From Bradyrhizobium roseum (GTDB taxonomy: Bacteria > Pseudomonadota > Alphaproteobacteria > Rhizobiales > Xanthobacteraceae): a DNA stretch of 64,000 nt. A program made the translations under genes and the position numbers. A model generated the notes under the pieces. The model worked only from the letters and a program-made list of their open reading frames with translations, was not told the origin of the DNA and searched no databases. The stretch spans positions 1,612,001 to 1,676,000 of the forward strand of contig NZ_CP129212.1 in assembly GCF_030413175.1 (NCBI RefSeq), in the 5' to 3' direction. Below, piece after piece: positions 1 through 64,000 of this stretch; position 1 is the first letter of the stretch; the number at the start of each line of letters is the position of its first letter.

Positions 1-1879
1 CCTCGTCGGCGATCTCGACCGCCTTTTTCTGGTCGATATTGAGCACTTCGCGGGTCCGGGATGAGGCGATGCGCTCGGCCTCCAGCGCCAGTTCGACCTC
101 GACGCGCCGTCGTTCGATCGCATCGCGCCGCTTGAGTTCGGCGGCCTCGATCGATTCGGTACGATCGATCTCGAGTCCTCGCGTCTCCTTCTCCGCCCGG
201 ATGCGCTGGGCGGCGATCACCTTCTCCTGGGCAATGCGCGCGGCCTCGATGGCTTCGCGCGAGGCGATGTCGGCCTCCTCGATGGTGCGGTTGCGCGCGA
301 TTTCGAGCGAGCGGACGCGCTCTTCCTGGGCGATTCGCGAGGCTTCGGTCGCCTCGCGTGCGCTGATCCCGGCGACTTCCAGCGCCTGGTTGCGCTCGAT
401 CTCCAGCTTGCGGGTGGCATGCTCGGACCCGATGCGTTCGGCGGCCAGCGTCCGCTCCCGCGCGATCCTCGCGGCCTCCACGGATTTTTGCGCCTCGATC
501 TCGGCTTCCTGGATGGTGCGGACCTGCGCGATCTCCAGCGACCGGGTACGCTCGTCGGAGGCGATACGCTCGACATTGACGATGGTGGTCTGGGCGATCC
601 GGGCCTTTTCGGTGGCCTCGCGCGCGGCGATCTCGGCTTCCTCGACCGCGCGGGTGCGCTCGATTTCGCGCCTGCGGGTCTCCTCCTCGTTGGCGATCCG
701 CGCATCGGTGATGGAACGATCCTGCTGGATACGCGCCTTCTCGACCGCCTCTCGCGCCGTGATCTCGGCTTCCTCGATCGTCCGCGTGCGCTCGATATCG
801 CGCTGCCGCACCTCGCGCTCGGAGGCAATCCGCGCGGTGTCGACCGCGCGCTGGTTGGCGATCTTGGCTTTTTCGATTTCCTCGCGCGCCAGCAGTTCCT
901 TTTCTTCCACCGCGCGCGTGCGCTCGATCTCGCGGTGCCTTGTCTCTCGCTCCGACGAGATGCGGGCTTCGGCGATCGCCTGCTCGTTGGCGATGCGGGC
1001 CTTCTCGATGGTCTCGCGGGCGAAGATCTGCGCCTGCTCGGCCTCGGTCTCGCGCAGCGCGCGCTCGCGCGCCACTTCGGTGCGCTGCAGCGCCCGGCGC
1101 ATCTCGATGTCACGCTCTTGTTCGAGGCGGGCGGTCTCGATCTCTCGCTCGATCTCCAGCGCCTGGCGTTCGGCTTCCAGGTTGCGGGTGCGGATCTTGA
1201 TCATCGAATCCTGTTCGATGTCGTTGCGCAGCTTGCGCCGGGCCTCGATGTCCTCCATCAGCCGCGTCAAGCCCTCGGCGTCGAACCGGTTCGACGGGTT
1301 GAAAAATTCGAGATCGGTCTGATCGAGATCGGTGATGGCGACCGATTCCAGCTCGAGCCCGTTCTGGGCCAGCGCCTCGGCGGCGGCGGCCTTGAGCCGC
1401 GTGACGTATTCGCCGCGCTGCTCATGCATCTGCTCCATGGTCATTTCCGCGGCCACCGAACGGATCGCGGAGACGAACTTGCCGGAGAGCAGGGCATGCA
1501 GCTGCTCGGGCTCCAGCGTGCGGCGTCCGAGCGTGGCGGCGGCGATGGCGACGGCCTCGCGCGTGGGCTGCACGCGGACGTAAAAATCCGCCTCGATATC
1601 GATCCGCATGCGGTCGCGGGTAATGACCGCGTCGTGCTTGGCCCGCACGATCCCCATCGGCAGCACGTTCATGTTGACCGGCGTGTAGTCGTGGATGAAC
1701 GGCAGCACGAAGGCGCCGCCATTGATCACCACGCGTTCGCCGAGCAGACCGGTTCGCACAAAGGACACTTCCTTCGACGAACGGTGGTAGAGCCAGTTCA
1801 CGATGTAGACGACGATGGCGATCACGACGATCGCTGCGATCAGCCAGAGGATCAATTCGCCAACCAAAGTCCCCGACAT
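1..1879 (-). CDS. Flotillin/SPFH (band 7) membrane protein with long hendecad coiled coil, 3' end outside window
   Basis: Read on the minus strand from ATG at 1879, open to base 1 (626 codons, C-terminus missing). A GGGAGG site lies five bases before the ATG. A single N-terminal membrane segment (about residues 6-26, LILWLIAAIVVIAIVVYIV) is followed by an SPFH domain (about 35-230) and then a very regular coiled coil from about residue 240 to the edge. The coiled coil is made of 11-residue steps grouped in 44-residue units (REAVEKARIQQ and variants). Flotillins form membrane microdomain scaffolds, and this one is expected at the inner membrane with the coil in the cytoplasm. It lies 24 bp after the TIM-barrel gene and may be co-transcribed. 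The long plus-strand readings over this stretch are antisense shadows caused by the repeat. Assignment to SPFH is confident; its cellular role is unknown. Confidence 0.85.
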   Translation of the reverse strand, partial: MSGTLVGELILWLIAAIVVIAIVVYIVNWLYHRSSKEVSFVRTGLLGERVVINGGAFVLPFIHDYTPVNMNVLPMGIVRAKHDAVITRDRMRIDIEADFYVRVQPTREAVAIAAATLGRRTLEPEQLHALLSGKFVSAIRSVAAEMTMEQMHEQRGEYVTRLKAAAAEALAQNGLELESVAITDLDQTDLEFFNPSNRFDAEGLTRLMEDIEARRKLRNDIEQDSMIKIRTRNLEAERQALEIEREIETARLEQERDIEMRRALQRTEVARERALRETEAEQAQIFARETIEKARIANEQAIAEARISSERETRHREIERTRAVEEKELLAREEIEKAKIANQRAVDTARIASEREVRQRDIERTRTIEEAEITAREAVEKARIQQDRSITDARIANEEETRRREIERTRAVEEAEIAAREATEKARIAQTTIVNVERIASDERTRSLEIAQVRTIQEAEIEAQKSVEAARIARERTLAAERIGSEHATRKLEIERNQALEVAGISAREATEASRIAQEERVRSLEIARNRTIEEADIASREAIEAARIAQEKVIAAQRIRAEKETRGLEIDRTESIEAAELKRRDAIERRRVEVELALEAERIASSRTREVLNIDQKKAVEIADE

Positions 1880-1903
1880 CTCTTCCTCCCTTTGCTCCCG
1901 GCG

Positions 1904-2737
1904 TTATCGGGCGCCGATCGCCTTGAATTTACGAACCTGTTCCGTCAGCGCCCGCTCCACCGGCAGCCGCTCCATCGAGGAGGCGCCGTAGAAGCCGTGG
2001 CACTTGCGCGTGTGTTTCATGATGAAATCGGCATCATCGGGCTCGGCGATCGGCCCGCCATGCGCCAGCACCAGGATGTCCGGGTTGACGCTCAGCGCCG
2101 CCGCCGCCCAGGTGTCGATCTGCTCCGGACAGTCTTCGAGTCTTAATGCGGTATGCGCGCCGATCGCGCCGCCGGTGGTGAGGCCGAGATGGCAGACGAC
2201 GATGTCGGCGCCCGCGATCGCCATCGCCGCGGCTTCGCTTTCGCTGAACACGTAGGGCGTCGTCAGCATGTCCTTGTCACGCGCCCTGGCGATCATGTCG
2301 ATCTCCAGCGCGTAGGACATTCCGGTCTCTTCGAGATTGGCGCGGAACACGCCGTCGATCAGCCCGACGGTCGGAAAGTTCTGCACGCCGGCAAATCCCA
2401 GTGCCTTCAACTGGTCGAGGAAGAGGTCCATGTCGCGGAACGGGTCGGTGCCGTTGACGCCGGCCAGCACCGGCGTCTTCGTGACGACGGGGAGCACTTC
2501 GCCGGCCATTTCCACGACGATCGCGTTGGCATCGCCATAGGGCATCATGCCGGCCAGCGAGCCGCGCCCGGCCATGCGGTAGCGGCCGGAATTGTAGATC
2601 ACGATCAGGTCGACGCCGCCGGCTTCCTCGCACTTGGCGGATAATCCAGTGCCGGCGCCGCCGCCGACGATCGGCTCGCCCCTGGCGGCCATGGCGCGGA
2701 ACTTGCTCAAAATCGCTGAACGTTCGAATTTTGCCAT
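1904..2737 (-). CDS. TIM-barrel 'phosphoenolpyruvate hydrolase' family protein
   Basis: A 277-aa protein starting [10 protein letters not shown]. It contains a Gly-rich segment near the N-terminus ([13 protein letters not shown]), [13 protein letters not shown], the [14 protein letters not shown] loop and [11 protein letters not shown], all typical of the PEP-hydrolase-like TIM-barrel family (PF09370). The family name is historical and the true substrate is generally unknown. The ATG at 2737 was chosen over a GTG two codons upstream because GAGGT is correctly placed before it. The gene begins right at the stop of the UPF0261 fusion gene. UPF0261 and PEP-hydrolase-like proteins are commonly encoded side by side, which suggests a joint catabolic or repair step linked to the Liv-type transporter. 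Family call is good; function is inferred only from context. Confidence 0.8.
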
Positions 2738-2739
2738 GG

Positions 2740-4971
2740 TCACCTCGCGACTTTCCGACGGGTCCCCGGGCGTCCGGCCAGCGGGCGGAGCGCGGTGACG
2801 ATGGCGGATGCAAATTCGGGGTCGTTGATGTGGCGCTTGATGCGGATGAGCTGGCGATTGCCGGTCTGGCGCACGCTGCGCTCCAGCGCCGTGAACAGTG
2901 CAGCATCGGCCTCCGGATCCCAGAACGGCTGGCCCGGCGAATCGAGCGCGGAGACGCCGCCTTCCGGCAGAAAGAAGCGCACCGGCCCATCCATCCGGTT
3001 GAGCTTGTCGCCGATCCAGCGCCCGATGCGCTCGTTCTCCTCCGGCGAGGTGCGCATCAGCGTCACCTGCGGATTGTGAACGTGGAATTTACGCTGGCGA
3101 TAACGCTCGGGGACGGTGTCCGGCGCGCCGAAATTGACCATGTCGAGCGCGCCGGTGGAGCCGATGAAAGGGAGGCGGGTGCGGATCACCGCGCCGAAGC
3201 GATCTTCCGTCGCGGGAAACACGCCGCCCATCAGGAGATCGCAGACTTCCGTCGTGGTGAGATCGATCACGGCGGCAAGCATGCCGGAATCGACCAGCTT
3301 CTCCATCGAGCGGCCGCCGACGCCGGTGGCGTGGAAGACCAGACATTCGAAGTCGTTGCGCAACTCGGCCGCGATCTTCTGCACGGCCGGTGTCGTCACG
3401 CCGAACATGGTGATGCCGACCGCCGGCAGATAGGCGGGGGCGTTTCGTCCAACCTTGGCCTGGTCGTCGAGACGCGCCTTCACCATGCCGGCAATGGCAT
3501 TGGCGCCGTTGGCGAGCACGGCGCGCGAGATCGAGTTGAGGCCCTGCACGTCGGTGACCGAATACATCATGGTGATATCGGCAGGGCCGACATACGGGCC
3601 GACATCGCCCGACGCGACCGACGAGATGATCAGCTTCGGCACGCCGACGGGGAGGGCGCGCATGGCGGGCGCGACCAGCGAGGCGCCGCCGGAGCCGCCG
3701 GCCGAGATGATGCCCGCGATATTGCCCTGGCGGCGCAGCCAGCTCGTAAACGCGTCCGCCATCGCCGCTACCGACGCGCCACGGTCGGAGCCGAACACGC
3801 TCGAACCGCCGCGGCCGTGGTTCAGCGCGATTTCCTGGGCGGAGACGTCGCAAGTGTAAAGTTTTCCGCTGGTGGAGACGTCGACCAGCCGCGTCCGCAA
3901 GCCCTGTCCGGCGACCACATCGCGGATGAAACGCAGTTCCTCGCCTTTGGTATCGAGCGTGCCGGCGACGATCACGACGGGTGGGCCGGATGTGCTTTGC
4001 ATGGTCGCGCTGGCCGCGCGCCTTGGCCGCGTAGCGTCTTCGATCCGCGTCACGCCGGTCGACAGCGTGCGTGCGGCGGCCTCGATGCGGGCCATCGGCG
4101 CCGGTTGAGACCAGCGCGTCGGCAGCGTGGGATTGGAGATGTAGATCCGGATCGGCGCCGTGCTCGCGGGGCGCGGCGGTGCAGGACGCGCTTCGGCGCT
4201 CGCGTCGGCGGCGTCGATATCCGCTTCCGGTTCGGCGTGGACGCCGACGACCCCGACGCCCAGCAGGCGTTGCTGCAACTCGCGGTCGGCGGCAAGGCGC
4301 GCGGAGTCGATGATCCGGTTGATCCGGCCGTTGACCATGATCGCGACGTTTTTCGAGATCGCGGTGGCGACGCCGATGTTCTGCTCGATCACCAGCACCG
4401 ACATCTCGCCGTCTTCACCGAGGCGGACCAGCATTTCCTCGACCTGGGCGACGATGACCGGCGCCAGCCCTTCGGTCGGCTCGTCCATGATGAGCAGATG
4501 CGGGTTGGTCAGTAGCGCGCGCGAGATCGCCAGCATCTGCTGTTCGCCGCCCGAAAGCTGCCCGCCGCCATGCTCCTTGCGCTCGGCGAGGCGGGGAAAC
4601 GTTTCGTAGATGCGGTCGATGGTCCAGGCGCCGCGTCGCATCCCGGCGGCCAGGCTCAGATGTTCGGCGACGCTGAGCGAGCGCCACAGCCGCCGCCCCT
4701 GCGGGACATAGCCGACGCCGGCCTTGGCGATCCGCGCCGGGCTGAGGCGGGTGATATCTTCGCCGCGCAGGCGCACCGAGCCGCCGCTCGCCCGCAACAG
4801 GCCCATGATGGTCTTGCACAGCGTGGTCTTGCCCATGCCGTTGCGGCCGACCACGGAGAACACGCCGGAGTCCAGCGTGAGATCGACACCCTGCAACGCA
4901 TGCGAATGGCCGTAATAGACGTCGAGGCCTCGGACTTCGAGCGCGGGCGCGGCGCGGCGGGGTTCAGCCAT
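2740..4971 (-). CDS. LivF-type ABC ATPase fused to UPF0261/Tm-1-like domain
   Basis: A 743-aa two-part protein. Residues 1-240 are a branched-chain amino-acid-type ABC ATPase: Walker [10 protein letters not shown] (42-50), signature LSGGEQQ (139-145), Walker B LLIMDEP (159-165). An Ala/Pro-rich linker follows. Residues from about 330 on match the UPF0261/Tm-1-like family, with a start-like [15 protein letters not shown], the GGSGGASL nucleotide-type loop and a [14 protein letters not shown] segment. In tomato, the Tm-1 N-domain binds ATP and a viral helicase; bacterial members lie in uptake and catabolic operons and lack a proven reaction. The reading frame is continuous across the junction and no internal stop is visible. 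It overlaps livG by 8 bp. The ATPase would sit on the LivH/LivM permease with the second domain in the cytoplasm. Confidence 0.88.
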
Positions 4972-5752
4972 GGCCGGCCCCCAGATACAGTTCCTGCACC
5001 TCGGGGTCTGCCTCGATTTCGTGCGGCAGCCCTTCCTTGAAGATGCGGCCGTTGTGCATCATCGTCACGCTCTCGACGACGCGCAGCGCGACATCCATGT
5101 CGTGCTCGATGATGATGTAGCCGATATGCGCGGGCAGCGAGGTCAGGATCTCGATCAGCTCGCGGCGTTCGGTAGGGGAGAGTCCGGCGGCCGGTTCGTC
5201 GAACAGGATGAAGCGCGGCGCGCCGGCGAGCGCCAGCGCGATCTCGAGCTGGCGCTGCTGGCCGTGCGCCAGCTCTGCGACCAGTTGTTCCCGCACCGCC
5301 GTCAGGTGCACCGCCTGGATCAGCGATTCAGTCGCGTGCATCAGGGCGTCGTTCGTACCCGGGCGCAGCAAAGAGAAGCGTCCACGCGAAACGCCGCGGC
5401 AGGCGAGGTAGACATTGTCACGCACCGTCAGGCCGGGAAACAGCGCCGAGATCTGGTAGGTGCGGCGCAGCCCGCGCCGGATCCGCTCATAGGGCGGGAA
5501 GTGGGTAATGTCCTCGCCGAAGAAACGGATGGTGCCGGAGGACGGCGGAAAATCCCCGGTTACGCAGTTGAACAGCGTGGTCTTGCCGGCGCCGTTGGAG
5601 CCGAGCACGGCGCGGCGTTCGCCCGGGCGAACCGTGATGGTGATGTCGGTCAGCGCGGCGAGCGCGCCGAACATCCGCGTCACGCCGCGCAATTCGAGCG
5701 CGGCGCCGGCCGCAACGGCCGAAAAGCGCGGTGCGGCGCTATCGATGGCCAT
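4964..5752 (-). CDS. livG: Branched-chain amino-acid-type ABC transporter ATP-binding protein (LivG)
   Basis: A 262-aa cytoplasmic ATPase of a Liv-type importer. Walker A GSNGAGKTT is at residues 51-59, followed by the LivG-typical RTYQ Q-loop region and Walker B FILFDEPAAGLSP. The signature is degenerate (LAHGQQRQLE instead of LSGGQ), which is common in LivG proteins. It overlaps livM upstream by 14 bp and the LivF fusion downstream by 8 bp, so the five transport genes look translationally coupled. The substrate cannot be read from the sequence. Liv-type systems in rhizobia carry amino acids, amides and aromatic acids. Confidence 0.92.
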   Translation of the reverse strand: MAIDSAAPRFSAVAAGAALELRGVTRMFGALAALTDITITVRPGERRAVLGSNGAGKTTLFNCVTGDFPPSSGTIRFFGEDITHFPPYERIRRGLRRTYQISALFPGLTVRDNVYLACRGVSRGRFSLLRPGTNDALMHATESLIQAVHLTAVREQLVAELAHGQQRQLEIALALAGAPRFILFDEPAAGLSPTERRELIEILTSLPAHIGYIIIEHDMDVALRVVESVTMMHNGRIFKEGLPHEIEADPEVQELYLGAGHG

Positions 5753-6809
5753 GGCTTCCGCCTTCCGTTGCCGCCTTGCGCCGCCACCGCTCCCACAGCC
5801 CGATCACGCCGTCCGAGGACCAGAACACGATGGCGAGGAATCCGAGCCCGATCAGCAGCCGGAAACGATTGCCGTCGAGCCCGAACTTGACCAGGAGATC
5901 GAGCGCGAAAGTGCGCAGGATGACGAAGATGAAGGCGCCGATATAGGGGCCGACGGGACGGGTGATGCCGCCGACCACGGCGATGATCAGAATATCGATA
6001 CAGGCGCCGACACTGACCGAGCCGGGCGAGATCTGCCGGTAGTTCCAGACCTGCAGCACGCCGCCGAGGGCGGCGATAAACGACGCGAAGGCATAGGCCG
6101 CCACGCGGTGCGCGTTGACATTGAAGCCGAGCGTCGCCATGCGGCGGGGATTGTCGCGGACGCCCTGCAGCGCGAGGCCGAACGGCGCGCGCGAGACATA
6201 TTGCACGGCGAAATAGCTGAACGCCGCGACGCCCAGCGTGACGTAATAATAGGGAATGTCGGAACGCCAATCGACGCCCCAGAACTTCGGCGTGGCGATG
6301 GTGTTGATGCCGGTGTGGCCGCCAAAAATCGCCCAATTCTGGTTGGTGAAATAGTAGAATGCCGCGCCGATCGCCAGCGTGATCATGATGGTGTAGATGC
6401 CCTCGGTGCGCACCGCGAGGGTGCCGCCGAGCGTCCCGAAGATGGTCGCGAGCACGAGCGCCATCGGAGTCGCGAGCCACCACGGCCAGCCGAGGCTGAT
6501 ATTGGTGTTGGCGCTCATGCCGAACACCGCGACCATGTAGGCGGCGAAACCGGCGATGGTGAGCTGCATCAGGCTGACCATGCCGCCATAGCCCGCCAGG
6601 AACATCAGGCTGAGCGCGATGGTCCCCAAAATCAGCGTCGTGGCAAAAATCTCGATCAGGAAGAAATTGCTGGCGATGGCCGGCATGATCAGCAGGATCA
6701 ACGCGACCAGCCAGACCGCCGGCTGGTTGAATTCCGGCCACGCCAGCCAGCTGGTGCGCGCCGTCGCCGGCCGGCCGGTCTCCTGATGCGTGCCCTGGAC
6801 CAGCGACAT
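5739..6809 (-). CDS. livM: Branched-chain amino-acid-type ABC transporter permease (LivM)
   Basis: A 356-aa integral membrane protein with about eight to ten hydrophobic helices beginning near residue 32. The GYGGMVSLMQLTIAGFAAYM segment and the conserved GGIARPVGP-like loop (here GGITRPVGPYIGAF) identify the LivM family. Together with LivH it forms the translocation pore. Its ATG lies one base after the livH stop, and its end overlaps livG. The N-terminal 30 residues are polar and Thr/Arg-rich, longer than in many homologues. Substrate is not determinable. Confidence 0.9.
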   Translation of the reverse strand: MSLVQGTHQETGRPATARTSWLAWPEFNQPAVWLVALILLIMPAIASNFFLIEIFATTLILGTIALSLMFLAGYGGMVSLMQLTIAGFAAYMVAVFGMSANTNISLGWPWWLATPMALVLATIFGTLGGTLAVRTEGIYTIMITLAIGAAFYYFTNQNWAIFGGHTGINTIATPKFWGVDWRSDIPYYYVTLGVAAFSYFAVQYVSRAPFGLALQGVRDNPRRMATLGFNVNAHRVAAYAFASFIAALGGVLQVWNYRQISPGSVSVGACIDILIIAVVGGITRPVGPYIGAFIFVILRTFALDLLVKFGLDGNRFRLLIGLGFLAIVFWSSDGVIGLWERWRRKAATEGGSHGHR

Positions 6810-6810
6810 G

Positions 6811-7821
6811 TCAGCGCCTCGCCAACAGGCCCTGCGGCCGCAGCGCCAGCACCAGCACCATGATGAGGAAGGTCACCACGATCGCATAGGTCGGGATGTA
6901 GACCGAGCCGAGCTGCTCGGCGAGGCCGATGATCAGCGCGCCGAGCGCCGCGCCGGGGATCGATCCCATGCCGCCGACGATGACGACCACCAGCGAGGCG
7001 AGCAGGAAGCGGGTATCCTCGCCGGGCGAAAGCGACTGAAAGGTGCCGCCGACCACGCCCGCGATGCCGGCAAGGCCGGCGCCCAGCGCGAACACGGCGA
7101 CGAACACGAGCTGGATCGGCACGCCGGTGGCGGCGAGCATGTCGCGGTCGTCGACGCCGGCGCGCACCATCATCCCGACGCGGGTCCGATTGAGCGCCAG
7201 CCACATCGCGATACCGATCACGACGGCCGCGACGAAGATCACCAGCCGCACCATCGGGTAGCGCAGGTAGACGGCTTCGCCGGACGATTTGACCGCGGTC
7301 ACCAGCGGCAGCTCGATCGGGCCGACCAGCCAGTTCGGGGTCTGGATCTGATAGAAATCGCCGCCGAACACCCACAGCATCAGGTCCGCGAACACGATCG
7401 AGAGCCCGATCGTGACCATGGTCTGGCGCAGATCCTGCCCTTCCATGCGGCGGAACACGACGATCTGCAGGACGACGCCGAGCAGTGCTACGCCCAGAAA
7501 TGCGGCGATGAAGCCGAGCACCCAGGAGCCGGTCCAGGTGCTGATGGCGTAGCCGATATAGCCGCCGAACAGGTAGAGCGAGCCGTGCGCCAGATTGACG
7601 TTGCGCATCAGGCCGAAGATCAGCGTGAAGCCGCTCGCCACCAGGAAGTAAAGGCTGCCGAGCGTGATGCCGTTGAAGACGGCGTTGAGGAACACCCGCT
7701 TGCGGCCGATCGCCTCTTCGAGGCCGGGCGGCCACACCGCAAGGATCAGCCACAGCAAGATCGCGACCGCGATCAGCAGGATCACCGCCCAAGCCGGATG
7801 GCGTTCGATGAATCGTGTCAC
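6811..7821 (-). CDS. livH: Branched-chain amino-acid-type ABC transporter permease (LivH)
   Basis: A 336-aa inner-membrane permease. After one N-terminal helix (residues 11-30) comes the LivH hallmark GITLGSLYFLVASGFTLIFG and the NLAHGSLYLFGGYIGY loop. GGMGSIPGAALGALIIGLAE near the C-terminus is the conserved coupling region. It is the first gene of the permease/ATPase set and is followed within one base by livM. An AraC regulator gene lies just upstream on the same strand, an arrangement suggesting regulation of transport by the imported ligand. Confidence 0.9.
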   Translation of the reverse strand: MTRFIERHPAWAVILLIAVAILLWLILAVWPPGLEEAIGRKRVFLNAVFNGITLGSLYFLVASGFTLIFGLMRNVNLAHGSLYLFGGYIGYAISTWTGSWVLGFIAAFLGVALLGVVLQIVVFRRMEGQDLRQTMVTIGLSIVFADLMLWVFGGDFYQIQTPNWLVGPIELPLVTAVKSSGEAVYLRYPMVRLVIFVAAVVIGIAMWLALNRTRVGMMVRAGVDDRDMLAATGVPIQLVFVAVFALGAGLAGIAGVVGGTFQSLSPGEDTRFLLASLVVVIVGGMGSIPGAALGALIIGLAEQLGSVYIPTYAIVVTFLIMVLVLALRPQGLLARR

Positions 7822-7951
7822 GGTTTTGGTCCGGCCGTCGCCATATCGTCCTCCCAGACGCCGCGGCCTTTTCGGCTCGCGTTTTCAGGGCATCCTAGCG
7901 ACGTCGCAAAGCCTGCACTTGATTGTCAGTATCTTTTCGCGTTGCTCGCGC

Positions 7952-8776
7952 TCAGGGCCGCAAGACTTTGGCGGCGCGGCGGTATTCGGTCGGCGCCATC
8001 CCGACATTGGCGGCGAAGAAGCGCGTGAAGCCGCTTTGCGAGGAGAAGCCGAGATCGAAGCCGATGTCGGCGATCGGCGCTTCGCTCGCGACCAGCGCGT
8101 CCAGCGCCTGCTCCATGATGAGGGTATTGAGATAGAGGTTAGGCGTGACGCCGGTCTGGGTGCGGAACAGCCGGTAGAAATGCGGACGCGACAACCCCGA
8201 CGCCCGCGCGATCGAGTCCAGTTCGATCTCGGCGCCCGGACTTTCCGACATCAGCTTGATGGATTTGCGAACGCGGAAGTCGGTAACGGCTGTGGTGCGA
8301 ATCTCCTGCACCGGCTCGGGAATCTGCCAGCTTTCGTCATAGCAACTGTCGATCAACTGCCTGAGTTCGCAATCAAGGGTGCTTAGCGAAGGCGCGCCGC
8401 AGACCAGCGCTGCGCATCGGCGAATATGCCGGTCCAGCGTGGCCGTGCGCTTGAAATAGGTACGCCCGAACCGCAGGCTGTGGGCGCGGGCCGCGTCGGG
8501 AGCGAACCATTCGGGGTTGACGTAGAGGACGAAGAAGATCGCGCCGTTCTCGACATCGGTGGGAATAAAATTGTGTGGTTCCCAAGGGTTGACGGCCACA
8601 ATGGAATCTTCTGCGAGCAGCCTTCGCTCATCGCACACGTCGATGCGGGCCGGCGTCCCACCGACATGAAACACCAGATGCCCTTCGCGATGCGCATGCA
8701 TGTTGAAGGGCCGGTTCAACTGATAGACCGTCGCGCGACCAAACAGGCCGTGGAAGACGGCCAGAGCCTTGCTCAT
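7952..8776 (-). CDS. AraC-family transcriptional regulator
   Basis: A 274-aa regulator. The N-terminal half is a cupin-like ligand-binding domain (HREGHLVFHVGG, NPWEPHNF). The C-terminal 100 residues carry the two helix-turn-helix units of the AraC family, including the second-helix signature IADIGFDLGFSSQSGFTRFF and the closing PTEYRR motif. It lies between the Liv-type binding-protein gene and the permease genes, all on the minus strand, so the likely targets are this transport operon. The ligand is probably the transported compound or a derivative. Family call is secure; targets are inferred. Confidence 0.88.
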   Translation of the reverse strand: MSKALAVFHGLFGRATVYQLNRPFNMHAHREGHLVFHVGGTPARIDVCDERRLLAEDSIVAVNPWEPHNFIPTDVENGAIFFVLYVNPEWFAPDAARAHSLRFGRTYFKRTATLDRHIRRCAALVCGAPSLSTLDCELRQLIDSCYDESWQIPEPVQEIRTTAVTDFRVRKSIKLMSESPGAEIELDSIARASGLSRPHFYRLFRTQTGVTPNLYLNTLIMEQALDALVASEAPIADIGFDLGFSSQSGFTRFFAANVGMAPTEYRRAAKVLRP

Positions 8777-8881
8777 GCCTTCCCTCCCGCGGGGATGTTC
8801 TTGTCTTTTTCAACCAGCGTTCAACATCCGCCGCGAGATTGCAAGGAAAGATCAGCGGAAAGATGACGTCCGGCACGGGGA

Positions 8882-8916
8882 CGAACGGACCCCGGCGCGT
8901 GACCGGGATCCGTTCG
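8882..8916 (-). terminator. Strong hairpin after the Liv-type binding-protein gene
   Basis: Two 14-base arms (8882-8895 and 8903-8916) pair at 13 of 14 positions around a 7-base loop, 15 bases after the stop of the minus-strand binding-protein gene. There is no clear T-run, so it may act as an mRNA 3' stabiliser that separates binding-protein expression from the downstream AraC and permease genes rather than as a full terminator. Confidence 0.5.
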
Positions 8917-8930
8917 CAAATGCGAAGAGC

Positions 8931-10181
8931 TCAGTACTTCTTGCACTCCGGAACGGTGCGGCTCGGCAGTCCGATCTTGGCGAACACCGCCGGATCGTAG
9001 CCGAGCGTCTGGTTCACGTCGGGAATGACCTTCACGACCTTTGAGAACAACGCGCCCTTGCCGTCATCGACCACTTCGGTGACGAAGTTGGTGCCTATCG
9101 CCTGGCGGTTGGAGTCGAGCTTGATCTTGCCGTTCGGCGCGTCGAGCACGATCTTGGCCAGCGCTTCCCGGTACTTCGCCTGGTTGTTGCTGAGGTCGCC
9201 ATTGACCTCGCGCAGCGCCAGGATGAGCGCCATGGTCGAGCCGTAATAGTTGGTGGCGAGCAGCGAGGGACTCGGGAACCGCTTGGCCGGCGGGAAGGCG
9301 TCCTGATAGGCCTTCACGAATTTCTGCCAGTTCGGATCCTCCCAGGTGTCGGCCTGGCCGCTGGCGGCGATGGTGCCGATCAGCGCGTTCTTGGCGTTGC
9401 CTTTGGCCGAGAGAATGGTCTGGTCGACCATGATCGAGCCGCCCATCAGGCGCGCCTTGCCACCGGCCTGCTGGTACTGGTTCAGGAAGTTGACGGCATC
9501 CGCGCCGCCGAGCCCGAGATAGATCGCGTCGACATCGTCGGGCAGCGCGGCGATCACGGAGGCAAAATCCTTGGTGCCGAGCGGCACCCATTGCCGGTTG
9601 GTGACCTGTCCGCCGGCGCCGCAGAACTCCAGCACCAGCCCGAACACCTGGGTGTAGATGAACGAATAGTCGTCGCCGACGGTAGCGATCTTGCGATAGC
9701 CCTTGGTCTCATAGGCGTATTTGCCGAGGCCGACCTGCCACTGCGCGCCGTCCATGTTGTAGCGGAAGAAGTTCGGCGCCGGATCGACATAGGTGGTTTC
9801 CTGGGCGCCGGAAGCCGCGTTGATGAAGGTCAGCTCGGGCTTGGTCTTGGCAAAGTTCTTTACCGCGATGCCTTCGTCGCCGGACAGCGGCGACAGCAGG
9901 ATCTGCACCTTGTCCTGCTCGATCAGCTTGCGCACGGCGCGCACGGCCGAATCGGGCGTGGCGTCGGTCGAAGCGATGATGAACTCGATTTCCTTGTCGC
10001 CAACCTTCTTGCCGAGCACATTGATCGCGGTCTGGTGGCCGCGTATCCCGTCCTCGCCGAGCACCGTATAGGTGCCTTCGAGGGTCGCGGTGACGCCGAC
10101 CTTGATCTTCTCCTGGGCCAAGGCGGCGCCGGAAAGCAACAGGCTGCTTAACGCGACGAGTCCCGCACAGCTTTTAAACAT
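8931..10181 (-). CDS. Liv-type periplasmic substrate-binding protein
   Basis: A 416-aa periplasmic binding protein (type 1 fold). The signal peptide is clear (residues 1-22, hydrophobic core LVALSSLLLSGAALA, cleavage after AQA/QEK). Mature features include the N-terminal IKVGVTATLEGTYTVLGEDG and a long ligand domain with FINAASGAQETTYVDP. It would capture the ligand and hand it to LivH/LivM. It is the first gene in transcription order and lies upstream of the AraC regulator and the permeases, with a hairpin after it that could give it a higher dose than the pore. Ligand is unknown; amides or aromatic acids are as likely as amino acids. Confidence 0.88.
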   Translation of the reverse strand: MFKSCAGLVALSSLLLSGAALAQEKIKVGVTATLEGTYTVLGEDGIRGHQTAINVLGKKVGDKEIEFIIASTDATPDSAVRAVRKLIEQDKVQILLSPLSGDEGIAVKNFAKTKPELTFINAASGAQETTYVDPAPNFFRYNMDGAQWQVGLGKYAYETKGYRKIATVGDDYSFIYTQVFGLVLEFCGAGGQVTNRQWVPLGTKDFASVIAALPDDVDAIYLGLGGADAVNFLNQYQQAGGKARLMGGSIMVDQTILSAKGNAKNALIGTIAASGQADTWEDPNWQKFVKAYQDAFPPAKRFPSPSLLATNYYGSTMALILALREVNGDLSNNQAKYREALAKIVLDAPNGKIKLDSNRQAIGTNFVTEVVDDGKGALFSKVVKVIPDVNQTLGYDPAVFAKIGLPSRTVPECKKY

Positions 10182-10525
10182 CGAACCCCTCCCTTGAATT
10201 GTCAGTTATTAGGTCGTCCGAAATCGCAATGCGGCTGCGGAACGCGCAGCCGCGGGTACTGCGACAGGGATCGCCGGTGCGAAAGCTAACCGATGATCGC
10301 GGCAGCGCACGCGGCTTCACCCGTTGCAACTTGACCGGTAGTCTCATTTTGCATGTTGCGCCGCGACGGCGTTCGCCACGATGTGGGAGCGACAATTCGG
10401 CAATCCGGAATGTGCGCCGGAAGCACTAAGTCCCTGATTTCACCTTGCGGGCGTGGATCAGACAGCACTGCTGTCCCAGTGCGCGGTCCCATGACTGCGG
10501 CGGCCACGACGATGCTGCACTGAAG
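10182..10525. other. Intergenic region upstream of the Liv-type binding-protein gene
   Basis: 344 bases with no supported gene. It must hold the promoter for the minus-strand binding-protein gene. It also lies beyond the stop of the SDR remnant. No palindrome or promoter consensus stands out; short readings in it show no recognisable protein. Confidence 0.4.
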
Positions 10526-10904
10526 CTAGCCTGCGACAAAGCCGCCGTCGACCGCGACCACCGTTCCGGTCGCATAGTGCCGGTCAGATTGACGTCGAGC
10601 ACCTTCATGAAGGTCGCGATCTCAATTTGTCGCGCGCCAGAATGCCGGCGCAATTGACCAGCGCGTCGACGCGGCGGTGCCGTTGCGCCAGCGCCGCGAC
10701 CGCGGCGTCGTCGGTGACGTCGAGCGTGGTCAACTCCAGTCCCGCCTGCGGTTCAGCGGCGTTCGCGCCAGGTCGGCGTCGCTGAAGGCGGTGGCCGTGA
10801 CCGTCGCGCCAGTTCGAGGAAGCATGTGCTGATGGCCGCGCCGATGTCGCCGGCGCCGCCGATTACGACGGCATGGAAACCTTGCGCTAGCGAAAAAGTG
10901 TAGG
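10526..10904 (-). pseudogene. Short-chain dehydrogenase/reductase remnant (frameshifts and internal deletion)
   Basis: Pieces of one SDR protein can be read on the minus strand in changing frames: the Rossmann start FHAVVIGGAGDIGAAIS, then TVTATAFSDADLA, LELTTLDVTDDAAVAAL, RVDALVNCAGIL, FMKVLDVNLTGTM, and finally the usual SDR end ATGTVVAVDGGFVAG followed by TAG at 10526-10528. At least two frameshifts are present. The central part with the catalytic Ser-Tyr-Lys is missing between VNLTG and the C-terminal piece. The gene directly follows the LacI-type regulator and was probably part of a sugar or polyol operon. It cannot make an active enzyme. Confidence 0.8.
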
Positions 10905-11954
10905 TCAACGCGATCGTCCGTTGGGCTTTGGGGGAGGGGCCGTTGATTCGCGAACGACGAGCGAATAGTCGATTTCGTGGTGCATGATGGTGTGCTCGCC
11001 GGCCAGCCGTCGCACCAGATATTCGCCGGCGCGCTGCCAGGTCTCGCCGGTCGGAACGTGGATGGTGGTCAGGCTCGGCCGCAAATGCCGGCTCCAGTCG
11101 AGGTCGTCGAAACCGACGACGGAGAGGTCGCGCGGCACCGAAAAGCCGCTGCGCTCGGCTTCCAGCAGCACGCCGTAGGCGATGACGTCGTTGCCGCAGA
11201 CGACGGCCGTCGGGCGGTCGTCGAGGCTGAGCAGATAGCGCGCCGCCTCGCGCGCATCGTCCAGCGTATAGGGCACCTCGACATGCCATTTCTCCGGCAA
11301 TTCGATGCCGCCATCGGCCAGCGCGCGGCGAAAACCGGCGACGCGGGCGCTGGCGCGGTCGTTGTTGCGCTGGAGCGCCGAGACGATCCCGATTCGGACA
11401 TGCCCGAGTTCGACGACATGCGCGGCGGCGCGGTAGGCCGCAGCCTCATTGTCAGTGCCGACGCAGGGGTAGGGACGATCCGGCCGGTAGATGCCGACAT
11501 TGATGAAGGGCACGGCGTTGTCGGCCAGCAATTTGCGCAAGCCGTCGTGATGGCAATCGCCGCGCAGCACCAGCCCGTCGACGCCGCGGCCGATCAGGTT
11601 GCGCGCCTGTTCCAACTCGGTGTCGAGATCGTAGCCGCTGGTGGTCAGGAACAGCATGTAGCCGACGGAGGAGAGATATTTTTGCAGCGAGGAGATGCCG
11701 CGCGCGAACATCGTGTTGTCGATGGTCGGCACGATTGCGCCCAGCGTGCGCGAACGGCGCGAAGAAAGAATGCGTGCGGGCGCGTGCGGGATGTAGCCGA
11801 CCGCCTCGATCGCCTGCGAGATGCGCGCGCGCAGCGAAGCGCTCACCGCTTCGGGATTGTTGATCGCGCGTGAGACAGACGCCGTCGAGACGCCGGCTTG
11901 CGCGGCGACCGCGCGAATGCCTTGCTTCAACGATCCGATGGCGGGCGGGGTCAT
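10905..11954 (-). CDS. LacI-family transcriptional repressor
   Basis: A 349-aa regulator. The N-terminal HTH and hinge (IRAVAAQAGVSTASVSRAIN, then ARILSSRRSRTLG) are classical LacI features; the rest is a periplasmic-binding-protein-like sugar sensor. It is divergent from an ABC sugar-binding protein gene. Two LacI-type palindromes with a central CG lie in the shared intergenic region, one just before this gene and one near the promoter of the binding-protein gene, so auto-repression and control of the sugar operon are likely. The downstream SDR gene is decayed. Inducer unknown. Confidence 0.9.
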   Translation of the reverse strand: MTPPAIGSLKQGIRAVAAQAGVSTASVSRAINNPEAVSASLRARISQAIEAVGYIPHAPARILSSRRSRTLGAIVPTIDNTMFARGISSLQKYLSSVGYMLFLTTSGYDLDTELEQARNLIGRGVDGLVLRGDCHHDGLRKLLADNAVPFINVGIYRPDRPYPCVGTDNEAAAYRAAAHVVELGHVRIGIVSALQRNNDRASARVAGFRRALADGGIELPEKWHVEVPYTLDDAREAARYLLSLDDRPTAVVCGNDVIAYGVLLEAERSGFSVPRDLSVVGFDDLDWSRHLRPSLTTIHVPTGETWQRAGEYLVRRLAGEHTIMHHEIDYSLVVRESTAPPPKPNGRSR

Positions 11955-11968
11955 TCTTTCTTTTGCCC

Positions 11969-11982
11969 ATGTAACGTTACAT
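11969..11982. promoter_or_regulatory. Perfect palindromic LacI-type operator (ATGTAACGTTACAT)
   Basis: A perfect 14-bp palindrome with a central CG, 15 bp upstream of the LacI-family gene start. LacI-family operators characteristically carry this central CpG. Likely auto-regulatory site. Confidence 0.7.
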
Positions 11983-12027
11983 TTGTAGGCGAATGTTCGC
12001 GCAGGTTATCGGGTAATTCTGCGCGAT

Positions 12028-12075
12028 ACTAGGCGTCAGGTCGACTCCCTTGACAAGCATGAGGTGACGCCTAGT
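12028..12075. repeat. 11-bp perfect inverted repeat around the putative -35 region
   Basis: ACTAGGCGTCA (12028-12038) is the exact reverse complement of 12065-12075, with 26 bases between. The repeat brackets the TTGACA box at 12050 and abuts the operator at 12077. It may be a second regulator site or allow an extended structure; no family match is evident. Confidence 0.5.
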
Positions 12076-12090
12076 GTGAAAACGGTTTCA
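12050..12090 (+). promoter_or_regulatory. Candidate sigma70 promoter with overlapping LacI-type operator
   Basis: TTGACA (12050-12055), 16 bases, then TAGTGT (12072-12077) resemble -35 and -10 boxes. The near-palindrome TGAAAACGGTTTCA (12077-12090, one symmetric mismatch pair, central CG) overlaps or follows the -10 box, the normal place for repression by the adjacent LacI-family protein. It lies 53 bp upstream of the sugar-binding protein start. Confidence 0.6.
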
Positions 12091-12142
12091 AAAAGGGGCG
12101 GGCTGACGAACGGGGCAGGCAAGCCGGGTCAGGGAGGACTCC

Positions 12143-13438
12143 ATGAACGCCAGGACGTTTGCGGCGTGCGCAGCGTTGCCGGTTCTCGCCGTCGCCAGCG
12201 CGCCGGCGCACGCCGCCGATTTCGAGTGGAAGAAATTCCAGGGCAAGACCGTCACCTTCCTCGCCAACAACAACCCGCTGGCGCTGGCGCTGTTGAGCTT
12301 TAAGGCCGATTTTGAAAAACTGACCGGCATGACGCTCAAGGTCGACGGCTACCAGGAGCAGCAGATGCGGCAGCGCCTGGTCACGGTCATGAACGCCCGC
12401 AGCGACGAGGTCGACGTGTTCATGACGCTGCCGTCGCGCGAGGGCGAGCAGTTCGCCGCCGCCGGCTGGTACGCGGATCTCGCAGCGATGTCGAAGGATG
12501 AGGCGGCGAAGGAGTATGATCTCGCCGGCCTCAGCCCGGCGCTGCTCAAGGCCGGCACGTTCAACGGCAAGCTGACCAGCATGCCGATGAACATCGAAGG
12601 GCCGATCCTTTATTACCGCACCGATATCCTCAAGCGCTGCGGCGTCGAGAAGCCCGCGACCATCAAGGACATCGAGGCTGCGGCGGAGAAGATCAAGGCT
12701 TGCGACAGCACCATCACGCCGTTCGTCTCGCGCGGCCTGAAGCCCGCGATCGCCTACACCTTCAGCAATGTGCTGCACAATATCGGCGGCACCTACATCG
12801 TGAACGGAAAATCCGCGCTCTGCTCGCCGAAGGGCAAGCAATCGCTGGAGACTTATAGCCGCCTGCTGCGCGACTTCGGCCCGCCCGGCGTCGTCAACTA
12901 CAGCTTTCAGCAGATCTCGGCGCTCTATCGCAGCGGCCGCGCTGCGATGTCGTTCGACTCCTCCAATGAGCTGCGCACCGTGATGGACGGCGGCGAGCGG
13001 CTGAAGGACACCGGCCTCGCGCCGTTCCCGGCAGGCGAGGCCGGGCAGGTGCCGACCGCGATCGGCTGGGGCATGGCGGTGTCGGCTTACAGCAAGCAGC
13101 AAGGCCCGGCCTGGTATTTCGTGCAGTGGGCGACCAGCCCGGACGTCCAGAAGCGCATGGCGCTGCAGGGCATCGCGCCGCCGCGGCCGGCCGTCGCCAA
13201 CGATCCCGAGTACCGCAAGTGGATCGAGGCCGAGCCGGTACGCAGGGAATGGCAGGCTGCGCTCGACGTGCTCGCCGAGAAGGGCTCCTCGGAAGTCGGC
13301 TACCCCATCGTCGCCAATCCCGAGTCGCGCGAATTCATCGGCCAGGCCGTGCAGGACCTGATCCTGAAGCAGAAGACCGTCGATCAGGCCTGCGCCGATG
13401 CCGACAAGGCGCTCGATGCGCTGATCGCGCAAAAGTAA
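12143..13438 (+). CDS. ABC sugar-type extracellular solute-binding protein
   Basis: A 431-aa secreted binding protein of family 1 (sugar/glycerol-phosphate type). The signal peptide spans residues 1-28 (cleavage near AHA/ADF). The fold is indicated by GMTLKVDGYQEQQMRQRL, DVFMTLPSREGEQF and the C-terminal AVQDLILKQKTVDQA. GGGAGGA precedes the ATG by six bases. No permease or ATPase gene follows. Instead a broken PfkB kinase gene begins eight bases later, so this protein is either an orphan partner of another transporter or the survivor of a deleted operon. Control by the divergent LacI-type protein is supported by the operator at 12077. Confidence 0.88.
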   Translation: MNARTFAACAALPVLAVASAPAHAADFEWKKFQGKTVTFLANNNPLALALLSFKADFEKLTGMTLKVDGYQEQQMRQRLVTVMNARSDEVDVFMTLPSREGEQFAAAGWYADLAAMSKDEAAKEYDLAGLSPALLKAGTFNGKLTSMPMNIEGPILYYRTDILKRCGVEKPATIKDIEAAAEKIKACDSTITPFVSRGLKPAIAYTFSNVLHNIGGTYIVNGKSALCSPKGKQSLETYSRLLRDFGPPGVVNYSFQQISALYRSGRAAMSFDSSNELRTVMDGGERLKDTGLAPFPAGEAGQVPTAIGWGMAVSAYSKQQGPAWYFVQWATSPDVQKRMALQGIAPPRPAVANDPEYRKWIEAEPVRREWQAALDVLAEKGSSEVGYPIVANPESREFIGQAVQDLILKQKTVDQACADADKALDALIAQK

Positions 13439-13445
13439 CGCCGGC

Positions 13446-14180
13446 ATGAGGGGAAGCGGGGGCACGGCGGACGCGGCTGCGACATTGACGCAGGACCGGC
13501 AGCGGCTGGAACTGTCGGCGCTCTCCGCGCCGGCGGTGATCTTCACCGTTTTCAGGTTGTTCGCGGACGGACGCTCCTCGATGTCCGGCATCATCGTCGA
13601 CAGTCTTGGCGAGCGGCAGATCGTGAACTTCCGCGGGTGGTTTCCGGAAGCTGCCGATTGCCTGCCGCTCGACAACGTCGCCAGGGCCTCTGCGGTGCTG
13701 GCCGATCCGCGCTGGGTCGATGGCGCGGTGGCGCTGTTCGGCAAGGCGCGCGCTGGGCATTCCGACCGTACTCGATGGCGATGTCGCCGACGCCGAGGTG
13801 TTCGAACGGCTGCTGCCGCTGATCGACCACGCGATTTTCTCCGAACCCGCGCTCGCAGCCTTTGCCGGATCGGCGGACGATGTTTCGCTGGACACGCTCG
13901 CCCGGTTCAACTGCCGCGTCGTTGCCGTCACGCGCGGCGGCGAAGGCGTGAGCTGGTACGAAAACGGCCGCCCGCAGCACCGCGCCGCCTTTCCCGTTTC
14001 CGTCGTCGATACGACAGGAGCGGGCGATGTCTTCCACGGCGCCTACGCGCTGGCGATCGGTGCAAGCCTGACCGTGCCGGATGCCATGGCGTTCGCGTCG
14101 GCTGCCGCCGCGCTGAAATGCACCCGATCGGGCGGCCGCAACGGATATCGTGTCGATCGAACGATACCGCACGCTGTAGG
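13446..14180 (+). pseudogene. PfkB-family sugar kinase remnant
   Basis: The first frame reads GERQIVNFRGWFPEA and DPRWVDGAVALFGKARA, then a one-base loss near 13750 moves the protein into the next frame, where it continues LGIPTVLDGDVADAEVFERL, AVTRGGEGVSWYENG and the PfkB catalytic signature DTTGAGDVFHGAYALAIG. The extreme N-terminus and part of the first domain are missing or scrambled (GSGGTADAAATLTQ looks like the start of the GGG-NxA motif, then jumps). The C-terminus degenerates after CTRSGGRNG. The active-site aspartate region is present, but the two halves are out of frame. Probably the decayed kinase of the former sugar operon. Confidence 0.8.
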
Positions 14181-14223
14181 GGCCAGGTGCCCCCGGCGAG
14201 ATGGATCGTCCCGGCTGCGGCCT

Positions 14224-14982
14224 TCAGGCGCGGCCAAGCTGTACGTCGCGATCGACTGCGATCCAGGTCGCTCGGGCCACGGCCAGCAACGTTCCGTTTT
14301 CGCCATGGACTGCGGCTTCGCCGACGCGTTTGCGGCCGTCGCGGCCGGCCTCCCAGGCCGTGATGACGCAGCGCTCTCCCGGATGCGGCCGTGTCTCGAT
14401 CCGTGCCGACATCCGGCCGAGCAGGATCGGCGTGCGGTCGAAGCGGCCGCTCTCGCGGTCATGAGAGGAAGCATAGCCCGTGGGACAATCGAGCGCCGAC
14501 CAAAGAAATTCGGGCGCAACCCGTCCGTCTTCCGCCGCCAAGGTCGGATCCGGCGTCCAGGCCGCCGCGAACACGGCCGAAGCGGTGGGCGGTTGACGCG
14601 CCAGTAGTCCCGGAAAAATACGAAGGCCGTCGCCAAGCGCCCGCGCCGGACCGCACACGAAACAGGTCGGCAGCGGATGCTCATGCGGCTTGATCGGCGT
14701 GGTCAATTCGGCCGCGCAGGCTTCGTCGAAGCTTGCCTGCTCAAGGCGCGCAAGTTCGACGGTGGCCGATCGGGCGGTGGCAACGACCGTGGCGCCGTCG
14801 CGAAGCTCCCATGCCGTGCCGTCGGTCGCGACGGCATCGAGCCGCCTGTCCAGCGGAGGCGGCGCGCGTAACGTCACCTCGGCGCCGCCCTGAATATGTG
14901 CGGCCAGCCGGCCGCAGACATATCCGCCATTTCCGGAGTTCGGCGGACCGCAGTAGCGCTTGTCGATCATGATCGATGGCAT
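14224..14982 (-). CDS. Hotdog-fold, thioesterase-like protein of unknown substrate
   Basis: A 252-aa protein starting MPSIMIDKRYCGPPNSGN. This ATG was chosen over upstream ones because GGAGAG lies eight bases before it and the residues upstream are Arg-rich noise. Conserved-looking elements are NGGYVCGRLAAHI near the N-terminus, a CFVCGPARALGDGLRIFPG segment with a Cys pair, and FLWSALDCPTGYA. Their order resembles double-hotdog acyl-CoA thioesterase-like proteins. It is convergent with the PfkB remnant. The substrate is unknown and the family call is tentative. Confidence 0.6.
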   Translation of the reverse strand: MPSIMIDKRYCGPPNSGNGGYVCGRLAAHIQGGAEVTLRAPPPLDRRLDAVATDGTAWELRDGATVVATARSATVELARLEQASFDEACAAELTTPIKPHEHPLPTCFVCGPARALGDGLRIFPGLLARQPPTASAVFAAAWTPDPTLAAEDGRVAPEFLWSALDCPTGYASSHDRESGRFDRTPILLGRMSARIETRPHPGERCVITAWEAGRDGRKRVGEAAVHGENGTLLAVARATWIAVDRDVQLGRA

Positions 14983-15115
14983 GCGTTCTCTCCTCGTTCG
15001 CCGTCGTCGGCGTGCGCGCTGTCTTGAGGACGTTTTCCGTGAACCGTCCGATAGCGAGCGCGCTCGACCGGCGCCGACTGCTATCATCGAACCGTCCCCT
15101 GTGCGTCCCCTTGCT

Positions 15116-15313
15116 CTAGCCGCGGGCCGTGAGCACGTTATCACTCCAACCGTCTGCTCGAACCTTGAATTCGAGTTTGTCTGCTCTCGCCAGCAGCTCT
15201 AGATGGCTCCTTCCTTCGCCATGCCTGAGAACATTCACGGCAAGCCGGTAGTCCATCAATAATGCCGCAAGCTGAAGTTTGTCGTGCTGTCGGAATTGAT
15301 CGGCCGTAAGCAA
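15116..15313 (-). CDS. Small protein, third gene of the HipA locus
   Basis: A 65-aa reading starting at TTG 15313 one base after the TAG of the HTH gene. AAGGAG lies about eight bases before the TTG, inside the end of the HTH gene, which is the main reason to believe it. The product (start MLTADQFRQHD) has an amphipathic helix and no known domain. Position suggests it belongs to the toxin-antitoxin operon, for example as an accessory or antitoxin-like piece. It could also be a non-coding tail. Confidence 0.45.
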   Translation of the reverse strand: MLTADQFRQHDKLQLAALLMDYRLAVNVLRHGEGRSHLELLARADKLEFKVRADGWSDNVLTARG

Positions 15314-15314
15314 C

Positions 15315-16337
15315 CTAGCTCCTTACGGAGTGCAATGAATTCTCCGTGAGGCGCCCAACTTCCGCCCGAACGCGCTCAACGGAAAGTCCGCTTACTCCAA
15401 ATCTTTCAAACAGCGAAGCGACGAGCGGATGGAGCACGTCAGCTAGCTTTTCCTTAATGTCCTGAATCGTGGCGGTCGTTTCGAGCACGGCTTCGTCGCT
15501 GCGCGCGGCCCCACCCTCAAATATCAAGTCACTGGACGGGTTACCCCAGTTGCGAAGAACGCGTCCCGTCAGGCCCGAGTAGTGCGCGCGCATGCGGACC
15601 TTGATGTCCGCCGCGTCGCGCTTCATGAGCGTCGCGAGTTCGGCTGCATGCAGGAGTAATTCACCCATGCGCCAAACCGGTAGAGTCGTGTCAAAGATTG
15701 TTGCCGGCGCAAAGGTATCCTGCGAATCTTCTTGGTAGCCACGGACAATAAGGGCGCGGCCAGATGGAGCGACGCGCCAAAAATCGCAATGGGCGGGATC
15801 GCCCAAGGGACGGTTGGCACCCGTCTCATCCGTCGGCTTAAGCCAGCATTCGATCGTGCCATCCTTCTCATAAGGTGCGAGTTCGTGCCTGGTGAGAAAC
15901 AAGAACAGTGGCCAACCGGTGTGGCGAATGACGGCCTTCTCCAGAATGTCTTTGAATTTGTGCAGCTCGAAGGTCGGAAGATCGCCTTCCAACGCGTAGT
16001 CAAATTGGTATGAACCGGTGGGAAAACGCCCCGGCGAATTGTCGGGAAGATTTTTGGTCAACTCGCGCCAACGCGTGAGAGCGTCAGATACAAAGGCTCC
16101 CTGAACGCTGTTGGAGTCGCGTTCCACGACAAGACCAACCACGCGCAAAATATCGAACACCTTGGCGAGTGTGAGCGTCTCCTCACCACGATCGAAGGCG
16201 ACTATGGTTGGAATGGAGACGCCCGCCAATGCAGCGTGCTCTTTTTGCGTAAGCTTCTCGGAACGTCGGCGGCGTATCGCTTCCGCGACAACCAATTTCC
16301 AATTGAGAGCTTCTACTCTTCCAGGATTCGCAGGCAT
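15315..16337 (-). CDS. HipB-like HTH protein with large unknown C-terminal domain
   Basis: A 340-aa protein. Residues 12-72 form an XRE-type helix-turn-helix (EKLTQKEHAALAGVSIPTIV), as in HipB antitoxins. The remaining 260 residues have no family I can name; visible marks are CDFWRVAPSGRALIVRGYQE and an N-terminal FPTGSYQFDYALEGDLP. HipB is normally about 90 residues, so this is a long fusion. It overlaps the hipA gene by 25 bp and is translated after it, the reverse of the classical hipBA order. It likely represses the locus and neutralises HipA. Role of the C-domain unknown. Confidence 0.7.
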   Translation of the reverse strand: MPANPGRVEALNWKLVVAEAIRRRRSEKLTQKEHAALAGVSIPTIVAFDRGEETLTLAKVFDILRVVGLVVERDSNSVQGAFVSDALTRWRELTKNLPDNSPGRFPTGSYQFDYALEGDLPTFELHKFKDILEKAVIRHTGWPLFLFLTRHELAPYEKDGTIECWLKPTDETGANRPLGDPAHCDFWRVAPSGRALIVRGYQEDSQDTFAPATIFDTTLPVWRMGELLLHAAELATLMKRDAADIKVRMRAHYSGLTGRVLRNWGNPSSDLIFEGGAARSDEAVLETTATIQDIKEKLADVLHPLVASLFERFGVSGLSVERVRAEVGRLTENSLHSVRS

Positions 16338-17482
16338 GCGCCCCTCACAATGTCAGAATACCGATGAACGAACCCATCGGGCGGCTCGCCGCGCGGGGGC
16401 TCGATGATGCGAGCAGCTTTTTTGACGCGTGCTTTGATATCTGTACGCGCTTGGTCCACCGCAGCCTGAGACAGGCCGATGCGTAGGCCGAATGAAGACA
16501 GCAGGGGCCACGCAACTTCGTCCAAGTTGGGTTTCTTGCCATCGATCGAAAGCGCGATGTTTTGATCGTAGCCATCATAGAGGGCCGTGTTCAGGATGTC
16601 GTAGGCGGGCGACAGGCGAAGACCTTGCGGTGTTTCAAGCAACGAGAAATTCTTCAGATGGGCATCGCAATTGCCGATCAGGACAAAGACGATCACACGG
16701 CGGAAGAATTTTGAAAGGTCAATTTCAGGTCGAACCGAATGTTTTTTGAGAGCCGTGGCGACCTCCTCATAGGAGGCGTCGTACTTGCCGCTAAAATCGG
16801 CTCCTCGCGGCTTGACGAGTATCTGCGCAAAGTCCTCGAGCCGGAGCTTTTGATTATCCTGCGTACGATCGAAGCGCGTGACGACGAGGCCAACTTCGTC
16901 GAGCTTAGAGACTTGTCCTTGCGTAAATGTGTTCACTTCATCGGCGCCAAGCAAAGCGGCTGCCCAACGCAAACTCAGGGCTTCGTTGCGGACAAGGCTG
17001 TCGAGCCGCTCTGAATTGAATTTCGCAATGTAAGGAGCAGGACCGGTCGCGGCGGCCGGGGCAAAATGATCGCCCTCTTCGACAACAAGCAACTTGCGCT
17101 GTACGCCAGAGATCGTGCGGCCTGGGTTGGCCGTTGCCTCCTTGACCGGCGGAAGGTTTTGCGCAGCGCCGTTCTTGTCGCGCACACTGACGGCGCCAAT
17201 ACAGTCGGCGCCAAAACGTAACAGCAGCCCCAAGTCATCCTGCTCCTGAAGATGGGCGACGTGGGTTTGCTTATCGCGAAGCCAGCCTTCGGGGCCGAGA
17301 TGTTGAAAAAAGGGGTGCAACCCTTGCTTCCATTCATGCTCGCGCCGGCTGACGGGAAAGCAGCAACCGATTTCGGTGTTCCAGTCGGCGTTATAGGTGA
17401 AGCGCGAACCTCCGGTGGCGGTTTCGTCCAGGGTTCCGACTACCTTGTCTTTGAACAGGATCTCTGCGCTTCTAGCGGTCAT
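16313..17482 (-). CDS. hipA: HipA-family serine/threonine kinase toxin
   Basis: A 389-aa HipA kinase, close to the usual 400-440. Key elements: the P-loop-like SGVQRKLLV (125-133), ATP-site lysine in YIAKFNSE, the catalytic loop GNCDAHLKNF (270-279), and the metal-binding SPAYDILNT (291-299). HipA kinases phosphorylate tRNA synthetases, notably GltX, and arrest growth. All catalytic residues I can check are intact, so it is probably active. It is the first gene of a three-gene unit. Lower GC than the neighbouring genes suggests horizontal transfer. Confidence 0.85.
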   Translation of the reverse strand: MTARSAEILFKDKVVGTLDETATGGSRFTYNADWNTEIGCCFPVSRREHEWKQGLHPFFQHLGPEGWLRDKQTHVAHLQEQDDLGLLLRFGADCIGAVSVRDKNGAAQNLPPVKEATANPGRTISGVQRKLLVVEEGDHFAPAAATGPAPYIAKFNSERLDSLVRNEALSLRWAAALLGADEVNTFTQGQVSKLDEVGLVVTRFDRTQDNQKLRLEDFAQILVKPRGADFSGKYDASYEEVATALKKHSVRPEIDLSKFFRRVIVFVLIGNCDAHLKNFSLLETPQGLRLSPAYDILNTALYDGYDQNIALSIDGKKPNLDEVAWPLLSSFGLRIGLSQAAVDQARTDIKARVKKAARIIEPPRGEPPDGFVHRYSDIVRGACLRILEE

Positions 17483-17516
17483 GCTAACCCTTGCCTTAGT
17501 CCAGATAATTCCTGCT

Positions 17517-17533
17517 CTGAAGATAAACTTCAG
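17517..17533. promoter_or_regulatory. Inverted repeat upstream of hipA (CTGAAG-5-CTTCAG)
   Basis: Two perfect 6-bp arms separated by ATAAA, centred about 43 bp before the hipA start on the minus strand. HipB-type antitoxins bind such short palindromes to repress their own operon, so this is a candidate operator. Confidence 0.45.
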
Positions 17534-17901
17534 CTTCTCTTTTGATCATTTTACATATATGAATAAGCTATAGATTACTTGCAATGGCCTAAGGCTGGAT
17601 TAAGAAGCTTTAGTTTATCAGAGCTGCTATATTGTTCAAAGACTTACCTGTGGATGAGTGATCCGTTGGTGGAGACCTTAGCAAAAGAAGCATTGATATC
17701 AGAACAGATGCGGAACAAAACGCAATATACCTAAGGAAACATACCAACCACCTCAAATCGCGGCCCCAGCGGCGACGGGCGGCGCTGGGCCTCAGTTCGA
17801 GGCCAAGGTTGGAATTACGGGAATTACGGTGCCAGTGCACTTAACTTGCGCGCGGTAGATGCAGCTACCGACGCAACGCTCCAGCCGCAGCCGTGAGCCC
17901 A
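17534..17901. other. AT-rich intergenic region
   Basis: A stretch without a convincing gene. The first 180 bases are notably AT-rich for this genome and probably carry the hipA promoter. No repeat or RNA gene was recognised. Confidence 0.4.
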
Positions 17902-18171
17902 TCATCCCTTCAACTCTCGCAGCAGTTTCCGCGCGTCAGCCAGCAGCGCCTCGATCCGCTTACGTCTGTTGATCGCCCTTCGTGTGAACCGGCCGTGCTT
18001 GCGAGCGTTCCGGTTTCGCCTCGGCGCGCCTGATTTCGCTGCGCCGCCGTGCATGCGGCAGCGTCGTTTGCCGCGCACCGCCGGCGAGCGGCAGGATCCG
18101 CCGCGGCGGGTTTTGGCGCCGCAGCGCGGGCTCGCCAGCATCGGCGCAGTATTACGGACGTGATCGCTCAC
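17902..18171 (-). CDS. Small basic Cys-containing protein of the HGG type
   Basis: An 89-aa protein if started at GTG 18171, whose GTGA overlaps the stop of the upstream gene; an ATG at 18141 would give 79 aa. The core has RCGAKTRRGGSCRSPA, KRRCRMHGGAAKSGAP and NARKHGRFT, a basic Cys-rich motif seen in many short phage-like and genomic-island proteins. The C-terminus is a charged helix. The motif suggests metal and nucleic-acid binding, but no function is established. It is coupled to the conserved gene before it, and a decayed copy of the same pair lies at 21.5-22.3 kb. Confidence 0.65.
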   Translation of the reverse strand: MSDHVRNTAPMLASPRCGAKTRRGGSCRSPAVRGKRRCRMHGGAAKSGAPRRNRNARKHGRFTRRAINRRKRIEALLADARKLLRELKG

Positions 18172-18760
18172 GCCTGCGCTTCCGGTTTTGCAGCCACACG
18201 CGCGGACTTGCGTGCGCGCGCCGGCTTCGCCCGGTGCTTCTTCGCCCGCTCTCGAGGTTGCTCCGCGATGATTACCTTCGCATGCTGCGTAACGTTGCCG
18301 ACGATGGCCTTGCCGCCGTCCTGGACCGATACGTTCTGCACGGTAACGGCAGGTTCGCCGTTGGTGCGGTAGCGGCTGAGCGCGTCGATCTGCGCCGGAA
18401 AGGTTCGGGCCAGCCTGCCCAGCGCCCGCGCGGCGCTGTCCTGGCGCGCAATGTCTTCGGCGCCGGCGAGGTGATAGGCGCATCGCATCGCCAGCACGTG
18501 GACCGACACCATCTGCGCCACCAGCATGGCCTCGATGGAATCTCTCGGCCGGATGCTGCGCACCATCGAGATCATGAAAGCGAGATTGTTCGCGTCGGGC
18601 TTCTGCCCCTTCGAACTGGCCCGCGCCAGCTGCCTGAGCAGGCCATGCATCGCATCGCGATCAACGGCGCCTAAGGCGTCGGCCATGAGCCGGTCGCCGA
18701 GCTCGGGATCCGGATGGTCGATGGCGAATCCCTCCGGCGAGAATTTTATCCGCGGCGGTG
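18046..18760. repeat. Direct repeat, copy 1 (about 0.7 kb)
   Basis: The stretch covering most of the conserved hypothetical gene and the start of the HGG gene recurs in the same orientation at about 21517-22232 with only scattered differences, estimated by eye at above 95% identity in the core. It marks a duplication that now brackets the TIR-like module. Confidence 0.85.
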
Positions 18761-18827
18761 CGGTGGCTTCGTTCGATCCGGCCTTAGCGACTGGTGCGGT
18801 ATTTTCGAGTTCGGCCATTGTGTTCAT
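18168..18827 (-). CDS. Conserved hypothetical protein, copy 1 of a duplicated gene
   Basis: A 219-aa protein starting MNTMAELENTAP. The N-terminal 30 residues are low-complexity. The core (PPRIKFSPEGFAIDHPDPEL onwards) is helical with LGAVDRDAMHGLLRQLARAS and MRCAYHLAGAEDIARQD, and a short segment VTVQNVSVQDGGKAIVGNVT before a basic Ala/Lys/Arg tail. No known domain. From residue 25 to about 190 it is almost identical to the second copy at 21638-22300. Coupled to the small HGG protein downstream. Function unknown; such gene pairs are seen in Bradyrhizobium-like genomes. Confidence 0.75.
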   Translation of the reverse strand: MNTMAELENTAPVAKAGSNEATAPPRIKFSPEGFAIDHPDPELGDRLMADALGAVDRDAMHGLLRQLARASSKGQKPDANNLAFMISMVRSIRPRDSIEAMLVAQMVSVHVLAMRCAYHLAGAEDIARQDSAARALGRLARTFPAQIDALSRYRTNGEPAVTVQNVSVQDGGKAIVGNVTQHAKVIIAEQPRERAKKHRAKPARARKSARVAAKPEAQA

Positions 18828-19179
18828 CTCTGTCTCTTCTGAGTGCGGAAGGCAGGCGTGTACGGCGCGGCAAGCCGCCGGCGGTCCTTCGCCGTCGGGA
18901 ACCGATGTCATTTCAGCTGTGAGGATTTTCGGGTGTCGTTGCACTGGACCACGGGCCGGGCCCTCGGGCGATTTCCGCAAAGGTCGCGACGATGCCCCGG
19001 CGCATCACCTCCACACGCGTGAGCTGGAACCGCCTCGGCAGACAAAGCCGTGTAAGCTAACCCGCTGACCCCGAGTAATTTTGTAGGGACACTTTGGGCT
19101 TCTAGGTCCGGAAACTGTGGACTCTCGGAACTTCGACCGTCACCATTCCTTCGCGAATCGCTCAACCACAGGTACATGC
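18828..19179. other. Intergenic region between divergent genes
   Basis: 352 bases between the minus-strand conserved hypothetical gene and the plus-strand HTH gene. It should contain both promoters. No convincing gene, palindrome or RNA was seen. Confidence 0.35.
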
Positions 19180-19461
19180 ATGGCTGCAGAAGATCCGGAC
19201 TACGCGATTTGGCTGCCTGTAATCGGGAAGAGCCTAGCCTACCTGTGCCTGAGCCACGCAGTGAAGGAGCACCCCGTCAAACTTAAGGAGGTGTTGCCGA
19301 AAGTCGAATTCCTTGAGGCGCTCGGGGTGCCGACCAGGGACGCAGCGCACGCTGCCGGCTCCAGCGTCGCGTCCGTTGCCGAACTCCGCCGCCTCGCGAA
19401 GAGAAGGAAAGCTAATGGCAAGAAAGGCAGCAAGAAAAGCGCGCGCCCCGACCGCCGCTGA
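19180..19461 (+). CDS. Small sigma-region-4-like HTH protein (first of two)
   Basis: A 93-aa protein starting MAAEDPDYAIWLPVIGKSLA. The C-terminal half (FLEALGVPTRDAAHAAGSS followed by a basic Lys/Arg tail) has the spacing of a sigma-70 region 4-like helix-turn-helix and parallels the next gene's product. Its last 47 bases overlap that gene. The pair sits directly before a TIR-like gene, so these may be DNA-binding regulators of the module. Start chosen for family-like beginning; an ATG 63 bases earlier is possible. Confidence 0.6.
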   Translation: MAAEDPDYAIWLPVIGKSLAYLCLSHAVKEHPVKLKEVLPKVEFLEALGVPTRDAAHAAGSSVASVAELRRLAKRRKANGKKGSKKSARPDRR

Positions 19462-19699
19462 CGACGGCGAGCAGCGGCAGCAGGGGACGCCGGCGCTCGA
19501 CCGGATCGCGGCGCTGCTTGGTCTCTACGTCGTCAAGGACATGGAGGCCGACGAGGCTTCCGTGAAGCTCGGCAACGTCGGCTTCTCCGACAAGGAGATT
19601 GCCGCCCTGATTGGTGTGACCGTCGGCTACGTCAGGCTCGCCCGCTTCCGGGCGAAGAAGAAGGGCGGCCGCAAGCCGCGCAAGAAGAAGGCCGCCTGA
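19415..19699 (+). CDS. Small sigma-region-4-like HTH protein (second of two)
   Basis: A 94-aa basic protein. The central LLGLYVVKDMEADEASVKLG and VGFSDKEIAALIGVTVGYV form a compact HTH like region 4 of sigma factors, with a Lys/Arg-rich tail (KKKGGRKPRKKKAA). It overlaps the previous gene by 47 bp and ends two bases before the TIR-like gene, a tight operon. Likely a regulator of the TIR-like gene; no direct evidence of its target. Confidence 0.65.
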   Translation: MARKAARKARAPTAADDGEQRQQGTPALDRIAALLGLYVVKDMEADEASVKLGNVGFSDKEIAALIGVTVGYVRLARFRAKKKGGRKPRKKKAA

Positions 19700-19700
19700 C

Positions 19701-20562
19701 GTGGCTAAGATCGACCAGCGTCTGATCGAACGTCTCGGCGACAAGCTCGGCATCGGCCCGGCGGCCGTCTACGCGCGCATAGCCAAAGTCGCCAATGAGA
19801 TGATGCTCGACCGGCATCTGGCCGCGCTGGTGCTGGCGGGACGGCACCATATCAACACCAACAAGTATTCCACGCCCGAGCAGCGCGCCGAGATCCGTGG
19901 CGCACAGCGGGGGCGTGGCGGCGGCTTCGAGTTCGATGTCGAAACGGAGATCGTCGAGCGTGCGCCGGCTCGCCGTCCGGCGACGAAGGCCAAGGCCGTG
20001 AAGAAGCGAGCCAAGGACAACACAATCTTTCGTTCACGGCCGCGACGAGGCGATTCGCAAGAGCATGTTCGACTTCCTCCGGGCGCTCAACTTGAACCCT
20101 AAGGAATGGGACCACGTTCTGCGCGAGGCCCGCGGCAACAATCCGTTCATCGGCAACGCTCTCGACGAGGTTATGGAGAAGGCCCAGGCCGTCGTCGTCA
20201 TGTTCACGCCCGACGACTTGGTAACGCTGAAGGAGCAGTTCCGCGGCGCCGACGAGCGCAACACGGAGGGGCAAGCGCAGGGGCAGGCTCGGCCGAACGT
20301 GCTGTTCGAGGCCGGCTTGGCGATGGGCCGACACGCCGAGAAGACCGTGTTGGTGCAGATCGGCAAGGTGAAGGCGTTCTCGGACGTGGCCGGCCGCCAC
20401 ATCGTTAAGCTGTCGGAGACAACCGAGAGCCGCAACGACCTCGCCAACCGACTCGAGAAGATCGGTTGCAAGGTCGACAAAGTCGGCCGCGACTGGATGA
20501 AGGCGGGCTACTTCGTGCCCACCGAGCCGAAGCCGGTCAAGAAGAAGCGCGCCGTCCGCTAA
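19701..20562 (+). pseudogene. TIR-like nucleotide-binding protein (PF10137 type), frameshifted
   Basis: Begins GTG 19701 with an N-terminal helical region (IDQRLIERLGDKLGIGPAAV, NKYSTPEQRAEIRG) and a Lys/Ala linker. At about 20030 the frame changes: after NTIF the TIR-like domain continues in the +1 frame as VHGRDEAIRKSMFDFL, EKAQAVVVMFTPDDL and RPNVLFEAGLAMGRHAEKTV. These are hallmarks of TIR-like nucleotide-binding proteins that act as NAD-degrading effectors in phage defence. Two bases appear lost relative to the family's FVVHGRD. A +1 slip on TTT-C (tRNA-Phe re-pairing to TTC) would also restore the frame. Either a pseudogene, a sequencing error or, less likely, a recoding site. All domain elements beyond the shift are intact. 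Confidence 0.75.
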
Positions 20563-20574
20563 GCAGGCGCGGAG

Positions 20575-20866
20575 AGAAGACCACGGCCAAGGCGAACGAG
20601 CCTTACCGATATTGCGTAGTCGAAAGCTACTACCCCGGCAACACCTCCGGGCTACATGGTCCCGTCCACATCCGGCCGGTGCCAAGCGAACAATTTCCGA
20701 CCCAACTTCGGGTCGAGTGCAGCAAGGATTTGATGAACCCGCGGATGCATCCGGTCGGCATGCGCTTCCGACTGCGCGTCAAGCTTACCGACTGCGAGGG
20801 CGGCCGCGAATTTTCTATTCCTATTTCAGATGGCCTGTCGAGATACTCGGCCCGGGCAAGGCCTGA
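20575..20866 (+). pseudogene. Small conserved hypothetical, frameshifted and without start
   Basis: Coding-like residues run from EPYRYCVVESYYPGNTSGLH through QLRVECSKDLM and RFRLRVKLTDCEGG, then a loss of one T in a TTTT run near 20812 shifts the frame to FYSYFRWPVEILGPGKA and a stop. No start codon is visible in frame after the TIR-like gene. The short beta-rich pattern looks like a family of small rhizobial hypothetical proteins. It follows the TIR-like gene closely and shows the same kind of decay. Confidence 0.55.
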
Positions 20867-21120
20867 TCTATGTCGGAGGGTCCTGCTGCGCGACTCAGGC
20901 CACTTAAGTCCGAAGGCGGCTGCCGATGCCGCCTTGCCCCGGCGTTCGGTGCCGGTGACGCCGCAGTGCCATCCCCATTTGCGGGTGCGTCTTCGGCACG
21001 CCGGCCCCTTCACCGGCGGGCCAGCACGGTCAGATCAGCCACCCTCGCGGGGGTAGACAAAGTTGTGAGGGGCAACCATGATGCGCGCTTCGGGTTGACT
21101 GCACTGCGGAGAGCTTACTC

Positions 21121-21456
21121 ATGAACAAGTTCGCCATTATCGCGGTTTCCATCATCGCGAGTTGTATCATTGCGGAGCCTGCCAAAGCACAGGTGTTCTG
21201 CCCTTTCAATTACCTTCCAGTCTGTGGGACAATGCCGAACGGGTCTCGGCAGGATTTTACAAACGCCTGCTTCGCACAAGTTGCCGGCGCAACGCTCATT
21301 CGGCTTGGTCAGTGTAAGGGCGGCAAGCGAGCCGAAGGAATACCCCTCCAGCGGGTCGAGGGATTGCCACTTCCATGGCCATTTCCGTGGTTCACGCCGG
21401 TCGAGCCAACGGTCCAAACGGCTCGCGTCCGCATCCGGACTGGCGTAGTGGAATAG
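21121..21456 (+). CDS. Secreted Kazal-type protease inhibitor-like protein
   Basis: A 111-aa protein with a signal peptide (residues 1-23, MNKFAIIAVSIIASCIIAEP, cleavage near AKA/Q). The mature part has the Kazal pattern C-x5-LPVCG then DFTNACFAQVAGA and a final C in RLGQC, with four or five cysteines as in small bacterial Kazal proteins. GGAG lies nine bases before the ATG. The last 45 residues (after GQC) are Pro/Trp-rich and probably not part of the domain. It would act in the periplasm or outside against serine proteases; the target is unknown. Confidence 0.65.
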   Translation: MNKFAIIAVSIIASCIIAEPAKAQVFCPFNYLPVCGTMPNGSRQDFTNACFAQVAGATLIRLGQCKGGKRAEGIPLQRVEGLPLPWPFPWFTPVEPTVQTARVRIRTGVVE

Positions 21457-21511
21457 GCGGGCAGCACCCGGGTCAGCTTGGTGACACGAGCAGCCTGACC
21501 TTCCAGTCGGC

Positions 21512-21641
21512 GCCCCGCCATGCATGCGACAGCGTCGTTTGCCGCGCACCGCCGGCGAGCGGCACGATCGCCGCAGCGGGTTTTGGCGCCGCATCGCGGG
21601 CTCGTCCGCATCGGGTCTGTGTTGCGGACGTGATCGCTCAC
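21512..21641 (-). pseudogene. Decayed copy of the HGG-type small gene
   Basis: The GTG start overlaps the stop of copy 2 of the conserved hypothetical gene, exactly as in copy 1. It reads MRTSPRCGAKTRCG, then one base is missing (relative to copy 1), so the rest SCRSPAVRGKRRCRMHGGAP is in another frame. The similarity to copy 1 ends near 21514. A frameshifted, truncated duplicate. Confidence 0.75.
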
Positions 21642-22232
21642 GGCTGATCTTCCGGTTTTGCATCCGCGTGACCAGGCCAGCGTGCGCGCGCATGCTTCGC
21701 CTTGCCTTTCTTTACACGATCCGTCCGAGGTTGCTCCGCGATGATCACGTTCGCATGCTGCGTAACGTTGCCGACGATGGCCTTGCCGCCGTCCTGGACC
21801 GATACGTTCTGCACGGTAACGGCAGGTTCGCCGTTGGTGCGGTAGCGGCTGAGCGCGTCGATCTGCGCCGGAAAGGTGCGGGCCAGCCTGCCCAGCGCCC
21901 GTGCGGCGCTGTCCTGGCGGGCGATGTCTTCGGCGCCGGCGAGGTGATAGGCGCATCGCATCGCCAGCACGTGGACCGACACCATCTGCGCCACCAGCAT
22001 GGCCTCGATGGAATCTCTCGGCCGGATGCTGCGCACCATCGAGATCATGAAAGCGAGATTGTTCGCGTCGGGCTTCTGCCCCTTCGAACTGGCCCGCGCC
22101 AGCTGCCTGAGCAGGCCATGCATCGCGTCGCGATCGACGGCGCCCAAGGCGTCGGCCATGAGCCGGTCGCCGAGCTCGGGATCCGGATGGTCGATCGAAA
22201 ATCCCTCCGGCGAGAATTTTATCCGCGGCGGT
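21517..22232. repeat. Direct repeat, copy 2 (about 0.7 kb)
   Basis: Partner of the repeat at 18046-18760, same orientation. It contains most of the second conserved hypothetical gene and the decayed HGG gene. The two copies are 3.5 kb apart, start to start. Confidence 0.85.
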
Positions 22233-22300
22233 GGGGCAGTGCTGGTGGGGCAGGTCGCGGCGACCGGCGTCGTGGGCTCGGGTTCGGCGATTGGGTTCAT
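21638..22300 (-). CDS. Conserved hypothetical protein, copy 2 of a duplicated gene
   Basis: A 220-aa protein starting MNPIAEPEPTTPVAA with GGAGAG eight bases upstream. The core is nearly identical to the product of 18168-18827. The N-terminal 30 residues and the basic C-terminal tail differ, so divergence is concentrated at the ends. This copy is intact while its downstream partner is broken, which argues that the two proteins of the pair do not strictly need each other. No recognised domain; function unknown. Confidence 0.75.
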   Translation of the reverse strand: MNPIAEPEPTTPVAATCPTSTAPPPRIKFSPEGFSIDHPDPELGDRLMADALGAVDRDAMHGLLRQLARASSKGQKPDANNLAFMISMVRSIRPRDSIEAMLVAQMVSVHVLAMRCAYHLAGAEDIARQDSAARALGRLARTFPAQIDALSRYRTNGEPAVTVQNVSVQDGGKAIVGNVTQHANVIIAEQPRTDRVKKGKAKHARARWPGHADAKPEDQP

Positions 22301-22684
22301 CGGTCTCTCCTGTGGACGCGCGGAACGGCGCGCGTGCCGCATGGCGATGCGTCAGCGGTCGCGCGCCGTCGCGAGGCGGCGTCATGTCAACGATGGGGAT
22401 TTGAGGATGTCTACGCGCTGGCCTGGTCGGCGGGGACCACCCGGCGATTTCTGCAAATGGCGCGACGATGCAAGAATGCCGCTGATTTGCCCGACGTGTC
22501 AAAGTGTTTTCGCAGGCGGAGGCGGCGCTGCCGGCGATCCCCGGCTACTTTGCATGGGGTTGTTTTCGATATTTTTGTGCGGGCCGCATTGCCCACCGTC
22601 GGCTTCGACGCAGCGGCCTTCGCTCTCTTCTTCCGGAGCCTCACTTCCGCCGGCGTAGGCCGTGATATATGAGCAAGTAACGGA
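22301..22684. other. Intergenic region between divergent genes
   Basis: 384 bases. It should hold the promoters of the minus-strand hypothetical gene and the plus-strand L,D-transpeptidase. Short Arg-rich readings in it look like noise. Confidence 0.35.
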
Positions 22685-24214
22685 ATGGATCGCGATCGAG
22701 GCTTGATCGACGCACGTCCGCAAGGCTTTCGACCGGGGCAGGGAATGCCGCACCAATGCACGACCGCCGCGGCGAAGCGGCGCTGGGATCGCTACGCCAC
22801 GGCCATGCTTGCCGCGATGGCGGCGCTGACAATGCTGGCGGCCGACACGGCGGCGCGCGAGTCGCGCCGTCCCCAGACGCGCGAGGAGGTTGCGCCGCGC
22901 CAGGGCGGCGAGCCCATCATGGCGATCGTGTCGATCAAGAGCCAGCAGGTCACCTTCTACGACGCCGACGGCTGGATCCTGCGCGCGCCGGTTTCGACCG
23001 GAACGACCGAGTACGAGACGCCGGCCGGCGTCTTTGCGATCGTTCAGAAGAAGAAGGACCACCGTTCGAACATGTATGACGATGCCTGGATGCCGCACAT
23101 GCAGCGCATCACCTGGAACGGCATCGCGCTGCACGGCGGACCTCTGCCGGGCTATGCGGCTTCGCACGGCTGCGTGCGGCTGCCGTTCGATTTTGCGCAA
23201 AGGCTGTTCGACAGGACGCGGATCGGAATGCGGGTGATCGTCGCTCCGAACGACACGGCCCCGGTGCCGTTTTCCCACCCGGCGCTGCTGGTCCCGAACG
23301 CGGAGGCGTTGGCGGCCGCACCGGTGCGCGCGGAGCCCCTCGTGCGCGAGGCGGCGGAGGCCGCCAGGGCGGACGGCGAGGCGAAGAGAGCCGCAACGAT
23401 GGCGGCGCGCGAGGCCGCAACGCTCGCGGCATCGCTGCGCGCGCTCGAAGTGTCCAGGAGGCGCGCGGACGCGGAACTCGCATCGGCCGACAGGGCGCTG
23501 ATCGATGCACGAACGGATCAGGCCCGGGTGCAGGCCGAGGAGCAAAAGCGAAAGGCCGCGCGCCGGGCTGCGGAATCAAGCCGGCAATTCGACGTCGCGA
23601 GCGCCGAAGCAAAGCGAAGGCTCGACGCTAGCAACGCTGCAAAGGCCGCCGCGGAAGCGGCGGAGATCAAGAAGGCCGACGCGGGGAGGGCCGCGGACCA
23701 GGCAAATCTCTCGCTCGAACCGGTATCGATCTACATCAGCCGCGCGGCGCAGAAGCTCTACGTGCGGCGCGCCACGCGCAAGCCGGTGCGAGATGGCGGC
23801 GAAGTGTTCGATGCGAGCATCGAGGTTCCGGTCAAGATCCGCAATCCAGGCAGGCCGATCGGCACGCATGTGTTCACGGCGATGGCGCGGGAGGGCGCGG
23901 GCCTGCGCTGGAGTGCGGTCACGATCGACGATGGCGACGACGCCGGCAGCGCGCTTGACCGCATCACGATCCCGCAGGAGGTGCTCGATCGCGTCGCGCC
24001 GACCGCATTGCCGCGGTCTTCGATCATCGTCTCGGACGAGCCGCTGAGCTCCGAGACCAACTATCGCACCGAGTTCGTCGCGGTCCTCAGCAACCACCCC
24101 CAGGGTGGCTTCGTCACCCGCGATCGATCGGGCGAAATCCTCTCTGCCGACGATCATCTTTGGGGCGAGCGCGGATATGAGCCGGTGAGCGGCATCAGGG
24201 GCATCAGCGACTAA
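22685..24214 (+). CDS. L,D-transpeptidase (YkuD) with long coiled-coil region
   Basis: A 509-aa envelope protein (489 if started at ATG 22745). A hydrophobic segment (residues 38-53) acts as a signal or anchor. The YkuD domain (about 78-200) has the full catalytic motif: ALHGGP followed by SHGCVRLP, with His161 and Cys163 as catalytic residues. Residues 215-345 are an Ala/Arg/Glu-rich coiled coil. The last 160 residues form a separate domain containing IYISRAAQKLYVRRA and GTHVFTAMAREGAGLRWSAV, resembling a second, degenerate YkuD-like unit without the Cys. It would cross-link peptidoglycan or attach proteins to it. It lies next to the T3SS island, tail-to-tail with the HEAT-repeat gene (11-bp overlap). 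Confidence 0.85.
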   Translation: MDRDRGLIDARPQGFRPGQGMPHQCTTAAAKRRWDRYATAMLAAMAALTMLAADTAARESRRPQTREEVAPRQGGEPIMAIVSIKSQQVTFYDADGWILRAPVSTGTTEYETPAGVFAIVQKKKDHRSNMYDDAWMPHMQRITWNGIALHGGPLPGYAASHGCVRLPFDFAQRLFDRTRIGMRVIVAPNDTAPVPFSHPALLVPNAEALAAAPVRAEPLVREAAEAARADGEAKRAATMAAREAATLAASLRALEVSRRRADAELASADRALIDARTDQARVQAEEQKRKAARRAAESSRQFDVASAEAKRRLDASNAAKAAAEAAEIKKADAGRAADQANLSLEPVSIYISRAAQKLYVRRATRKPVRDGGEVFDASIEVPVKIRNPGRPIGTHVFTAMAREGAGLRWSAVTIDDGDDAGSALDRITIPQEVLDRVAPTALPRSSIIVSDEPLSSETNYRTEFVAVLSNHPQGGFVTRDRSGEILSADDHLWGERGYEPVSGIRGISD

Positions 24215-24875
24215 GCTTGTTCTTGGCGGCGAGCAGCGCGGATCGGACGACCGGGCTGCTCTCCGCCGCCAGGCGCGTCTCGATGGCCTGCGTCACCGCG
24301 GCGGTACGGACGTTGCCGAGCGCGTCGGCCGCGAAGTAACGCACGTCGTCGTCGCTGTCGGCAAGCGCCGTCAGCAGCGCCGTCTCGGCCTCGGCCGGCG
24401 CAATGACACCCAGCGCCAGCGCGGCCTCCTTGCGCACGCGCGCGCTCTGATCTTTCAGGGCGGAGACGAGAGGCGCTATCGAACTCTTCTCCTTGAGTGT
24501 CCGCAGCGCCGTGCAAGCCGAAACTTTCTGCTCCTCGGAGGCGCCGCTGTCGGCCAGCCGCTTCTCCAGCACCGGAACGGCATTGAGGGTGCGCAGCGCG
24601 CTCTTGACCGCTGCAACGATTCCATCGTCCATGATCGCGAGCTGCTTGACGAGGGTGTCGATCGCCCGGGGGTCCCTCGCGTCGGCGATGGCATTGGCGG
24701 CCTTGATGCGCTCGGCGCGCGAGGCTGCGGGATCGTTCAACGTGGCCATTGGATTACCTTTGCTGGCGCCAGCCCAGCCCGAGCCCGGTGCGAGCACGAG
24801 CGCAAAAGCGAGCGCGGAGTGGATCATACGCGATGTCAGTCGTCGTCGAGGCCGTCGAGTCTCCATTCGGTTCAT
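24204..24875 (-). CDS. Periplasmic HEAT-repeat protein
   Basis: A 223-aa protein with a signal peptide (hydrophobic MIHSALAFALVLAPGSGWAG, cleavage near WAGA). The mature part is a row of about five HEAT-type repeats of roughly 30 residues (ADARDPRAIDTLVKQLAI, KEKSSIAPLVSALKDQSARV, APAEAETALLTALADSDDDV). HEAT arrays are protein-binding scaffolds. It begins downstream of the putative effector gene at 24951-26240 on the same strand, 75 bp after its stop, so the two may be co-transcribed. Partner unknown. Confidence 0.75.
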   Translation of the reverse strand: MNRMETRRPRRRLTSRMIHSALAFALVLAPGSGWAGASKGNPMATLNDPAASRAERIKAANAIADARDPRAIDTLVKQLAIMDDGIVAAVKSALRTLNAVPVLEKRLADSGASEEQKVSACTALRTLKEKSSIAPLVSALKDQSARVRKEAALALGVIAPAEAETALLTALADSDDDVRYFAADALGNVRTAAVTQAIETRLAAESSPVVRSALLAAKNKLSR

Positions 24876-24950
24876 TGCCTTCCTGCCGGTTGATGTCCTC
24901 GAGTCCAGCCTTGGCTTCGTGGATGGCTGTGGGCCTCGCTTTACCTGGGT

Positions 24951-26240
24951 TTAGTTGTCGTTAAAGCCGTCGGCTTTCCACATCGGCCCCTTGCCCTCCT
25001 CCTTGTTGATGTCCTCAAGCCCGGCCTTGATTTGATTGATGCTCGCGCCGCTCGTCACGCCGTCCAGCATCTGGAAGGCATTGGGCTCCATGTTGGGCCA
25101 GTATAACAACTCATTCGATACGACGAGATCGAGGTTCTTGCTGTCCTTTCCCGGGACGGCGCGCAGGTCGTCGAGATAGCGGGATGTGGTGCATCCGCTG
25201 AACATCATCAACTGATAGTCCTTCGTCATCGCCGTTTTCTGCAAGTCGGTCTTGCCCCGGTTCAGCGTAACGTGACCAGCCTCGTAGGGTTTACCGATGA
25301 CAAAGTTTCCATTGGGCGATTTGATGTCGTCGAAGTCAGGCCCGGAGCCGTAGCGGCCATGGCCGGCGTAGATCAGCATCTCCGACTCGCCCATGGCCTT
25401 GGCGAACTTGTCCTTCGCCTGCGGCGTGTCGGCCGTGATCAGCTTCACTACCGAGGTGACGTCTTTTCCGTTGTGCTTGAAGGTCTTGGTAAAGTACTGA
25501 AGCCCGTCCGCCTTGGCCGCGGCCGGGTCGATGCCGGCGGCCTTGAAGCGTTCTGCCATGGCTTTGTCGGAGGCGGCCGTGTTCGGGTCCAACTGGGTGT
25601 AGCCGCGCTTCGATAGTCCCGCGATGATGTCCTTGGTCTGGCCCTTGTCCCAGCCGCCCTCATCGAAGCCGACACCGATGGTGGTGTTGAGCTTCCCGTC
25701 GGCAAACAGCTTGCCGTATTCGGGGAATTTGGTGGATGCGATGCTGAGCTGCTCCATGGTCTGCTTGTCGAGACGTCCGGTATCCTTCAGGCAATGGTCG
25801 GTCTGAAACTTCTTCAGCGCCTTGACCGTCTCGTCGCCGAACTTTCCGTCCGCACCGTACTTGGGCAGCTTGTAACCGGCCGTCTGCAGGGCTTCCTGCA
25901 TCTTGCCCACTTCTGTACCTTTCGCATTCTTGGCGAGCTCCTTCTTACCTGCCGCCACGTCGCGTAACGCCGGGTCGACAAAGGCGCCGGCTTTCTGCTG
26001 AGCGGTGGGCGTCGCGCAGGTAAAGGTTTGCGGAGGCGTCTGGGCCGGGATCGGCGGCCGGCGCGCCAGCATGATGGGGGCCGACGTCGACGCACCCTGT
26101 GACGGCTGTGAACTATTGTTCGAGGTGTTCGAACGGTCGACCGCCTCGTTGAACTCCTTCACCTGTTTCGGCGAAGCGGCGCCGGGATCCCTGGGAGGAG
26201 GGGGTGCGCTCTTGACCGTATCCGTGGAGCCGATGCTCAT
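24951..26240 (-). CDS. Candidate T3SS effector: peptidoglycan-binding domain plus caspase-like domain
   Basis: A 429-aa protein starting MSIGSTDTVKSAPPPP; AAAGGTGG-like Shine-Dalgarno upstream. Residues 1-64 are Ser/Pro/Thr-rich and match the N-terminus of the protein at 48105-49628. Residues about 107-168 form a peptidoglycan_binding_1 unit (MQEALQTAGYKLPKYGADGK, TVKALKKFQTDH). The C-terminal half has MLIYAGHGRYGSG (His294) and LMMFSGCTTSRYL (Cys350), the His-then-Cys pattern of clan CD (caspase/gingipain/CHAT-like) peptidases. No classical signal peptide. It borders the T3SS island and has a CRP-like box 69 bp upstream shared with the other candidate. Effector status is inferred. Confidence 0.65.
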   Translation of the reverse strand: MSIGSTDTVKSAPPPPRDPGAASPKQVKEFNEAVDRSNTSNNSSQPSQGASTSAPIMLARRPPIPAQTPPQTFTCATPTAQQKAGAFVDPALRDVAAGKKELAKNAKGTEVGKMQEALQTAGYKLPKYGADGKFGDETVKALKKFQTDHCLKDTGRLDKQTMEQLSIASTKFPEYGKLFADGKLNTTIGVGFDEGGWDKGQTKDIIAGLSKRGYTQLDPNTAASDKAMAERFKAAGIDPAAAKADGLQYFTKTFKHNGKDVTSVVKLITADTPQAKDKFAKAMGESEMLIYAGHGRYGSGPDFDDIKSPNGNFVIGKPYEAGHVTLNRGKTDLQKTAMTKDYQLMMFSGCTTSRYLDDLRAVPGKDSKNLDLVVSNELLYWPNMEPNAFQMLDGVTSGASINQIKAGLEDINKEEGKGPMWKADGFNDN

Positions 26241-26308
26241 TGCTTGCCACCTTTCAAGGCTGCTTGTCTGTCCTGACTCCGATCGTCGTCGATTGTGCTG
26301 CGAAAAGA

Positions 26309-26324
26309 TGTGACGGAAATCACT
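26309..26324. promoter_or_regulatory. CRP-like palindrome between candidate effector and sctD
   Basis: TGTGA-CGGAAA-TCACT, 69 bp upstream of the minus-strand effector gene. With flanks (26300-26323) it matches 20 of 24 bases at 49704-49727, upstream of the other effector candidate. The whole 406-base region 26241-26646 between effector and sctD holds this site and a second one at 26569, but no supported gene. Confidence 0.6.
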
Positions 26325-26568
26325 CCCGTCAGTGGCACGGCAGATAACGCGGGTTTGACAGAGGGATGGGTGGGCGGGAGGTCGCGCCACCCGGACGCGT
26401 CAAGAGAGCCATCCAATCTGAACCTCTGTGACGGCGCCGAGACAAATCAGGGCGGGCGTTGCGGACACCCGGGGAAGCCGGTGGATGAAGCAGAACCGGG
26501 GGCGCGCATTGACCGGCTCCTGTTGACGGCGCCAATATCCAGTCCTCTTTTCCGTGACGACCAGCTTT

Positions 26569-26584
26569 TGTGATGTCTCTCACG
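26569..26584 (+). promoter_or_regulatory. CRP-like palindrome upstream of sctD
   Basis: TGTGA-TGTCTC-TCACG, 15 of 16 fixed-position agreement with the TGTGA-N6-TCACA pattern, 63 bp before the sctD start. Confidence 0.6.
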
Positions 26585-26646
26585 GTTCTCCCGGCGGCGA
26601 CGGTCTATGTTGTGGACGTCAAGCCAAGAATGAATTGGGGTCCAAA

Positions 26647-27822
26647 ATGGCCGCTACCGGGATGATGTCTTCCTTCACCAATTGGTTCTCCGCCGCCGTC
26701 TCGTCGTCGCCGTCGACGTTCGTGCTCGAGAGCACGGCCGGCTTTCATCGCGGCGTGCGCCTCGAACTTGAACCGGGCGATATCCGTATCGGCTCCACGC
26801 CGGGCGCCGACATCGTCTTGCGGGACGCCGGCATCGCGGCCGAGCATGCCGTCCTGCGGGTCGGCCGCCGCACCATCGACCTTCATGCGATCGGCGGAGA
26901 CGTCCGCGTCGGTGAGAACGTCATCGCGAACGGCTTTGGCTGCGCGTTGCAAGCGCCGATCGATCTGACGATCGGGGAAGCGCGGCTGCGGATCTCCATC
27001 GAGCGCAATCAGGCCGCTGCACCGGCCCACGTCGAGTCCGGCGCCACTCCCGCCCGGCCACGCATCTCCAAGGCCCTCATGATCGCCGGCGCGCTCTTGC
27101 TGGCAGTTCCGGCGCTGGGGCTGGCCGCCATGCGCCCCGCCGCGAAGGCGAACGACCTGACCGGCATCGCCCGGGCCGAGGCGCAGGCCCTCGCGCCGGC
27201 CAACGAAAATCCGGCCCTGGCCGCCGCTTCGAAGCTCATGGCCGATCTCCCCGCGGCCGACCGCAAGTTCATTGAGCATTGCTTGTCGGCGCGGACCGGA
27301 ATTTCGGTGCGCGAGGCGATTGCAGAGCTCAATGGCTGCGATCGCAAGCCGTCTCCAAGCCTCGCCGCCGCACTCAACGGAACCGGGCCTAACGTAACCG
27401 CGCCCAACGGAGCCGCGCTCAACGCCGAAGAGGCCGGGCGCAAGCTCACCGAGCGCCTCGAGGCGTCGGGGCTCTCCGCTCTTCGGGTTGGCGCAGCGGG
27501 TGGACAGGTCACCGTCACCGGCAACATCACCAAGCAACAGACCGGCGCCTGGACGGAAGTGCAGCAATGGTTTGATGCGGCGTATCGCGGGCGGTTGGTT
27601 CTGGTCGCAAACGTAACTCCCGCCGAGGCCAAAAAACCGGCGCCGGTGATGAATGTGCAGGCCGTGTGGTTCGGCGAGCGCCCCTATGTCATTACGACCG
27701 AGGGCAACCGCTATTACAAGGGCGCCTTCCTCGACAATGGCTGGATGATCAAGGATATTGTCGACGGCCGCATCCTCCTTGCAAAGGACGGCGAGACCTT
27801 GGCGCTGGTCTATCGTCAGTGA
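26647..27822 (+). CDS. sctD: T3SS inner-membrane ring protein SctD
   Basis: A 391-aa protein. Residues about 20-115 are an FHA-like cytoplasmic domain (LEPGDIRIGSTPGADIVL, AGIAAEHAVLRVG). A single membrane helix follows at about 140-160 (LMIAGALLLAVPALGLAAM). The periplasmic part ends with ring-building-type segments (LEASGLSALRVGAAGGQVTV). This topology is that of SctD/YscD, which forms the outer of the two inner-membrane rings. ATG 26647 and ATG 26662 are both possible. It heads the sctD-x-TPR-sctV transcription unit. Confidence 0.85.
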   Translation: MAATGMMSSFTNWFSAAVSSSPSTFVLESTAGFHRGVRLELEPGDIRIGSTPGADIVLRDAGIAAEHAVLRVGRRTIDLHAIGGDVRVGENVIANGFGCALQAPIDLTIGEARLRISIERNQAAAPAHVESGATPARPRISKALMIAGALLLAVPALGLAAMRPAAKANDLTGIARAEAQALAPANENPALAAASKLMADLPAADRKFIEHCLSARTGISVREAIAELNGCDRKPSPSLAAALNGTGPNVTAPNGAALNAEEAGRKLTERLEASGLSALRVGAAGGQVTVTGNITKQQTGAWTEVQQWFDAAYRGRLVLVANVTPAEAKKPAPVMNVQAVWFGERPYVITTEGNRYYKGAFLDNGWMIKDIVDGRILLAKDGETLALVYRQ

Positions 27823-27852
27823 AGTGCGCGCGGAAAGGACAGATTGTCCGGC

Positions 27853-28239
27853 ATGGATAACCGTCGCATAGAGCGTACGCCGCTCGACCGGCCTGAATCG
27901 CGTGGACCGGAGGGTTTTGGCGGCCCTGCCAAAGACTGGGCCGTCGATTCCCCGGAGTTCGCGCGGCAGATTGCCGCCGCGCTCCACGAGCGCAAGGGTA
28001 CGGTCGGCAAGGCTATTCTTCGCGAACTCGTCAGCGAGTTCGTCAAGCCGATCGTTGCCGATCCCCAGATCCTGTCGACGGATCGCGCGATTGCGATCCT
28101 CGAGCAGCTGCTCACTACGGTGTTGCCGCAGCTCAAGGAGAGCGAAGAATTCAATCGCCTGGCAAAGACCGTGTTGGGTGAGGAGATCGAGCAGCGCCGC
28201 CATTTGCGCGCGCGCAGCCTTGAGGATACCGCGACATGA
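27853..28239 (+). CDS. Small T3SS-operon protein of unknown function
   Basis: A 128-aa protein from ATG 27853 (a TTG nine bases earlier is possible). The N-terminal 30 residues are charged and Pro/Gly-rich, the rest helical (FARQIAAALHERKGTVGKAI, LTTVLPQLKESEEFNRLAK). It sits between sctD and the TPR gene, overlapping the latter by four bases (ATGA). The position is that of small chaperone or export-regulating proteins in other systems, but no motif proves this. Confidence 0.6.
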   Translation: MDNRRIERTPLDRPESRGPEGFGGPAKDWAVDSPEFARQIAAALHERKGTVGKAILRELVSEFVKPIVADPQILSTDRAIAILEQLLTTVLPQLKESEEFNRLAKTVLGEEIEQRRHLRARSLEDTAT

Positions 28240-28571
28240 CGCCGGGGCGCGACCAGACGGTGGAGTTGCTGCACGCGCTTGGCCACCTTTATGCCCGTCA
28301 CAGCCAGCCGAAACGCGGGCTCGTCCTGCTGCTGATCGCCGCTCGCCTGGCACCGAACGATGAGGGCGTGCTGCGCACGCTCGCCGACGCGTTCTTGCGC
28401 AGCCGCTCGCCGCAGGCGGCCGCCGAGGTCATCGAGCGGCTGCAGGCGCTTGGTGGCGCGGACCAGCCCATGCTCGATCTGCTGCGCAGTCGCGCGCTAT
28501 GGCTCGCCGGCAATGAAAGCGAAGCGAAGCGCATTTTCCGCAGATTCCTCGAACAACGCGAACGGTCCTGA
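28236..28571 (+). CDS. TPR chaperone-like T3SS protein (SctG/y4yS type)
   Basis: A 111-aa protein of three TPR-like units (ELLHALGHLYARHSQPKRGL, LLLIAARLAPNDEGVLRTL, MLDLLRSRALWLAGNESEAK). TPR proteins of this size in T3SS operons serve as needle or translocator chaperones, and in rhizobia a comparable TPR protein (y4yS) is encoded by sctV. It is coupled to both neighbours (four-base overlap with the previous gene, two bases before sctV). The bound partner is unknown, since no needle gene is recognisable in the window. Confidence 0.65.
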   Translation: MTPGRDQTVELLHALGHLYARHSQPKRGLVLLLIAARLAPNDEGVLRTLADAFLRSRSPQAAAEVIERLQALGGADQPMLDLLRSRALWLAGNESEAKRIFRRFLEQRERS

Positions 28572-28573
28572 TC

Positions 28574-30754
28574 ATGATCGATAGATTGGCACGCGCGCTC
28601 GTCTACTTGTCCGGCCGCAGCGATCTCATCGTGGCGATCCTGATGCTGGTCGCGATCATCATGATCATTATTCCGCTGCCGACCTGGCTGGTGGACGGCC
28701 TCATTGCCATCAATATCTCCGTCAGCATGCTCATCCTGCTCGTCGTCTTCTATATCGCGCGGCCGGTCGAGTTCTCGTCATTCCCGTCGGTCATTCTGAT
28801 CGCCACATTGTTCCGGCTCGCGATCACCATCACCACGTCGCGTCTCATCCTGCTTCAGGCCGACGCCGGCGAGATCGTCAGTGCGTTCGGAAACTTCGTG
28901 ATCGGCGGCGACATCGCCGTCGGTCTCGTCGTCTTCCTCATCATCACGATCGCCCAATTCGTGGTCATCACCAAGGGTGGCGAGCGCGTCGCCGAGGTTG
29001 CTGCCCGATTCAGCCTCGACGCCATGCCGGGCAAGCAGATGGCGATCGACAACGACCTGCGCTCCGGCGACATCGACCAGGCCGAGGCCAATCGGCTCCG
29101 CCGTGGACTGGAGCGCGAGAGCCATCTGTTCGGCGCCATGGACGGCGCGATGAAGTTCGTCAAAGGCGACGCCATCGCCAGCATCCTCGTCGTCCTCGTC
29201 AACCTGATCGGCGGCATGATCATCGGCAGCCTGAAACACGGCATGACGATCGGAACCGCCGCCGAGACCTATGCGCTGCTCTCCGTCGGCGACGGGCTGG
29301 TCGCGCAGATCCCCTCGCTTTTCGTTTCGGTCGCCGCCGGCGTGTTGGTGACGCGGGTGTCGTCGGACAGCGACATGGGCACCGAAATAGCCGGGCAGTT
29401 GTTCCTGGAGCCGCGGGCGCTGGTGCTCGGTTCGGTGATCCTGGTTGGAATGGCGTTCGTCCCAGGCTTTCCGGCGGTGGCCTTTCTGCTTCTCGCGGCG
29501 GTCCTCGGGTTTGCCGGGTTCTTGACCGCCCGCCGGAAAGCGGCGCTCGAGGCGGCTGTGCGCAACGCCCCGGTAAAGCGGGCGGCAGGTGCGACGGCAG
29601 GCACGACTGCCCAACCCTCGCAAGTAGGTTCGACCGCTCAGGATTCGGCAAGGCTGGCAGGCCCGCCGGCATCTGATGCCACCATCGTCGTTTGGGTCAG
29701 CAGCGAGCTTGCATCGGCTGTACCGCCGGAGGGCTTCGCCGAGCTGACGACCCAGGCGCGCGCGGAACTGCTCAGCGATCTCGGCATCGAGATCCCGTCG
29801 ATCGCGCTCGAGGTCGACCCGACCCTCGCGCACGATCGCTTTCGCATCGACCTCGAGGGCACGCCGGTTATTGAAGGCACCGTTCCGCCGCAGGGGCTGC
29901 TTGTCGACGACGAGCCGGCTCACCTCGAACTGCTTGAGATACCCTACCGTCAGGAGCTGCCGCTCATCAGCTACCGCCCCGCGCTTTGGGTCGAGCGCTC
30001 GCATGCGGAAACCTTGTCTCAGGCCGGTGTCGCCTTTGCGCTGCCGGCCCAGATTCTGGCCAGATGCCTGATACAGATGTTGTACCGGCGGGCCGGCAGC
30101 TTCGTCGGCATTCAGGAAACGCGGAAGCTCCTCACCAAGATCCAGTCGAACTATGCCGACCTGGTGAAGGAGGCCGAGAAGATCGCGCCTCTGCAGAAGC
30201 TGGCAGAAATCCTGCGGCGCCTGGTCGATGAAAACGTACCCGTCCGCAACATGCGCGCCATTCTCGAGGCCGTGGTCGAATGGGGACAGCGTGAGCAGAA
30301 CGTGGTGCTCCTGGTGGAATATGTGCGCGTTGCGCTGGGCCGCCAGATCTGCTTCCGGTGTGCCGACCGCGACCGGGTGATCGCGGCCTATATGCTCGAG
30401 CGCTCGGTCGAAGACATGCTTCGCTCAGCCCAGCGCCAGACCGCGGCCGGGACCTACATGAACCTGACGGAGGAGGCGGTCCAGCCGTTGGTCAGTGAAA
30501 TCGCCCGCGCCCTGGCGGAAGCGGCGCCGGACGCGAAGCCCGTCGTGCTTACCGCAATGGACGTGCGGCGGGTCACACGACACTTGCTCACGCGCAGCAA
30601 TATCTACGTGCCGGTCATGTCCTATCAGGAGCTGGCGGCTGAATTTAACGTGCAGCCCCTCGGCTCCCTGACCAAGGGCAGTCAGGCTGAGGAGGGGTTT
30701 GATAGCGTCGGCCAATCGGCAGAACGGTTGAAGCTGGAGGCCGGGGCGAGATGA
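28574..30754 (+). CDS. sctV: T3SS export gate protein SctV (RhcV/FlhA family)
   Basis: A 726-aa protein, typical length. The N-terminal half has about eight membrane helices, with the FHIPEP-family signature AARFSLDAMPGKQMAIDNDL after helix 4 and the RRGLERESHLFGAMDGAMKF loop. The C-terminal half (from about 370) is the cytoplasmic ring domain, with the linker AAGATAGTTAQPSQVGS before it and the conserved RNMRAILEAVVEWG near the end. SctV forms a nonamer that docks chaperone-substrate complexes and conducts protons. Complete and apparently functional. Confidence 0.93.
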   Translation: MIDRLARALVYLSGRSDLIVAILMLVAIIMIIIPLPTWLVDGLIAINISVSMLILLVVFYIARPVEFSSFPSVILIATLFRLAITITTSRLILLQADAGEIVSAFGNFVIGGDIAVGLVVFLIITIAQFVVITKGGERVAEVAARFSLDAMPGKQMAIDNDLRSGDIDQAEANRLRRGLERESHLFGAMDGAMKFVKGDAIASILVVLVNLIGGMIIGSLKHGMTIGTAAETYALLSVGDGLVAQIPSLFVSVAAGVLVTRVSSDSDMGTEIAGQLFLEPRALVLGSVILVGMAFVPGFPAVAFLLLAAVLGFAGFLTARRKAALEAAVRNAPVKRAAGATAGTTAQPSQVGSTAQDSARLAGPPASDATIVVWVSSELASAVPPEGFAELTTQARAELLSDLGIEIPSIALEVDPTLAHDRFRIDLEGTPVIEGTVPPQGLLVDDEPAHLELLEIPYRQELPLISYRPALWVERSHAETLSQAGVAFALPAQILARCLIQMLYRRAGSFVGIQETRKLLTKIQSNYADLVKEAEKIAPLQKLAEILRRLVDENVPVRNMRAILEAVVEWGQREQNVVLLVEYVRVALGRQICFRCADRDRVIAAYMLERSVEDMLRSAQRQTAAGTYMNLTEEAVQPLVSEIARALAEAAPDAKPVVLTAMDVRRVTRHLLTRSNIYVPVMSYQELAAEFNVQPLGSLTKGSQAEEGFDSVGQSAERLKLEAGAR

Positions 30755-30820
30755 AGCCCTGCGGGATGCGCCCGCTCCTCGAGCGGTGCAACGCAATGCG
30801 GGCCTTTCGGCTGAGCCTTG

Positions 30821-30890
30821 TGTGACGTAGGTGTGTGACCTGTGCCGGCACGATGCAGGCCGCGGTGCGAACTGTGACTTTAACTGTGAC
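30821..30890 (+). promoter_or_regulatory. Array of four TGTGAC half-sites upstream of the secretin gene
   Basis: TGTGAC occurs at 30821, 30834, 30873 and 30885 as two tandem pairs (13- and 12-bp spacing, units like AACTGTGACTTT repeated). They match half of the CRP-like boxes at the other T3SS units. The 303-base stretch 30755-31057 has no supported gene; a Cys-rich reading from 30831 is created by these repeats. Confidence 0.4.
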
Positions 30891-31023
30891 TGTGGCCAAA
30901 TAACACCTAGAATAGTTTTTCGCCCGTACGTTGCCGGTTCGACATTTGAGATTGCCTCGACTTACCGTAAAAGCGCGGGCATCGGTTTTGTTCGCTTGGT
31001 TGCTATCAACCTTGCGTTTGATT

Positions 31024-31039
31024 GGCCCCGTAAGGGGCC
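31024..31039 (+). promoter_or_regulatory. Hairpin with GTAA loop just before the secretin start
   Basis: GGCCCC-GTAA-GGGGCC, a perfect 6-bp stem with a GNRA-type loop, 18 bases upstream of the GTG start and immediately before the GAGGG ribosome site. It could tune translation or mark a processed 5' end. Confidence 0.4.
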
Positions 31040-31057
31040 GTTGAGGGAGCGGGCCTC

Positions 31058-32323
31058 GTGAAATCGTATGTAAGGGCTGCATGGAAGCTGAAGGCGGGCG
31101 CATTCCTGTTCGCTATTCTGCTCGCGCCACCAGCTGCAGGCCAGGCGCCGACAAGCTCTTCTTCGCCGCGACAATCGATCGAGTTGATGGTGGGCCAGGG
31201 CCGCCTCCTACAATTGGATGAGGCGGCCGAGTCGGTCTACGTGGGCGACACGACGATCGCCGATCTGCGTGTCGTCGCGCCCGATGTCGTCTATGTTTAC
31301 GGCAGGAAGATCGGCAGCACGAATCTGATCGCGATCTCGGCCGAACACAAGATGCGCGCCAATGTGGCGTTTCGTGTTGTCGCCGACTCCGGCTCCGCCA
31401 ACGGTGCTATCCGCGACCTTCAGCCGACGTCTCACACCAAGCTCAGGCTGTTCGGCAATCGGGTGGCCGCGACCGGCCGCACGGGCTCCGTCGAGGAAGC
31501 GGTCGACGTGCAAAACACGGCGGATACTTACTCTCCGCCGGACCAGCCGCCGATCAACAACACCACAATCGCCGGCTCGCAACAGATCAATATCCGCGTG
31601 CGCTTTGCCGAGGTGTCGCGCGATGACGTCCAGCGCCTGGGCATCGGGTCGTCAGGTGGCGGTGGCATTGCGTTCGGCGGCAGCGGCAGCGAGGTGGATG
31701 CGCTCGTCGGTGCGATGCAGCGCAACGGGATGATGACCATCCTGGCCGAGCCGAATTTGACGGCGTCGAGCGGGCGGTCCGCGAGCTTCCTGGCGGGAGG
31801 CGAGATTCCGATCCCGACCCCCGGAAACCAGGCAGGGCAGATCAGTGTCACGTACAAGCCGTTCGGGGTCTCGCTCGAGTTCACGCCGACCCTGATCAGG
31901 ACAAATCGAATCGCTCTGCGGGTGAAACCGGAAGTGAGTTCGCTGTCGCGGGTAGGGGCTGTCAAAGCCAATGGCGTCGACCTGCCGAGCCTGATGGTCC
32001 GGCGGGCCGACACGACGGTGGAGGTAGCGAGCGGCCAGACGTTTGCGATCGCTGGTTTGTTTCAGCGACAGATGTCGCTGGATTTCGACAGAACCCCCGA
32101 AGTTGCTGACCTTCCGATTCTCGGCGGGTTGTTTCGCTCTGCCCGATACCGTCGCGACGAGACGGAGCTCGTGATTCTCATCACGCCGGTCCTCGTCAAA
32201 CCTGTGCGCGACCGCGGCCTTGCGACCCCCCTCGACAGGCCCGCACCGCCGCCGCCGCCCGGGCCGGCTCTCGTCAAAGCCAAGTCGCTACCCGAATCAA
32301 ATTCCGGCTTTGTGTTCAAATGA
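31058..32323 (+). CDS. sctC: T3SS secretin of Tad/CpaC type (SctC, RhcC2-like)
   Basis: A 421-aa outer-membrane ring protein starting at GTG with GAGGGAG upstream. The signal peptide ends near AAGQA (residue 29). Next comes a CpaC-type N-domain (IELMVGQGRLLQLDEAAESV, VYVYGRKIGSTNLIAIS), then the secretin core with EVSRDDVQRLG, FLAGGEIPIPTP and the closing LVILITPVLVKPV. It resembles Tad-pilus secretins more than Ysc-type ones. Rhizobial T3SS secretins are split, and the missing N-domain is probably supplied by the protein at 39028. The CpaD-like lipoprotein gene overlaps its end. Confidence 0.85.
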   Translation: MKSYVRAAWKLKAGAFLFAILLAPPAAGQAPTSSSSPRQSIELMVGQGRLLQLDEAAESVYVGDTTIADLRVVAPDVVYVYGRKIGSTNLIAISAEHKMRANVAFRVVADSGSANGAIRDLQPTSHTKLRLFGNRVAATGRTGSVEEAVDVQNTADTYSPPDQPPINNTTIAGSQQINIRVRFAEVSRDDVQRLGIGSSGGGGIAFGGSGSEVDALVGAMQRNGMMTILAEPNLTASSGRSASFLAGGEIPIPTPGNQAGQISVTYKPFGVSLEFTPTLIRTNRIALRVKPEVSSLSRVGAVKANGVDLPSLMVRRADTTVEVASGQTFAIAGLFQRQMSLDFDRTPEVADLPILGGLFRSARYRRDETELVILITPVLVKPVRDRGLATPLDRPAPPPPPGPALVKAKSLPESNSGFVFK

Positions 32324-32340
32324 TCGATCGAGGGTGCACG

Positions 32341-32826
32341 ATGCTGCGTATGTCCGCCGTCTACCTTTGCCTCGCCGTAGCGGCGTCGGCCCTCGCCGGC
32401 TGTGCGGCGGCGCCGCCCTATCCGGAACCGACGGTTTACTGGGGTAGTTTTCCGCAGCAGCCGCCTGACTATTCGCCGGACTATGCTTCCGTGCCCGTGG
32501 TCGACCGGAAGGGCCGCACACGCTATGTGCTGGTCCCGAAAGCTTGCCTGACAGCGGACGCGACGGAGCCTCCATTCCTGGGTCCACATTTGCCGCCCGG
32601 CTGCGCCAACGCTCACAACCTTCAGCGCATGGCCGAGCGCCAGTCCGATCTGGTCCACGGCCGCCCGCTCGGCGCCGCTCCAGCGGCTCCCACGGCGCGG
32701 GCGGCGCAGGAATACATTTATGGCACCAAGGGCACTCTGGGCGGCGGCCTTGCGCGCCTGCCGGGCACCCTGCCGCAGGGGGCCGGGAATGAGAGCGTGA
32801 CGGAGAAGCCTGCCGGGACGAGGTGA
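32341..32826 (+). CDS. CpaD-like lipoprotein of the secretin module
   Basis: A 161-aa lipoprotein from ATG 32341 (GAGGG seven bases before it); an ATG 21 bases upstream overlaps the secretin stop. The lipobox ASALAGC places the modified Cys at about residue 21. The C-terminal motif PPGCANAHNLQRMAERQSDL with HGRPLG is the signature of CpaD, the outer-membrane partner of CpaC in Tad pili. It should help insert or stabilise the secretin. Some rhizobial T3SS clusters encode a similar lipoprotein beside rhcC2. Confidence 0.75.
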   Translation: MLRMSAVYLCLAVAASALAGCAAAPPYPEPTVYWGSFPQQPPDYSPDYASVPVVDRKGRTRYVLVPKACLTADATEPPFLGPHLPPGCANAHNLQRMAERQSDLVHGRPLGAAPAAPTARAAQEYIYGTKGTLGGGLARLPGTLPQGAGNESVTEKPAGTR

Positions 32827-32917
32827 GCGTGCTACACTGGCTTGATGGGGGCGGCCAGGCCACCTCCGTTTTGCGATGCAGCATTGATGCTGCATGCCCA
32901 CCACCAAGGACAGGGCG

Positions 32918-33730
32918 ATGAGCATCGGGTTTCGTCTCGCATCCTGTGCCGTGCCGACCCTCCTCGGCTTTTTGCTCGCCGGGTGCGCGGGGCAGGCGTT
33001 GCTGGATGCAGCGGTCACTACCGAGACGAAGCCGGATCGGGACGGGTTGATGCGTGTTGCATCCGACGTCGAAGCCCAGGGACAGATCGTCGCCGCGCTA
33101 CCGATCTATGAGCGTGCGGCTGCCGCGTCGAGCGGCGATGCCGCAGCGCAGGTGCGTCTCGGCGACGCCTATACGCGCGCCGGCAAGACCGATCAGGCGA
33201 TCCAGGCCTACCGGGCCGCACTCGCTGTGGCCCCTGACAATCCCGATGCGTTGATCGGACTGGGCTCGGCCCTGGTCAAGGCTGGCGATGCCGACGGTGC
33301 AGTCGTGCACCTGGCGAAAGCCGCCCCGGTCGTCAATACGATGACGGCCTACAATCGGTTGGGCGTGGCGCAGATGCTTGCGGGCCAATTCGCGCAAGCG
33401 CAATTGTCATTCGACGCTGCGAGCGCGCTTGCGCCTGACGACCTCGATATCCGCACCAACCTCGCCCTCGCGGCCGCGCTCGACGGGCAGGAAGCCAAGG
33501 CGATAGAGGCCGCGCGCATCGTCGTCGCGTCGTCGGGGGCGGAGGCACGACATCGGCGGAATCTGGTGATCGTGTACGGTCTGCTTGGGCGGGGCAACGA
33601 AGGGCGGGCCGCCGTGCCCAAGGGATTGTCGGCAAGCGAAGTGAAGAAACTGCTCGCGCGCGCGACGGCGATCCGCGCCATCAGCGATGCCAAGGCGCGC
33701 GCCAAGGCTCTCGGCACGATCATGAGTTGA
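32918..33730 (+). CDS. TadD-like TPR lipoprotein
   Basis: A 270-aa protein from ATG 32918 with AAGGA upstream (an ATG at 32894 would add eight residues). The signal peptide ends with lipobox LLAGC. The mature part carries at least four TPR units (QVRLGDAYTRAGKTDQAIQA, PDALIGLGSALVKAGDADGA, TAYNRLGVAQMLAGQFAQAQ). This is the build of TadD, an assembly factor of Tad pili. With the two preceding genes it forms a complete Tad-like outer-membrane set inside the T3SS island. Confidence 0.75.
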   Translation: MSIGFRLASCAVPTLLGFLLAGCAGQALLDAAVTTETKPDRDGLMRVASDVEAQGQIVAALPIYERAAAASSGDAAAQVRLGDAYTRAGKTDQAIQAYRAALAVAPDNPDALIGLGSALVKAGDADGAVVHLAKAAPVVNTMTAYNRLGVAQMLAGQFAQAQLSFDAASALAPDDLDIRTNLALAAALDGQEAKAIEAARIVVASSGAEARHRRNLVIVYGLLGRGNEGRAAVPKGLSASEVKKLLARATAIRAISDAKARAKALGTIMS

Positions 33731-33938
33731 CCTGCGTGCAAGAGTGCCGAGCAATTGCGAGCGTGATGAAGGTCACCACGCTCCCATCCAGCCAAGTGTA
33801 TTCGCTATCGCCGGAAGCGTAATCGTCGTCGTCCGACGGCGGCTCGATGAAACCCCGCCGATTGTTGCCGCGCCGCCCGGGCGCCACCTGACGCTTGACA
33901 TCGACCGGATCAAATGGTCGCCATGCGTCGGAATCCAT
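33720..33938 (-). CDS. Possible small acidic hypothetical protein
   Basis: A 72-aa reading antisense to the intergenic space, starting MDSDAWRPFDPVD, with an acidic PPSDDDDYASGDSEY stretch and a hydrophobic end. No good ribosome site and no family. Its end overlaps the TadD-like gene by 11 bases tail-to-tail. Codon use is acceptable, but it may be chance. Confidence 0.25.
   Translation of the reverse strand: MDSDAWRPFDPVDVKRQVAPGRRGNNRRGFIEPPSDDDDYASGDSEYTWLDGSVVTFITLAIARHSCTQVNS
33762..33777. promoter_or_regulatory. CRP-like palindrome before the MFS-SctQ gene
   Basis: CGTGA-TGAAGG-TCACC, 225 bp upstream of the fusion gene. It also lies inside a hairpin with perfect 7-bp arms GAGCGTG/CACGCTC, so it could instead be a terminator-like structure after the TadD-like gene. 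Confidence 0.35.
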
Positions 33939-34001
33939 GGTCGCCTTCACCGGAATGCGCCCTCATGGTGAGGTTTTGGCCGTCCTGGAAGCTAGTACTG
34001 C

Positions 34002-36941
34002 ATGGCAACACGGGTTGAAATCAAAGGCGATCGCATTTCTTTTCTCCGGATCATGGTGGGATTTCTTCCACTCGCTTTCGGATATTTTTTGTCTGTTCTG
34101 TTTCAGAGCTTAGATCCGCTTATTGCCGATGATCTGACGACCGATTTGGCGATCGGTAAGGGCACGCTGGGGATGCTGACTGCGGCATTTCCACTGGCTT
34201 TTGCGGTTTGCCTGCTGCCGTCCGGCATTGCGATTGATCGATTTGGGCCGCGTGCCGTCCAGGCGGTTATGATGGCGGTGGCGGCGCTCGGCGCATTGAT
34301 ATGCGGCCTGTCTACAGGATCATTCGGCCTCATGATGGGCCGCACGCTGCTCGGTGCGGGCGCCGCCTCGGCGCTCCTCGCGGCAATGAAGGCGGTCGTC
34401 ACATGGTTTCCGCGTGAGCGCCTCGGCCTGGCGACGGGGTGCCTCATAGCGGTCGCAGGGGTCGGCGCGCTCGCGATGGCCGATCCGGCCGCAGTCTTCG
34501 TGCGCGCGCATGGATGGCGGGCGCTGTTTATCCTGTTGGCCGCGCTGTCGACGTTCTGCGCTATCCTGGCCCTGCTGCTGGTTCCCACACCTGCAACCGT
34601 CACCGGCGATGTGCCCGATCACGACCACGGCCTGCCATTCGTCCTGCGCGATCCGGTCTTTCGACGATTGGCGCCGCTCGCCGCGATTGTGGTCGGGACG
34701 GTATGGGCGATCCAGGGCCAATGGGTTGCAGGCTGGCTTGGTGTGAATGGGGTCAGGCTCACCAGCATTATCACCTACATCAGCTTCATAGCGGTGGGCC
34801 AGGCCGCAGGTGCGCTGGTCTGGGGGTGGCTCGCCGACTGGGCTGTGCGAAAGGGTCTATCGGCTGCACGCGTATTTGTGGGCGCCGTCGCGCTCTCCGG
34901 CTGCATCCAGCTCGCCGCGGTCGGCGGCATAGCATTGCCGAACTCTATCGTCTGGGGCGTGTTGGTGGCCGCCGCTGCAGCCACGCTGCCCTTCGTCGTC
35001 CTGCTGACGCATTTTCCGCAAGCCTATGCGGCTCGCGCATGCGCGAGCATCGGCGTGTTGCAGTATGTCGCTACCCTTTTCATCCAGTCGGCTGTTGGTG
35101 GCGTCGTCGCGATCTGGCCACATGCGGCATCAGGTCAAACGTCAGCGACGGCCTATGCGATGGCATTCATGGTGCCGATCGCATTGCAACTCGCGGCTCT
35201 GGCCTGGATCCTGTTTCCTCGGTCGGAAACACGAGACGGCGCGCAGAGCGTCGAGGAAATCGCTGTCGCATTTGAAGCGGCTCGATCCGCTGCGCAGGTG
35301 CAGGGCCTCTCGGAGCCGCCTCCCATTCCTGGTGGCCTGCCAGCCAACGTCGCTGCGAGTCCAGCCGGCACTGCCGTGCAGCCAACCGAGGCTGCCGGAG
35401 AGACCGTCCCGGCTGCCTCTGCGTCAGCCGAGACCGTGGAAGCGCTCACCGACAACACCCCGGCGGAGCCAGCCAGCCCCACCTCGGGGCCGCCCGACGC
35501 TGCTGCGACCCCGGCCGACACTGCCGTGGAGCCAGCCGAAATTGCGGTCGATCCGGTCGGCGCCGCATTGGCACCAACCGAGACAGTCTCCGAGGCAGCG
35601 GTGCCTGTCTCAGCGCCAGAGGCAGAGGCTGAGGCAGCACGGACCGACAGCCCCGCGGCGCCATCCGGCCTCGCCGGGGAGCCGGTCGGCACCGCTGGCG
35701 CGGCAGCCGAGACGGTCACGGCACTCACCGGCGCCGCTCTTCGATCCGTCCTCGATGGCCCGCTGACCGTCGGCCCGGCCGGCGCCATTGACACGATTTC
35801 GCGCGCCAGTGCCGACCCGTCAGACGGGGTCGCTCCCGATCACGACGCCGAAACGGCTCAGCCTCAAGCGCAGGGGCTTTCCTTGCCGCGGGTCGCGCCG
35901 TCGCACGTGCAAGCGCTCAACGCGGTGTATCGTCGGCGCCCGGCCTTGGCGGCGACGATTGGCGGACGACGAACAACCATTGTCGCCGCGTGGCCGCCGT
36001 CCGATCGGCGTCCCGAGGTGAGCCATCGGGTGGCGCTGCGCCTCGATGGCGAAGCCGGCGAGTTATGGTTGCCGCAATCGATGCTCGATGTGCTGGTCAA
36101 TAGTGTGGATCCGGCGCTGTCGCTCGATCGCCTGGGGCCGGACCGGGCTGCCATCGTTCTCGAATTCGCTCTCGACAGCGCCCTGACGGCGGTCGAGATG
36201 ATGCTCGGTTGCAAGCTCGCGATCGATTCATATTCGGGTCAGGTCGAGCGGCTGGAGAACGATGGACAGCTGCCATTGTTTTTTACCCTCGTGATAGAGG
36301 GGCTCTTGACCACCGGTTGCGAACTGCGAATTCCCCCGGATTACGCGTTCAGGCTTGCGGAAGGGCTTGACCGGCATGCCGGGATCGATCGCTCCGTTCT
36401 CGACCTGCCGATCCCGGTGTGCCTGCGCGTTGCCGCTGCCAACCTCACGGCGGGCGAGATCGAACGCTTGTCACCCGATGACGTCGTGCTGGTCGACGCT
36501 TCCTGCGAGCCGGGCGATGACGTGATCGCCGTCATCGGCGAGCGGCTCGTTGCGTCGGTGGCGCTCGGCCCGGAGGGTCCCCGCCTTGCCACGCATCCGA
36601 TCCCCGGAGCCACTTCATCCTGGGCATGGAGTATGCCGACCGATGCCACGGCCGGCGCGTGGGAGGGGGAAGCCGAAACCGATAACCGGCCGCTGCATGT
36701 CCTGTTCGAGATCGGACGCTTCGAACTGCCGGCCAGCCAGGTGAAGCAGCTCGCGCCGAACTTTCTGTTGCCGTTGGAGCCGCTGCACGACCAGACGGTC
36801 GATATCGTCGTCGACGGACAGCGGATCGGCCGTGGCACCTTGATGCGGATCGGCAATCGCACAGGCGTCCGGGTCATCGCAGTGCGCGAACGCCCGCGCC
36901 CCGCTCCGGGCTTGAAAGACACTCCAGCCGGCGAGCAATAA
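34002..36941 (+). CDS. sctQ: MFS transporter fused to full-length SctQ (T3SS sorting platform)
   Basis: A 979-aa continuous reading. Residues about 15-405 are a 12-helix major facilitator: LSVLFQSLDPLIADDLTTD in the first helix-loop region, GIAIDRFGPRAVQ between helices 2 and 3, and WGWLADWAVRKGLSAARVF in the second half. Residues about 410-640 are an Ala/Pro/Thr/Glu-rich disordered linker. From about 650 on comes SctQ: an N-region (VAPSHVQALNAVYRRRPAL), a first SpoA domain (LPIPVCLRVAAANLTAGEIE) and a final SpoA domain (898-964, FEIGRFELPASQVKQLAP, GRGTLMRIGNRTGVRVIAV). SctQ normally is a soluble cytoplasmic pod protein; here it would be tethered to the membrane. No stop or ribosome site is seen at the junction. 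Transport substrate unknown. Confidence 0.85.
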   Translation: MATRVEIKGDRISFLRIMVGFLPLAFGYFLSVLFQSLDPLIADDLTTDLAIGKGTLGMLTAAFPLAFAVCLLPSGIAIDRFGPRAVQAVMMAVAALGALICGLSTGSFGLMMGRTLLGAGAASALLAAMKAVVTWFPRERLGLATGCLIAVAGVGALAMADPAAVFVRAHGWRALFILLAALSTFCAILALLLVPTPATVTGDVPDHDHGLPFVLRDPVFRRLAPLAAIVVGTVWAIQGQWVAGWLGVNGVRLTSIITYISFIAVGQAAGALVWGWLADWAVRKGLSAARVFVGAVALSGCIQLAAVGGIALPNSIVWGVLVAAAAATLPFVVLLTHFPQAYAARACASIGVLQYVATLFIQSAVGGVVAIWPHAASGQTSATAYAMAFMVPIALQLAALAWILFPRSETRDGAQSVEEIAVAFEAARSAAQVQGLSEPPPIPGGLPANVAASPAGTAVQPTEAAGETVPAASASAETVEALTDNTPAEPASPTSGPPDAAATPADTAVEPAEIAVDPVGAALAPTETVSEAAVPVSAPEAEAEAARTDSPAAPSGLAGEPVGTAGAAAETVTALTGAALRSVLDGPLTVGPAGAIDTISRASADPSDGVAPDHDAETAQPQAQGLSLPRVAPSHVQALNAVYRRRPALAATIGGRRTTIVAAWPPSDRRPEVSHRVALRLDGEAGELWLPQSMLDVLVNSVDPALSLDRLGPDRAAIVLEFALDSALTAVEMMLGCKLAIDSYSGQVERLENDGQLPLFFTLVIEGLLTTGCELRIPPDYAFRLAEGLDRHAGIDRSVLDLPIPVCLRVAAANLTAGEIERLSPDDVVLVDASCEPGDDVIAVIGERLVASVALGPEGPRLATHPIPGATSSWAWSMPTDATAGAWEGEAETDNRPLHVLFEIGRFELPASQVKQLAPNFLLPLEPLHDQTVDIVVDGQRIGRGTLMRIGNRTGVRVIAVRERPRPAPGLKDTPAGEQ

Positions 36942-36987
36942 TTTCAACTGAAAAGCCTGCGACCCGTTCCGTCGGGCGTGGAGCGCG

Positions 36988-38025
36988 TCAGATTCCGAAG
37001 CGGACCAGGAGGCGGGCGACATCCGTGAAGGCACCCGCCGGAATCCTGTCGCCAACCGTATGGGGTATGAGCAGCTCGACCAAGGACGCATCCTCGACAA
37101 CCGGGATTCCGAGGCGTCTCGCTTCGGCGACCATATCATCGCCAGCCTGGCCGCGAGCCTTGCTGCAGATCAGCGGCACCGGCTCTTCTTCGCGGTGGTA
37201 CAGCAGCCCAACCGCACGATCTTCGTGTGCGACGACAACCGCGGCATGGCGCACGCCTTTGCGCACCTTCTTTGCCGCGAACATGAACTGGAGGCGGCGG
37301 CGCTCGGCTTTGATCAGCGGATTGCCTTCGAGCTCCTTCATCTCCTTCTTCCTCTCGGTCAGGCTCATACGCATTTCTTTTAGAAAGAGATGACGCTGCA
37401 ACGGCATGTCGAGTATGCCGATGACGACAAAGGCGATCACGGCGGTCACGGCGAGCGGCTGCAAGGTGGAAATCACCATCTGGCCAAGGCAGCCTTCGCC
37501 GCAGGAAGGGGTCTGGAACAGCGGTGGGATGTAGCCGCGCAGGACGGTCCAGAAGGCGGCGGTCACCACGACGACCTTGACGAGACTCTTGGCGAACTCG
37601 ACCACGTTTCGTGACGAGAAAATGCGTTTCGCGCCTTTCATCGGACTGATGTGGTCGAATTGCAGTTTCACGGTCTCAAACGAAAATAACGGGCCGCCCG
37701 TCGCCGCCATTCCCATCACCACGGCGACGGCGAAGACCACGGCAAGGAGCGGCACGGTGGTCATGACCAGCACATCGATGGTGCCGTACACCGCGCGCGG
37801 CCAGGTTTCGGCGAACGGCCGCTCGGTGGATTTGGAAACAAGGTCGATGAGCTCCACCAGGCGATCGCGCATCATCGGCCACTGGTACAGCAGATAGAGC
37901 GTGGCGGCGAGCATCGTGAAGCCCGACACCAGGTCCTTGCTGTTGGAGGTCTGTCCCTTGCGGCGTGCGTCAGCGAGCTTCTTTGGCGATGCCGGAAGGT
38001 TTTTCTCTTCTGATTCGTCAGCCAT
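36988..38025 (-). CDS. sctU: T3SS export switch protein SctU without NPTH motif
   Basis: A 345-aa FlhB/YscU-family protein of usual length: cytoplasmic start (EEKNLPASPKKLADARRKGQ), four membrane helices (about 35-50, 83-108, 145-163, 187-206), then a cytoplasmic domain. At the autocleavage site the family has NPTH; here VVVA-HEDR-AVGLLY (residues 263-276) is found, one residue shorter. Self-cleavage between Asn and Pro, which switches substrate class, therefore looks impossible. The rest, including PVPLICSKARGQ and IPVVEDASLVELLI, is intact. It is encoded opposite to the other structural genes, 416 bp after a small 51-aa gene. Confidence 0.9.
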   Translation of the reverse strand: MADESEEKNLPASPKKLADARRKGQTSNSKDLVSGFTMLAATLYLLYQWPMMRDRLVELIDLVSKSTERPFAETWPRAVYGTIDVLVMTTVPLLAVVFAVAVVMGMAATGGPLFSFETVKLQFDHISPMKGAKRIFSSRNVVEFAKSLVKVVVVTAAFWTVLRGYIPPLFQTPSCGEGCLGQMVISTLQPLAVTAVIAFVVIGILDMPLQRHLFLKEMRMSLTERKKEMKELEGNPLIKAERRRLQFMFAAKKVRKGVRHAAVVVAHEDRAVGLLYHREEEPVPLICSKARGQAGDDMVAEARRLGIPVVEDASLVELLIPHTVGDRIPAGAFTDVARLLVRFGI

Positions 38026-38441
38026 GCTGGTGTCTGCCGTCGATCTGCCCCGCGCGGGCGCGATACTGGCATCGCGGCGCTCGTGGTCAAGACCTGTTCA
38101 AGGGCGCCGGGTGTCGTCTTTCCAAGTCGGAACGCTACAGCGTCGCTCCGGCTCACTTGTGATCGACGTCACCCTGCGATCAAGGCTGCCGTCACCATTG
38201 TGATCCCGGAATGCTGCCATCTGACGGCAATGGGTGCGCTGCTGGATGGCGATGCTGGCGTGATCGCCGGACCTGCAAAACGCAACCGGCGCGAACACCA
38301 ACTCGCCGCCGTCCAACAAGCCGGTGACAAGCCGATGTTCGCGCCGGTTGAACCGGCTCACCACAGCCGCGCGTACCTTGGCTCTGCCGATCTTGGCTCT
38401 GCCGATTCTTGGCCGGTGTTTCGCCGGCCAGCTCAATCGGC
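38026..38441. other. Spacer between sctU and the 51-aa gene
   Basis: 416 bases without a supported gene. A 112-codon minus-strand reading has no recognisable features. The unit CTTGGCTCTGCCGAT occurs twice in tandem near 38389-38418. The leader of sctU must lie here if it is not read from the upstream small gene. Confidence 0.35.
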
Positions 38442-38597
38442 TCAGAGCCCCTTGGCCTCGTCCAGCACCGCTTTGAACGTCTTCAGCGCCTGCATCTGTT
38501 CGTGGTTCTCTTGCTCCTTCATCTTGTTCTCCAGCTCTTTCTGCTGCGTTCGCTGCGTCAGCGCTTCGCCGGCGCCTTTAAGATCGACGGATGCCAT
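38442..38597 (-). CDS. Small helical protein (51 aa) in the T3SS island
   Basis: A 51-residue protein starting MASVDLKGAGEALTQRTQQ, with a strong AAGGAG seven bases before the ATG. The body is Gln/Glu/Lys-rich coiled coil (KELENKMKEQENHEQMQALK) and ends KAVLDEAKGL. Size and helical nature fit a small secreted or needle-like component or a chaperone, but it lacks the clear needle end motif. It precedes sctU on the same strand and has a CRP-like box 94 bp upstream. Too short for most gene finders. Function unknown; one candidate for the missing needle/pilus subunit. Confidence 0.65.
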   Translation of the reverse strand: MASVDLKGAGEALTQRTQQKELENKMKEQENHEQMQALKTFKAVLDEAKGL

Positions 38598-38690
38598 GAT
38601 CATTCTCCTTCGGGTTCGGGTTTGCCGTGCACGTCAGCCTCACATTGCGGGCTAGACATTCGCAACGTAGCCCCGTTGAAATCGGAAAAA

Positions 38691-38706
38691 AGTGAGCCAC
38701 GTCACA
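38691..38706. promoter_or_regulatory. CRP-like palindrome upstream of the 51-aa gene and sctU
   Basis: AGTGA-GCCACG-TCACA, 94 bp upstream of the minus-strand 51-aa gene and 322 bp upstream of the plus-strand secretin N-domain gene. Confidence 0.55.
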
Positions 38707-39027
38707 CAGGCCCGTCGCCACCGGAAAAACGGATTTGGTGAGCGGCGATGCCGGGCGGCCCGGTCGATCGGCGGCTGTCGCAACAGAAATCAGCAAATGC
38801 GCAAACGGCACATGACGGTCGCACGAGCGGCCGTGGCATTGCGTCATTGGCCGCCGGTTGAAAAAAGCAGGCTGGCAATTTGGCGGTCTGTGACGCAGGT
38901 CCGGCGCGCAGCTCCAAAAGTGCGATTGATCAAGCCAAATTCGCCGTGGTACAATTTTATTGCATTTCAATGTGCACCATTTCGCTGCTCGCGACCCAGT
39001 CGGCCGGGTGCACTCGGGAGACGAACC
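38707..39027. other. Leader region of the secretin N-domain gene
   Basis: 321 bases without a supported gene. It includes TGTGACGCAGGTCC near 38889 (half of a CRP-like box) and an AT-rich patch at 38936-38975 (ATTTTATTGCATTTCAATG) that may carry the promoter. Confidence 0.35.
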
Positions 39028-39591
39028 ATGCCTCTGAAGATCGTCTCTGCTGTCCTCCTGGCGGCGGCAATCCTTGTCGGAATGCCGCGGGCCGCCGAGG
39101 CACTGGATCCAAAATGGCCGCCAGGCCCCTACAAGTATGTCGTCATCGAGCAAGAGCTGAAGGACGCCCTGATCGAGTTCGGCCGCAACGTCAACGTTCC
39201 GGTCAAGGTCAGTGACGAGGTCAAGGGCAAGCTGCGCGGCGATCTGGGGGCCGGATCGGCCGAGGATTTCTTCAAGCGGCTCACGTCAAGCCACGGCCTG
39301 GTCTGGTATTTCGACGGCTCCGTGCTGCACGTCAATTCAGCAAGCGAACTGCGAACGGAAGTGATCGATCTCGGCCGGATCCTGCCGACGGATGTGGTGT
39401 CCAAGCTCACCAGGCTCGGCATCGCCGATCCACGCTACCCGATTCGGACGACGCCGGGATCTGGCGTCATTTCGGTATCAGGCCCGCCGCCCTATATCGT
39501 GCTCGTGCGCCAGACGCTCATCGCAATGGCTCGGCAGATACCTCAGGGAGAGGATACCAGGGTGCGGGTATTTCGCGGCTCGAGCGGCTAA
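39028..39591 (+). CDS. T3SS secretin N-terminal domain protein (SctC1, RhcC1/NolW-like)
   Basis: A 187-aa protein starting MPLKIVSAVLLAAAILVGMP with GGGAG nine bases upstream. The signal peptide is cut near AEA/LDP. The mature chain has the N0/N1 features of T3SS secretins: ELKDALIEFGRNVNVPVKVS, KRLTSSHGLVWYFDGSVLHV and GVISVSGPPPYIVLVRQTL. There is no secretin barrel. In rhizobia the secretin is encoded in two parts, RhcC1 and RhcC2; this is the first part. It is expected to line the periplasmic channel below the barrel encoded at 31058. Confidence 0.85.
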   Translation: MPLKIVSAVLLAAAILVGMPRAAEALDPKWPPGPYKYVVIEQELKDALIEFGRNVNVPVKVSDEVKGKLRGDLGAGSAEDFFKRLTSSHGLVWYFDGSVLHVNSASELRTEVIDLGRILPTDVVSKLTRLGIADPRYPIRTTPGSGVISVSGPPPYIVLVRQTLIAMARQIPQGEDTRVRVFRGSSG

Positions 39592-40064
39592 CAACGACGC
39601 ATTCCGCTGCTTCGACAATTCTGCTGCGGCCAGCCGGCCTTTTCTGCGCGACTGTCTTGATTCGATCCGCCTGCGAATGCGCGGGCTGACGGCATGGCCG
39701 CTGTGTCGGGTTGTTCGGCCGTCAATCGCAAAGCTGCAACATGCGGCATCACGTCGATCGGACGCCGCTCGTTGAGACTGAGATTTCTGCGTCGCAGGCT
39801 TCGCCGCCGTCAAGCGTGACCGCAGTCGGCATGCCGCGCGATCATGTGCAGCCAAAGCCGATAAATTCATATCGTCAAACGTAATCGCAGCTTCGGTGGC
39901 ACGCCGTTTCGTCGAGAAAAACAGCATTTTGTGGTCTCGGCGGCGGACGTGCTGCAGATCACGGAAGGACGGATTGGCTTCTGTCTTAATCAAACCGTCA
40001 GCAGGCACCTGAGCGTCGGCATGAGGCGGGCGCGGGCATCCCTGGCGACAATGGAGAATGGCTC
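39592..40064. other. Intergenic region without supported gene
   Basis: 473 bases between the secretin N-domain gene and the His-rich gene. Readings on the minus strand are not gene-like. No strong palindrome or promoter match was seen. Confidence 0.35.
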
Positions 40065-40448
40065 ATGTTCCCAGGTCTTCTTGCGGGAGGCTTCGTCGGA
40101 GGTCTCCTCAACAATTTGTTCAATCATCATAACCACCACCATCACCACCATGGTCACTGCCACAACAATGGCCACACTGGCCAAGGCATAAACCAGCGCC
40201 TGGCGCAGGAAGATTTCAAGGACGCAGCGGAGAATTTCAGGCGCGGCGACATCGCCGGCGGCATGGAGGAAATCTCCGAAGGTATGAGCCGGCTCGCTAA
40301 CGGTCCCGGCCCCGACCTCGGTTACGCCGGTACACGCCTCGCCTTGGCGGCTGAAGATCGGAAGGACGCCATGCAGGATTTCGCGCGCGGCGACTTTGCC
40401 GGCGGCTTCGAAGAGCTGGGCGAGGCGAGCCGGCGGTCCTGGTACTGA
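40065..40448 (+). CDS. His-rich protein with two 31-residue repeats
   Basis: A 127-aa protein; GGAG lies nine bases before the ATG. After a Gly/Leu-rich hydrophobic start (MFPGLLAGGFVGGLLNNLF) comes a His/Asn block with six His in a row and CHNNGH, a probable metal-binding stretch. The rest holds two related repeats, LAQEDFKDAAENFRRGDIAG and LAAEDRKDAMQDFARGDFAG, each followed by an EE-rich helix. No family recognised. Within the T3SS island it may be a secreted or translocon-like accessory, but there is no proof. Confidence 0.65.
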   Translation: MFPGLLAGGFVGGLLNNLFNHHNHHHHHHGHCHNNGHTGQGINQRLAQEDFKDAAENFRRGDIAGGMEEISEGMSRLANGPGPDLGYAGTRLALAAEDRKDAMQDFARGDFAGGFEELGEASRRSWY

Positions 40449-40641
40449 CGGTCGAAGCACCGGTGTCACGACGCGGAGATTCTGTCCTGGATCGGGCCTG
40501 ATAGCGAGGCCATGAGCCGCCGATAGCAGCGCCCGATCAAGGCACGAACTTTCGCTGGAAAGACAGCAACACGGCCCCCAAGCCTCAGTGCAAGGGGAAT
40601 TTTTTCCCAGATCTTGTAACTCTTAAACCAGGAGACGAACG

Positions 40642-40833
40642 ATGTTAGGCGGCATAATGGGTTTGATGGGCGGCGGAGGCCCGATGGGCATGATCAACCA
40701 GGTCATGAAGGCGGTTGAGCAGATGAAACCGCAGCAGGGTGGCGAAAGCGGCCAGTGCTCCGAGGGTGGCGGCAAGAATGATCCGGCGCAGATGTTTCAG
40801 CAGATCATGCAGCAGCTCACGCAGCAGGGCTGA
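40642..40833 (+). CDS. Small Gly/Met/Gln-rich protein (63 aa)
   Basis: A 63-residue protein with a good AGGAGA before the ATG and a strong terminator after it. The start MLGGIMGLMGGGGPMGMINQ is Gly/Met-rich and the end NDPAQMFQQIMQQLTQQG is Gln-rich helix. The composition is harpin- or pilin-like, with one Cys. It could be a secreted T3SS component. The clear transcription unit supports a real gene; function is not known. Confidence 0.6.
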   Translation: MLGGIMGLMGGGGPMGMINQVMKAVEQMKPQQGGESGQCSEGGGKNDPAQMFQQIMQQLTQQG

Positions 40834-40857
40834 TCCGCTTTACTCACGTGATCTGAC

Positions 40858-40900
40858 ATGGCGGACGCATGCCGATGGTTCGGCATGCGGCCGCCATTTT
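40858..40900 (+). terminator. Rho-independent terminator after the 63-aa gene
   Basis: An 18-bp stem with one mismatch (arms 40858-40875 and 40880-40897, loop TGGT) ends in TTT. It would stop transcription before the sctI operon promoter. The rest of 40834-41187 holds only this and the CRP-like box at 41104. Confidence 0.8.
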
Positions 40901-41103
40901 GGCGTCCTGAGAGACGAATTCAACGTGTCTCTGACGACGGGACATTCGCCCCTTTAGCAGGCGAACTCGAAGGCTTCAGGCATCCCATTCTAGGCGCTCA
41001 TGGACGAACAGATGGGCCAATGGTACGCTGAGACTCGCTCGTCTTTCGCCGTAATTTGCCAGAATGCGGGAGGCCGCTCGCCGGTTGCGGCAACGGACAT
41101 AAA

Positions 41104-41119
41104 TGTGCGGCGCATCACA
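41104..41119 (+). promoter_or_regulatory. CRP-like palindrome upstream of the sctI operon
   Basis: TGTGC-GGCGCA-TCACA, 69 bp before the sctI start; one mismatch to the TGTGA-N6-TCACA pattern. Confidence 0.55.
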
Positions 41120-41187
41120 GAAGGGCGGATTTAGTCGTGTCATATTTGGCTGTCAGTACGATACAGTCAGCTGAAAGGACTTAAGTC

Positions 41188-41802
41188 ATGAGTGTGGCCA
41201 TTACCGCCCAAGCCCCGGTCGCCTCTTCGCCGCCGAACGCTTCGCCGCAGGCAGCCCAAGGCGCTGGCGCGACCAGCGAGCAGGGGCTTGTCGACTTTTT
41301 CGCCAAGGCCCGCGTGGACGCCGCCAACGGACACCTGCCGGAGGCAGCAGCCAATTCCGTGGCTTCGAGCGGGGAGATGCTCGGGAAGCTGCGCGAGTTC
41401 ATTGAGAAGGCGCATCAAACCGATACGTCGAACAAGGCCACGAGAGCCAAGCAGAGGGCAGCTGCCGCCGAGGCCAAGACGGAGATCGCCACGCTCGACA
41501 CGCTTGGTTCGCTCAGCAGACCTAACTCCCTCACGCAATTCAGTCCGCTCGGCCAGTCTGGTCCGGTCGGTCAGTTGGGCGCCTTCAATCAGTTTAGCCC
41601 CGGCGGTCTGCCTCCGGGACCGGCATCGGGATCGCTTGGTCCCGGCCCCGGCCTGGAGATGAGAGGCCGCCTGCCGGCCATGGCCGACAAGATGACCAAC
41701 GACCTCGTGGATTCCGCGATCCAGCGCATGTGGACCCAGGTGGTGGCTCATGCGACCAGTTCGGTAACCAAGAACGTGATGAGCCTGCTCAAGGGGCAGT
41801 GA
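41188..41802 (+). CDS. sctI: T3SS inner-rod protein SctI (NolB-like)
   Basis: A 204-aa protein at the nolB position, first of ten coupled genes. The N-terminus is Ala/Ser/Pro-rich like secreted T3SS proteins, and a Gly/Pro-rich middle (NSLTQFSPLGQSGPVGQLG) contains short repeats. The C-terminus HATSSVTKNVMSLLKGQ ends like inner-rod proteins (KGQ-type end). SctI is secreted to build the rod connecting export gate and needle. The sequence match is limited to the tail, so the call rests mainly on gene order. Confidence 0.65.
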   Translation: MSVAITAQAPVASSPPNASPQAAQGAGATSEQGLVDFFAKARVDAANGHLPEAAANSVASSGEMLGKLREFIEKAHQTDTSNKATRAKQRAAAAEAKTEIATLDTLGSLSRPNSLTQFSPLGQSGPVGQLGAFNQFSPGGLPPGPASGSLGPGPGLEMRGRLPAMADKMTNDLVDSAIQRMWTQVVAHATSSVTKNVMSLLKGQ

Positions 41803-41816
41803 CGGGGGGAAATTCC

Positions 41817-42689
41817 GTGAGCGCCGTCTTGCTCCGTTCTTCATTGCCACGCTGGGTACAGCGGGCCCTGGTATTGCTTGTCGCGTTGCTGCTCTCGGCT
41901 TGCGAGGCGGAGCTCTACAACAATCTCGATCAGCGCCAGGCCAACGAGATGATCGCGGCCCTGCAGCAGCGCGGGATCGCCGCGCAGCGCGTGCCGGTCA
42001 AGGGCGGTCAGTACACGGTCGTGGTCGACAAGGGCCGCTTCGCCGAATCGATCGCCATCCTCAAGGAAGCTGGTCTCCCCAAGCAGGAGTTCCAGAACAT
42101 GGGGCAGGTGTTCAAGAAGGATGGCCTCGTCTCCTCGCCGATGCAGGAGCGCGCGCAGATGATTTTCGCGCTGAGCCAGGAGCTTTCACGCACCGTTTCG
42201 GAAATCGACGGCGTCCTGTCCGCCCGGGTTCACCTCGTGCTGCCGGAAAACGACCCACTGCGCCAGCAACTCGTGCCGTCGTCGGCGTCGGTCTTCATCC
42301 GCCATCGCAGCAACATGCCGGTCGGCAATCTGGTGCCCCAGGTGAAGATGCTGGTGGCCAACGGCGTCGCCGGCCTGTCCTACGACAAGGTATCGGTTGT
42401 CCTCGTACCGGTCGACGCGCAGAAGGCAAGTCAAGGCCAGGACCTCGAAATGGTCTCGTTTTTCGGCGTGTGGATGCAGCGCGACAACCTGGCGCAGGCG
42501 ATGTGGATGTTCTTTGGCCTCGTCGCGCTGGTCGTCCTGCTGGCAGGCGCGCTCGCCTTCGTCTTCTTTCGTCAGCGCGGACGCGTCTATGCATTGAGTG
42601 CGCCGCGCCCGGTCCCGTCGAATGTCTTGAGCGCGCCTTCGCCTAACGCGGTGAAGCCTGGTTCGTCGAACGTGGTGAAAGCGTCGTGA
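41817..42689 (+). CDS. sctJ: T3SS inner-ring lipoprotein SctJ
   Basis: A 290-aa protein from GTG 41817 preceded by GGGGGAA. The signal ends with lipobox LLSAC. The periplasmic ring domains show YNNLDQRQANEMIAALQQRG and ELSRTVSEIDGVLSARVHLV, conserved in SctJ/PrgK. A C-terminal membrane helix (MWMFFGLVALVVLLAGALAF) anchors it, followed by a Ser/Pro tail. It forms the inner of the two inner-membrane rings with SctD. Its stop overlaps sctK (GTGA). Confidence 0.92.
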   Translation: MSAVLLRSSLPRWVQRALVLLVALLLSACEAELYNNLDQRQANEMIAALQQRGIAAQRVPVKGGQYTVVVDKGRFAESIAILKEAGLPKQEFQNMGQVFKKDGLVSSPMQERAQMIFALSQELSRTVSEIDGVLSARVHLVLPENDPLRQQLVPSSASVFIRHRSNMPVGNLVPQVKMLVANGVAGLSYDKVSVVLVPVDAQKASQGQDLEMVSFFGVWMQRDNLAQAMWMFFGLVALVVLLAGALAFVFFRQRGRVYALSAPRPVPSNVLSAPSPNAVKPGSSNVVKAS

Positions 42690-43309
42690 GCACGGCGCCC
42701 GAAAGCACCGGAGTCGATGCCGGCTGGGATGCGTTCGTCACGCGGCCGGCCCTCTACATCGAGCCGTCGCGGCTCGCCATGTGTTTCGACGGAATGGTGG
42801 ATTCCGAATTGTGCGCGCGGCTCAAGACCTCACGCCGCCTCGAGGAGCGGCTGTCGCGTCTCGTCCATTCGCGCTACCGGCTGGGGCGTACGGTTGCGGC
42901 CGAGGACGTCGGCGACATTGACCGTTCGATCGCGCTTGCCTCGTCGGAACAGCTGGCGGAGCTGGCGCGCCGCGCCGGAGCGATCTATTGGGCGAACAGC
43001 ATCGCCAATACCGTTCGGGCCGCGGATGCGGCGGCGTTCGATGCCGCGCTGGGCGAGACGCTCTGCGTCGTCGCGCTTGCCAATCGCGATCTTTCCGGCC
43101 CGATGCAGCCGCTCACCCCCTACGATCAGCTCAGTGCGCGCGTGATGCAGGATGGCCTGCGCTGCCTTGGCGCATGGTGCAGGGGGCAGAGCCCCGGTGT
43201 CGGTCTGCGCGTCGGCCTCAAGCTCGCGCCAAATCCGGCGCTCGACGATGCCGTGAACCGTCCCTTCGATGAGCTCGGCCCCGCGATCATCCGCCGAGCG
43301 GCCGGCTGA
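42686..43309 (+). CDS. sctK: T3SS sorting-platform protein SctK (NolU-like)
   Basis: A 207-aa protein from GTG 42686, overlapping sctJ by four bases. It is mostly helical, with RLAMCFDGMVDSELCARLKT, LVHSRYRLGRT and LANRDLSGPMQPLTPYDQL. The size and place between sctJ and sctL match NolU/SctK, which caps the SctQ pods under the inner ring. The family is poorly conserved, so gene order is the main evidence. Confidence 0.75.
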   Translation: MSTAPESTGVDAGWDAFVTRPALYIEPSRLAMCFDGMVDSELCARLKTSRRLEERLSRLVHSRYRLGRTVAAEDVGDIDRSIALASSEQLAELARRAGAIYWANSIANTVRAADAAAFDAALGETLCVVALANRDLSGPMQPLTPYDQLSARVMQDGLRCLGAWCRGQSPGVGLRVGLKLAPNPALDDAVNRPFDELGPAIIRRAAG

Positions 43310-43320
43310 GGTTGAACGCC

Positions 43321-43935
43321 ATGATAGACAGAGTGAACTCGGTATCCTTGAATCGACAGCAGCCGGCGGATGGTCCGACGAAGGGCTCGGTTCTGAATGC
43401 CAGGGATGTGAAAGCCTGGCAGGACGCCTTCGAATTCCTGAGCCATGCCGAGAAGCAGATCGCCGAACAAAAGACGGAAGCGGAGGAAACCGCCTCCCGT
43501 CTCTACGAGGCCGAGCGTGCCAGGGGCTACGAGGACGGCAAGGCGGAGGCGACCAGGCTCATTACCGAGACGACCCTGAAGGTGGACCGTTATCTTCAGT
43601 CGATCGAGCCGCAAGTTGCCAAGCTCGCCATGAGCGTCGTCAACCGTGTCCTCGGCAATTTTGACACCCGCGACCTTGTCGCCGCCGCTGCCGCACACGC
43701 CATCACCGATTTGCGTCGTGAGAAAGGTCTGACGGTCACGGTTCACCCTGACGTCGTCGACAGCGTCTCCAGGGAATTCGCCCGCCTCGGCCTCAGCGGA
43801 CGCATCGAAGTGACGATCGAGGGCAACCCGTCTTTCGACCGGACCGCATGTATCATCGCCAGTGATCTTGCCGTCATCGACGCCAGTGTCCAGACGCAAC
43901 TGTCCGCCATCGCCGCCGCGATCGGCGCGGTTTGA
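43321..43935 (+). CDS. sctL: T3SS ATPase stator SctL (NolV-like)
   Basis: A 204-aa protein from ATG 43321 with GAGG nine bases upstream (TTG 43312 is possible). An N-terminal coiled-coil half ([20 protein letters not shown]) leads to the conserved globular end ([39 protein letters not shown]). SctL links the ATPase to the C-ring and restrains its activity. Twelve bases follow sctK's stop. Confidence 0.9.
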
Positions 43936-43949
43936 CGAGGCGGGATGCG

Positions 43950-45323
43950 ATGACCGCCGAGCGCTTCAGCATCGACGACCGCCTTACCTCCGTTCTGCCC
44001 AGCCTGTATGAGAAGATACGCGACAGCGCGCCACGGTCGCGCAAAGGGCGTGTCCGCCGCCTGCTCGGCGTCATCATCCATGCCACCGCGAGCGGGGCGC
44101 GCATCGGCGAACTCTGCCATCTGGTCGACCCGGAAACCGGCCGACGGGTCATGGCCGAGGTGATCGGAATCCTTGACGACGTCGCCGTGCTGACCCCGAT
44201 CGGCGACCTGTTCGGGCTGTCGAGCATGACCGAGGTGATTCCCACCGGCACCGAGTTGTTGGCCCCGGTGGGAGACCGCCTGCTTGGTCGCGTGATCAAT
44301 GCGCTGGGCGATTCAATCGACGGTGAACCTCTTCCGACTGACATCGCGACCCGTCCGGTCACCGGAGCACCACCGGCGCCGCTCGCCCGGGGCATCATCC
44401 GCGATCCCATTCAGCTCGGCATCCGCGCCATCGATGGGCTCATCACCTGTGCACGCGGGCAGCGCGTCGGAATTTTCGGTGAAGCCGGCGGCGGCAAGTC
44501 CACCCTGCTGGCCGACATCGTCCGCGGCACCGACGCGGATGTGGTCGTGGTCGCGCTTATCGGCGAGCGCGGACGTGAGGTACGGGAGTTCCTCGAAGAT
44601 CAGCTTGGACCGGAGGGGCGCAAACGCGCGGTCGTCGTGGTCGCGACGTCGGACAGCCCGGCCATGGAGCGCGTCAAGGCTGCCTATGCGGCGACAGCGA
44701 TCGCAGAGCATTTCCGCGATGAGGGCAAGCAGGTGTTGCTGCTCATGGACAGCCTCACCCGCTTTGCGCGCGCCCAGCGCGAGATCGGGCTGGCGGCCGG
44801 TGAACCGCCGACGCGGCGCGGCTTCCCGCCGTCGCTGTTCGCCGCACTTCCGCGTCTCGTCGAGCGCGCCGGCCTGGATGGTGGCGGCGGGTCGATCACC
44901 GGCATCTACACGGTGCTGGTCGAAGGCGAGATCGCTCTTGATCCGGTTGCCGAGGAGGTGGTGTCTTTGCTTGACGGCCATATGGTCCTCTCGGGCGAAC
45001 TCGGTCGCCGCAACCATTTTCCTGCGATCGACGTGTTGCGCAGTCGCAGCCGACTGATGGACTCGACAGTGCCGCCGCAGCACCGCGACGACGCGGCCCG
45101 CATGCGCCAGCTGATGGCAAGCTACGCCGACGTCGAGCTCCTGCTGCGTGTCGGCGAGTACCAGAAGGGCAGCGACCCGTTGGCGGACGAGGCGATCGCC
45201 AAGATCGACGCCATCAACGGATTCCTTCGCCAGAAGATGCACCAGCACGAGGCGATCGAAGAGACGCGGCGGCGGATGCGCGAGATTGTCGCCCAGGTCG
45301 GCAGCCAGCCGCAGCCGCTATGA
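43950..45323 (+). CDS. sctN: T3SS ATPase SctN (RhcN)
   Basis: A 457-aa F1-beta-like ATPase from ATG 43950 (GAGGCGGG upstream; a TTG 18 bases earlier overlaps sctL). Walker [10 protein letters not shown] is at 177-185, followed by [18 protein letters not shown] and Walker [21 protein letters not shown]. The [20 protein letters not shown] motif is typical of type III ATPases. It strips chaperones and unfolds substrates at the base of the export gate. Confidence 0.96.
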
Positions 45324-45820
45324 CGAACGCACGCGCCATCGCCCGTCTTCTCGACCTGCGACGCTTGCGGGAGCGGTCGGCGCTCAATGCGCTGACCCAG
45401 TGCGAGGGCGACTGCCGCCGCGCGGAACAGCAGATCGAAGCGGCACGAAATGCAGTTGCGGGCCATTTGGCGCAGGCCCGCACGCACGAGCAAGACAAGC
45501 GCCGGGCGCTGGTCGGCCGGGCCGTTTCAATGGTGGAGATTACCAGTCTGCAGGCCGATCTCGACGCCATGGCGGCAATGACCATGCAATTGCGCCAGGT
45601 CGAGGAGGAATCGCGAACCGCTTTGCATGATGCCGAGCAGGCGCGTGACGCCGCTCGCGAGCGCTACCGTCTTTGCCAGCGGGCGGTGACCAAGCTCGAC
45701 GGCCTGGCCGAGCAGGAACGGCGTAAAGCGGAGCGGCTCGAGGGAGCCTATGCCGAGGCCGATCTCGACGAACGCGCCATCATGGCTGCCGCGTCGACAT
45801 CAGAACAGAGTTGGGCTTGA
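45320..45820 (+). CDS. sctO: T3SS ATPase stalk protein SctO
   Basis: A 166-aa coiled-coil protein, overlapping the sctN stop by four bases (ATGA). Two long helices ([40 protein letters not shown]) separated by a short turn fit the FliJ/YscO stalk that connects the ATPase to SctV. Sequence conservation is always low in this family; location and shape carry the call. Confidence 0.8.
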
Positions 45821-45826
45821 GGCAAG

Positions 45827-46267
45827 GTGCTCGCGCAGCGGACCATACCGGCGTCCAGTGATGCCCGTCACGCTCCGCCGATGGCTCCGGATGCCAACAT
45901 GCGGCCGGCGCTCGACGGTGTCGCGCTCGCCGATCTACAGTGTCAGCCGGACAATGCGGCGACAGCCGTCAGTGGTACTTTCTTGGAGTGGAGCATGGGC
46001 AATCCGACAGCGTTCTCCGGCCCGGCCGGCCAGCACGATCTTGATCTCGACGACCTGCCGGTGCGGCTCGTCTTCGAAGCCGGCCGCGTCGAGCTTTCGC
46101 TCGGCGAGCTGCAGCGCCTGGCGCCAGGTGGGGTGGTGCAGCTGAATCGCCCGGTCGACGAGCCGCTCGACATCATGGCCAACGGCAGGCGGCTCGGTCG
46201 CGGCACGTTGGTGCAGATCGGGGACAGTCTCGGTGTACGAATTGTGAGTCTCGCCGGCAATGAATGA
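45827..46267 (+). CDS. Short SctQ protein with a single SpoA domain
   Basis: A 146-aa protein from GTG 45827; an internal ATG at 45995 would give about 90 residues. The last 75 residues are one SpoA domain (LPVRLVFEAGRVELSLGELQ, GRGTLVQIGDSLGVRIVSL). The first 70 residues are low-complexity and unlike the SctQ N-region. In Yersinia and Salmonella a short SctQ arises by internal translation. Here it is a separate gene at the normal sctQ position, while the full-length version is the MFS fusion at 34002. It overlaps sctR by eight bases. Confidence 0.85.
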   Translation: MLAQRTIPASSDARHAPPMAPDANMRPALDGVALADLQCQPDNAATAVSGTFLEWSMGNPTAFSGPAGQHDLDLDDLPVRLVFEAGRVELSLGELQRLAPGGVVQLNRPVDEPLDIMANGRRLGRGTLVQIGDSLGVRIVSLAGNE

Positions 46268-46910
46268 CGCTCCCAGCACAGTTGGCCTGATCATCTTTAT
46301 GACGGCCCTCGGGCTGTTGCCGTTTATCATTGTGACGATGACGGCCTTCCTCAAGATCTCGGTGGTGATGTTCATCGTCCGCAACGCCATCGGCTTGCAG
46401 CAGACACCGCCGACCTTGGTTCTGTATTCGATCGCCCTCATTCTCACCGTTTTCGTCAGCCTGCCGCTGGCGGAGGACATCTCCAATCGCCTCTCCGCGC
46501 GGCCGCTCGATTTTAGTTCGCTCGAAAAGCTGCAGGCATCGGCCAATGTGGTGAAAGAGCCGGTCAAAGCCCACCTCATGCGCTACGCGAAACCCGGCGA
46601 GCGCGAGTTCTTCCTTTCGGCCACCGCCCGCATCTGGCCACCGGAAACCCGCGCCAATGTCAAGGACGACGACTTCATCATTCTGCTGCCGTCTTTCGTC
46701 AGCTCGGAGCTCACGCGCGCGTTCGAGATCGGCTTCCTGCTCTTTCTGCCATTTCTGGTCATCGACATCATCGTCTCGAACATTCTCATGGCCATGGGGA
46801 TGATGATGGTCTCCCCGACGCTGATATCCCTGCCGCTCAAGCTGTTCCTGTTCGTCGCCGTGGACGGCTGGTCACGCCTCATGCATGGTCTCATCCTGAG
46901 CTATGGGTAA
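46260..46910 (+). CDS. sctR: T3SS export gate protein SctR
   Basis: A 216-aa FliP/YscR-family protein, typical length. Conserved elements are the first helix GLIIFMTALGLLPFIIVTM, the FLKISVVMFIVRNAIG segment, the family's LLPSFVSSELTRAFEIGF and DIIVSNILMAMGMMMVSP. SctR forms the core of the export gate with SctS and SctT. Translationally coupled to the short sctQ. Confidence 0.95.
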   Translation: MNDAPSTVGLIIFMTALGLLPFIIVTMTAFLKISVVMFIVRNAIGLQQTPPTLVLYSIALILTVFVSLPLAEDISNRLSARPLDFSSLEKLQASANVVKEPVKAHLMRYAKPGEREFFLSATARIWPPETRANVKDDDFIILLPSFVSSELTRAFEIGFLLFLPFLVIDIIVSNILMAMGMMMVSPTLISLPLKLFLFVAVDGWSRLMHGLILSYG

Positions 46911-46953
46911 GGCGCGACGCGGCATATCGAGGACATCCCAATGAGAACGGTCC

Positions 46954-47223
46954 ATGACTCACGATAGCATCCTGGCGAAGGTCAACGAGGCGCTCATGAT
47001 CATCCTGATCGTGTCGTCGCCGGTGCTGATCGCGGCCGTCGTGATCGGATTGCTGGTCGGGTTGCTGCAGGCGCTGACCCAGATCCAGGACCAGACCTTG
47101 CCGCAGGCCGTCAAGCTTGTCGTCGTGCTGGTCCTCATGATCCTGCTGGGCCCGGTGTTGTCGCAGCAGGTTGCGAGCCAGGCATCTGGGATCTTCGACG
47201 CTTTTCCGATGATGACGCGCTGA
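46954..47223 (+). CDS. sctS: T3SS export gate protein SctS
   Basis: An 89-aa protein with two membrane helices (MIILIVSSPVLIAAVVIGLL and LVVVLVLMILLGPVLSQQV) joined by the family loop ALTQIQDQTLPQA. FliQ/YscS family. 43 bases separate it from sctR. Confidence 0.95.
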   Translation: MTHDSILAKVNEALMIILIVSSPVLIAAVVIGLLVGLLQALTQIQDQTLPQAVKLVVVLVLMILLGPVLSQQVASQASGIFDAFPMMTR

Positions 47224-47242
47224 CCGATGCAGGAATGCTGGA

Positions 47243-48043
47243 ATGGAGTTGATTGGCGATCCGTTCAAGCCGTTGGAGCCCTACATTATTGCGACTGCGT
47301 TCGCGCTCGCCCGGATGCTCGCCGTGATGATTGTCTTCCCGGTGTTCGACCGCCTCGGCGTGACCGGTTTTGTACGCAACTCCATTGCCGTCGTGATCTC
47401 GATCCCCCTGATCCCGATGATTGCGGCTCACCTGGAGAACGAGAAGCTCAGCCTCGGGCTGGTCGTCGCTCTGATACTGAAGGAGGTCGTCGTCGGCCTC
47501 ATCGTGGGCCTCGTGCTGGCCGTGCCGCTGTATGCGGCGGAGGCCGCCGGTGACATCCTCGACCTGCAACGCGGGTCCTCGTCGGCCACCCTCAGCGACC
47601 CTCTCGGATCGTCCCAATCCGCCATCACGGGCACACTGCTGGCGCTGATCGTCATCGCGCTCTATTTCGCTTCCGGCTGCTTTGACCTGACGTTGCGCGC
47701 GATCTACGACAGCTATGGCATCTGGCCGGTTCGCCGCATCCTGCCGCTGTTCAGCCGCGAGGCCGGGGGGCTGCTTCTCAGTCTGCTCGATACCATGGTA
47801 TCGACCGGCCTTATGCTGGTCGGTCCGGTCGTGGTTTGCCTGCTGTTGGTCGACCTTCTGTTTGCGCTCATCGCGCGCGCCGCGCCGTCGCTGCAGCCCT
47901 TCTACCTCTCGATGACCGTGAAGAACCTGGTGTTCTCGCTGGTGCTCGTGCTCTACGGCGCCTTCCTGGTCGGCTACATGAAAAACGGCCTCGTCGTCTT
48001 TCTCGACGCGAAGCCGCAACTCGAGGCGATCGCGCCGCGCTGA
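47243..48043 (+). CDS. sctT: T3SS export gate protein SctT
   Basis: A 266-aa FliR/YscT-family protein with about six membrane helices. Family marks include FALARMLAVMIVFPVFDRLG, VVGLIVGLVLAVPLYAAEAA and DLQRGSSSATLSDPLG. It completes the sctR-S-T gate set and is the last gene of the operon. sctU, which usually follows, is instead at 36988 on the other strand. Confidence 0.94.
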   Translation: MELIGDPFKPLEPYIIATAFALARMLAVMIVFPVFDRLGVTGFVRNSIAVVISIPLIPMIAAHLENEKLSLGLVVALILKEVVVGLIVGLVLAVPLYAAEAAGDILDLQRGSSSATLSDPLGSSQSAITGTLLALIVIALYFASGCFDLTLRAIYDSYGIWPVRRILPLFSREAGGLLLSLLDTMVSTGLMLVGPVVVCLLLVDLLFALIARAAPSLQPFYLSMTVKNLVFSLVLVLYGAFLVGYMKNGLVVFLDAKPQLEAIAPR

Positions 48044-48059
48044 ACGCGTTCGCAACCGT

Positions 48060-48084
48060 AACGCGCGGCGTGGCGCCGCGCGTT
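48060..48084. terminator. Hairpin between convergent sctT and the effector candidate
   Basis: AACGCGCGGCG pairs perfectly with 48074-48084 around a 3-base loop, 17 bases after the sctT stop and 20 bases after the stop of the opposing gene. No T-run; probably bidirectional. Confidence 0.65.
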
Positions 48085-48104
48085 ATCTCTATCTCTCCCG
48101 ATCG

Positions 48105-49628
48105 TCAGGGGTGCGTCGGCCCGCCGCTGCCATTGCCCGGCACGGCCTGGCTCTGGGCGGGCGGGGGCGGCGGCGGTGGGATCAACACTTCGGTCCGGCG
48201 CATCATGCCCATCTCGGAGGAGCGGCGGATCGAGCCGACCGCCGGATCGCCCGTGGTCGGCAGGTTCGCCGTGGCGGCGGACGAGAACGTGTACGCGCGC
48301 AGATCCCGGGTGTGGTACACCTCGCCGGTCATCTGGTGCACCGTCGCGTCCAGGTCGGCCTGCGTCACGCCCGCCTTGGCATTGCTCGGGCTTACCTGAC
48401 GGAAGTCCTCGTTTGACGTGACCCAGGTCGTTCCGTCGGGCGCCTTGAACACGCCCAACATATGGCCGATGCCGTCCGGCCTCTGCACGTTGATGCTGCC
48501 GACCGACGTAAAGCCGGCCGAGGTCAGCAGACGCGTCTGCATGTACACCTTGCTTTCACAGTCGCCGATGTAGCGGCCCGCACGCGGCGCGCCTTGCGAC
48601 GTCACGTCGCTCCACTGGTCGGGCGAACGCGCGATCATCTGATTGATGCGGCCGGAGGGTGCGTCCGGCGATCTGTGGGCGCGTGCGGCTGTTGCAGCCG
48701 TCTTCGCGTCGGCCAGCGACGGGAACTCGTGTGTCCTGCCGGCGCGATCCTTGTAGAACGCACGCGGGGTGGGATTGCCGTCATAGATGGGATCCTGCCG
48801 GCCGGCTGCGCTGTAGTGCATGATCATGCCGCCGGTGATGTCGCCGGCCGCCTGCATCACCTGCTGCGAAGTTGGCTGCGGCCGGCCCTTCGGCGGGTTC
48901 GCGAGATCGCGCATGTACTGCGTCACCTGCGCCTCGGTCGGCGGGTTCGACACGCCGCCCGGCGCCGACGCAAGGCGATTGATCATCTTCGCGTTGGCAG
49001 CGAAGCCGTTCATGTCTTTCATGGCCTGCTGCGTGGCCTCGCTCATGGTGCCCGCCTGCCAGCCGCCGTCCTTCCGGCCATGCACCGGCGTGCCGAGCAG
49101 GATCGCGCTCGTCCTCGCGGCGTCGCCGAGTTGTCCGCCCCCCTTGGGCAACGGAAAGCCCAGTGTATTCAGTTCGGCCTCGGCCTTCTTGTAGTCGCCC
49201 GCCTTCAGCGCGTCGGTGGCGGCCTGGAAGTGCTGCTGCGCGTCCTTCAGTTGCTGGTGATCGACCGGGCTGCGCTTGACGTTGAAGCTCTGCACGCGGC
49301 TGTTCAGCGTCTCCATCTGCGCCACATCGATCGGCGTTCCCGGCCTGGCCGGCGCCGCCTTCTGAGCATTGGTGTTGCCCGCGCCCTGTGACTGGTACAG
49401 CGGAATGCCCTTGCCTGTCGGGTTGGCGAGATTGATCGGCGGCCGACCCGCAAGCATGATGGGGTTCGAATTCGACGAACCCGGTGACTGCTGCGAACTG
49501 GTGCTTGAGGTCGACGAACGCTCGACCGCGTCCTTGAAATCCTTCACCTGTTTGGACGAAGCCGGGCCGGTATTCGTGGGGGCAGGGCTTGTGTTCTTGA
49601 CCGTATCGGTCGCACCGGGGACGCTCAT
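48105..49628 (-). CDS. Candidate T3SS effector with transglutaminase/cysteine-protease-like domain
   Basis: A 507-aa protein starting MSVPGATDTVKNTSPAP. Residues 1-65 match the N-terminus of the protein at 24951-26240 (shared TDTVK, KQVK, PIMLA and RPPI blocks). The middle is helical and Gln/Ala-rich, with LKAGDYKKAEAELNTLGFPL. The C-terminal third has GDCESKVYMQTRLLTSAGF (Cys357), GIGHMLGVFKAPDGTTW (His389) and TSNED (Asn406/Asp408), the Cys-His-Asp/Asn order of transglutaminase-like cysteine proteases. It ends in a Pro-rich tail. No signal peptide. A CRP-like box lies 85 bp upstream. Effector role is inferred. Confidence 0.65.
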   Translation of the reverse strand: MSVPGATDTVKNTSPAPTNTGPASSKQVKDFKDAVERSSTSSTSSQQSPGSSNSNPIMLAGRPPINLANPTGKGIPLYQSQGAGNTNAQKAAPARPGTPIDVAQMETLNSRVQSFNVKRSPVDHQQLKDAQQHFQAATDALKAGDYKKAEAELNTLGFPLPKGGGQLGDAARTSAILLGTPVHGRKDGGWQAGTMSEATQQAMKDMNGFAANAKMINRLASAPGGVSNPPTEAQVTQYMRDLANPPKGRPQPTSQQVMQAAGDITGGMIMHYSAAGRQDPIYDGNPTPRAFYKDRAGRTHEFPSLADAKTAATAARAHRSPDAPSGRINQMIARSPDQWSDVTSQGAPRAGRYIGDCESKVYMQTRLLTSAGFTSVGSINVQRPDGIGHMLGVFKAPDGTTWVTSNEDFRQVSPSNAKAGVTQADLDATVHQMTGEVYHTRDLRAYTFSSAATANLPTTGDPAVGSIRRSSEMGMMRRTEVLIPPPPPPPAQSQAVPGNGSGGPTHP

Positions 49629-49712
49629 GTGATGCTGCCTTTCGGAGCCTGTTTCTGTAACTTCTGCGTTAGTTGTCTCCCCACATTGGTGTTCGATCGC
49701 CAGGCGAAAGGA

Positions 49713-49728
49713 TGTGACGCACGTCACG
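49713..49728. promoter_or_regulatory. CRP-like palindrome upstream of the second effector candidate
   Basis: TGTGA-CGCACG-TCACG, 85 bp upstream of the minus-strand gene. Shares 20 of 24 bases, flanks included, with the site upstream of the first effector candidate. Confidence 0.6.
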
Positions 49729-49859
49729 AGCGCCGCGCGGGCGGCGTGCCGATGGTGTGACCAGGATTTCACGCGCGACGTCGCACGCCATACACGCGCG
49801 CGATAATGGTGGCGGCTTTTTTGGCCTGCGTGTTGCCGGTTGGAAGTCTTTGACCTCGC

Positions 49860-49935
49860 TGGTGGGCCCGGCAGGACTCGAACCTGCAACCAGACCGTTA
49901 TGAGCGGCCGGCTCTAACCATTGAGCTACAGGCCC
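49860..49935 (-). tRNA. tRNA-Ile2 (anticodon CAU, lysidine type)
   Basis: 76 bases with CCA encoded at the 3' end (49862-49860). The acceptor stem GGGCCTG/CGGGCCC, D-arm GCTC/GAGC, anticodon loop CTCATAA and T-arm GCAGG-TTCGAGT-CCTGC all fold. The CAU anticodon with this acceptor and discriminator A matches tRNA-Ile2, in which the wobble C is converted to lysidine, rather than tRNA-Met. It lies beside the T3SS island edge. Confidence 0.9.
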
Positions 49936-49965
49936 CGCCGCGAGCGGCCGGAACGGGCGGCCGGC

Positions 49966-50019
49966 AACGGTGCCGGCACCGTTTACAGGGAGGATCGCGA
50001 TCCCGCAATGCCGGGATCG
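49966..50019. repeat. Two palindromes upstream of the tRNA gene
   Basis: An 18-bp perfect palindrome AACGGTGCCGGCACCGTT (49966-49983) is followed by an inverted repeat CGATCCCG-6-CGGGATCG (49998-50019). They lie 30-85 bases before the tRNA in its direction of transcription. The region 49936-50243 has no gene. Their role is unknown. Confidence 0.45.
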
Positions 50020-50243
50020 ATCCACCGGACCGCCGCCGGTGAGGGAAGGGCGGCGCAGATCGGCAAGCGGGTCGGGCAAAGCCCCCGGTAGATCGGAGGA
50101 TGGTCTTGGGTGGGGTCTTGGGTTGGCATGACGTTGCAGGCATGCTTCCATAAGCGCGCGTCATTGCCTACAACCTCGCTGCGCATGGGCTGGCCAACCG
50201 CCGTGTCGATGGTGCATGACGGCGGAACCTCGCGAGGCCCAGC

Positions 50244-51221
50244 ATGAAAATCCTTCCTATCGTCGGTGCGGTCTTGCTGCTTACGGGCGCCGCTGCTGCG
50301 CAGGATGGGGGCAAGGCTCCGGGAGCAACGCCGATGGCCAAGACCACGATCAGCCTGGGCACCGCGACGCCGGGCGGCGGCTTTCCGGTGTATGGCAACG
50401 CGTTTGCGGAGATCATGAACGCCGCCGATCCAACGTTCTCGATTGAGCCGCGCAACACCAAGGGGTCCTACGAAAACATCCCGCTGCTGGAATCCGATCA
50501 GCTCGATATCGCGCTGGTGGCCGGCGAGCCGTCCTACGAAGCCTTCATGGGCATCGGGCGGGCGCCGACCAGGCTCAAAATTCTCACCGCGATGTATTCC
50601 AGCCCGGGCATGTTCGTGGTGCGCGCCGACAGTCCATACAAGACGATCAGGGATCTGGTTGGTCAGCCGGTGGCGTTCGGCGCCAAGGGTTCTGGTTTGC
50701 CAATCCTGTCGCGCTACATGCTTGACGGCATCGGGCTGAAGCAGGACGAGGATTTCAAGTCGATCTATCTCGACCGGGCCGGCGATGGCCCTGCGATGGT
50801 GCAGGACGGCCGCGCCGCAGCACTATGGGGCGCCGGCGTCGGCTGGCCCGGTTTTGCCGCGATGGCGCAGGCGCCGGGCGGCGCCCGGTTCATCGCGCCC
50901 GACGCGAGCGAGATCGCGCGCGTCCGCGCCAGGCACACCTTTCTCAAGCCGCTGACGGTGCCTGCCAACAGCTATCCGAACCAGCCCATGGCGATCGACT
51001 CCGTCGGCTCCTGGAGCTTTGTGCTCGTGCGCGAAAGTCTGCCGGACGACGTGGCTTATCGCCTCGCGCGCACGCTGCATGGCGCGGAAGCCGCGCTGTG
51101 CAAGAAGCTGCCGCAGGCCTGCGAGACCACCGCCGCGAACACGGTCGCCGCCGCGCCGAACGCCGCGCTGATCCATCCCGGGGTGATGAAGTATTTTCGG
51201 GAGGCGGGGGTGGTGAAGTAG
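50244..51221 (+). CDS. TAXI-family TRAP transporter solute-binding protein
   Basis: A 325-aa periplasmic protein. The signal peptide ends at AAA/QDG (residue 20). TAXI-type features are ISLGTATPGGGFPVYGNAFA near the N-terminus, NTKGSYENIPLLESDQLDIA and TIRDLVGQPVAFGAKGSG. TAXI proteins feed TRAP permeases with acids such as glutamate, but no TRAP permease gene is adjacent, so it is an orphan here. A perfect hairpin follows the stop at once. Confidence 0.85.
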   Translation: MKILPIVGAVLLLTGAAAAQDGGKAPGATPMAKTTISLGTATPGGGFPVYGNAFAEIMNAADPTFSIEPRNTKGSYENIPLLESDQLDIALVAGEPSYEAFMGIGRAPTRLKILTAMYSSPGMFVVRADSPYKTIRDLVGQPVAFGAKGSGLPILSRYMLDGIGLKQDEDFKSIYLDRAGDGPAMVQDGRAAALWGAGVGWPGFAAMAQAPGGARFIAPDASEIARVRARHTFLKPLTVPANSYPNQPMAIDSVGSWSFVLVRESLPDDVAYRLARTLHGAEAALCKKLPQACETTAANTVAAAPNAALIHPGVMKYFREAGVVK

Positions 51222-51245
51222 GGCGAATAGCATTCGCTATTCGCC
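51222..51245. terminator. Perfect hairpin between convergent binding-protein genes
   Basis: GGCGAATAGC-ATTC-GCTATTCGCC, a 10-bp stem with a 4-base loop, right after the TAXI gene stop and 17 bases from the opposing gene's stop. Further ATTCGCC copies follow. Likely a bidirectional terminator. Confidence 0.7.
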
Positions 51246-51261
51246 ACTCGCCATTCGCCTC

Positions 51262-52473
51262 TTATTTCTTCGCCATCGCGCAGGCCGGATCGATCGGGCC
51301 GAAGGCGTCCTCGCCGGAGATTTTGGCGAGGATCTGATAATAGTCCCACGGATATTTCGATTCCTCGGGCTTCTTGACCTGCACCAGCCACAGGTCGTGC
51401 ACCATCAGATTGTCCTCACGCAGTTTGCCGTTGCGGGAGAAGAAATCCTCGACCGGCTTTTCACGCATCTTCGCCGCCACTTTCAGCGGCTCGTCGGTGC
51501 CGGCTTCCTTGATCGCGTTGAGATAGTGAATCACCGAGGAATAGACGCCGGCCTGCCACATCGTCGGCATCCGGTTCATCTTGGCGAAATAGCGCTTTGA
51601 CCATTCGCGGGTCTTGTCGTCCATGTCCCAGTAGAACGAGGTCGTCAGCAACAGGCCCTGCGCGGCCGGCAATCCCAGCGAATGGATGTCGGTGATCAGC
51701 GCGAGCAGCGCCGCCATCTGCTGGCCGCCCTTGAAGACGCCGAACTCGGCGGCGGTCTTGATCTCGTTCATGTTGTTGGGCGGACCGGCGGCGATGCCAA
51801 TGATCTTGGCCTTGGACGCCTGCGCCTGCAGCACGAACGACGACAGGTCGGGCGTCGCCAGCGGCGGCCGCACCGAGCCCAGCACCTTGCCGCCGTTCGC
51901 GGTAATGACGGACGAAGCGTCGCGTTCCAGCGAGTGGCCGAACGCATAGTCGTCCGTGATGAAGAACCAGCTGTCGCCGCCGCGCTTCACCACCGCCTGC
52001 GCGGTGCCGACCGCAAGCGCGCGGGTGTCGAAAACCCACTGCATCGCGTAGGGCGAACAGAACTTGCCGTGGAAATCCGCGGTGCCGGTCGAATGGGCGA
52101 TGAACAGCTTCTTCTTCTCGTTGGCGATGTTCTGCACCGCGAGGCCGACCGCCGATACCGGAACGTCGACGATCAGGTCGACCTGGTCGACATCGTACCA
52201 ACGCCGCGCGATGCCGCCGCCGATATCGGGCTTGAGCTGGTGGTCGCCGAAGATGATGCTGATCGGCTTGCCCAGCACCTTGCCGCCGAAATCGTCGATC
52301 GCCATCTGCGCGGCGGTGACCGAGCCCTGGCCGGTCGGCGTCGAGGCCGGGCCGTTCATGTCGGTGAGGACGCCGATCTTGATCACGTCGTCGGAGACTT
52401 GCGCCGATGCTGCGGTCGTTGCCAGCAGCGTGGCCGCAAGAATTCCCAGCCTGGATAGGTTCCCGGCGAACAT
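51262..52473 (-). CDS. Liv-type ABC transporter substrate-binding protein
   Basis: A 403-aa periplasmic protein; signal peptide residues 1-24 (LGILAATLLATTAASA). The mature start DVIKIGVLTDMNGPASTPTG and GDSWFFITDDYAFGHSLERD are typical of Leu/Ile/Val- or amide-type binding proteins (Peripla_BP_6). No permease genes are nearby. Convergent with the TAXI gene. Ligand unknown. Confidence 0.88.
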   Translation of the reverse strand: MFAGNLSRLGILAATLLATTAASAQVSDDVIKIGVLTDMNGPASTPTGQGSVTAAQMAIDDFGGKVLGKPISIIFGDHQLKPDIGGGIARRWYDVDQVDLIVDVPVSAVGLAVQNIANEKKKLFIAHSTGTADFHGKFCSPYAMQWVFDTRALAVGTAQAVVKRGGDSWFFITDDYAFGHSLERDASSVITANGGKVLGSVRPPLATPDLSSFVLQAQASKAKIIGIAAGPPNNMNEIKTAAEFGVFKGGQQMAALLALITDIHSLGLPAAQGLLLTTSFYWDMDDKTREWSKRYFAKMNRMPTMWQAGVYSSVIHYLNAIKEAGTDEPLKVAAKMREKPVEDFFSRNGKLREDNLMVHDLWLVQVKKPEESKYPWDYYQILAKISGEDAFGPIDPACAMAKK

Positions 52474-52649
52474 CCTGTCTTCTCCCTAGAATCGGCGTCT
52501 GGCCGTTGGTGTCTTGTGGGCGGTTGCTCCGCCGATTGGTCTCAATTGCAACTATTTTGCGCGGTCGTCAACGTGGCCGACGGGAGGGACATCTGCGGGC
52601 GGTTGCCGGTTCTGTTTATTTCCGGTCCGATTCAGGGCATAGGCGAGCG

Positions 52650-53762
52650 ATGACCTCGCCGCAGCGCCTGCCCAATTCGCTCACGCCGCTCGATCAGGCG
52701 CTCGACGCCCTGCTGCAGGGCGTGGAACCGGTCGCGCCGGTCGAGCTCCTACTCGTCGAGGCGTTGCGCTGTGTCGCCGCCGAAATGCCGGCGCTGCCGG
52801 CCTGTCCACCGCGCGCCATCGCGGCTGTGGATGGTTTTGCCTTTGCCGCACGTGATCTCGTCGGCGCATCTTCCTATTCGCCGTTGCCGTTGACGGCGCC
52901 GCCGATCTGGGTCGAGGCGGGCGAGGCGATGCCGGAGGCTTGCGATGGCGTGCTGGATTCCGATTCCGTCGATATGTCCGGGCCGATGCCACAGGTGCTG
53001 GCGGAGGTGGTGCCGGGGCAGGGCGTTCGTCGAACCGGCAGCGATATCGCTGCCGGTCGTCTCGCCGTGGAGGCCGGGCGGCGCGTGCGATCGCGCGATC
53101 TTCTGCTGGCGCGCGCGGCCGGCTTGGAGCGATTGAGCGTTCGTCGGCCGCGGCTGCGCACCGTCAATGTGCCCGGCGGCAGCGTCGCGGCGGAGTCTCT
53201 CGTGGAGAGCGCGCAAGCCGCCGGCGCCGAAGCTGTTTCCTTTACCACTGTGGGCCGCGACGCCACGTCGATTGCGGCAGCACTCGATGATAGCGCATGC
53301 GATCTGCTCCTGATCGTCGGCGGCTCCGGCGTCGGCCGCACCGATGCGGCGGTAACGGCACTGGCGTCACGCGGACAAGTTCTCGTCCACGGCATTGCGC
53401 TGCAACCCGGCCGTACCTCGGCCGTTGGGCGCATCGGCAAGACGCCCGTCCTCGTGCTGCCGGGCGCGCCGGCTCACGCCTTTGCGGCATGGTGGACGCT
53501 GGCGCTTCCGATGCTCGATCGTCTCTCGGGCCGCCGACCGCGCAAGACGGTCAATTTGCCGCTGGCGCGCAAGATTGCATCCAGCGTCGGTATCGCCGAG
53601 ATCGCGTTGCTGGAGCGGCGGCAGGGAATGTGGACGCCATTGGCGGTGGGTGAATTGTCGCTGGACGCGATTGCCCGCGCCGAAGCCTGGCGTGTGATAT
53701 CAGGCGGCTCCGAAGGGTTTGCGGCAGGCAGCCCGATCGATGCCTATATGTTGCGGGATTGA
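52650..53762 (+). CDS. Divergent MoeA-like protein
   Basis: A 370-aa protein starting MTSPQRLPNSLTPLDQALDA. It has the MoeA order of domains: RAIAAVDGFAFAARDLVGAS (equivalent of the S/N-x-DGYA motif), a middle beta domain, the MPT-binding region CDLLLIVGGSGVGRTDAAVT and LPGAPAHAFAAWWTLALPML. The residues around the MPT/adenylate site differ from true MoeA (LPGAPA in place of LPGNPV). It is two bases upstream of the second MoeA-like gene, so they are co-transcribed. It may act in loading a specific molybdoenzyme. Confidence 0.75.
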   Translation: MTSPQRLPNSLTPLDQALDALLQGVEPVAPVELLLVEALRCVAAEMPALPACPPRAIAAVDGFAFAARDLVGASSYSPLPLTAPPIWVEAGEAMPEACDGVLDSDSVDMSGPMPQVLAEVVPGQGVRRTGSDIAAGRLAVEAGRRVRSRDLLLARAAGLERLSVRRPRLRTVNVPGGSVAAESLVESAQAAGAEAVSFTTVGRDATSIAAALDDSACDLLLIVGGSGVGRTDAAVTALASRGQVLVHGIALQPGRTSAVGRIGKTPVLVLPGAPAHAFAAWWTLALPMLDRLSGRRPRKTVNLPLARKIASSVGIAEIALLERRQGMWTPLAVGELSLDAIARAEAWRVISGGSEGFAAGSPIDAYMLRD

Positions 53763-53763
53763 G

Positions 53764-55722
53764 ATGAACTCGGGAATGACCAAAACGCCATCGCCAAGGG
53801 ATCGCGACATCGATCAGGACCAGTTCCTGACGATCCTGTCGCGTGAGGATGCGCTGGCACGTTTCGAGACCGCGCTGTTTCCGCGCGCGGTGCCGGCCGA
53901 GCAGCGTTCGCTCGCCGACGCGCTCGGCTGCGCGCTGGCCGAGGACGTGACGGCGCCGATCGACGTGCCGCCGTTCGACCGCTCTAATGTCGATGGTTTT
54001 GCCGTGCGTTCCGCCGATCTCGCCTCGGCCGGCGAGGCGTCGCCGATCCGCGTGATGCTCAACGACGAGGTGATCGCCTGCGGCATTGCGCCGACGCGGC
54101 CGGTGCTGTCGGGAACGGCCACGCCGATCGCCACCGGCGGTCCGGTGCCGCGCGGGGCGGACGCGGTCGTGATGGTCGAGCACACCCAGCCGGCAGGGCC
54201 TCGCGCGATCGAGATTCGCCGCGCCGCTTCGCCCGGACAATTCGTCTCCTATGCCGGCTCCGATATCGCCCGCGGCGAGGCGCTGTTGCGCGCCGGCACC
54301 ATCATCGGCTCGCGCGAGATCGGCATGCTGGCTGCCTGCGGCATTGCGCAGGTCTCCGTCGCGCGACGGCCGCGCGTCGCCATTATTTCCACCGGCGACG
54401 AACTGGTGCAGCCCGGCCAGCCGCTGCGCCCGGCTGCGATCTACGACACCAACGGCGCGATCGTCACGGCGGCGATCACGGAGAATGGTGGCGAGGCGCA
54501 TTTTGTCGGCGCCATCCCCGACGACGAGACCCAACTTGAATCCGCCATGCGCCAGGCGCTTGCGACCAGCGATATGGTGGTGCTGTCCGGCGGTACGTCA
54601 AAAGGCGCGGGCGATGTCTCGCATCGCATCATCGGCCGGCTCGGCATGCCGGGCATTATCGCCCACGGCGTGGCGTTGAAGCCCGGCAAGCCGCTGTGCC
54701 TTGCGGTGTGCGACGGCAAGCCCGTGATCATTCTGCCGGGCTTTCCGACTTCTGCCATGTTCACCTTCCACGACATGATCGTGCCGGTGCTGCGGCGGAT
54801 GGCAGGCCTGCCGCTGCGTTTCGACGCCAAGGTCAATGCCCGCGTGCCGGTGCGGATCGCTTCCGAACTCGGCCGCACCGAATTCGTCATGGTGTCGCTG
54901 GTCGAAGGTGTCGATGGGCTGATCGCGTATCCGACCGGCAAGGGCTCCGGCGCCATCACGTCGTTCGCGCAGGCTGACGGCTTTCTGAAGATCGATGCGC
55001 TGGCGGACCAGATGCTGGCCGGAGCTAAGGCCGAGGTGACGTTGTTCACGCCGCATGTGCGGGTGCCGGATCTCGTCATCGTCGGCAGCCACTGCACCGG
55101 GCTCGATCTCGTCACCGCGCCGCTGGCGCATGCCGGCCTCGTCGTGCGCACGATCGCGGTCGGCAGCCTTGGCGGACTGGCCGCTGCGAAGCGCGGCGAG
55201 TGCGACTTTGCGCCGATCCATCTGTTCGATGAGAAGACCGAGACCTACAACACGCCTTATCTCAGCGACGGACTCGAACTGGTGCCGGGCTGGCGGCGCA
55301 TGCAGGGCATTGTGTTCCGCAGGGGCGACCGCCGCTTCGAAGGCTTGAGCGCGGAAGACGCGGTCCGCGCGGCGCTGGCCGATCCCGCCTGCATCATGGT
55401 CAACCGCAACCAGGGCGCCGGCACGCGCATCCTGATCGACCGCCTGCTCGGCGGGGCACGGCCCGACGGCTACTGGAATCAGCCGCGCTCGCACAATGCC
55501 GTGGCGGCGGCGGTCGCGCAGCGCCGCGCCGATTGGGGCATGACCATTGCGCCGGTCGCGCATGCGTCAGACCTGGGTTTCATCCCGTTTGCCGAAGAGC
55601 ATTATGATTTCGCGCTGGTGACGGCGCGCAAGCAGCGGCCGGCGGTACAAGCCTTTCTTGACGCGCTAGCGTCCGACGCAGGACGAGCCGGGCTGGAGCA
55701 GGCAGGGTTTCGGCCGGCTTGA
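53764..55722 (+). CDS. MoeA domain fused to binding-protein-like (PBP_like) domain
   Basis: A 652-aa protein. Residues 1-430 are MoeA: DVPPFDRSNVDGFAVRSADL, VAIISTGDELVQPGQPL, DMVVLSGGTSKGAGDVSHRI and VIILPGFPTSAMF. Residues from about 440 are a PBP_like domain (PDLVIVGSHCTGLDLVTAPL, MVNRNQGAGTRILIDRLLGG), related to molybdate-type binding proteins. The fusion is known in several bacteria and archaea and may sense or bind molybdate or cofactor. It lacks a signal peptide, so it is cytoplasmic. Confidence 0.88.
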   Translation: MNSGMTKTPSPRDRDIDQDQFLTILSREDALARFETALFPRAVPAEQRSLADALGCALAEDVTAPIDVPPFDRSNVDGFAVRSADLASAGEASPIRVMLNDEVIACGIAPTRPVLSGTATPIATGGPVPRGADAVVMVEHTQPAGPRAIEIRRAASPGQFVSYAGSDIARGEALLRAGTIIGSREIGMLAACGIAQVSVARRPRVAIISTGDELVQPGQPLRPAAIYDTNGAIVTAAITENGGEAHFVGAIPDDETQLESAMRQALATSDMVVLSGGTSKGAGDVSHRIIGRLGMPGIIAHGVALKPGKPLCLAVCDGKPVIILPGFPTSAMFTFHDMIVPVLRRMAGLPLRFDAKVNARVPVRIASELGRTEFVMVSLVEGVDGLIAYPTGKGSGAITSFAQADGFLKIDALADQMLAGAKAEVTLFTPHVRVPDLVIVGSHCTGLDLVTAPLAHAGLVVRTIAVGSLGGLAAAKRGECDFAPIHLFDEKTETYNTPYLSDGLELVPGWRRMQGIVFRRGDRRFEGLSAEDAVRAALADPACIMVNRNQGAGTRILIDRLLGGARPDGYWNQPRSHNAVAAAVAQRRADWGMTIAPVAHASDLGFIPFAEEHYDFALVTARKQRPAVQAFLDALASDAGRAGLEQAGFRPA

Positions 55723-55770
55723 CGCGGTCAGGACAAAGCCGGCAACACGATCGTTACGGGCATCGCTGGA

Positions 55771-56112
55771 TTACTTTTTTGGGAGCCGGCCGACAAATCC
55801 GACTGCCATCGCAATCCATTTCTTGAAAGCCTCGTCGTCACATTCTTCTGCATCGACAAAGACAAGCCCGCCAAGGCGCCTGCCACCCATGTCGACGATG
55901 GATGCGCCCGGTCGCCGCAAAGCCTCGGCCTCGTTGTCCTTGCCAACGCGGAACATGAAGCGATCGCGGCCCGACTTGGCCCGGTCGACGCCGCCAAGCA
56001 TGTTTCCGTTCACCAGCAGGCAGAGCCCGCCCATCATGCGCCTTTCCGTGACACCTTTGACTCCGCGCAAACCATCGCGGAAGCGTTGTGCAAGCACGTC
56101 ATCATAGGCCAC
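55771..56112 (-). CDS. TfoX N-terminal domain protein
   Basis: A 113-aa protein of the TfoX-N family (ERRMMGGLCLLVNGNMLGGV, DRFMFRVGKDNEAEAL). In gamma-proteobacteria TfoX/Sxy controls competence, but the many small stand-alone TfoX-N proteins in rhizobia have unknown function. It starts three bases before the stop of the GFA gene, so the two are likely one unit. Confidence 0.82.
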   Translation of the reverse strand: MAYDDVLAQRFRDGLRGVKGVTERRMMGGLCLLVNGNMLGGVDRAKSGRDRFMFRVGKDNEAEALRRPGASIVDMGGRRLGGLVFVDAEECDDEAFKKWIAMAVGFVGRLPKK

Positions 56113-56115
56113 AGC

Positions 56116-56565
56116 TCAAATCGCGGATTTGACGAGGATGACATCCTGCGGCCCGCCCTCGGGCATGGTGGCAAAAGTCGGCAATGCCGGGCTCATGTGA
56201 TCCCACGACGGTGCCTGGCTGGCATAGACGACCATTTGCGGCTGGACGATTTCGGGATCATCGAGCACCGAGGCACGCGGAAATACGATGCCGGGCATGC
56301 CGGAGTTCTTCGAGTAGATCGGAGATCCGCATGTCCCGCAGAAACCCCGACTGACGATATTGCCGCTATCCGCCGCACGATCATAGAACGTGACCGAGCC
56401 GGTGACGTAGAATGCCTGTTCCGGTACGACGAGATGCGTGCAATGGCCCGTGCCGCTCGACTTGCGACAGTCGACGCAATGGCAATGCCCGACCATTTGG
56501 GCGTCGGCCGTACTTTTGAAATGAACAGCGCCGCACAGGCAACTCCCCGTGAACCCCTGCAACAT
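56116..56565 (-). CDS. GFA-family (glutathione-dependent formaldehyde-activating-like) protein
   Basis: A 149-aa zinc-binding protein. ATG 56565 is preferred because GGAGG lies five bases before it. Cys motifs are GSCLCGAVHF, GHCHCVDCRKSSG and RGFCGTCGSPIY, the complete zinc set of the GFA family. Most members do not act on formaldehyde and their substrates are unknown. Divergent from the HxlR gene. Confidence 0.88.
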   Translation of the reverse strand: MLQGFTGSCLCGAVHFKSTADAQMVGHCHCVDCRKSSGTGHCTHLVVPEQAFYVTGSVTFYDRAADSGNIVSRGFCGTCGSPIYSKNSGMPGIVFPRASVLDDPEIVQPQMVVYASQAPSWDHMSPALPTFATMPEGGPQDVILVKSAI

Positions 56566-56663
56566 CGCATCCTCCATTCGAATTTGCATTGTTGATGGCA
56601 CAACGATAGCGTAGTGACTTGTAACTTGCAATATGCCAGTGACATCAACGGAGAATCCGCCGC
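56566..56663. promoter_or_regulatory. Shared promoter region of divergent GFA and HxlR genes
   Basis: 98 bases between the two starts. AGTGAC occurs twice, at both ends of an AT-rich stretch (about 56608-56640), a plausible place for HxlR binding. No firm consensus match. Confidence 0.35.
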
Positions 56664-57023
56664 GTGACCCGTGAGCCAAGATCAGGTTGCCCGATTGCGT
56701 CGACGCTCGACATCGTCGGTGATCGCTGGACGCTGGTGATCCTGCGCGATCTCCTTAACGGCAAGAGTCGCTTTTCGCAGTTCCTCTCTTCGCCGGAGAG
56801 AATTACGACCAACATCCTGACTGATCGACTGGTCGCGATGGAGTCTGCGGGCCTCGTCACGAAATCGCCCTATCAGGCACGGCCCCAGCGTTTCGAATAC
56901 AAATTAACGCGCAGGGGCGAGGCCTTGCTTCCCATCCTGCAGGAGATGTGTCTCTGGGCAAACGCCCACATTCCCGGGACCTGGACGCCACCGGTAAGCT
57001 TCATGGCACGGAAGCCCGAATGA
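56664..57023 (+). CDS. HxlR-family transcriptional regulator
   Basis: A 119-aa winged-helix regulator from GTG 56664. Typical marks are GCPIASTLDIVGDRWTLVIL, with the Cys and GDRWT, and the wing YKLTRRGEALLPILQ. HxlR proteins often sense reactive electrophiles via the N-terminal Cys and control a divergent gene, here the GFA-TfoX pair. Confidence 0.9.
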   Translation: MTREPRSGCPIASTLDIVGDRWTLVILRDLLNGKSRFSQFLSSPERITTNILTDRLVAMESAGLVTKSPYQARPQRFEYKLTRRGEALLPILQEMCLWANAHIPGTWTPPVSFMARKPE

Positions 57024-57193
57024 AGCGCACGCAGCTGTCCTGTTCTGTCAGGAGGGTCCTTCATGGTGTCGTCGGGCATATCGGGTCCCAAAACGACGGG
57101 GCCTTCTTGTTGGGTGCGGTTCTGGCCAAGCGCTCTTGATCGGCAAGCCTATCGTAGGGGCCCCGTGCGCCGGGACAACGGAGGGATTTGAAG

Positions 57194-57829
57194 CTAACCG
57201 CCATCCAGCGCTGCCAGCCGCTCCGCCTCGACGATGTCCTCCATGGTGTTGGCGTTGAAGAACGGATCGAGCGGCGTGACCGGCCAGGTCACGGTGGCGA
57301 GCCTGAATCGCGCGGTCCAGCGGTCGATCTTCCTGACGTCTTCGACAACCAGCGCGTGGCGGAGCTGTTCGCGCAAGGCGACGCTCCATAGTCCGATCAC
57401 GGGATGCGACTGGCTGTCGGAGGCGGCGACGGCAAGTTCGGCATTCTCCGCGGCGAGTGCTGCATGCAGGCGCGACACCAGATCGCGCGGCAGGAACGGA
57501 CAATCCGCTGCGGCGCTCAAAAGCAGCTTTACATCCGGACGGTTCGCTGCAGCCCAGTCGAGCGCCGCCAGAATGCCGGCGAGCGGGCCTGGAAAATCGG
57601 CCACGCCATCCGCAATGACCGGCAAGCCGAACGCCGCGAAGCGCGCGGGATCGCCATTGGCGTTGAGGATGAGGCCATCGCATTGCGGCTTCAGCCGCGC
57701 GATCACGCGCTCGAGAATGGTGCGGCCGGCAATCGTGCGCATCGGCTTGTCGCCGCCGCCCATCCGCCGCGCCAGGCCGCCGGCGAGCAGCATGCCGGGA
57801 ATTTTTGTCGTGGTCGCCGCGTCAGTCAT
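57194..57829 (-). CDS. mobA: Molybdenum cofactor guanylyltransferase MobA
   Basis: A 211-aa enzyme that attaches GMP to the molybdenum cofactor to form MGD, needed by formate dehydrogenase. The nucleotide motif [19 protein letters not shown] is at the start, followed by [20 protein letters not shown] and [15 protein letters not shown]. The start overlaps the fdhD stop by eight bases, so both are one unit. Confidence 0.93.
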
Positions 57830-58709
57830 CGCTTTCGCCCTTGCGCTTGTGTCGCGCCGATTCTTCCTCGACATATTCGAGGTTCTGGTCGAACACGATA
57901 CGCTCCTGGCCGGACAGCGCGATGAAGCGCTTTCCGCGCGCGCGTCCGATCAGCGTCAGCCCGACCTGGCGCGCGAGCTCGACGCCCCAGGCCGTAAAGC
58001 CGGAGCGCGAAACGAGAATGGGAATGCCCATCCGCACCGTCTTGATCACCATCTCGGAGGTGAGGCGGCCGGTGGTATAGAGGATCTTGTCGGCGGGATC
58101 GACGCCGTGGCGATAGATCCAGCCGGCGATCTTGTCGACGGCGTTGTGGCGGCCGACGTCCTCGGTGTAGCAGACCGGCGTGCCTTCCCTGCATAGCACG
58201 CAGCCGTGAATGGCGCCGGCTTCCAGATAGAGCGAGGGCATGGTGTTGATCGCACGCGTCATCTCGTAGAGCCAGGAGGTGCGCAATTCGGCTTTCGGGA
58301 GCGCGACGCTTTCGACCGCTTCGAGCAGATCGCCGAACGCCGTACCCTGCGCACAGCCGGACGTCTGCGTGCGCTTCTTCAATTTGGCTTCGAAGTTGGT
58401 GTGGTGCTCGGTGCGCACCACGACCACCTGCAGGTCGTCGTCATATTCGACCTCGGTGACGACATCGTCGTATTTCAGCATGTTCTGGTTCAGCAAATAG
58501 CCGAGCGCGAGGTATTCCGGGTAGTCACCGATCGTCATCATGGTGACGATTTCCTGCGCGTTCAGATACAGCGTCAGCGGCCGCTCCACCGGCACCCGGA
58601 TTTCGACCGCCGCCCCGGTCTGATCGGTTCCGGCGACGCGCTCGGTCAGCCGCGGATCGTCGGGATTCGGCACGATCAGGGGGGCGGGGGCTTTGTCGAT
58701 TTTCATCAT
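57822..58709 (-). CDS. fdhD: Formate dehydrogenase accessory sulfurtransferase FdhD
   Basis: A 295-aa protein starting at one of two adjacent ATGs. Conserved segments are [12 protein letters not shown] with the sulfur-transferring Cys, [31 protein letters not shown] and [17 protein letters not shown]. FdhD passes sulfur to the MGD cofactor of formate dehydrogenases. It fits with the fds genes downstream. Divergent from mobB. Confidence 0.93.
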
Positions 58710-58802
58710 ATCCGGGAGGTTAGCATGACAATGGCTGCCAGCCGATATAAAGCACCTTGGGAGAATGCCTAGCCCGGTTCGGCCAGGACAGCGGAGAACG
58801 TG

Positions 58803-59330
58803 ATGAAAGTGATAGGCCTCGCGGGATGGAGCGGCGCCGGCAAGACCACCTTGCTGACGCGGGCCATACCGCAATTGCAGAAACAGGGCCTGCGCGTTTC
58901 CGTGATCAAGCACGCCCATCACGCTTTCGATGTCGACGTGCCCGGCAAGGATTCGTGGAAGCACCGCGAGGCAGGTGCTGCCGAAGTTCTGGTGTCATCC
59001 AGCCAGCGCTGGGCACTGATGTGTGAGCTGCGCGGCGCCGCCGAGCCGCGCCTGCCGGAACTTCTGGCCAAGATGGCGCGGGTCGATCTCGTCGTCGTCG
59101 AAGGCTTCAAGCGCGAGCCGCACCGCAAGATCGAAGTCTTTCGCGCCGCGAATGAAAAGCCGCTGCTGTTCCCCGACGATCCCGGCATCGTTGGCATTGC
59201 AACCGATACCGCGGTTGAAACCACGCTGCCGATCGCCCATCTCGACGATATCGAGGCGGTGGCGGCGATGCTGTTGAAATCTGCGATCTCGCTCGAGGAC
59301 GTGATGGCGAAATGCGAAGCTGAGGGCTGA
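58803..59330 (+). CDS. mobB: Molybdopterin-guanine dinucleotide biosynthesis GTPase MobB
   Basis: A 175-aa P-loop protein: Walker A GWSGAGKTTLLTR near the start, the conserved IKHAHHAFDVDVPGKDSW, and VVVEGFKREPHRKIEVFR. MobB assists MobA. It is eight bases ahead of moeA, and starts 93 bases from fdhD's start on the other strand. Confidence 0.93.
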   Translation: MKVIGLAGWSGAGKTTLLTRAIPQLQKQGLRVSVIKHAHHAFDVDVPGKDSWKHREAGAAEVLVSSSQRWALMCELRGAAEPRLPELLAKMARVDLVVVEGFKREPHRKIEVFRAANEKPLLFPDDPGIVGIATDTAVETTLPIAHLDDIEAVAAMLLKSAISLEDVMAKCEAEG

Positions 59331-59338
59331 GCAGGCAG

Positions 59339-60592
59339 ATGGCGCAATTGTCCGACGATTGCTTTGCCTTCGGCGGGCCGATGATGTCGGTCGATGAAGC
59401 CGTCGGCCTGATCGCGGCACGCGTGACGCCGGTGGTCGATGTCGAAACCGTCACGCTTTCCCGCGCCGATGGTCGCGTTCTCGCGCACGATATCCTGGCG
59501 CCGCTGCCGCTACCGCCCTTCACAAATTCCGCCGTCGACGGCTATGCGGTTGCGAGTTCCGACTTGCCGCAGGAGGAGCGTGCATTCCTGATCGCAGGGC
59601 GGGTCCAGGCCGGCGGCGCTTCGCATGCGCCGGTCAGACCGGGGCAGGCGATACGCATCTTCACCGGCGCGCCGATGCCTGATGGCGCCGATACCGTGTT
59701 CATGCAGGAGGACGTCCGCGTCGACGGCGACAAGGTCGTGCTGCCCGCAGGCCTCAAGCCCGGCGCCAATGTCCGTCCGGCGGGCGAGGACATTCCGGCA
59801 GGCACCGTCGCGCTGAAGGCCGGGCAACGGTTGCGGCCGCAGGATGTCGCGCTGGCTGCGGCGTTCGGGCTGACGCAGCTCGATGTCGTCAGGCGGCTGC
59901 GCGTTGCCGTGTTCTCCACCGGCAATGAGCTGGCGTCGCCCGGCGAGGCGCGCGCCGCGGCGCAATTGTTCGATTCCAATCGCTTCATGCTGATGGCGAT
60001 GCTGGCGCGGCTCGGCTGCGAGGTCAGCGACCTCGGCATTATCAGGGATGACCGCACAGCTCTCGCACGCGCGCTGCAGGACGTGGCCGGCAGCCACGAT
60101 CTGATCCTGACCACCGGCGGCGTGTCGACCGGCGAGGAGGATCACGTCAAGGCAAGCGTCGAAAGTGTCGGTCGGCTGGTGCTGTGGCGGATGGCGATCA
60201 AGCCGGGACGCCCGGTCGCGATGGGCATTATCGGCGGCACGCCGTTCATCGGTCTGCCCGGCAATCCCGTGGCGAGTTTTGTTACTTTCGTCCACGTGGT
60301 GCGGCCGACCATTCTGGCGCTGTCGGGCGCGCGGCCGGAGCCGTTGCTGCCGCTGCCGGTGCGCGCCGCCTTCAGCTACAAGAAGAAGATCGCGCGCCGA
60401 GAATATGTCCGCGTGACCCTGCGCAAGGCTACGGACGGGGCGCTGGAAGCGGTGAAATTTCCGCGCGAGGGTGCGGGGCTGTTGTCTTCGCTGGCCGACA
60501 CCGACGGGCTGGTCGAACTCGGCGAGGAGGTCACGCATGTCACGCCCGGCGATATGATCGGCTTCCTGTCCTATGCCGGCCTCATCAATTGA
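59339..60592 (+). CDS. moeA: Molybdopterin molybdenumtransferase MoeA
   Basis: A 417-aa MoeA of normal length, with PPFTNSAVDGYAVASSDL, IFTGAPMPDGADTVFMQED, LILTTGGVSTGEEDHVKA and GLPGNPVASFVTFVHVVRP all present. It inserts molybdate into molybdopterin. Of the three MoeA-like proteins here, this has the most canonical motifs and is the best candidate for the housekeeping or FDH-dedicated enzyme. Confidence 0.93.
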   Translation: MAQLSDDCFAFGGPMMSVDEAVGLIAARVTPVVDVETVTLSRADGRVLAHDILAPLPLPPFTNSAVDGYAVASSDLPQEERAFLIAGRVQAGGASHAPVRPGQAIRIFTGAPMPDGADTVFMQEDVRVDGDKVVLPAGLKPGANVRPAGEDIPAGTVALKAGQRLRPQDVALAAAFGLTQLDVVRRLRVAVFSTGNELASPGEARAAAQLFDSNRFMLMAMLARLGCEVSDLGIIRDDRTALARALQDVAGSHDLILTTGGVSTGEEDHVKASVESVGRLVLWRMAIKPGRPVAMGIIGGTPFIGLPGNPVASFVTFVHVVRPTILALSGARPEPLLPLPVRAAFSYKKKIARREYVRVTLRKATDGALEAVKFPREGAGLLSSLADTDGLVELGEEVTHVTPGDMIGFLSYAGLIN

Positions 60593-60633
60593 TGTCCGTT
60601 GACGGTGCGGGTTCGCTTCGCCATGTTCGGAAC

Positions 60634-60876
60634 ATGACCACGACCAAACTCGATCTTGCCGGGCTGAAATGCCCGCTGCCGGCATTGAAAACCCGCAAGG
60701 CGCTGAAGAAATTACCGCCGGGCGACCAGCTGGAAGTGCTCTGCACCGACCCGCTCGCGGTGATTGACATCCCGAACCTCATTCGCGAGACCGGCGACAA
60801 GGTCGAAATCACCGAACGCAGCCAGGACCGCATCGTGTTTTTGATCGAAAAAGCCGATGGTTCGGTGGCTGCCTGA
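60634..60876 (+). CDS. tusA: TusA-like sulfur carrier protein
   Basis: An 80-aa protein starting MTTTKLDLAGLKCPLPALKT, the family beginning with the essential Cys in CPLP. An ATG at 60592, overlapping the moeA stop, would add 14 residues. TusA carries sulfur for molybdenum cofactor and FdhD sulfuration as well as tRNA. The location between moeA and the fds genes supports a cofactor role. Confidence 0.85.
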   Translation: MTTTKLDLAGLKCPLPALKTRKALKKLPPGDQLEVLCTDPLAVIDIPNLIRETGDKVEITERSQDRIVFLIEKADGSVAA

Positions 60877-61167
60877 CCGATCCGGGCGGGGTACGGCCAT
60901 TGATGGGTGGCAAACCTCGCCAAAATGGCGATTGATAGGTCTTCGCAATCGCAGCATGGGATCGCTTTATTGATCTGGCGATCATTTCGCGGTCTCATCG
61001 GGCTGTCGGGCAAGGCCGTCGCGAGCAAAGATTTGCCGCGGATGGGCGCGCGCGCCCACATCCAGCCGCGGCTCAAATGCTGATCAGGACGCTATAATTC
61101 TGTTGGCATCTGGTATGCCAGAGATTAGAGTCGATCCAGTTCAAGTCCGTAGAACGAGACGCCAACC

Positions 61168-62880
61168 ATGACTGTCCATGACGTACAAACGGTCCGTTCG
61201 TTCGAGCATCCGGGTGCGGGCCGGAAGCGGGCCAAGGCAACGCCGAAGGGCCGTCAGATTGATCCGACCGCCGCCCATGAGATCGAGCTTTTGCTCGGCG
61301 ACCGACCGCGGCGGCGCGATCTGCTGATCGAGCACCTGCATTTGATCCAGGACACGTACCGCCAGATCTCGGCGGCGCATCTCGCCGCGCTGGCCGACGA
61401 GATGAAGCTGTCGTTCGCGGAAGTGTTCGAGACCGCGACCTTCTACGCGCATTTCGACGTGGTGAAGGAGGGCGAGCCCGACATCGCACCGCTGACCATC
61501 CGCGTCTGCGATTCGCTGACCTGCGCGATGATGGGCGCGGAAAAGCTGCTGCATGAGTTGCAGGAAAAGGCCGGCCCCGGCATTCGCGTGGTGCGCGCGC
61601 CCTGCGTCGGCCGCTGCGACACGGCGCCGGCCGCCGAGGTCGGCCATCACTTCGTCGATCATGCCACGGTGACGAATGTGCTCGCTGCCGCCAAGGCCGG
61701 CGATACCCACGCGCATCTGCCCCACTATATCGACTACGAGGCCTATGTTGCCGATGGCGGCTACCAGCTGCTCAATCGCCTGCGCTCCGGCGCGATGACG
61801 AAAGACGATTTGCTGAAGTCGCTCGACGATGCCTCGCTGCGCGGGCTTGGCGGCGCGGGTTTTCCGACCGGGCGCAAATGGCGTGCGGTGCTCGGCGAGC
61901 CCGGTCCGCGCCTGATGGCGATCAATGGCGACGAGGGTGAACCCGGCACCTTCAAGGACCGCTTCTATCTCGAGACCGATCCGCATCGTTTCATCGAGGG
62001 CATGCTGATCGGCGCGCATGTGGTCGAGGCGAGCGAGGTCTACATCTATCTCCGTGACGAATACCCGGCCTCGCGCGAAATCCTTGAACGCGAAATCGCA
62101 AAACTGCCGTCCGGCGGTCCCGTGCTGCACATGCGCCGCGGCGCCGGCGCCTATATCTGCGGCGAGGAATCCTCGCTGCTGGAGTCGATCGAGGGCAAGC
62201 GCGGCCTGCCGCGGCACAAGCCGCCGTATCCGTTTCAGGTCGGCCTGTTCGGCCTGCCGACGCTGATCAACAATATCGAGACGCTATGGTGGGTGCGCGA
62301 CATCGTCGAGAAGGGCGCGGACTGGTGGAAGGGCCACGGCCGCAACGACCGGCACGGCCTGCGCAGCTATTCGGTATCGGGCCGCGTGAAAAATCCCGGC
62401 ATGAAGCTGGCGCCGGCCGGTGTCACCGTGCGCGAATTGATCGACGAGTTCTGCGGCGGGATGGCGGATGGACACGTCTTCAACGCCTATCTTCCGGGTG
62501 GCGCTTCGGGCGGTATCCTGCCGGCCTCGATGGATAATATCCCGCTCGATTTCGGCACGCTGGAAAAATACGGCTGCTTCATCGGCTCGGCCGCCGTCGT
62601 CATCCTGTCCGATCAGGACAGTGTGAGGGGCGCGGCGCTGAACCTGATGAAATTCTTCGAGGATGAAAGCTGCGGCCAGTGCACGCCGTGCCGGGTCGGC
62701 ACGCAGAAGGCGGCGGTGCTGATGGAGCGCCCGGTCTGGGACCGCGAACTGCTCGACCAGTTGAGCCAGGCGATGCGCGACGCCTCGATCTGCGGATTGG
62801 GCCAAGCCGCCTCGAATCCGCTGACGTCGGTGATTAGATATTTTCCGGAAGAATTCGTGCCGAAAGAGGCCGCGGAATGA
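61168..62880 (+). CDS. fdsB: NAD-dependent formate dehydrogenase, fused gamma-beta subunit (FdsG-FdsB)
   Basis: A 570-aa fusion. Residues about 30-185 are the thioredoxin-like [2Fe-2S] subunit (NuoE/FdsG type): CDSLTCAMM and APCVGRCDTAPA supply the four Cys. Residues 190-570 are NuoF-like: LRGLGGAGFPTGRKWRA for NADH, INGDEGEPGTFKDR for FMN and SCGQCTPCRVGTQKA plus a later Cys for the [4Fe-4S] cluster. It passes electrons from FdsA to NAD+. The 291-base leader has the small palindrome TCGCCA-AAA-TGGCGA at 60917. Overlaps fdsA by four bases. Confidence 0.9.
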   Translation: MTVHDVQTVRSFEHPGAGRKRAKATPKGRQIDPTAAHEIELLLGDRPRRRDLLIEHLHLIQDTYRQISAAHLAALADEMKLSFAEVFETATFYAHFDVVKEGEPDIAPLTIRVCDSLTCAMMGAEKLLHELQEKAGPGIRVVRAPCVGRCDTAPAAEVGHHFVDHATVTNVLAAAKAGDTHAHLPHYIDYEAYVADGGYQLLNRLRSGAMTKDDLLKSLDDASLRGLGGAGFPTGRKWRAVLGEPGPRLMAINGDEGEPGTFKDRFYLETDPHRFIEGMLIGAHVVEASEVYIYLRDEYPASREILEREIAKLPSGGPVLHMRRGAGAYICGEESSLLESIEGKRGLPRHKPPYPFQVGLFGLPTLINNIETLWWVRDIVEKGADWWKGHGRNDRHGLRSYSVSGRVKNPGMKLAPAGVTVRELIDEFCGGMADGHVFNAYLPGGASGGILPASMDNIPLDFGTLEKYGCFIGSAAVVILSDQDSVRGAALNLMKFFEDESCGQCTPCRVGTQKAAVLMERPVWDRELLDQLSQAMRDASICGLGQAASNPLTSVIRYFPEEFVPKEAAE

Positions 62881-64000
62881 CGAAAATCAAGTTCGAACTC
62901 GACGGCCAGCAGGTCGAGGCCAATGCCGGCGAGACCATCTGGCAGGTCGCAAAACGTCACAGTAAGGAAATTCCGCATCTGTGCTATTCGCCGGAGCCGG
63001 ACTACCGGCCTGACGGCAATTGCCGCGCCTGCATGGTCGAGATCGAGGGCGAGCGCGTGCTGGCGGCGTCCTGCAAGCGCACGCCGAGTGTCGGCATGAA
63101 AGTGAAGTCCGAGAGCGCGCGCGCGGTCGCGGCGCAGAAGATGGTGATGGAGCTTCTGGTCGCCGACCAGCCGGCGCGCGAAACCTCGCACGATCCGGAT
63201 TCGAAGTTCTGGCACTGGGCCGAGAAGGTCGAGGTGACCGAAAGCCGTTTCCCGGCCGCCGAGCGCTGGCAGGGCGATAGCAGCCATCCCGCCATGAGCG
63301 TCAACCTCGACGCCTGCATCCAGTGCGGCCTGTGCGTGCGCGCGTGCCGCGAGGTGCAGGTCAACGACGTCATCGGCATGGCCTACCGCAGCCACGAAGC
63401 CAAGATCGTGTTCGACTTCGACGACCCGATGGGCGAGTCCACCTGCGTTGCCTGCGGCGAGTGCGTGCAGGCCTGTCCGACCGGCGCGCTGATGCCCTCG
63501 GTGATGCTGGACGAGAACCAGACCCGCGTGACTTATGCCGACCGGAAGGTGGACTCGCTGTGCCCGTTCTGCGGCGTCGGCTGCCAGGTCACCTATCAGG
63601 TCAAGGACGAGAAGGTCATCTATGCCGAGGGCCGCGACGGCCCGGCGAACCATAACCGCCTCTGCGTCAAGGGCCGCTTCGGTTTCGACTACATCCATCA
63701 CCCGCATCGTCTCACAAAGCCGCTGGTGAGGTTGCCGAATGCGAAGAAGGACGCCAACGACCAGGTCGATCCGGCGAACCCGTTCACGCATTTCCGTGAA
63801 GCGTCGTGGGAAGAGGCACTGGATATCGCCGCCAAGGGCCTCGTGAAAATCCGTGACGAGAAGGGCGTCAAGGCGCTGGCCGGCTTTGGCTCCGCCAAGG
63901 GCTCCAACGAGGAGGCCTACCTGTTTCAGAAGCTGGTGCGCACCGGGTTCGGCTCGAACAATGTCGATCACTGCACGCGGCTGTGCCACGCTTCATCCGT
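62877..64000 (+). CDS. fdsA: NAD-dependent formate dehydrogenase alpha subunit FdsA (cut by right edge)
   Basis: ATG overlaps the fdsB stop (ATGA). 374 codons are inside the window. In order: N-terminal [2Fe-2S] domain (CYSPEPDYRPDGNCRACMVE), a His/Cys-type [4Fe-4S] region, two [4Fe-4S] motifs (CIQCGLCVRACRE and CVACGECVQACP), and the molybdopterin domain beginning with CPFCGVGCQVTYQ. The last residues DHCTRLCHASS contain Cys370, the expected molybdenum ligand, so this is a Cys enzyme and not a selenoprotein. The remaining catalytic part is outside. Confidence 0.93.
   Translation, partial: MTKIKFELDGQQVEANAGETIWQVAKRHSKEIPHLCYSPEPDYRPDGNCRACMVEIEGERVLAASCKRTPSVGMKVKSESARAVAAQKMVMELLVADQPARETSHDPDSKFWHWAEKVEVTESRFPAAERWQGDSSHPAMSVNLDACIQCGLCVRACREVQVNDVIGMAYRSHEAKIVFDFDDPMGESTCVACGECVQACPTGALMPSVMLDENQTRVTYADRKVDSLCPFCGVGCQVTYQVKDEKVIYAEGRDGPANHNRLCVKGRFGFDYIHHPHRLTKPLVRLPNAKKDANDQVDPANPFTHFREASWEEALDIAAKGLVKIRDEKGVKALAGFGSAKGSNEEAYLFQKLVRTGFGSNNVDHCTRLCHASS

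What the first reader, a model, noticed from the sequence alone, without database searches (positions are those of the whole stretch)
34002..36941. MFS transporter fused to a complete SctQ sorting-platform protein
One uninterrupted 979-codon reading joins a 12-helix MFS transporter (residues about 15-405), a 230-residue Ala/Pro/Thr/Glu-rich linker and a full SctQ with two SpoA domains. SctQ forms the cytoplasmic pods of the T3SS sorting platform and is normally soluble. Tethering it to a membrane carrier would fix pods to the inner membrane, and could couple secretion to a transported solute or signal. I know of no described T3SS with this architecture.
Basis: partly seen in the sequence, partly recalled or inferred. 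Interest (0 to 1): 0.92.

Follow-up and report, generated by a model that had tools for sequence, protein, structure and literature searches.

The report
Membrane-anchored T3SS sorting-platform protein
A soil Bradyrhizobium carries a type III secretion machine whose only full-length pod protein, normally a soluble shuttle, is fused to a membrane transporter-like domain, so nature has apparently built a secretion machine whose pods are tied to the membrane.

Summary
Window 34002-36941 is one open frame (979 aa): MFS domain, disordered Ala/Pro/Thr/Glu linker, SctQ domain. 98 of 104 related proteins run through the junction, 80 with both domains whole. Sister T3SSs have separate sctQ genes.

New here: (1) the canonical sctQ slot holds an eroded sctQ, intact only from its internal start (45995), so MFS-SctQ is the genome's only full-length SctQ. 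(2) The embedded Shine-Dalgarno/start that would make SctQ_C, present in 32 of 39 related loci, is gone from the fused gene; its Glu is in 12 of 12 standalone and 0 of 99 fused-clade proteins. One gene's two products now sit on two genes. (3) Two database proteins carry a dCache sensor instead of the MFS on the same linker. (4) 83 long fused proteins lost positions invariant in 22 free MFS relatives, among them an Arg probably matching DgoT Arg47.

Best reading: a membrane-tethered SctQ whose N-terminal module is an anchor, perhaps a sensor, rather than the ancestral transporter. Nothing was tested at the bench.

The parts
34002..35225 (+). MFS domain (residues 1-408), twelve predicted helices, N and C ends cytoplasmic by MFS topology (inferred)
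   Evidence: Pfam MFS_1; AF2 helices within 11-404; Foldseek DgoT/G6PT
35226..35921 (+). Ala/Pro/Thr/Glu-rich disordered linker (residues 409-640; 90-305 aa in relatives)
   Evidence: composition and lengths; block pLDDT 26-39 over 431-630
35913..36941 (+). SctQ domain with two SpoA folds (residues 638-979): the only full-length SctQ found in the genome
36621..36635 (+). Site of the lost internal start: W-A-W-S-M, TGG GCA TGG AGT ATG; sisters have TGG GAR TGG NNN ATG
45827..46267 (+). sctQ2: eroded canonical sctQ between the sctO candidate and sctR; residues 1-25 and 26-53 match residues 1-25 and 220-247 of standalone SctQ P0134
45985..46267 (+). Surviving unit of sctQ2: GGAG, 6 nt, ATG (45995), then 90 aa of SctQ_C, 78% identical to P0134
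26554..27822 (+). SctD
28236..28571 (+). SctY-type assembly chaperone
28574..30754 (+). SctV (the only one over the family cut-off in the genome)
31058..32323 (+). Secretin half (pilus-type N domain plus secretin)
32894..33730 (+). TPR protein directly upstream of the fusion
36988..38025 (-). SctU, convergent with the fusion
38692..39591 (+). N-terminal half of SctC (N0 and secretin_N domains)
41730..42689 (+). SctJ
42686..43309 (+). SctK candidate by position between SctJ and SctL; no family hit
43312..43935 (+). SctL
43932..45323 (+). SctN ATPase
45320..45820 (+). SctO candidate (weak FliJ hit, position)
46260..46910 (+). SctR
46954..47223 (+). SctS (best hit TIGR01403, 71.3 bits, cut-off 76.5)
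47243..48043 (+). SctT

Best explanation
The gene encodes a membrane-anchored form of the sorting-platform pod protein SctQ. The N-terminal module sits in the inner membrane, and a long disordered tether (about 230 aa, roughly 13 nm average reach by a polymer estimate) lets the cytoplasmic SctQ domain take its place in the pods. Because the old sctQ gene has been cut down to its internal-start product, the fused protein supplies all long-form SctQ and the remnant gene supplies SctQ_C, so pod assembly must use tethered SctQ. Shown by sequence: the fusion, its recurrence, the erosion of the canonical gene, the loss of the internal start signal in the fused gene, the swap of the membrane module in two relatives. 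Inferred: membrane insertion, pod assembly, translation of SctQ_C from the remnant, confinement of SctQ (with bound SctL/SctN) to the membrane surface instead of a cytosolic pool. The MFS domain is most likely kept as an anchor with a changed, perhaps sensory, binding site and not as the ancestral transporter.
For: Frame and domains. Recurrence: 98 of 104 proteins run through the junction in one frame, 80 with both domains essentially whole, linker 90-305 aa. Only full-length SctQ in the genome: TIGR02551 finds six places, SctQ1, SctQ2 and four weaker ones; those four are FliN over cut-off (two), FliM over cut-off (one) and a piece whose best family is FliN but under the cut-off (one); one T3SS-type SctV over cut-off. 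Canonical slot: in sister systems the gene between sctN/sctO and sctR carries the whole SctQ; here it is sctQ2, with residues 1-25 and 26-53 matching P0134 1-25 and 220-247 (about 194 residues deleted) and the C-terminal 90 aa 78% identical. The Bradyrhizobium MAG G033 has an in-frame TAG just before the internal ATG, so there only SctQ_C can be made. dN/dS between the two: upstream part 0.98 (55 codons), from the ATG 0.41 (88 codons), against 0.11-0.25 for SctD, SctV, secretin, SctN, SctO, SctR, SctT, 0.34 for the TPR gene and 0.44 for the first 116 codons of the MFS. Internal start: TGGGARTGGNNNATG in the sctQ frame in 32 of 39 loci (L038-L069), 30 of the 32 with GGAG; the seven without are the G033 remnant L070, whose frame is broken there, and the six most distant loci L071-L076. 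Standalone proteins have Glu there in 12 of 12, fused-clade proteins in 0 of 99 with the motif, 5 of 104 lacking it (Ala 88, Ser 7, Thr 3, Pro 1), and no 4-base Shine-Dalgarno match remains at that site in the window. No Met for a free SctQ is conserved at the junction (best column 17% of 41). Anchor swap: P0102 and P0103 have dCache instead of MFS, 82% identical to each other over that part, on the same linker, and lie beside the MFS clade in the SctQ tree. In Yersinia full-length YscQ needs YscQ_C to assemble (PMC4295842, passages).
Against: No experiment. The LITESEC work found that SctQ held at a membrane anchor does not support secretion in Yersinia (PMC7221075, passages), so tethering may need the long linker to work at all. 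The fused SctQ scores below the TIGR02551 cut-off (60.9-87.6 bits in the six fused proteins scanned at full length, against 106.5-137.1 in five standalone ones). Named or held genomes with the whole fusion other than this one were not found. Eleven of 47 hits to the SctQ part are partial proteins on contigs over 10 kb, and P0101 ends inside the linker on a 37 kb contig; I could not fetch that DNA, so true split genes among them are not excluded. A GTG at residue 677 has a 7-base Shine-Dalgarno match in the window, and GTG 534 and TTG 769 have 4-base ones (14 of 130 start-like codons in the three frames do); the first would cut into the SctQ domain, and the Glu behind its match is Asp in 25 of the 29 whole fusions where the pattern could be read (Glu 2, other 2; 51 of 80 not read). 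The constraint on sctQ2 downstream of its ATG is only moderate.
Confidence: 0.72

Rival explanations
1. The protein is made as a membrane fusion but is cut in the linker, so that soluble SctQ is released and behaves as usual; the membrane part is a delivery or timing device.
For: The linker is long, disordered, variable and rich in small residues, which suits proteolysis; membrane-held SctQ blocks secretion in Yersinia.
Against: The frame is kept through a hypervariable linker in 98 of 104 proteins, and in two relatives the membrane module is exchanged for another membrane module, not lost. I did not search for a cut motif.
Confidence: 0.13
2. The MFS domain is a working transporter that feeds or couples a solute or proton flux to the secretion machine.
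For: Motif A positions Asp79, Arg80, Gly82 kept in 83 of 83 fused proteins and twenty polar or aromatic positions kept at 98% or more; the distant fusion P0104 keeps the TM1 Arg, Thr and Asn of free relatives, and P0101, of the main clade by similarity, keeps the Arg and Thr.
Against: R35, N38, Q71, N145, T160 and N347 are invariant in 22 of 22 free relatives and kept in 0 of 83 long fused proteins; R35 falls at DgoT Arg47, the substrate-carboxylate ligand, if the alignment that starts at residues 28 and 40 runs without gap; the domain can be replaced by a non-transporter.
Confidence: 0.1
3. The fused protein is not a pod part; the short sctQ2 product alone serves the machine and the fusion is an accessory or decoy.
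For: sctQ2 keeps the canonical place and a purifying signal downstream of its ATG.
Against: sctQ2 lacks the N-terminal and first SpoA domains; YscQ_C alone does not form foci in Yersinia; the fused SctQ is strongly conserved (median 85.5% to the window among 79 whole relatives) and lies inside the T3SS cluster.
Confidence: 0.04
4. Frame or assembly artefact, or a decayed gene.
For: Some related proteins on long contigs stop short inside SctQ or in the linker (P0087, P0089, P0093, P0101).
Against: Single-contig complete genome and independent recurrence in one frame.
Confidence: 0.01

Closest known systems
SctQ (YscQ/SpaO/HrcQ/RhcQ), T3SS sorting-platform pod protein
   Same: N-terminal domain plus two SpoA domains; T3SS gene cluster; conserved positions shared with standalone sisters
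   Different: Carries an N-terminal membrane module and a long linker; has lost the internal start that makes SctQ_C; scores below the NCBIfam cut-off
HrcQA/HrcQB of Pseudomonas syringae (SctQ_C on its own gene; PMC8553256, passages)
   Same: Long and short SctQ products come from two genes
   Different: Here the long form keeps both SpoA domains, is membrane-fused and lies apart from the short gene, which is a deletion remnant of a whole sctQ
FliM/FliN of the flagellar C-ring (division of labour partly recalled; PMC4295842, passages, for the SctQ_C/FliN likeness)
   Same: A longer and a shorter SpoA protein encoded separately
   Different: No membrane module is known to me on FliM or FliN (recalled)
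LITESEC-T3SS, engineered light-controlled tethering of SctQ to a membrane anchor (PMC7221075, passages)
   Same: SctQ held at the inner membrane
   Different: Engineered and switchable; held SctQ is inactive there, whereas here a covalent tether is the natural and only long form
DgoT and related organic-anion/sugar-phosphate MFS transporters
   Same: Fold and sequence relationship
   Different: Fused to SctQ; putative substrate Arg and other polar positions lost in the long fused proteins examined

Membership tests
SctQ (T3SS cytoplasmic ring/pod protein) | SpoA (FliMN_C) domains, two copies | tested here: met
   Pfam two stretches, 56.5 bits over cut-off 23.8; Foldseek best hit is a two-SpoA protein
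SctQ (T3SS cytoplasmic ring/pod protein) | NCBIfam TIGR02551 equivalog cut-off (100.8 bits) | tested here: not met
   82.9 bits for the window protein; standalone sisters P0133, P0134, P0138, P0145, L051 pass with 106.5-137.1. The claim made is 'a diverged SctQ', not a member by that cut-off
SctQ (T3SS cytoplasmic ring/pod protein) | Encoded within a T3SS gene cluster | tested here: met
SctQ (T3SS cytoplasmic ring/pod protein) | Soluble protein cycling between cytosol and injectisome | not testable with these tools
   Sequence predicts a membrane protein; localisation needs experiment
SctQ (T3SS cytoplasmic ring/pod protein) | Second product SctQ_C | tested here: inconclusive
   Start signal lost in the fused gene and kept in sctQ2; translation itself not shown
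MFS transporter (DgoT-like) | MFS fold, Pfam MFS_1 over cut-off, motif A | tested here: met
   110.2 bits against 33.4; D79, R80, G82 in 83 of 83
MFS transporter (DgoT-like) | TM1 arginine for the substrate carboxylate | tested here: not met
   Gln in the window; Gln 76, Glu 3, His 2, Leu 1, gap 1 of 83 long fused; Arg in 22 of 22 free and in P0101 and P0104; equivalence to DgoT Arg47 inferred
MFS transporter (DgoT-like) | Flux of a substrate | not testable with these tools
   needs reconstitution

The most novel reading that the evidence does not exclude
A ligand-gated sorting platform: the membrane module (a transporter turned receptor, or in a sister lineage a dCache sensor) perceives an extracytoplasmic molecule and, through the tether, permits or withholds SctQ from the pods, making secretion competence itself the output of a one-component membrane receptor.
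Probability: 0.3. Interest if true: 0.93.

Novelty: new variant of a known kind. Interest (0 to 1): 0.82.

Why it matters
Current models give SctQ a cytosolic life: in Yersinia it exchanges with a cytosolic pool and is proposed to shuttle effectors to the machine (PMC4295842, passages; PMC10769875, abstract). A lineage in which every long-form SctQ is tied to the membrane is a natural test of whether free shuttling is needed. The split of long and short products over two genes, with matching decay of each gene's redundant half, is evolutionary evidence that both products are required. The exchange of MFS for a dCache sensor on the same linker points to a way in which outside signals could act on the pods directly.

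Tried and rejected
Artefact or lone frame: rejected on recurrence. Free SctQ from a start codon at the junction: TTG 628 was flagged by a loose SD pattern but not by the match to the anti-SD, and the residue is Phe in 37 of 41 relatives; GTG 636 is a Val in 41 of 41 but has no SD match. Tandem-repeat origin of the linker: only one 21-base array scored. Regulation by a tts box (pattern recalled): two 3-mismatch matches in the window, 4 of 100 shuffles gave at least as many, neither lies near the start of the fusion. Fusion in other named genomes: none found; 39 of 39 genome-contig loci have no MFS match in the DNA held, 0 of 109 plasmid records cover 80% of the protein, and searches of 265 genus, 391 family and 385 class genomes (overlapping samples; five to eight candidates scored per genome; limits 1e-10, 1e-30, 1e-30) gave a frame over 610 codons only for the own genome. 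G033 has the first 116 residues of the MFS at 81% and then its contig turns unrelated, so it neither shows nor refutes the fusion. One dN/dS figure ('Q2 from internal ATG') used a frame off by one base; it is void and replaced. The first counts of the internal-start word used slightly different locus sets and a pattern that missed L064; the in-frame recount replaces them. Literature: searches gave no paper whose listing points to an MFS- or Cache-fused SctQ; some searches listed one, two and no papers, fifteen of 43 and eight.
Full report
1. The observation. Window 34002-36941 (+) is one open frame of 979 codons. It holds an MFS domain (Pfam MFS_1, residues 24-359), a 232-residue linker of which 58 are Ala and 29 Pro (net charge -26), and a SctQ region with two SpoA stretches. 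AlphaFold2 agrees on the layout: twelve long helices, a disordered middle, a well-predicted SctQ domain; confidence for the MFS part is low to moderate and the mutual arrangement is not predicted (pTM 0.32). Foldseek against the PDB lists a FliM(SpoA)::FliN fusion first, then DgoT and glucose-6-phosphate transporters.

2. Setting. The cluster holds SctD, a SctY-type chaperone, SctV, a split secretin, a TPR protein, the fusion, SctU (opposite strand), SctJ, a SctK candidate, SctL, SctN, a SctO candidate, a short second SctQ, SctR, SctS and SctT. It is the only T3SS of the genome by SctV: one of three hits is over the cut-off, and I read the other two as flagellar FlhA. The genome is placed in the same genus as G033 and G205, whose contigs are identical (as reverse complements) to records titled Bradyrhizobium; so I call it a Bradyrhizobium, by that route; that it lives in soil is my inference from the genus.

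3. Recurrence. A search of 5.8 billion proteins gave 105 hits (7,993 candidates scored); leaving out P0105 (MFS only, 31%), 98 of 104 (the window's own protein included) run through the MFS-linker-SctQ junction in one frame and 80 have both domains essentially whole. Relative to the window, the MFS is 46-88% and the SctQ 44.5-91.4% identical (medians 82 and 85.5), and linkers range from 90 (P0104) to 305 aa. Of the six not counted, P0096 and P0099 begin in the last MFS helix and also run into SctQ, P0100 begins in the linker, P0101 ends in the linker, and two are the dCache proteins. The sources are labelled jgi, ena, lgn, ncbi and the like, mostly on short contigs, probably metagenomes; habitats are not given. 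Among named or held genomes only the own genome shows the whole fusion. A separate search with the SctQ part gave 47 proteins: 12 standalone SctQs at 34-50% identity and 35 pieces of the fused clade, 11 of these on contigs over 10 kb, unresolved.

4. The membrane module is exchangeable. P0102 and P0103 carry a dCache domain (48.8 and 61.4 bits, cut-off 45), flanked by two hydrophobic stretches visible in the sequences, in place of the MFS. They are 82% identical over this part, and their linker begins with the same words as the MFS form. In a tree of the SctQ part (50 rows) P0104 (MFS) branches first, then the two dCache proteins, then the MFS clade; the join of all fused forms has support 100/97, the fused forms without P0104 100/99, but the order of the two dCache rows is weak (92/59), and several long branches are flagged. 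In a tree of the MFS part P0104 joins the fused clade with 94/89. The simplest history is one MFS fusion and one later exchange for dCache; two separate fusions are not excluded.

5. The old sctQ gene has been cut down to SctQ_C. In sister systems (for example L038, L039, L051, L040, L054, L063, L068) a whole sctQ lies between sctN/sctO and sctR. In the window that place holds sctQ2 (45827-46267). Its residues 1-25 and 26-53 match residues 1-25 and 220-247 of the standalone SctQ P0134 (60 and 57% identity), a deletion of about 194 residues, and its last 90 residues are 78% identical to P0134 against 36% to the fused SctQ. In G033 the same remnant is longer by 63 bases upstream but has a TAG in frame just before the ATG. 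The part upstream of the ATG evolves without visible constraint (dN/dS 0.98, 55 codons), the part downstream with moderate constraint (0.41, 88 codons); seven neighbouring T3SS genes have 0.11-0.25, the TPR gene 0.34 and the first 116 MFS codons 0.44. The samples are small and the ratios rough. The four other SpoA hits of the genome are flagellar by best family (two FliN and one FliM over cut-off, one FliN-like piece under it).

6. The fused gene has lost the internal start. In sister sctQ genes a TGG GAR TGG NNN ATG word encodes W-E-W-x-M and at the same time forms a Shine-Dalgarno-like sequence six bases before an ATG: in frame in 32 of 39 loci, namely L038-L069, 30 of the 32 with GGAG and two with GGAA; absent from the G033 remnant L070, whose frame is broken there, and from the six most distant loci L071-L076. 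The Glu is present in 12 of 12 standalone proteins (two of them with Leu for the Met) and in 0 of 99 fused-clade proteins in which the motif was found (5 of 104 without it). The window has TGG GCA TGG AGT ATG, with no 4-base match in reach. The Met itself is kept in 89 of those 99 (Thr in 8, Leu 1, Val 1). By contrast sctQ2 keeps GGAG, six bases, ATG. In Yersinia and Xanthomonas the internal product is needed for assembly or stability of the long form (PMC4295842 and PMC8553256, passages), and in P. syringae it has its own gene (PMC8553256, passage). So the two products of one gene now come from two genes, and each gene has lost what the other supplies.

7. The MFS domain has largely left its old trade. 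Among 22 nearest free MFS relatives (same genus, own genome included; seven more distant ones left out) 142 columns are conserved at 90% or more; 71 are kept in 83 fused proteins over 900 aa. R35, N38, Q71, N145, T160 and N347 are invariant in 22 of 22 free and kept in 0 of 83 fused; T158 is kept in 2 of 83, N351 is mostly Gly, and H354 (20 of 22 free) is Gln in all 83. Against this, P0101, a shorter relative with MFS and linker only, keeps R35 and T36, and P0104 still has R35, T36, N38, Q71, N145, T158 and T160, so the loss came in steps and is not universal. The alignment of a free relative to DgoT begins at residues 28 and 40, which puts R35 at DgoT Arg47 if no gap intervenes (the residue alignment itself was not printed); Arg47 binds the substrate carboxylate (PMC6532931, passages). 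Structural features (motif A, many Gly, Pro, Trp) are kept. I conclude that the domain is maintained but, in the long fused proteins, the ancestral substrate site is not.

8. Mechanism. Both MFS ends lie in the cytoplasm (established for MFS), so SctQ faces the right side. A 230-residue disordered chain has a mean reach of about 13.5 nm and a 90-residue one about 8 nm by a standard polymer estimate (formula recalled). That is enough to let SctQ sit in a pod below the membrane while its anchor stays in the lipid (inference). With sctQ2 reduced, there is no untethered long form. Hence the machine should run on membrane-confined SctQ, which differs from the cytosolic exchange seen in Yersinia and the pH-dependent cytoplasmic complexes in Xanthomonas (PMC12376730, passages), and is at odds with the finding that SctQ held at an engineered membrane anchor is inactive. 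The long linker may be what makes the natural version work. Whether the module also senses is open; the dCache exchange and the altered MFS positions favour a sensing role over transport, but do not show it.

9. What speaks against. No bench data; TIGR02551 cut-off not met; partial proteins on long contigs and P0101 not resolved; one held genome with the whole fusion; MFS model weak; R35 kept in two relatives.

Noticed in passing
31058-32323 and 38692-39591 (+): The secretin is split: a pilus-type N domain plus secretin in one gene and the SctC N-terminal domains in another, about 6 kb apart, like RhcC2/RhcC1 of rhizobia (names recalled).
   Followed up: partly
48105-49889 (-): A 594-aa frame beside sctT, no Pfam or NCBIfam hit, with a 68% counterpart (residues 419-594) at the same place in G033; residues 83-151 also match (58%) the G033 counterpart of the peptidoglycan-binding gene at 24951-26390.
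   Followed up: partly
52407-53762, 53719-55722, 59339-60592 (+): Three MoeA-type genes within about 8 kb, one carrying a PBP-like domain, near a NuoE/NuoF-type gene at 61168-62880.
   Followed up: no
G000:C1:5722386-5723627 (-), locus L004: Another MFS hit in the own genome lies in an 892-codon open frame with one TGA inside the match; cause not examined.
   Followed up: no
L107 (G033 contig), about 10315-10707: The contig turns from the MFS gene to unrelated sequence and holds ten N, probably a misjoin in the metagenome-assembled genome.
   Followed up: partly
16313-17482 (-): HipA-type gene with HipA N-terminal domain.
   Followed up: no
P0087, P0089, P0093 (contigs of 303, 327 and 43 kb) and P0101 (37 kb): Fused-clade proteins whose match stops short inside SctQ or, for P0101, in the linker; sequencing error, decay or natural splitting not separated.
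   Followed up: partly
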